This document shows, piece by piece, positions 1 through 22,772 of a DNA stretch of 22,772 nucleotides; the stretch's first letter is position 1, and each line of letters begins with the position of its first letter. The notes under the pieces are model-generated. The model ran no database searches and was not told the DNA's origin. It worked only from the letters and a program-made list of their open reading frames with translations. The stretch is from Candidatus Helarchaeota archaeon. Its GTDB lineage: Archaea > Asgardarchaeota > Lokiarchaeia > Helarchaeales > JABXJV01. A program made the translations under genes and the position numbers. The DNA is taken from NCBI GenBank assembly GCA_013375355.1, contig JABXJV010000048.1, positions 1-22,772 on the forward strand, given 5' to 3'.

Positions 1-345
1 AGTTACAATGAAAATTGTCATATGAATCCAGAAGGACGCCTCGAGCCCTTCTTCTTTGTTTAACATATCTTTTTCGAAGAGTTTATAGAGCGTGAAGTGA
101 AAAGACAAACCAATGAGCCATCCCAAAGCTGCAGTTATTGTCCAAAGTCTTCCATTGAAATGCATTAAGTTGAGCATTAAACAAAGTCCAATTACTGAAG
201 CATATACAAATAAGTGTATATAGAAAGTCAAATCAGCTGAAAATGTTTTTGAAAACCAATCCATATTTTGTTTGTTTGTTATTCCAGTACCACTAGGAGT
301 TTTACTTTTTATTACAGGAACTTTAGGAATTTCTAAATTATTCAT
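1..345 (-). CDS. 2TM-repeat membrane protein, C-terminus cut off by window edge
   Basis: This gene enters from the left edge; the first 115 codons are visible, starting at an ATG (345-343). A short hydrophilic N-terminus of about 30 residues (begins MNNLEIPKVP) is followed by one complete 2TM unit: a first membrane helix with the motif YIHLFVYASV, a GRLW turn, and a second helix ending GWLIGLSFH. A second unit begins at FWIHMTIFIV just before the edge. The pattern His + hydrophobic helix + LN...GRLW + GW.IGL..H is that of the 2TM domain family. It is a paralogue of the seven-repeat gene directly upstream (554-2026), with the same orientation and a 208-nt gap that holds its own TATA-like boxes. 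Function unknown; an integral membrane role is certain, anything more is not. Confidence 0.8.
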   Translation of the reverse strand, partial: MNNLEIPKVPVIKSKTPSGTGITNKQNMDWFSKTFSADLTFYIHLFVYASVIGLCLMLNLMHFNGRLWTITAALGWLIGLSFHFTLYKLFEKDMLNKEEGLEASFWIHMTIFIVT

Positions 346-380
346 TTTTTTATCACTTTTTTTAATAATATATTTTACAA

Positions 381-409
381 TTTTATATAAAGATAGATTT
401 TATATAAAC
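381..409 (-). promoter_or_regulatory. Tandem TATA-like boxes upstream of the partial 2TM gene
   Basis: Read on the minus strand, GTTTATATAAAA (409-398) and CTTTATATAAAA (392-381) lie 53 and 36 nt upstream of the ATG at 345. Each has an A-rich stretch just before or after it, and the spacing would place transcription starts roughly 25 nt downstream of each. The sequence fits an archaeal TATA element; use of either box is inferred. Confidence 0.45.
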
Positions 410-553
410 TTTTCGAAAACTGCAAATTAATAAATTCTTTTTGTATGCTTTGAAGAATATTAAAATCAAATAAAAAAAGAAATTTTGAGTAATTAATAAA
501 TTTAAAATTAGAAATTCATTTATAAGAAAAAAAAAGAAAATATTTTAGTTTTA

Positions 554-2026
554 TTATTTATTTGCCAAGAAATACCCTAGTAAAATATGCACTCCTAAGC
601 CAATACCCCAGCCAACCATTGGAATTGGAAACCAAAGTCTTCCTTCCCAATTGGATAAATTTAACCATATTAAGAGACCATTAATTATTGCATAGGCAAC
701 TAAGTGCATATAGACTGAAGCCTTAAGACCATTTTCTGTCGTAAACATATCGTTTTCTTTGAGCCAATAAAGCAATAAATGCTCACCTAGACCAACTCCC
801 CAACCAAGAGCGATTGTGGGGACCCATAATCTTCCTTCCCAAATGGTGAAATTAAGCCATAGCAACAATACCATTGTACAGACATATGCAATGATATCAA
901 GATATAATGAAATTTTAAGACCGTCTTTTTCTTTATCTTTTATAAAAATATATAGCATAGTATGACAAGCTAATCCAATTGCCCAGCCGATTGCTGCAGT
1001 TGGAACCCATAATCGTCCTTGCCAAATGGAGAAATTCAGAAAGAACATTAAAGCTACACCAGCAGCATATGCACAAATATGGAGTATCAATAATGATTTC
1101 ATTAAGACTTCCGTATCACCACCTGTCCTATCCCATTGTATCGCTAGAATTAAATGAATTACAATAGCTATTGCCCAGACTCCAGCAGACATAATAAACC
1201 ATGCCATTCTATCAGAAATAGCTAGCGCACCTAATCCTTCTGCAGGCCAAAAAGTCATTTGTATTAACTGACCTAATTGTACTAATCCATATATAATTGC
1301 ATGGATTATAACTCCTTTTATTGCATCTGAAGGTCCTTCCAGATAAACATCCACTAAAACGATGAGTGTATGGCCTACTAGAGCAAGGCCCCATCCAAAA
1401 ATTGTTCCGACTGCTAAACGATAAACATTAGCAAAAGCGCCTAGAGCTAACAATAAAACATTTACAATGCCAAAGTAGCCAGCGTGAATTAGAAGTAAAA
1501 ATTTCGATATTAATGCTCTAAAATCTTTGTGGGTCCAAGTTTTATCTGATATCATTTTGGTTAAAATCGCATGCATACCAAGCCCGAAACCCCATATTGG
1601 GAGTGCTAAAATAACCCAGATAAATCCACCGAATGATGGCAAGTGAACAAAATTAACTAATACGAGATAAGAACCTAAGATTCCAAATACAAGGAAATGA
1701 AGCAATAAGGTCGTCTTTTCAATAGTATCTACGCCTCCAGTAAAGCTGTAATATAATCCAAGATGAATTGCTATTCCTGCTCCCCAGCCAAATATAGGAT
1801 GCCAAAACCAGAGTCGTCCTTGGAAAAACATGAAGTTAAGAGCAGCCAAAAGTCCATTTACTGAGATATATACAAACAAATGTATAATTATCACTAATTT
1901 ATTGGAGAAAAAATCTGTAAGCCAATTCTTTCTTATTGAGGTATCGATAGTTTCTGTTTTTTTACTAGTTTCAGTTTTAGGTTTTTTAATTTCTTTTTCA
2001 GTAGTATTTTCAGGTTTTTCACTCAA
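554..2026 (-). CDS. Membrane protein of seven tandem 2TM repeats
   Basis: 490 residues. A charged, Lys/Thr/Glu-rich cytosolic N-terminus (1-45) is followed by seven 2TM units at about residues 47-93, 107-157, 175-228, 239-297, 312-362, 374-424 and 438-487, so about 14 membrane helices. Units 1, 5, 6 and 7 are near-canonical: a His or similar polar residue early in helix 1, LN before a short loop, GRLW[FV].P, then GW..GLG.H closing helix 2. Units 2-4 keep the fold pattern but have lost GRLW. The start is TTG at 2026-2024; the nearby ATG at 2034 is out of frame and hits TGA after four codons. 2TM domains usually occur as one or two copies, often at the N-terminus of sensor proteins; seven copies with nothing else attached is unusual. 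Function unknown. It sits upstream of a paralogue (1-345) with the same orientation, pointing to tandem duplication. Confidence 0.85.
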   Translation of the reverse strand: MSEKPENTTEKEIKKPKTETSKKTETIDTSIRKNWLTDFFSNKLVIIIHLFVYISVNGLLAALNFMFFQGRLWFWHPIFGWGAGIAIHLGLYYSFTGGVDTIEKTTLLLHFLVFGILGSYLVLVNFVHLPSFGGFIWVILALPIWGFGLGMHAILTKMISDKTWTHKDFRALISKFLLLIHAGYFGIVNVLLLALGAFANVYRLAVGTIFGWGLALVGHTLIVLVDVYLEGPSDAIKGVIIHAIIYGLVQLGQLIQMTFWPAEGLGALAISDRMAWFIMSAGVWAIAIVIHLILAIQWDRTGGDTEVLMKSLLILHICAYAAGVALMFFLNFSIWQGRLWVPTAAIGWAIGLACHTMLYIFIKDKEKDGLKISLYLDIIAYVCTMVLLLWLNFTIWEGRLWVPTIALGWGVGLGEHLLLYWLKENDMFTTENGLKASVYMHLVAYAIINGLLIWLNLSNWEGRLWFPIPMVGWGIGLGVHILLGYFLANK

Positions 2027-2055
2027 TTTTCATCACATTTATAAATAATTTTAAC

Positions 2056-2090
2056 CTTTATATAAAATTAATTTTTATATAAATATAAAC
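2056..2090 (-). promoter_or_regulatory. TATA-like boxes upstream of the seven-repeat 2TM gene
   Basis: On the minus strand, a run reading GTTTATATTTATATAAAA covers 2090-2073 and a second box, TTTTATATAAAG, covers 2067-2056, about 30-65 nt before the TTG at 2026. The paired-box arrangement resembles that before the partial paralogue at 381-409, consistent with promoter duplication along with the gene. Assignment is by sequence resemblance only. Confidence 0.4.
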
Positions 2091-2189
2091 CTTTTGGATT
2101 AGGATGAAAGTTAAAAAATTCTACAAAGTAAGACTTTAAATTTATGTTAACGTTATACCACCGAAGAAAAAATAATATTTAGCAAAGAA

Positions 2190-2453
2190 TTAAAATTTTC
2201 CATAAAATTCGGATATATCGAAGAAAATTGTAATTTCAGTTCCATCAGATAAGATAATTTCCATTTTATCAAAATGTTTTTCATTTTTTGGGAGGAGAGA
2301 TTGTTGTTTAAGTTTCCAATCCTTTCCTTTCACACCAAATTTTCTGGATATATAAATATATTCGGCATTTACTCCCTCAAAGTGGTTTGGTGCATTCTTA
2401 ATTATTATAGCAGTTTCCATAGATTCTCCAGAGTTCTCTACGTATTCAATCAT
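2190..2453 (-). CDS. Small hypothetical protein (87 aa)
   Basis: Soluble, mixed alpha/beta-looking small protein with no family I recognise. The start is supported by GGGAG (2466-2462) eight bases before the ATG at 2453. The N-terminal half carries IIIKNAPNHFEGVNAEY and the C-terminal half reads as alternating hydrophobic strands (KMEIILSDGTEITIFFDISEF), like a compact beta-rich domain. It lies 33 nt downstream of the polyproline protein (2487-2939) on the same strand, so the two are probably co-transcribed. The overlapping plus-strand frame lacks these features and is taken as a shadow. Confidence 0.65.
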   Translation of the reverse strand: MIEYVENSGESMETAIIIKNAPNHFEGVNAEYIYISRKFGVKGKDWKLKQQSLLPKNEKHFDKMEIILSDGTEITIFFDISEFYGKF

Positions 2454-2486
2454 TTATCTATCTCCCTCTGGCTTTTAATATTCCCC

Positions 2487-2939
2487 TCAATACTTTGACA
2501 ATACATCAATTACTCTTCTATGCTCACTTAGAAGTTTACGAATAGGATAAAGCTCAAACACTATCTTCTTAACTCCTCCGATATCAAGTTCAATTTCAAA
2601 TGATTTCGAAAGGAATTTATTCAAAACATTTTGAATATAGATAAATAATTTATCAGAAAAGAAGTCTACATCAAAGAAATTAACTATTGAATCAATATAA
2701 TGTTTTAAACGTTCTCTTGAGTTTTTATATCTTTCTTCAATAAGAAATTTCTCATTTCTAACGTATTGGACAATATCTGTAATTCCAAGTGGATCAAAAG
2801 ATTTCAAGAATTTCAAAGGACCTTCAAAAAATTTATCAGGTCGTGGAGGTGGTGGTGGCTTAGGCGGAAATGACCTTGGGCGTCGCTTTAGGAAAAATGG
2901 TCTTTTCCTTTTTCTTTTTTCTTTCTTATCCTCGTCCAT
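2487..2939 (-). CDS. Basic, polyproline-tract protein of unknown function
   Basis: 150 residues from the ATG at 2939. An upstream in-frame ATG at 3008 exists, but GAGGTCC lies just before 2939 and the extra residues look like non-coding sequence. Residues 1-35 are extremely basic and then proline-rich (KRKRKRPFF, then FPPKPPPPPRPDKF, around 24-36). Residues 36-150 look helical, with repeated amphipathic segments (SFEIELDIGGVKKIVFELYPI, LLSEHRRVIDVLSKY) and no signal peptide or convincing membrane helix. The K-P5-R-P tract is the type of ligand bound by SH3, WW or profilin folds. It heads a probable two-gene unit with 2190-2453 and is divergent from the Fic-like gene at 3037. Function not known. 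Confidence 0.7.
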   Translation of the reverse strand: MDEDKKEKRKRKRPFFLKRRPRSFPPKPPPPPRPDKFFEGPLKFLKSFDPLGITDIVQYVRNEKFLIEERYKNSRERLKHYIDSIVNFFDVDFFSDKLFIYIQNVLNKFLSKSFEIELDIGGVKKIVFELYPIRKLLSEHRRVIDVLSKY

Positions 2940-3036
2940 AAATTGGACCTCTATACAAATATTTTCAATCCACTTGAAAGTAAAAATTAGCTGATTCTTT
3001 ATACACAATAATATAATAAAGATTATAATAAAAATT

Positions 3037-3468
3037 GTGGCAATAAGTCAAGATCAAGAAATAAAATATCTTGAAAAAAACGATATTTTAGACATTTACA
3101 AAAATATTATGAAGCATTATAGTAGAGTTCATAAAATTTCTCATACAGAAAAAATCGATGAAATACTTAAAAGTGCCAAACAACATACTGGAGATATTTT
3201 TGAAAAAGCTTCAGTTTTAATAAAAGAACTTGTCACTGCAAAACCCCGACCCTTTGTTGATGGGCATAAGAGAGTTGCATGGATATCTGCAGTTCGATTT
3301 TTGGAAATAAATGGATATCATTTTTTTGATTTTTCAAAACTAGAAGACATGGATTTTATTGGAAAAAGCATAGTGTTATATCTCGTTCAAATTCAGCAAA
3401 AAAGAATTACCAATATTAATCAAATTAGAGCTTGGTTGCTCTCTTTATTCATCCAAAAAGTAAAATAA
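3037..3468 (+). CDS. Fic/Doc-like protein with degenerate catalytic motif
   Basis: 143 residues, all-helical. The stretch KPRPFVDGHKRVAW (69-82) aligns with the Fic/Doc core HxFx[DE]GN[KR]R and is followed by the usual helix (ISAVRFLEINGY). The Asp (75), Gly (76), Lys (78) and Arg (79) of the core are kept, but the catalytic His is Arg71 and the Asn is His77. Family knowledge: that His is the general base for AMP or phosphate transfer in Fic and Doc, so activity is doubtful; this is inference. Start is GTG (3037) with no Shine-Dalgarno, so the mRNA may be leaderless; the first in-frame ATG (codon 25) would cut into the fold. No antitoxin-like partner is adjacent. It is followed by proS after 76 nt. 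Confidence 0.7.
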   Translation: MAISQDQEIKYLEKNDILDIYKNIMKHYSRVHKISHTEKIDEILKSAKQHTGDIFEKASVLIKELVTAKPRPFVDGHKRVAWISAVRFLEINGYHFFDFSKLEDMDFIGKSIVLYLVQIQQKRITNINQIRAWLLSLFIQKVK

Positions 3469-3544
3469 AGATACTTAATTTTTAATTAGAGAAAAGAAAT
3501 AAAGCCAATAATTATAAAATAAAATTCGTCAAGGATAGGATGCA

Positions 3545-4993
3545 ATGCAAATGGAAATAAAAAAAGGAAAATGGAAGAAAAAGTTTAGTGAATGGTTTAG
3601 TGATATCATTTCGGAAGCAGAGATTTTAGATTATAGATATCCATTAAAAGGTTGCGGAGTTTGGCAACCATATGGATTTCAAATAAGAAAAAATACATTA
3701 AAAATCATCCGTGATTTACTTGATGAAACAGGGCATAATGAAACTTTATTTCCTTTATTGATTCCAGATAATATTTTTGCAAAAGAAGCCATTCATGTAA
3801 AAGGATTCGAAGACGAAGTTTATTGGATAACTCACGGCGGTAGGACCGAACTTGACGTAAAACTCGCTCTGAGACCAACAAGCGAAACAGCTATGTATCC
3901 AATGTTTGCCAAGTGGATTCGATCCCATGCTGATCTTCCATTAAAGGTCTATCAAGCAGTAAGTGTATTCAGATACGAAACTAAAGCAACTAAACCTTTA
4001 ATCCGAGTACGAGAAATTACAACATTTAAGGAGGCACATACTGCACATGCTTCTTGGGAAGATGCAGAAAGACAGGTTAAAGAGGGAGTCGATGTATATT
4101 CAAGATTTTTTGAACAACTCGATATTCCTTTTATTATAACCAAGAGACCCGAATGGGATAAATTTCCAGGGGCAGTTTATACATTAGCATTTGATACCAT
4201 AACTCCAGATCGTCGCAGTTTACAGATAGGAACAGTTCACAACTTAGGTCAAACTTTTGCAAAAACTTTTGAAATTGAATTTGAAACAAAAGATGGTGGA
4301 CGAGATTTTGCTTATCAAACTTGCTTTGGTATTTCGGAACGCACCATTGCGGCACTTATAGCAGTTCACGGTGATGATACGGGATTGAGGCTACCTCCTT
4401 CAATTGCTCCAACTCAAATTATAATTATTCCCATAACTTTCAAAGGGAAGGAAGTAGAAGTTAAAGATGTCAGTAAAGATGTATATAAATGGTTAAAAAC
4501 TGCGGGTTTTAGGATTAAAATTGATGATTCTGACCTAAAACCAGGTAAAAAATTCTATAAATGGGAAATGAAGGGAGTCCCACTAAGAATAGAAATTGGC
4601 CCGAAGGATGTTGAAAAAAAACAAATAACTTATGCGCGAAGGGATACATTAGAGAAGGGTACAATTCCAATTAGTGCTTCATTATTTGAGGATGTTAAAA
4701 AATTGCTAGATCAAATTCAAGAAAATATGGCATTAATAGCAGAAAAAAATTTTTCAGAATTAGTATGCGCTGCAAAAGATGTTAACGATGCAAAAAAATT
4801 GTTAGAATCGGATATGGGAATGGTACAAATTTCTTGGTGTGGTGAAAAAGAATGTGCTTTAGAATTAGAAGAAAAAACAGGAGTGGGTGTTTTAGGAACT
4901 CCAATTGATGAAAAATGGAAAATTAAGGGGAAAAAATGTCCAATTTGTGACAAAAAAGGGATCGAAACGTTAATTTTAGGTAAAGCATACTGA
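3545..4993 (+). CDS. proS: Prolyl-tRNA synthetase, archaeal/eukaryotic type
   Basis: 482 residues, the usual size for the archaeal/eukaryotic form that lacks the bacterial editing insertion. It charges tRNA-Pro with proline. Class II landmarks are visible: the proline-pocket segment [13 protein letters not shown] (108-119), motif 2 from FRYET to [10 protein letters not shown] (142-165), and motif 3 around [20 protein letters not shown] (262-281) with Arg266. An anticodon-binding domain follows (about 285-390). The C-terminal domain has Cys432, Cys437, Cys465 and Cys468 (zinc-site pattern) and ends in Tyr482, a hallmark of this subgroup. ATG at 3545 follows AAGGATAGG. The gene converges on the PfkB kinase gene with only 6 nt between stop codons. 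Confidence 0.97.
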
Positions 4994-4999
4994 TTTTAC

Positions 5000-5893
5000 T
5001 TATTTTTTTAAGAATTCTTGAACACGTTCTTCTATTTTTTCATGTGTACCAAATCCAAAGGGTCCTTGTTTTTCCATAACAAAAGATGCAGCACTAGCAC
5101 CATAAATAGCTGCGTGGTATAGATCTTGTTTTTCTAAATAATCAAGCATAAAAGCAGTGAAATAAGTATCTCCTGCTCCAGTTTCATCAACAATATCATA
5201 TGCAATAGTAGGTATATGTAAAGAAATATTATTCGAATAAACAATACTTCCTTTTTTAGCACGAGTAATAACAACAATTTTTGGTCCCATACTAGCAATA
5301 AACCTAACGCTATCTTGTAAATTTTTTAATCCTGTAAGAGCTCGCGCTTCTTTATCGTCACCTTTGAGAAAAGTCACATATTTGAGAAATTTTTCAGCTT
5401 CTGGCCAATTACCAAGCGACATTTCCCCTTTTTTATTGAATTTTCTTACAAAACCATGAAGATCCAAAGAAATAGGACTATTTGTTTTTGAGATTTTAGT
5501 CAACACACTTATATCAATTTCATTTGCAATAGCACCGATATAAAATAATTTTGAATTTAGAAATTGATCAGGGATATCTGATTGATTAATTATTTTGCAT
5601 CGGGATTTCAAGAGTAATTTTCTTACACCTTTAATATATTCATGAATGAATGCAGTTGAATTTTGCTTAGTTTTAATTAAATGAATATTAATACCACTAT
5701 CTTTAAGTGGTTTAACGAAGTCTTCATTAAAATCTGGACCATTTGCACTTATAACAGCTCCCTTCTTTCCCATTTCTTGTGCAGTTTTTGAAGCGTAAAC
5801 GGTTGTTCCCCCAACTCTTATGTAATCTGGAAATTGTTCTCTTCCTTTAAAATAATCCAGGCAAAAATGACCTATGATAGTAAGATCAAACAT
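5000..5893 (-). CDS. PfkB-family carbohydrate/nucleoside kinase
   Basis: 297 residues, ribokinase fold. N-terminal GG motif at VGGTTVYAS (27-35) for substrate binding, and the C-terminal signature DETGAGDTYFTAF (236-248) with the GAGD anion hole and catalytic base Asp242. The NPD/N-D segment near LKGDDKEARALTG (176-188) is the family's Mg/phosphate region. The family phosphorylates sugars, nucleosides or inositol at a hydroxyl; the substrate cannot be assigned from sequence alone. Start ATG at 5893. It is last in a same-strand cluster with 5918-6265 (24-nt gap) and the helix-hairpin-helix gene 6311-6790. Confidence 0.9.
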   Translation of the reverse strand: MFDLTIIGHFCLDYFKGREQFPDYIRVGGTTVYASKTAQEMGKKGAVISANGPDFNEDFVKPLKDSGINIHLIKTKQNSTAFIHEYIKGVRKLLLKSRCKIINQSDIPDQFLNSKLFYIGAIANEIDISVLTKISKTNSPISLDLHGFVRKFNKKGEMSLGNWPEAEKFLKYVTFLKGDDKEARALTGLKNLQDSVRFIASMGPKIVVITRAKKGSIVYSNNISLHIPTIAYDIVDETGAGDTYFTAFMLDYLEKQDLYHAAIYGASAASFVMEKQGPFGFGTHEKIEERVQEFLKK

Positions 5894-5917
5894 AAAGAAC
5901 CTTCGATAAGAAATAGT

Positions 5918-6265
5918 TTAAAGCTTAGAATAGGCATTTGATGCTTGAGTTGTAATTTTAGTTAGGGCATCTCGTAAATTTTGAATAACACCTTCAGAAT
6001 TTTGAGGAAATTTAGAGAAGGCATTGTTAATTAATGTCAATGCAGATTGGAAATGTGTACCTTTAGTTATATTTATTGCTAATTCGGTCTCGCGAATTAA
6101 ATCATTAAGAAACCATTTTAAAATTTCCTCGGACGATATTTCCTTATTTGTTTGAGTAATATCTTTATATCTTAAAACATTATTAATCAAAATAATTGTA
6201 AAGCTTTTTAATCTTTCAGCAAAGCAATATTGGTTTATTGCAGGATTAATTTTTTTAATATCCAT
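5918..6265 (-). CDS. Small helical hypothetical protein (115 aa)
   Basis: No family recognised. The whole chain reads as four to five amphipathic helices with little Gly or Pro (for example ILKWFLNDLIRETELAINI and LINNAFSKFPQNSEGVIQNL), suggesting a helical bundle. No signal peptide, membrane helix or Cys/His cluster. ATG at 6265; GGAGG occurs immediately before it, closer than an ideal Shine-Dalgarno spacing. It lies between a helix-hairpin-helix gene (45 nt upstream) and a PfkB kinase (24 nt downstream) on one strand, so co-transcription is likely, but the neighbours do not suggest a shared pathway. Confidence 0.65.
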   Translation of the reverse strand: MDIKKINPAINQYCFAERLKSFTIILINNVLRYKDITQTNKEISSEEILKWFLNDLIRETELAINITKGTHFQSALTLINNAFSKFPQNSEGVIQNLRDALTKITTQASNAYSKL

Positions 6266-6310
6266 TCCTCCATTATTTCAAATCATCAAATTTTATTTTT
6301 TATACTTCTT

Positions 6311-6790
6311 TTATGTTTGAGTTTTTTTATTCTTAACTTGTTTTGTTACTTTTTTACTTTTAATGCTTTTTTTTGCTTTTTTTATCCATAATTTTATATA
6401 CCTTAAATTAATATCAGCATCATCAGCAAGTTGAGCGGGATCTTCATTAGCAAGGTCTTCTATACTAAAAATACCTACATTCCGAAGAGTATTTGCAACC
6501 TCATAACTACATTTTAAAAAATCTTTTAATGTAAAAATAATTTCTTCACTTTTTTCAAATTTTTTTTGTTGTATCATGTCAATAGCTGAATTTTTCCATA
6601 ATTCTATTGTTTTTGGTGGATAACCAATTTTCTCAGATAATTTTTGAGGATTTAATATTTTTAAATCAGAAATTGACTTTATACCAGCATTATATAGTTT
6701 TAAAGCAATTTCTCTATCTATTCCTTTAAGACTTGAAAATTCTTTAATTAATTCTTCTTTTTGCAAAACAATATACGACCTATAAAACAA
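6311..6790 (-). CDS. Double helix-hairpin-helix protein with basic tail
   Basis: 159 residues with two similar units. Unit 1 (about 20-66) reads LKGIDREIALKLYNAGI, then ISDLKILNPQKLSEKIG and IELWKNSA. Unit 2 (about 87-137) reads FLKCSYEVANTLRNVGI, then IEDLANEDPAQLADDAD and IKLWIKKAKK. This is the pattern of DUF4332/HhH domains that bind DNA or RNA backbone without sequence specificity. The last 20 residues are Lys-rich, consistent with nucleic-acid binding. Only non-ATG starts are available: TTG at 6790 or TTG at 6766 (eight codons shorter); the choice is open. It is first of a three-gene minus-strand cluster and divergent from eS26. Role inferred as nucleic-acid binding; no enzymatic residues seen. 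Confidence 0.7.
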   Translation of the reverse strand: MFYRSYIVLQKEELIKEFSSLKGIDREIALKLYNAGIKSISDLKILNPQKLSEKIGYPPKTIELWKNSAIDMIQQKKFEKSEEIIFTLKDFLKCSYEVANTLRNVGIFSIEDLANEDPAQLADDADINLRYIKLWIKKAKKSIKSKKVTKQVKNKKTQT

Positions 6791-6849
6791 TTAATTAAGC
6801 AAAAAAATTAATATTATTAGAATATAAAATTTTTTTTGAGGATTAAATA

Positions 6850-6909
6850 ATGCTCAAAAAATACACGATGACAATCCCTAAAATAGATAGGGGGCATTGT
6901 TTTGCCTAA
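6850..6909 (+). other. Possible 19-codon leader ORF overlapping the eS26 start
   Basis: An ATG at 6850, preceded by TGAGGATTAA (a reasonable Shine-Dalgarno), opens a frame of 19 codons (begins MLKKYTMTIPK) that stops with TAA at 6907-6909, overlapping the TTG start of eS26 by 8 nt in another frame. The G-rich site AGGGGG used by eS26 lies inside it. This could be a leader peptide coupling eS26 translation, or chance; nothing else supports it. Confidence 0.25.
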
Positions 6910-7177
6910 AAAACGTAAGAGCGGTGGTCGTTCTAAAGGATCGAAGGGTTCGGGAGAGTCCGTGCAATGCACTAAATGTGGACGTTTTGTCCCTAGAGAT
7001 AAAGCAAAGAAAAGAACAAGACGAACCTCTATGGTCGACCCGAAAATCTATAAAGAATTAAAAAAACAAGGAGCAATTATTCCAAGAAGAGAATCAACTG
7101 ATTATTATTGTGTAAAATGTGCTGTTCATTATAGGGTAGTTAAAATAAGGAGTAAAGACTCCAGAAAAAATAGATAA
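6902..7177 (+). CDS. rps26e: Small-subunit ribosomal protein eS26
   Basis: 91 residues with the eS26 layout: a basic Gly/Ser/Lys-rich N-terminus (MPKKRKSGGRSKGSKG), a zinc site Cys23-x2-Cys26 and Cys70-x2-Cys73, the PRDKAKKR segment, and the conserved end HYRVVKIRSKDSRK that matches the eukaryotic SKVVRNRSREARK region. eS26 sits near the mRNA exit channel of the small subunit. Among archaea it is known from the TACK and Asgard groups and is absent from Euryarchaeota, so it helps place the organism. The start is TTG (6902) after AGGGGG (6889-6894); no in-frame ATG exists upstream. Confidence 0.93.
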   Translation: MPKKRKSGGRSKGSKGSGESVQCTKCGRFVPRDKAKKRTRRTSMVDPKIYKELKKQGAIIPRRESTDYYCVKCAVHYRVVKIRSKDSRKNR

Positions 7178-7222
7178 ACTTTTAATTATCTTTTTCTTAA
7201 TATATTCTATTATGGGGATTAA

Positions 7223-7588
7223 ATGAGCGTTCATACAACATTGGATGCATGCCGAATCTATCAAAAAGTTGCTTTAAAAAGTGATGCTATAAGAAATGAG
7301 CTTAAAGATTGGGATAAAATCATATTTTTTGATGTAAGAGCTGGCAAAAAATGTTGTTTAAAGATAAAAAATGGAGTAATTGATGTAATAACGGGCGAAT
7401 GTGAAAATCCAAATATGACATTTAAAGGCTTGGATGGACATATTGTGAAATTTTTAACTGGAAGAGATTCTTACACATCACTTGAAATTTTAGGGAATAT
7501 AGAATATGTTGGAAAGAGTATTTCAGACAAAAGTCATTTCATTGCATTAATTGGTCTTTTTATGTCTGAACTTATTGAACAATATTAG
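7223..7588 (+). CDS. SCP2 sterol-binding-like domain protein
   Basis: 121 residues. The strand-rich centre IIFFDVRAGKKCCLKIKNG followed by GECENPNMTFKGLDGHIVKFLTG and a closing LEILGNIEYVGKSISDKSHF fits the SCP2-like fold, which forms a hydrophobic tunnel for lipids or fatty acyl groups; free-standing SCP2 proteins are common in archaea. No catalytic residues are expected. ATG at 7223 follows GGGATT. It lies 45 nt after eS26 on the same strand and might be read through from it, though no functional link is evident. The ligand is unknown; an equally small chance exists that it is a dimerisation module of another lipid-binding family. Confidence 0.75.
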   Translation: MSVHTTLDACRIYQKVALKSDAIRNELKDWDKIIFFDVRAGKKCCLKIKNGVIDVITGECENPNMTFKGLDGHIVKFLTGRDSYTSLEILGNIEYVGKSISDKSHFIALIGLFMSELIEQY

Positions 7589-7794
7589 AAAATTTAATTT
7601 AATATTATTCACTATATTGAATATTTCCCTTTTTTAAGTTAATTCGAATTCTTTGAGTTATTTTTATAAATTTTTATTTATTTTACACATATAAAATAAG
7701 ATTAAAAAGATTGGAAAATAAGAAGTACAGAGAGACAAAAAAACAAAAGTTTTTAAAATTAAATATGAGATAAAAGCAAATAAGAGGAAGAAAT

Positions 7795-8238
7795 ATGTCA
7801 GAAGAAAGCAAAATCGCTATAGAGAATGCGACAAAAAAAAATTTACGTGAATTAAATGAGATTTTTGGGGATGGAGAAGCACATAAACAATATCCTAAAG
7901 CAATACATCGTCTTGTAGAAAAAATTACCAAAGCAAACCTATGGTTATATATACTCCGCCTTTTACAAGAGAAACCGCATTATGGTTATGAAATTAAAAA
8001 TAAGATCAAGGATAAATTTGGATTCTCACCTGCAATTGTAAGTGGGTACGTAATTTTATACAAAATGAAAAAAGATAATTTAGTCACTGTTAAGTGGGAA
8101 CCGAATGATGAAAAAAATCAAAACTCAGGCAAACCAAATAGAAAATATTATTATATTACAGATTTAGGAAATCAAACAATGGAGCTTGCAAGATCTTATT
8201 TAGCTGCTCTAATGACTGAAATCTTTGATAAAGTATAA
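7795..8238 (+). CDS. PadR-family transcriptional regulator
   Basis: 147 residues. A winged helix-turn-helix from about residue 43: LWLYILRLLQEKPHYGYEIKNKI is the PadR helix 1-2 signature, then recognition-helix region FSPAIVSGYVILYKMKKDNLV and a wing GKPNRKYYYITDLG. A short C-terminal helix (SYLAALMTEIFDKV) would serve dimerisation, as in the short PadR-s2 type. The 40-residue N-terminal extension is rich in Glu/Lys/Asn and is not part of the domain. ATG at 7795 follows AAGAGGAAG. The 206-nt upstream stretch is very AT-rich and contains TATA-like boxes but no clear operator. The regulated gene and signal are unknown. Confidence 0.88.
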   Translation: MSEESKIAIENATKKNLRELNEIFGDGEAHKQYPKAIHRLVEKITKANLWLYILRLLQEKPHYGYEIKNKIKDKFGFSPAIVSGYVILYKMKKDNLVTVKWEPNDEKNQNSGKPNRKYYYITDLGNQTMELARSYLAALMTEIFDKV

Positions 8239-8254
8239 CATCTAATTTTAATTA

Positions 8255-8286
8255 AGAAAAAATCTCATCTTAGTCAGATTTCTTTT
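8255..8286. terminator. Hairpin between convergent PadR and lipid-synthase genes
   Basis: AAATCT (8260-8265) pairs with AGATTT (8276-8281) over a 10-nt loop; after one mismatch the stem continues with A/T and G-U pairs. A-rich sequence to the left and T-rich to the right make it a candidate bidirectional terminator for the convergent genes ending at 8238 and 8295. Confidence 0.35.
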
Positions 8287-8294
8287 ATTTAATA

Positions 8295-9026
8295 TTAGTC
8301 GTCAGAATTTTGTTCTGTTATTGGTTCTTTTGGGAAATTCTTATATGCCGCAATTATTCTGTGAACAACTGTAATTTGTGTTATAATGGCTAGAATTAAA
8401 ACGCCGAAACCTATAGGTCCCCAGCGTTGATCTATAATTGAATTAGGATCAGTATAATAAATTAAGCCTTGAATAAAAATAGTAGCACAAATAATAAGCA
8501 TACGCTCAGAACGTTCTGCAATTCCTACAGCCATGTGTTTGCTATCAACTCCTCCTGCCTCCCCTCTGGCTCTGGTATAAGACACAAGAAAGGACCCAAT
8601 TATGGCAAAAATTCCGACATATAATTCACAATATCCAGAATAAATTATAGCGAATAGATAAATTGTATCAGAATAACGATCCAAAACTGAGTCCAAAAAA
8701 CCTCCAAAAACCGTAATATTATTTTGATATCTTGCAACTGCACCATCGAATACATCAAAAAATCCGGACCAAAATAAGCAAACAAGCGCAAAAGCTAAAA
8801 ATAAAATTCTAGTATTTTCAGATAAAATATACGAAAAACCAAAAAATTCAATTTTAGGTGTTAAAATTTGTGATAAATAAATCATTACACCAGTTAAAAT
8901 AGATATAGAAAACCCAATCACTGTAATTCTATTAGGGGTTAGTCCAATTCTGTCTCCAAACCTTCCTAATGGCTCCAAAATTTTTTTTAATTTCGGCTTT
9001 GCTTTTGTTCCTACCAAGGTTTTCAC
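8295..9026 (-). CDS. CDP-alcohol phosphatidyltransferase, likely archaetidylinositol phosphate synthase
   Basis: 243-residue membrane enzyme with about six hydrophobic helices. The full family signature D-x2-D-G-x2-A-R-x8-G-x3-D-x3-D is present: Asp91, Asp94, Gly95, Ala98, Arg99, Gly108, Asp112, Asp116. The family condenses a CDP-linked diradylglycerol (CDP-archaeol in archaea) with an alcohol. The downstream SYTRARGEAGGV segment (149-160) resembles inositol-phosphate-using archaeal members, hence the tentative substrate of L-myo-inositol 1-phosphate; serine or glycerol phosphate cannot be excluded. Start is GTG at 9026; the ATG two bases further up hits TGA at once. No Shine-Dalgarno is obvious, so the message may be leaderless. 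It is followed at a distance on the same strand by nothing; the PadR gene converges on it. Confidence 0.88.
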   Translation of the reverse strand: MKTLVGTKAKPKLKKILEPLGRFGDRIGLTPNRITVIGFSISILTGVMIYLSQILTPKIEFFGFSYILSENTRILFLAFALVCLFWSGFFDVFDGAVARYQNNITVFGGFLDSVLDRYSDTIYLFAIIYSGYCELYVGIFAIIGSFLVSYTRARGEAGGVDSKHMAVGIAERSERMLIICATIFIQGLIYYTDPNSIIDQRWGPIGFGVLILAIITQITVVHRIIAAYKNFPKEPITEQNSDD

Positions 9027-9154
9027 ATAAAATTGTATTTTTATAAGAATTTCAGAAAAATTATAAAAATGTTTTTGAACAGAAATGATATAAAAATATT
9101 TAAGTTCTCCTTAAAACATCGTTTTTTCTAAATTTTTGAAGAAAGAGAAATTAG

Positions 9155-10903
9155 TTAATTAGTAATTTTTTGAAATCTATTTATTATCCAATTTTTATCT
9201 AGTAATAATAAAAGAGGTGCCAATCTTGGACCTGACTTTCTTCCTATAAGAGCTAAATAAATAGTTTCAAAGAATTTTTTTGGATTTCCGAGTGATTTTC
9301 CAATTGTAAATAATTGGTTTTGGAGCTCTTGATCATCCCAATCAACATCTTTTTGAACTAATTTTTCAACTTGTATTAAAACGGATTTTTGGTCCGCTGT
9401 AAATTTATTTTTAAGTTCTAATAGTTTTTCTTCCGAAAAATCGAATTTCAACTTTTCAGGGGCAAAATTATTAATCCAATATCTAGCCCTGTTCAAAGTA
9501 TCATTAATTATAGTCTTAATTTCACCATTAATGACTCTTTTATTATAAGTTCTAGATATCATATCTCTTGATTTTTCTAAAATTTGTTTATGAGGTAATA
9601 AAGCTTCAAGTTGGGATATATCAATTGCAAATCTAAAGGGCAGAAAATAAGGCATTTTATCTGAAATTTTTTTAATTTGGATTAATTCATAAAGTCTTAT
9701 ATTATAATCCTTTCTCTCATCTTTTTCTAAACCATAGTATATCTTTGTCAGTTTCTCGAAATCGAAAATTAATTTTGGAATATCATTATGATCGTCAATC
9801 ATTTTATACATATTTTTGAGTTTCTGAAGGGACATAATATTAGTTTGAGAATTTGGTTTGCGAAGAAAGAATAATTTTAAGGTTTCTGGTGGTGCTAAAC
9901 TAGGCCAATCCCACGTAGAGATTATATTTCCTTTAGAAGCACTCATCTTTTCTTTTCCAATTAATATATACTCATAAGGTTGTAAATCATTGCTCGCTTT
10001 AGTTGGACAGGGTTCAGGCCAATCATAAATCAATTCTGATATTGTTCCTGCAACCCAAAAAGAACCTACACCTACAGGACCATAACCTTCGTGTGGACAA
10101 TTAACCCCATGTTCCTTTCCAAAAGGTTCAAATGTTACATCCCAAATATGCCATTCAGCTGCCCATTCGGTTTTCCAACCCAATTTTCCAAATCCTTTCT
10201 TAATATCACTAACTCCTTCATGACCACAACCCTTTACAGTTGCATGTTTAAATTGATAATCTTCACATGAATAAGTAACATTATCACCATCGATCTTTTT
10301 CATACGAGTAGTAATTATCTTACCACAGTTATCACAAATTGGCTGCCAGGGAATCCAATTCTCAGGTAATGGATTGGCAGGGTTTCGATATTTATTAATA
10401 ATTTCTCTTAATTTTTTCACTTTTTCTAAAGCAATTTTAATTTCATTATAAAATTTTCCAGCTCTATAATATTTTGTAGTTGAATAAACCTCCATTTTTA
10501 CTCCAAAATTATCTTTTAAACTATTTACGAATAAATTAACAAAGTGATCAGAATAATTGTCACAGCAACCCTCTGGGCAAGGCAGATCACTTACGGGTTT
10601 ACCTAAATATTTTTTAAATTCTTTCGGGATACCTGCTGGAACTTTGCGGAATGGATCTGAGTCCTCTGTAACCCAAAAGAATTTAATATTTTTTTCCCCA
10701 CTATCTCTTAAAGCTTTTACAACAGCTTCGGCTCTAAATACATCACATGCATTCCCAATATGGGGAACACCTGAAATAGAGGTGCTGCTCTTAATTGAAT
10801 GTGGAGTTTTGGGAATCTTCTTATCAATATAATTATATTTTTCTCTTTCTATCAATTTCTTAGCTAATTTATCTGCCCATATATGCGTTTTAGACTCTGC
10901 CAT
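9155..10903 (-). CDS. lysS: Class I lysyl-tRNA synthetase
   Basis: 582 residues; it charges tRNA-Lys. The class I Rossmann signatures are HIGN (48-51, in SGVPHIGNACD) and KMSASK (319-324, in GKEKMSASKGN). A zinc-ribbon insertion shows Cys190-x2-Cys193 and Cys213/Cys226. The C-terminal third is helical, as expected for the alpha-helix-cage anticodon domain. Class I LysRS is typical of many archaea, whereas most bacteria and eukaryotes use an unrelated class II enzyme. ATG at 10903 with a weak GTGGT upstream. It lies 128 nt upstream of the phosphatidyltransferase gene on the same strand. Confidence 0.97.
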   Translation of the reverse strand: MAESKTHIWADKLAKKLIEREKYNYIDKKIPKTPHSIKSSTSISGVPHIGNACDVFRAEAVVKALRDSGEKNIKFFWVTEDSDPFRKVPAGIPKEFKKYLGKPVSDLPCPEGCCDNYSDHFVNLFVNSLKDNFGVKMEVYSTTKYYRAGKFYNEIKIALEKVKKLREIINKYRNPANPLPENWIPWQPICDNCGKIITTRMKKIDGDNVTYSCEDYQFKHATVKGCGHEGVSDIKKGFGKLGWKTEWAAEWHIWDVTFEPFGKEHGVNCPHEGYGPVGVGSFWVAGTISELIYDWPEPCPTKASNDLQPYEYILIGKEKMSASKGNIISTWDWPSLAPPETLKLFFLRKPNSQTNIMSLQKLKNMYKMIDDHNDIPKLIFDFEKLTKIYYGLEKDERKDYNIRLYELIQIKKISDKMPYFLPFRFAIDISQLEALLPHKQILEKSRDMISRTYNKRVINGEIKTIINDTLNRARYWINNFAPEKLKFDFSEEKLLELKNKFTADQKSVLIQVEKLVQKDVDWDDQELQNQLFTIGKSLGNPKKFFETIYLALIGRKSGPRLAPLLLLLDKNWIINRFQKITN

Positions 10904-11096
10904 AATTTATACCACTATATTTCGATAAAAAAATTGTTCTTTTTTTTAAACAAGTCAATTACTTTAAAATTTAATTATTTTTTTATTATTTTTTAATCTG
11001 AAGATTATAGGAAAAAAATAATCAAGGGATAAAAAGAATTTATTTATGTGAATTAATTTTATTTTTTTAGATAGATAAAATATAGTGGGAATAAGA

Positions 11097-11591
11097 ATGA
11101 TCCGCGCAGTTTATGCGTTTCACAAAAACGGACAGTTGATGTTCTCTAAACAATTTTTTAGAGAAGAAACACTTGATAAGCAACATAGTCCGGATTTAAT
11201 CACTGGACTTTTATCCGCAATTTCACAATTTGCGGAGTCTATGGGGGGAAAAGGGATTCAGAAAATTGAGATGGAGGAGAAATATTCAATTATTGGGATT
11301 CATAGTCCTAAATATTCCGTAAGACTTGTCATTTTAACCGACTTGGGGGATGATACTGGTGAATGTAACTATTTTTTAAAACGTTGTAGACAAAGTTTTG
11401 TCTTAAAAAATAGAAAGGCTTTGGAAAAAATAAGAAAGGGAGCATTGGTAAATACTGATCATTTTTTAGATTGGGGGGAAAATAATTTACCAAGGTTAAT
11501 GCATGACTTAGAACTCATGTCAATAGAAGAAGCCATGTCAGGGACAATAAGAAAAATTGCAAAATTGGCTAAAGATAAAAAAGAGAAATGA
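11097..11591 (+). CDS. Longin-like small protein
   Basis: 164 residues from ATG 11097, which follows GTGGGAATAAG; a GTG at 11085 in frame would add four residues. The opening MIRAVYAFHKNGQLMFSKQ, a beta-hairpin that ends in a turn (NGQ) then [LM]FSK, is how longin folds (SNARE, AP sigma and SRP-receptor types) begin. It is followed by helix PDLITGLLSAISQFAESMG, then strands KIEMEEKYSIIGIHS and YSVRLVILTD. That strand-helix-strand order supports a longin/roadblock-type fold over about 110 residues. The C-terminal 45 residues are helical and charged. Asgard genomes carry many such domains, linked by inference to small-GTPase or membrane roles. The assignment is by pattern, not catalytic motif. 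Confidence 0.65.
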   Translation: MIRAVYAFHKNGQLMFSKQFFREETLDKQHSPDLITGLLSAISQFAESMGGKGIQKIEMEEKYSIIGIHSPKYSVRLVILTDLGDDTGECNYFLKRCRQSFVLKNRKALEKIRKGALVNTDHFLDWGENNLPRLMHDLELMSIEEAMSGTIRKIAKLAKDKKEK

Positions 11592-11599
11592 ATTTTTTA

Positions 11600-11629
11600 T
11601 TTCAAATTAAAAAAAGGTGATATTTGAAA
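11600..11629. terminator. Hairpin between convergent longin-like and hydrolase genes
   Basis: TTTCAAAT (11600-11607) and ATTTGAAA (11622-11629) form a perfect 8-bp stem with a 14-nt loop in the 43-nt gap between two convergent stop codons. A T-rich run precedes it on the plus strand. A candidate bidirectional terminator. Confidence 0.4.
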
Positions 11630-11634
11630 ACTCT

Positions 11635-12216
11635 TTATTTAAATTCTTTTTCTACCTCTTTTTCTGTTATAACTTTAGCATTATGAACAGTTTCCATTTG
11701 TTTTAATGCCCATTCATGGTCTTCAATCGCTAATCCTGCAGTACCGTCTTTAACCACTACTACCTTATAACCGCGTTGGGATGCATCTGCACTGCTATAC
11801 ATTATGCAAATATTAGTAAGAACACCAGTTAAAATCACTGTGTTAATGTTTAATTCTCTCAACCACAAGTCTAAATCAGTTCCATAGAAGCCGCTATATC
11901 TGCGTTTCGGGATTACGACTTCTCCTCCTTCTAAATCTGGTTTTAATTCATCAATCACCATAGCTCCTTTCGTTCTGGCAACACAATGAGGTGGCCAAAT
12001 TTTAAATTCAGGATCTGTCTTTTTATGGTTATCACAAAGATATAATACGCTCCAACCTTTGTCTCGGGCATAATTTAGAAGTTTAGATATAGTTGGAACA
12101 ATTTTACGACCAGCGGGTACTTCTAATGAAGCTCCTTCATTTATAAAATCATTTAACATGTCAATGATAAGTAAAGCTTTATCGGGCAATTTTAATTCCT
12201 CGAGCTGATATACCAA
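11635..12216 (-). CDS. Isochorismatase-like cysteine hydrolase, probable nicotinamidase
   Basis: 193 residues. Catalytic triad visible as Asp19 (LLIIDMLNDF), Lys104 (VVIPKRRYSGF) and Cys137 (TGVLTNICI), with the usual cis-peptide region at GVLT. The nicotinamidase metal site is also present: Asp62, His64 (CDNHKKTDPEF) and His77 (WPPHC). Nicotinamidase deaminates nicotinamide to nicotinate for NAD salvage; the metal ligands favour it over plain isochorismatase or other amidases, which usually lack them. The gene is divergent from rnhB, whose start lies 76 nt away, and convergent with the longin-like gene. Start ATG at 12216, with only a short leader before AT-rich TATA-like sequence. Confidence 0.85.
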   Translation of the reverse strand: MVYQLEELKLPDKALLIIDMLNDFINEGASLEVPAGRKIVPTISKLLNYARDKGWSVLYLCDNHKKTDPEFKIWPPHCVARTKGAMVIDELKPDLEGGEVVIPKRRYSGFYGTDLDLWLRELNINTVILTGVLTNICIMYSSADASQRGYKVVVVKDGTAGLAIEDHEWALKQMETVHNAKVITEKEVEKEFK

Positions 12217-12292
12217 TTTTATAAATATTTGTTTCCTAATTGATATAAATATTAAAAATATTAATAAAATTCATCTTGGGTAAATTTTTAGA

Positions 12293-12988
12293 ATGAATGA
12301 AATAATTATAGCTGGAATTGATGAGGCAGGTAGAGGCCCTCTTTTTGGTCCAATGGTAATGGCGATAGTTGCAATAAAAAAAAATGAACAAGGTTTTTTA
12401 GTAGACTTGGGAGTAAAAGACAGCAAACAATTAACACCAGAAAAACGTACTAAAATTAGCTCTAAATTGAAAAAAACAATTAATTATGAAATTGTTTCTA
12501 TTTCACCAGAAGAAATAGATAATGCCTTAATATCAAAAGAATTAAATTTAAATTGGTTGGAAGCCATAAAATCCTCTGAATTACTTATCGCTTTGAATAA
12601 AAGGATTAAAATTGACAAACTCTATTTAGATTGCCCTAGTAATAATATAAAAGCATATACAAAATACTTGAAAAACTACATATCAACTCTTTCAAAATCT
12701 GTAAAACCTCAAATTATCGCAGAATTTAAGGCAGATGAAATATATCCAGTTGTATCTGCTGCTTCTATTCTTGCTAAAGTGGAAAGAGACAGAGAAATTC
12801 AAAAATTGAAAGAAGAGTATGGTGATTTAGGAAGTGGTTATCCGTCTGATGAGAAAACAAGAAAATTTTTAAAAAACTGGATAAAAAAGCATAATGATTT
12901 ACCACCATTTGTTCGCAAAACATGGAAAACTGTGAAAAATATTAAAAATGAATTGTCACAAAAAAAATTAGATAGTTTCAATAAATGA
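12293..12988 (+). CDS. rnhB: Ribonuclease HII
   Basis: 231 residues. It cleaves RNA in RNA-DNA hybrids, including single ribonucleotides in DNA. Motif GIDEAGRGPLFGPMV gives Asp10 and Glu11; Asp113 lies in YLDCP and Asp148 in FKADEIYPVVSAASILAKVERD, completing the DEDD metal site. The VKDSKQL segment (41-47) is also conserved. The C-terminal 35 residues are Lys-rich, as in many archaeal forms. The length fits the archaeal family. ATG at 12293 has no strong Shine-Dalgarno. It stands alone, divergent from the nicotinamidase-like gene. Confidence 0.96.
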   Translation: MNEIIIAGIDEAGRGPLFGPMVMAIVAIKKNEQGFLVDLGVKDSKQLTPEKRTKISSKLKKTINYEIVSISPEEIDNALISKELNLNWLEAIKSSELLIALNKRIKIDKLYLDCPSNNIKAYTKYLKNYISTLSKSVKPQIIAEFKADEIYPVVSAASILAKVERDREIQKLKEEYGDLGSGYPSDEKTRKFLKNWIKKHNDLPPFVRKTWKTVKNIKNELSQKKLDSFNK

Positions 12989-13096
12989 GAGTACGATTTA
13001 AATCCAATTTATTTTAATTAAATGTATCAAAAATATCAAAAATTCAATAAAGGTAATTTTGTTAAAAAATAATTAATTATATCTATTTGAGTTATA

Positions 13097-14368
13097 ATGA
13101 AAATTAAATCGATTTTTATATTCGGGCTATTAATAGGGCTTTTAACGTTTTCTACATTTATTTATAACTCAAATGCTCAATATTATTTTAATTTTGACAC
13201 ATTTAAACTTGAGGAGGACCCTAATATTGTTACTCGGAGGGATCTGATTCTTCATTTTATGACACTTAATTTTTATGATGCTGGTATGAAAGGTTTTTCA
13301 AACAAGATTAGCGGTCATGTAGATTTAAAAACAACCTATCAGGGGATTTCCGCAGTAACTTCAATATTTGGTCAATACAAAGGCATTAGTATGCCTTGGT
13401 TGATATTTTGGCTAACTGGTACTTTTAAAGGATTATATGGTCAAATTGCGGGCAGTAATATACCTATTGAGTTTTATTTCGGAAAGATTACCAGTTTTAT
13501 TGGTTCAAGATGGAATGTATCCTTAAGAGCATATGGTGAAAATAGTAAATACGACTTAAATCTATATAGTACTTACTATGCAGTAGCAGCTCTTGAACTT
13601 CTTGGAAAGAGTGCCGACTCTCGTATTGTAAATTTCGTCGATAGTTTACAAAATGATGACGGGGGATTTAGCAATACTTATAATCAATCTTCATCTTTAC
13701 GAGCAACTTTGTATGCCATTAGATTGTTAAGGAAATTTGGAAGATTAGATTTAATCGATAACGCTTCAGATTGGATTATTCAGACTCAAAATTTAGAGGT
13801 TAGTTCAGAAAACTATGGTGCCTTTTCGGGCAATAAAACTGACCCAACATACGCAATTTATTCAACTTATGAAGCCATTTCAGCTTTACTTGCTGCCAAT
13901 GGATCTCTTATAGGTATAAATAAAATTGCTGCCGCAAACTGGATTGCGGCCCGTCAAAATCTAAATCAAAAATCAGGAAGCGGATCAGATTATGGAGGGT
14001 TTGGAAATCCAAATGATATTAGATCTATCATGTCAAGCTCTAGCGCAGCAGTTAAAGCTTTAAAATTATTAGGCGGACTTAGTAGAATAAAATTTCTTGA
14101 ATTAATTATTTGGGTATTTTCTAGCCAAAGATTACTATATGGAGGGTTTGGATCCTCCCCTGCGACATCAGTTTCTACAGTTTCATCAACTTACCATGCA
14201 TTAGAAATTTTGAAAGTGTATGGATGGCCTATTTTATTACTTTTCACACAAGTTCCGTGGCAATTAGAATCCGAATTACATTGGAGTTTATGGCTTTTAA
14301 TCTTATTGACAGTATTCTTAATTTCAATAGTCATTTTACAAGCAATTTGGAAACGAAGAAGAGAATAA
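13097..14368 (+). CDS. Secreted, membrane-anchored prenyltransferase-like (alpha/alpha toroid) protein
   Basis: 423 residues. Signal peptide 1-27 (hydrophobic FIFGLLIGLLTFSTFIY, cleavage after SNA). A C-terminal membrane helix (about 396-416) followed by KRRRE would anchor the protein with its bulk outside. The ectodomain carries repeats of the squalene-cyclase/protein-prenyltransferase-beta type: helix pairs each ending in DGGF (188-191), YGAF (240-243), YGGF (299-302) and YGGF (348-351), preceded by ST[YA].A..AL or similar. The Asp/Cys/His zinc ligands of prenyltransferases and the DxDD of cyclases are not seen, so catalysis is doubtful; a binding scaffold at the surface is more likely. Start ATG at 13097. 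Convergent with methylmalonyl-CoA mutase. Confidence 0.8.
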   Translation: MKIKSIFIFGLLIGLLTFSTFIYNSNAQYYFNFDTFKLEEDPNIVTRRDLILHFMTLNFYDAGMKGFSNKISGHVDLKTTYQGISAVTSIFGQYKGISMPWLIFWLTGTFKGLYGQIAGSNIPIEFYFGKITSFIGSRWNVSLRAYGENSKYDLNLYSTYYAVAALELLGKSADSRIVNFVDSLQNDDGGFSNTYNQSSSLRATLYAIRLLRKFGRLDLIDNASDWIIQTQNLEVSSENYGAFSGNKTDPTYAIYSTYEAISALLAANGSLIGINKIAAANWIAARQNLNQKSGSGSDYGGFGNPNDIRSIMSSSSAAVKALKLLGGLSRIKFLELIIWVFSSQRLLYGGFGSSPATSVSTVSSTYHALEILKVYGWPILLLFTQVPWQLESELHWSLWLLILLTVFLISIVILQAIWKRRRE

Positions 14369-14385
14369 AACTCTAAAATCTCTTC
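14358..14385. terminator. Hairpin across the end of the toroid-protein gene
   Basis: GAAGAGA (14358-14364) and TCTCTTC (14379-14385) form a perfect 7-bp stem with a 14-nt loop that includes the TAA stop (14366-14368). It lies between convergent genes ending at 14368 and 14405. A candidate bidirectional terminator. Confidence 0.4.
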
Positions 14386-14404
14386 CCACATTTGAAATAA
14401 TATA

Positions 14405-16063
<1,659 letters not shown>

Positions 16064-16238
16064 TTATCTCATCTCAAGCAATTACATGAATAAAAAGAAT
16101 TTTGAAAATTTATCAAATATCATCTTTTTTGAGACAAATTATTTATTACTCAAATAAAAATATAATTTTTCAAAAGTTATTATTTAATTTTTTATTGCTG
16201 CATAAAAAGAAAAAAAATAAATTACTATGTTATTATGC

Positions 16239-16778
16239 TTACTTTTTCATTTCTTTACCTTTTTCTTTGAGCTCTTTTAGTAACTTTTTTTCCAACCCTC
16301 CCCCTTTTAAAATATCCAAGAGGAGTTCTGGAATAAGACTAGCTTTAAAGGTTTTTCCTGTTGTCTTATTTTTAATTTCAGCAGTAGAAACATTGATTTC
16401 TATCTCATCCCCTGTATTAAATTCCTTTGATATCCCGTCTAATTCAAATAATGGTAGACCTATTGCAAATGAGGACCTATAAAAGATACGTGCGAAGGAT
16501 TCAGCAACTACCGCATTAATCCCTTTTTCTCGAAGGATAATTGGAGCAGTTTCACGACTTGAACCACAACCAAAATTACGACCAGCTACAATTACATCTC
16601 CTTCTTTTACTTCACTTGGAAATTCCTTAATAACAGTATCACAAGTATGTGCAAGTGTTGCTTTAACATCATCCAAGTATTTTCCAGGTGTAATTACATC
16701 AGTATCTACATTATCTGGGAATAGCCATACTTTCCCAATAACTTGTTCTTTATATCCTCCTTTTTTTAATTCCATCAT
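16239..16778 (-). CDS. leuD: 3-isopropylmalate dehydratase / homoaconitase-type small subunit
   Basis: 179 residues from the ATG at 16778. Swivel domain of the aconitase family that pairs with the Fe-S large subunit. It shows FPDNVDTDVITPGKYL near the N-terminus and the substrate loop GRNFGCGSSRETAP. A perfect GAGGTGAT (16790-16783) sits just before this ATG, so it is preferred over a TTG at 16799 that would add seven residues and overlap leuC. It starts 17 nt after the leuC stop, forming an operon. The partner acts in leucine or a related 2-oxoacid chain-elongation path; sequence does not decide between isopropylmalate and homoaconitate type substrates. The Lys-rich C-terminal tail is unremarkable. 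Confidence 0.93.
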   Translation of the reverse strand: MMELKKGGYKEQVIGKVWLFPDNVDTDVITPGKYLDDVKATLAHTCDTVIKEFPSEVKEGDVIVAGRNFGCGSSRETAPIILREKGINAVVAESFARIFYRSSFAIGLPLFELDGISKEFNTGDEIEINVSTAEIKNKTTGKTFKASLIPELLLDILKGGGLEKKLLKELKEKGKEMKK

Positions 16779-16782
16779 GTTA

Positions 16783-16790
16783 ATCACCTC
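16783..16790 (-). promoter_or_regulatory. Shine-Dalgarno of leuD
   Basis: GAGGTGAT on the minus strand, a full anti-16S match, lies four bases before the ATG at 16778. It decides the leuD start. Confidence 0.75.
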
Positions 16791-16795
16791 ATTTT

Positions 16796-18082
16796 TCAAA
16801 ATTCCCGAGCATCAGTAATTACTCCTTTAATAGCTGATGCAGCAACAGTGGCTGGAGAACCTAAATAAATTCCTGCACTTTCAGATCCCATTCGACCCTT
16901 AAAATTTCTATTTGAACTTGAAATGCAATTTTCACCAGGTGCAAGCATGCCTTGATGGGCTCCAAAGCAAGCACCACAATTGGGGTTACAAATAAGTGCT
17001 TCAGCATTTATTAATGTCTCAGCAACACCTGTCTTTGCTATTTTAAGCCAAATTTCTTGACTTGCTGGAGTAACAATCATTCGAACATCATTATGTACTT
17101 TATTTCCTTCCAATATTTTTGCCGCAATTTCAATGTCTTCAAACCTTCCATTAGTACACGACCCGAGAAATGCTTGATGGATTTTAGTACCTTGGACTTC
17201 CGTCACGGGTTTTACATTATCAACCGTATGTGGACAGGCGATTTGAGGCTCCAAATCAGAAACATCCATCTCATATGTTTTTTCATAAACTGCATCACTA
17301 TCAGGTTTGACTAATTCGAATGGTTTATCTGTTCTAGCTTTAACCCAATCAACAACTTTTTGATCCGGAACACCAAATGCAAACTTTGCACCAAGTTCTA
17401 GAGAAAAATTGGACATTGTTATTCGAGATGCTATAGATAAATCTTCCATAGTCTTTCCAGTATATTCAATTGATTTATATGTTGCTACTTCTGCTGTATA
17501 ATCCCCTGCTATTTTTAATATAATATCCTTACTCATAACATGATGAGGCAATTTTCCGTTAATATTAAATTTAATAGAACTAGGAACTCTAAACCATAAC
17601 TCTCCTTTAACATAAGCATAAAAGAGATCTGTATTCCCTAATCCACAACTTGCAGCATTAAGCGCTCCATATGTTGTCGTATGGCTTTAGCGGAATCATA
17701 AAAATTATGATTTGTCGCCGCCCACAATCAACATACCGGGTCTTACATGACCTTTTTCAGGAAGAACCTGATGACATATCCCAGCTTTTACATCATAAAA
17801 ATGCTTTATTTTTTGTTTCTTTGCGAATTGTCTGATGAGACCATGTGCCATAGCCATTCGCTCGTTCGGTGCGGGGACATAGTGATCAAATAATATCACA
17901 ATTTTATCGGTATCAAACACTTTCCTTAGCTTTGACGGTCTAATCTTACCAAAATCTATAGCTACCTTCGCAGTACCGATATGAGACATTATCAACTCAA
18001 TTTTTGCAGTGATAAATTCTCCTGGTTTTACAATATCTTTTTCACAATGCGATGCCATAATTTTTTCAGCTATCGTACTCAA
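16796..18082 (-). CDS. leuC: 3-isopropylmalate dehydratase / homoaconitase-type large subunit, interrupted by a 27-nt intron
   Basis: Coding sequence is 18082-17714 joined to 17686-16796, giving 419 residues, the normal archaeal length. The [4Fe-4S] enzyme isomerises 2-isopropylmalate or a homologue with LeuD. Exon 1 (residues 1-123) ends PGMLIVGGD; exon 2 begins SHTTTYGALNA, rebuilding the invariant aconitase-family DSHT. Cluster cysteines lie in FLGSCTNGR and CNPNCGACFGAHQG. The genomic frame is unbroken in register but has TAA, TGA and TAA codons inside the insert. Start is TTG at 18082, nine bases after GAGGTGA (18098-18092). leuD follows after 17 nt. Both exons look under normal coding constraint with no other lesions, which argues against a decayed pseudogene. 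If the insert is not removed, the product would stop at 125 residues and be inactive. Confidence 0.9.
17679..17725 (-). other. Bulge-helix-bulge splicing motif
   Basis: On the leuC transcript: outer helix GUG-GGC (17725-17720) with GCC-A-UAC (17685-17679), 6 bp with A17682 bulged; central 4-bp helix GGCG (17719-17716) with CGCU (17692-17689), one G-U pair; 5' bulge ACA (17715-17713); 3' bulge AAA (17688-17686); inner 8-bp helix inside the intron. The two 3-nt bulges on opposite strands of a 4-bp helix are the recognition element of archaeal tRNA-splicing endonuclease, which cuts between the second and third base of each bulge. Here that gives GAC|A and AA|A. One deviation: C17693 is unpaired opposite the 5' bulge. 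Confidence 0.75.
17687..17713 (-). other. Putative 27-nt bulge-helix-bulge intron in leuC
   Basis: The segment lies between codon 123 (GAC, 17716-17714) and codon 124 (AGC, 17686-17684). It holds three in-frame stops (TAA 17707-17705, TGA 17698-17696, TAA 17689-17687). It is mostly a hairpin: AATCATAA (17712-17705), loop TTT, TTATGATT (17701-17694). Removing it restores Asp-Ser-His-Thr without any frame change. The boundaries are those predicted independently from the bulge-helix-bulge fold described in the next entry. Alternatives: ribosomal bypassing (but no matching take-off and landing codons), or a recent inactivating insertion. Confidence 0.8.
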
Positions 18083-18091
18083 CTTAAAATT

Positions 18092-18098
18092 TCACCTC
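18092..18098 (-). promoter_or_regulatory. Shine-Dalgarno of leuC
   Basis: GAGGTGA on the minus strand, nine bases before the TTG at 18082. It supports the TTG over the in-frame ATG eight codons downstream. Confidence 0.7.
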
Positions 18099-18272
18099 TT
18101 ATAAACAACAAAATGTATATTTTATTAATTTTGTTAGCAAATAAAAAATACTACGAAATAATTTATTACTATTTAATTATTGGATGAGTAATAACTCAGC
18201 CTTTATCTTTTTCAAAAATATATTGGTATTAAATTAAAAAAATGATATTTAAATTCTATAGAAGATTATAAA

Positions 18273-19373
18273 ATGAAAAAAACCATCCTATGCATGCTTA
18301 AGACAGACATTCATGATCATTTTTTTTATAAAGTTCAAATTTCAGAACTGAAAAAGCTCGTAGAATCCTTAAATTATCAAATAGTGGAGGAAATAGTTCA
18401 AACACGTTCAAAAAAAAGGTCTAAATTTCTTATAGGAAAAGGTAAAGTTCAAGAGATAAAGCAATTAATTCAAGAGCAAAATATTGAATCTGTTATTTTT
18501 TACAACACATTAACAAGTAAACAAAAACTTAACTTACTAACCGAGTTATCTGGTAATCAAGAGATTGAAATTTTGGATAGATATGAACTTACGCTAAAGA
18601 TTTTTGAACAAAATGCATCTGACAAACTTTCAAAAATTCAAATTCAATTAGCCCAATTAAGAAAGCAATTTCCTTTCTATAAATTACAAGCAAATATAAA
18701 ATTTAAACAAGATCTACCAGCTCGAAAATTTGGTCCAGGAGAATTCGCATTTCACTCAAAAATTAAAAGTTATGATAAGAAAATTGCGGCTATACGAACT
18801 GAAATTGAGTCACTTAAAGCGAAGAAATTAGAAAGAATCCAAAAAAGAAGAAAGATTTTGAATGGTGGAAAAATTTGTTGCATAGTAGGATATTATAATG
18901 CGGGAAAGACTACTTTATTTAATTTACTAACTGGAGCGAAAAAACTTATCAGCGATCAACCTTTTACCACTTTATCGAGTAAATATCGAAGAATTAATAA
19001 AAATATTAATTTAATTCTAGTTGATACCATAGGATTTGTAATAGGTTTAGATCCTAGATTGATTAAAAGCTTCGAATTGAACTTATTAGATATGCAAAAT
19101 GCTGATATTTTAGCATATTTAATAGCACTTGATGATGAGCTTGATTTAATTAATCATAAATTAAAATATGGTTTAGAATTGCTAAAGGACATTGGAATAG
19201 ATTCTGAGAAAATTATATTAATTTTTAATAAATATGATTTGATTTCAAAACAAGAATTTGAATCAACCATTCAATATTTGGAACCTATTATCTCTAAATA
19301 TCGTTATTTTTGTATTTCTGCAAAAAATAAAGAAAATATTAATGATTTATTATCATACTTTGAATATAACTAA
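18273..19373 (+). CDS. hflX: HflX-family ribosome-associated GTPase
   Basis: 366 residues. The N-terminal HflX domain (1-195) includes FLIGKGKVQEIKQLI (52-66) and a long coiled-coil (about 110-195). The GTPase domain has G1 GYYNAGKTT (206-214), G3 DTIGF (251-255), G4 NKYD (319-322) and G5 SAK (349-351). HflX binds the large ribosomal subunit and splits stalled or idle ribosomes. The family's glycine-rich segment, usually GPGETQLE, reads GPGEFAFHS here (154-162), so the stretch after GPGE has changed. ATG at 18273. Divergent from leuC and convergent with the ACR3 gene, 34 nt away. Confidence 0.93.
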   Translation: MKKTILCMLKTDIHDHFFYKVQISELKKLVESLNYQIVEEIVQTRSKKRSKFLIGKGKVQEIKQLIQEQNIESVIFYNTLTSKQKLNLLTELSGNQEIEILDRYELTLKIFEQNASDKLSKIQIQLAQLRKQFPFYKLQANIKFKQDLPARKFGPGEFAFHSKIKSYDKKIAAIRTEIESLKAKKLERIQKRRKILNGGKICCIVGYYNAGKTTLFNLLTGAKKLISDQPFTTLSSKYRRINKNINLILVDTIGFVIGLDPRLIKSFELNLLDMQNADILAYLIALDDELDLINHKLKYGLELLKDIGIDSEKIILIFNKYDLISKQEFESTIQYLEPIISKYRYFCISAKNKENINDLLSYFEYN

Positions 19374-19407
19374 ACAGTATAATTCAAAAAAAATTGATAT
19401 TCTATAT

Positions 19408-20466
19408 CTATTTTCGTTTTCTTGGAAAACGATCTTTTAATTTCCAAGCTATAGTTATAAATGCCACCATTAAAGGAACTTCCCATAAAGGTCCTATAAC
19501 CGTGGCGAATGCTGCGGAGCTTCCTACTCCGTATAAGGCGATAGCAGTTGCAATTGCGATTTCAAAATGCGAACTAGATCCTATAATAGTTGACGTAACA
19601 GATTGTTCGTATGTAAATTTCATAGCCCAACAAGCTAAAAATACCAAAGAAAACATTATAACATATCCAATGACTAATGGAATAGTTATGATTAAAACGT
19701 CCAAGGGTCTATTGATAATAACATCTCCTTGAAGTGAAAATAGTACAACTAATGTAATTAATAATGCAATTATTGCTATTTTGTCTAGGAAAGGTTTAAA
19801 ATTATTTGTATAATATTCTTTTCCTTTCCTATTATAGATTATTTTTTTTGTGATAATTCCTAAAGTTAATGGAATTGCTAGAAAAAATATTGTACCAAAT
19901 AATAAAGTCTCAAATGGGACATGAATTCCACTTAATCCTATTAATAAAGTAGCGAGAGGAGAATATAGAAACAAAATAAGAATACTATTTAGAGATGTGT
20001 TAATTAATCCTTGATTAATATCTCCTTTACCAAATTTATTCCAAAAAAGAACCATTGCTGTGCATGGAGAAGCACTTAATAAAAGTAAACCAACAATATA
20101 TTCTTGATTTGGATTAAAAAAGTTTACACCTGCATCAAAAAAGGCGTGAGCCAAAAAAAACCCTAATATAGGATTTATCAGCCAATTTGCTATTACTGTT
20201 ACTAACATGGGTTTTGGGGCTTTAGCGACATTTTTTAACTCGGAAAGTTCAATATTAATAAGAGTTGGATACATCATAAAGAATAAACATATTGCAATAG
20301 GTACAGAAAACCCAGCAACTTGAAAACCTGCAAGAGCATCTGAAATAAATGGAAAAAATTGACCTAATAAAATACCAATTATCATAAAAGATACAATCCA
20401 TAATGTCAAATATTTCTCAAATATACCCATTTTTACTTCTTCTGTTTCTTCTTCCAATTTAAACAC
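19408..20466 (-). CDS. acr3: ACR3-family arsenite efflux permease
   Basis: 352 residues with ten hydrophobic helices. It pumps arsenite (and possibly antimonite) out of the cell using the ion gradient. Family landmarks: Cys135 in SASPCTAMVLFWNKFGKGD, a conserved functional residue, and the late helix GSSSHFEIAIATAIALYG with its Glu, then GPLWEVPLM. Start is uncertain: GTG 20466, TTG 20457 (after GGTG with good spacing) or ATG 20430; the first residues (EEETEEVKMG) are a non-conserved charged tail. It is divergent from an ArsR gene across 106 nt, the classic arsenic-resistance arrangement. Confidence 0.95.
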   Translation of the reverse strand: MFKLEEETEEVKMGIFEKYLTLWIVSFMIIGILLGQFFPFISDALAGFQVAGFSVPIAICLFFMMYPTLINIELSELKNVAKAPKPMLVTVIANWLINPILGFFLAHAFFDAGVNFFNPNQEYIVGLLLLSASPCTAMVLFWNKFGKGDINQGLINTSLNSILILFLYSPLATLLIGLSGIHVPFETLLFGTIFFLAIPLTLGIITKKIIYNRKGKEYYTNNFKPFLDKIAIIALLITLVVLFSLQGDVIINRPLDVLIITIPLVIGYVIMFSLVFLACWAMKFTYEQSVTSTIIGSSSHFEIAIATAIALYGVGSSAAFATVIGPLWEVPLMVAFITIAWKLKDRFPRKRK

Positions 20467-20572
20467 CTTTAAATACTTTTGATTTAATTATAAATCGATG
20501 ATTATCTATTTGAAATGATGAAAATCGATATAAAAATATAATTATAAATGTCAAAATTAATAGGGTTATTAA
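20467..20572. promoter_or_regulatory. Divergent acr3/arsR promoter region
   Basis: AT-rich spacer with an ArsR-family repressor on one side and its expected target on the other. ATCGAT occurs twice, at 20494-20499 and 20524-20529, 30 nt apart, each near a TATA-like run (GATATAAAAATAT at 20527-20539 toward arsR; TTTATAATTAAA on the minus strand at 20494-20483 toward acr3). The paired ATCGAT boxes are candidate operator half-sites; repressor binding is inferred from context only. Confidence 0.4.
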
Positions 20573-20983
20573 ATGACGGAAGATATTGAACATAAACAAT
20601 TAAAAATACTAATGGAATGTAAGCAAGATACCTCTGACATAAATAAATATATTAATGAATTAAGAGAATTAAAAGAAAACCTTGAAAAAAATCAAGAATT
20701 AAATATATTTCTAAAAATAAATAAAGCTTTATCCGAAATGAATCGATTTTTAATTTTTCAAATGCTCATTGAAAAGGAAGAAATGTGTATCTGTGAATTC
20801 TCGATTGCGCTCAATTTAAAACAATCCACTATATCTCATCATCTTCAAAAATTAGAAGAAAGTGATTTAATAGAAGGCATAAAAAGTGGAAAGTTTATTC
20901 ATTATAGAATAAAAAAATCAGGTATTCAAAAATATTTGGACTTAATTGATAAAATAGCTAACCTAAAAACTTTAATTAAGTGA
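20573..20983 (+). CDS. arsR: ArsR-family metalloid-responsive repressor
   Basis: 136 residues. Winged helix from about residue 47: NRFLIFQMLIEKEEMCICEF, then the recognition helix KQSTISHHLQKLEESDLI and the wing EGIKSGKFIHYRI. Cys72 and Cys74 (MCICEF) match the ELCVCDL metal box at the start of the recognition unit, where As(III)/Sb(III) binding releases DNA in this family; a third Cys (16) lies in an unusual N-terminal extension of about 45 charged, probably coiled-coil residues. Adjacent divergent acr3 makes it the probable repressor of that pump. ATG at 20573 after TAGGGTTATTAA. Confidence 0.93.
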   Translation: MTEDIEHKQLKILMECKQDTSDINKYINELRELKENLEKNQELNIFLKINKALSEMNRFLIFQMLIEKEEMCICEFSIALNLKQSTISHHLQKLEESDLIEGIKSGKFIHYRIKKSGIQKYLDLIDKIANLKTLIK

Positions 20984-21018
20984 TAGTCTCTTATTTCATT
21001 TTAATTCTCTTGAGACTA
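20984..21018 (+). terminator. Stem-loop directly after arsR
   Basis: TAGTCTC (20984-20990) starts at the base after the arsR stop and pairs with GAGACTA (21012-21018): a 7-bp stem over a 21-nt T-rich loop. It may terminate or stabilise the arsR transcript. A run of six Gs follows at 21035-21040. Confidence 0.35.
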
Positions 21019-21157
21019 CTATAAGATGACTTAAGGGGGGTAATAAAAACAATAACAATATTCATTTTCTGTTTACTATATCATTTAATATGGTAGAATT
21101 TCATTTATTAATAAATAATGAATAAAGAAGATTATTAGAACTTTAAAATGGGATTGC

Positions 21158-22772
21158 ATGTCAGACACCAGAGAATTTGATATTGAAGATACTGTCATTC
21201 TAATGGACGTATCACGTTCGATGGCAAGAAAAGATTTTAATCCTTGCAGAATTGAAGCTGTTAAAAGTGCTCTTATAGAATGGGTCAAATTAAAACATAA
21301 TATAGATAAAGCAGATCGATTCGCACTTATCACATATTCTACAACTGGTCAAGTAGTGCAAGATTATACTGATGATTTAGATCAAATTATTAGTGCAATA
21401 AAAAATGTTAGGGTACACGGAATTTCAGCTTTGGGCGAAGGTATGGGGTTTACAGTTCAATTCATAGGTCAAAAGATGGCAAAGGCAGGAGATTCTGCTA
21501 GTGGGGGGAATGTTAATCGTATCTTAATAATATCAGATGGAAAAGCATCACTTTCTAGCATTGACCCCATCGAGAGGGCAAATGTAGCTGCGGAATTAGG
21601 AATAATCACCGATTGTATTGAAATTTCAAAACTGGAAACTAGATCTTTTGGTAAATTATTAGAATCAATGGCAATTCTAGGGGAATTTTATAATATTTAT
21701 GATAAATCCTTGCTTGAAGTTACTATAAAAAGCTTGAGCCATAAAAAAGATGTCTTTGAATTGAAAAAAACGATGCCAAATTTATCCTTAATTGCTGCTG
21801 ATTTATTAGATTTGACCAGCCTTTCAGAAGAGATGCAAAAGGCGGTAAATAAATTAATGGGAGTAAAAGTAAATTTTTGTGAAATTTGTAGATCTAATAA
21901 TTGCCCTGTTGATGGAACTACGGAATGCATTAGATTATGTCCATATTGCAAAACAGGAATGCATATTCACTGTGCTGAAGAGTGGGCTAAACAAAGTAAA
22001 ATGATTGAAGGTGGAGTTTGCAGATGTCCGCATTGTTTATTTTTATTAAAATTACCTATTACAGAAAAACCGACCTCAAAACCTGCTTCTAAAATAATAG
22101 CACCTCCTACCAAACCTACGGCTTCACAAACTTCGCAAACTAAACAACCTACAACTCCCCCTCAGCAAGAAGGACAGGCACCATTAAACACAGCTGCAAC
22201 AGCGAAAATAGGAGATTTTGTTTTAGAAAATGATAAAGTTAAATTAAAAATAGAACATCGAGGGGAGGAAAAGTTCATTTATCTGGCATGGGATAATTGG
22301 GGAAAAGAAAATTATTCATGTAATATCATTTCTGGTATGAGCGATCTCGTATGTAAGGAATTTCATCCAAAAATAGATTGGTCTCAAGGTAACTGCACTG
22401 GTTTTATAATTCGTGATATGATTGGATGGTTCAGCTCGACATCAATTCAACATGGAGTTTTTATTTACAATTTAGATGAATTTGAAAAATGGAATAAAAG
22501 AGTCTTGAAAGATATTTCAAATATTAAAAAATTAAATGCTGAACATCCTGAAATAAAATTCAGTTCTGATAAAATAATGGATTTCTTATTAGAAGCAGAA
22601 GTTAAGTTTGCAGAACCCCTAAAAGTTAGTGATCGTAATTCTTTAGAAGGAAATTTATTATTAGGGGCAATGACATATTTAAACCTTTTTGAAAGTGTTA
22701 TAACTCCAATTAAAAAAGTCAAGGAAGCGAAAAAACCAAAGAAAATCCCTGTAGCTCAGACTCAAGAAGCGG
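21158..22772 (+). CDS. VWA-domain protein with RING-like zinc finger, C-terminus beyond window
   Basis: 538 codons visible without a stop; the gene runs off the right edge. Residues 10-210 form a von Willebrand A domain with a complete-looking MIDAS: Asp17-x-Ser19-x-Ser21 (LMDVSRSM), the HGISALGEGM loop, and IISDGKAS. Residues 241-293 hold a Cys/His cluster: Cys241, 244, 249, 257, 261, 264, His269, His271, Cys272, Cys288, 290, 293. The part CPYC...HIHC..EW...CRCPHC resembles the second half of RING or RING-like fingers. A Pro/Thr/Gln-rich linker (about 303-345) leads to a second globular domain (from GDFVLENDKVKLKIEH). ATG at 21158 after GGGATT. No signal peptide, so cytosolic. A substrate-binding VWA coupled to a ubiquitin-ligase-like finger is possible but unproven. 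Confidence 0.85.
   Translation, partial: MSDTREFDIEDTVILMDVSRSMARKDFNPCRIEAVKSALIEWVKLKHNIDKADRFALITYSTTGQVVQDYTDDLDQIISAIKNVRVHGISALGEGMGFTVQFIGQKMAKAGDSASGGNVNRILIISDGKASLSSIDPIERANVAAELGIITDCIEISKLETRSFGKLLESMAILGEFYNIYDKSLLEVTIKSLSHKKDVFELKKTMPNLSLIAADLLDLTSLSEEMQKAVNKLMGVKVNFCEICRSNNCPVDGTTECIRLCPYCKTGMHIHCAEEWAKQSKMIEGGVCRCPHCLFLLKLPITEKPTSKPASKIIAPPTKPTASQTSQTKQPTTPPQQEGQAPLNTAATAKIGDFVLENDKVKLKIEHRGEEKFIYLAWDNWGKENYSCNIISGMSDLVCKEFHPKIDWSQGNCTGFIIRDMIGWFSSTSIQHGVFIYNLDEFEKWNKRVLKDISNIKKLNAEHPEIKFSSDKIMDFLLEAEVKFAEPLKVSDRNSLEGNLLLGAMTYLNLFESVITPIKKVKEAKKPKKIPVAQTQEA

Follow-up and report, generated by a model that had tools for sequence, protein, structure and literature searches.

How can a full-length protein be made from a leuC reading frame that is interrupted by stop codons? 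The gene lies on the minus strand (18082-16796) of the window, the whole 22,772-nucleotide stretch of DNA analysed here, which comes from an archaeon closely related to Helarchaeota, an Asgard lineage recovered as order Helarchaeales inside class Lokiarchaeia in the accessible portion of PMC9723677. leuC forms a single reading frame apart from 27 nt at 17713-17687, which contain three in-frame stops (KS*FL*FR*), TAA and TGA among them. A preliminary description of this DNA had reported the insert and its three stops, and both are exact to the base. Removal of the insert leaves a single open frame of 419 amino acids that reads across GGDSHTTTYGA (RPGMLIVGGD^SHTTTYGALNAASC at the junction), and against NF001614, the aconitase/3-isopropylmalate dehydratase large-subunit family, the joined product scores 558 bits, well over the cut-off of 385. 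With a probability of about 0.93, the insert is a bulge-helix-bulge (BHB) intron that can be removed by the tRNA-splicing endonuclease EndA, with the exons joined by the ligase RtcB; we infer splicing from the evidence set out below.

Fold across the leuC junction

As a rule, archaeal EndA cleaves BHB motifs between the second and third bases of the bulges. Minus-strand positions 17745-17660 fold as such a motif (-28.6 kcal/mol, z = -3.87), and none of 200 shuffles matches the stability of this fold. Folding recovered every part that had been claimed for it, namely a 3-bp GGC/GCC outer helix, bulges of 3 nt (ACA and AAA), a 4-bp GGCG/CGCU central helix, an 8-bp inner helix, and an extra unpaired C17693 (Table 1). 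When the EndA rule is applied to the two bulges, GAC-AGC-CAT-ACG and the reading frame are restored, which confirms a further claim of the preliminary description. When the insert was shifted by -6 to +6 nt, the full central helix formed at only one of the 13 positions, the one originally described. Furthermore, shuffled leuC inserts fit within 3 nt of the junction set by homology at a rate of 0.00085, a fit being defined as 4/4 central pairs, 4 or more inner pairs and 1 or more outer pairs. The BHB motif alone is no proof of an intron, because loose matches are common (33,708 in 2.80 Mb, counting both strands and inserts up to 120 nt). An Rfam search of the window, covering self-splicing introns and the other described families, returned zero family matches at the gathering score.

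Table 1. Positions in the window of the leuC exons, the insert, the elements of the predicted fold and the neighbouring ORF.
Feature	Position	Strand	Basis
leuC exon 1, TTG start to GAC	17714..18082	-	ORF and joined frame
Outer helix, 5' arm GGC	17720..17722	-	Fold
Central helix, 5' arm GGCG (exon)	17716..17719	-	Fold
5' bulge ACA, predicted cut AC^A	17713..17715	-	Fold
27-nt insert, predicted BHB intron	17687..17713	-	Fold and joined frame; also present in L001
Inner helix, 5' arm AATCATAA	17705..17712	-	Fold
Inner helix, 3' arm TTATGATT	17694..17701	-	Fold
Extra unpaired C, T in G001	17693..17693	-	Fold; comparison with G001
Central helix, 3' arm CGCT (insert)	17689..17692	-	Fold
3' bulge AAA, predicted cut AA^A	17686..17688	-	Fold
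Outer helix, 3' arm GCC	17683..17685	-	Fold
leuC exon 2, AGC-CAT-ACG to TGA stop	16796..17686	-	ORF and joined frame
Neighbouring ORF, presumably leuD-like, overlapping the leuC end	16239..16799	-	ORF list

Two readings that leave the RNA uncut are extremely unlikely. The stops could be recoded and read through, a notion to which PMC9723677, in its accessible portion, lends some background, as selenocysteine is inferred in Asgard archaea and pyrrolysine in Sifarchaeia; however, TAA and TGA occur together inside the leuC insert, and the EF2 inserts of 29 and 31 nt and the RNase Z insert of 29 nt described below change the frame. Alternatively, LeuC could be split into two assembling chains with exon 2 started separately, but the first listed start after the junction is at 17551, from which the D-S-H-T motif would be lost.

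leuC in related genomes

A scan of genome contigs found three loci, two of them close. The preliminary description had proposed a search for relatives with and without the insert, and both exist: Ca. Helarchaeota LW55_61 (G001; locus L001) carries a 27-nt insert at the identical site, to the same base, while L002 (80% identity) carries none. An assembly error is unlikely, because the same insert occurs in this independent record. Three further predicted LeuC proteins (P0001-P0003; 89, 87 and 85% identity to that of the window) are continuous over 419 amino acids, and their genes lack the insert, since each is one open frame. A tree was built from 33 of the 120 listed LeuC proteins plus the two joined insert-bearing ones, 35 in total; the window and G001 form one clade among continuous proteins, with a local support of 0.981, and P0001 and P0002 are its next neighbours. 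A pattern scan of viral contigs for the leuC insert and its flanks gave 0 matches.

The window and G001 inserts differ at 3 of 27 positions, which are the unpaired C, one bulge base, and the closing base of the innermost pair. Because this closing base has changed, one pair of the window is lost and the inner helix of G001 has 7 bp. The insert is not clearly slower to change than third codon positions (3/27 compared with 26%; P 0.053), and 0 of 15 pairs have changed on both sides.

Both exons of leuC are under purifying selection, and the gene is not decayed. Between the window and G001, dN is 0.036 and dS is 0.55 (dN/dS about 0.065-0.07 overall), and for exon 2, which lies behind the stops, the values are 0.028 and 0.50 (dN/dS 0.056), indicating that exon 2 is translated in frame by some means. 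A rival reading is that leuC and the other interrupted genes are pseudogenes with small insertions. Decay of this kind would suit the presence in G001 of another, intact LeuC-family gene, as well as the lone stops without an insert in leuC of G044 and G014, which belong to the same class. It is nonetheless highly improbable in view of the low dN/dS of the whole gene and of exon 2, the retention of the same insert in two species, and the BHB geometry that EF2 interruptions show in every case across several genomes. The preliminary description had itself named an intact second copy beside a decaying one as a threat to its reading; this objection fails, as dN/dS is low, exon 2 included, and the other G001 gene is a paralogue, its identity being only 51%. 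The LeuC-family genes of G044 (L019) and G014 (L032) were rejected as intron candidates, as each has a lone in-frame TAA and no insert; the TAA may be a point stop, a sequencing error or a sign of decay.

Inserts in other genes and genomes

The forecast that similar mini-introns are hidden elsewhere proved correct: counting the window together with 18 genomes, 10 sites carry 25 inserts between them, each 27-33 nt long. The interrupted genes are leuC, a LeuC-like gene, RNase Z, an XRE-CBS regulator, and two EF2 paralogues, with EF2 affected above all. The scan for short BHB inserts in conserved genes that had been suggested was run, and it yielded the EF2, RNase Z and XRE-CBS inserts of G001, which were thus found by the motif itself; the remaining inserts were found as interrupted homologues, apart from that of the window leuC, which came from the preliminary description. 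In 25 of 25 inserts there is a full 4-bp central helix with 3-nt bulges at a homology-compatible junction, some EF2b junctions having been placed by hand with the motif choosing among homology-compatible positions. Both bulges start with A in all 25. When inserts were swapped between sites, a 4/4 central helix formed in 32 of 474 combinations, and when the letters of the first 12 inserts were shuffled, the fit was reached in 0.00085 to 0.010 of cases. A frame-joining scan of 2.8 Mb, filtered for inserts up to 40 nt and a score of 32 or more, gave 5 matches when the proper cut was applied and none when the 5' cut was displaced by either 1 or 2 nt. Long candidates (inserts up to 120 nt, same score) were dropped, with 12 matches for the proper cut versus 7 and 3 for the shifted ones; those printed resemble chance joins of adjacent genes. 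The stop in the XRE-CBS gene of G002 (L194) was likewise set aside, as it is the end of the gene. A weak XRE match in G029:C1 has a stop, and one TAG was flagged in the EF2a match of G071:C89 (L210), where the stretch inspected is open.

The junctions lie at GGD^SHT in LeuC, DTPGH^VD and HGK^TT in EF2, and DCGE^GTQ in RNase Z, where the exon arm of the central helix falls in codons of conserved motifs. Introns may persist at such codons because the exon arm there can hardly drift. The second EF2 is interrupted in 14 of the 70 genomes that have the gene, in one of them twice; a single EF2b gene (L208, G036:C4) has one 30-nt insert at ITAH^IDHG and another of the same length at MTDSD^D. In G023, both EF2 paralogues (L197 on C272; L209 on C200) are interrupted at the same P-loop codon, HGK^TT, by inserts that differ (31 and 30 nt) and that both have ATGG/CCAT as central helix.

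Pairing evidence beyond leuC comes from EF2. Pairs changed on both sides number 6 of 16 between G001 and G004, 3 of 12 between G001 and G081, and 2 of 15 between G022 and G023, counts that lean toward structure because the hairpins were compared by structural position; one G001/G081 double change joins a silent exon base with an insert base. Of the cells in nine EF2b sequences, representing 8 distinct ones, 93.3% pair, compared with 20-44% after sliding. Among 500 shuffles, 3 attain the covariation score; double changes, however, occur at only two pairs, a number equalled in 140 of the 500. Weaker points are short inner helices in EF2b of G027 and G036 and, at several EF2b sites, an outer helix of just 0-2 bp.

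Some exon sequence around the EF2b inserts can pair as well. In 10 of the 11 EF2b genes with an insert at MTD/MTDSD (L192, L193, L198, L199, L201-L203 and L205-L208), exon GCTCC and GGAGC can pair around the insert, the exception being that of G027. The full GCTCC arm occurs in 0 of 4 insert-free EF2b genes inspected. G023 and G031, which are without this insert, have GCTCC and lack its partner.

The breadth of this set also allows translational bypassing to be weighed, in which the ribosome hops over a hairpin insert and the RNA is left intact. Precedents are phage T4 gene 60 and the byp elements of Magnusiomyces mitochondria. Hairpin inserts of similar size in many genes are in keeping with bypassing, and purifying selection on exon 2 would be expected however the two parts are joined. 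Bypassing is disfavoured, however, because none of the 12 inserts tested has a take-off triplet that matches its landing triplet; moreover, exon bases on both sides pair with the 4-bp/3-nt spacing of an EndA substrate in 25 of 25 inserts, which bypassing does not need. It is accordingly regarded as very improbable, and removal of the inserts as BHB introns is the preferred reading for these genes as for leuC.

Predicted splicing machinery and related introns

EndA has a catalytic triad of Tyr, His and Lys. G001 encodes two EndA-type proteins and RtcB; splicing endonuclease and ligase genes were found in G001 and five other genomes, the RtcB of G017 as a piece only. The catalytic EndA-type protein of G001 retains this Tyr-His-Lys triad, and its closest solved structure is Aeropyrum EndA (3p1z, 3.9e-45), to whose K44-P45-R46 its KPK aligns. 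In the other protein, Pro replaces His in the alignment to 1a79, so that it looks like a structural subunit. Residues of the crenarchaeal loop (CSL) are linked to relaxed substrate choice, and the CSL signature is a Lys, then Pro or Val, then a second basic residue (PMC12397907, accessible portion). This signature is present in the catalytic subunit, and the enzyme of G001 is predicted to be an (alpha-beta)2 EndA whose loop confers broad specificity. The two subunits, the signature and RtcB together suggest that such an EndA does the cutting and RtcB the joining. EndA would cut the BHB of leuC mRNA at AC^A and AA^A, RtcB would then join the exons, and the joined mRNA would be translated into full-length LeuC; we infer each of these steps, cleavage, ligation and translation alike.

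The closest known counterpart is the intron of crenarchaeal cbf5, which, as far as the available excerpts of PMC2738675 go, is likewise a short coding-region insert with a BHB-like fold over its junction and a patchy distribution among relatives. The preliminary description knew of no such intron as short as this one, which is wrong, as cbf5 introns measure 16-44 bp (PMC2738675) and this range covers the 27 nt of leuC. The present inserts differ in interrupting leuC, EF2, RNase Z and XRE-CBS genes, in belonging to another phylum, and in occurring in several genes of one genome, with one gene having two. Many cbf5 motifs are relaxed according to the same excerpts, whereas all 25 inserts here have an intact central helix and full bulges; conversely, cbf5 splicing was shown on RNA, and that of the present inserts is predicted. 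PMC2738675, in the same excerpts, also states that predictions of introns in other archaeal protein genes had yet to be confirmed, and a 2020 paper, in its accessible portion, names no archaeal mRNA besides cbf5 and its own case as having a BHB intron (PMC7714728). Its own case comes from Haloferax volcanii HVO_1309, where the BHB intron is located in the 5' UTR and similarly makes an mRNA an EndA substrate, as is predicted here; that intron lies outside the coding region and was cleaved in vitro, in contrast to inserts within coding regions. Archaeal tRNA introns, found in 92-95% of tRNA genes of the Asgard Atabeyarchaeia and Freyarchaeia in the accessible portion of PMC11291895, share the recognition element and presumably the enzymes, but their host RNA is tRNA, not mRNA. 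Among the published open-access papers found by searching, judged by title and start of abstract, none dealt with mRNA introns of Asgard archaea.

An Asgard lineage, among the prokaryotes nearest eukaryotes, thus appears to hold, in one genome, several genes, EF2 included, that are readable whole only after removal of a short RNA. Gene callers would break or shorten such genes. The insert set offers many natural test substrates for the gain, retention and loss of mRNA introns without a spliceosome. A wider and rather doubtful reading is that mini-introns are a standing, spreading class of elements in Lokiarchaeia mRNAs, which would enter codons of invariant motifs, perhaps via reverse splicing of excised RNA, and move between paralogues, as suggested by the two EF2 genes of G023 with their shared P-loop codon and ATGG/CCAT helix. 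Were this so, elongation factor and amino-acid synthesis would depend on EndA, and splicing could control them.

The tRNA calls of G001 were not used as evidence, as ARAGORN gave doubtful intron-bearing tRNA-Ser calls and cmscan 5 tRNAs in 140 kb. No insert passed the strict filter on contigs C1 and C2 of G001 (980 kb); contig C6 (314 kb; L050-L065) carries 3 of the 4 introns found in this genome. The window is collinear with C6 at 85.5% (2164-11576) and 87.7% identity (12294-18136). Collinearity breaks just upstream of leuC (18136-18249), with window positions 2164-18136 corresponding to C6:232-248 kb and positions 18249-22768 to C6:197-202 kb.
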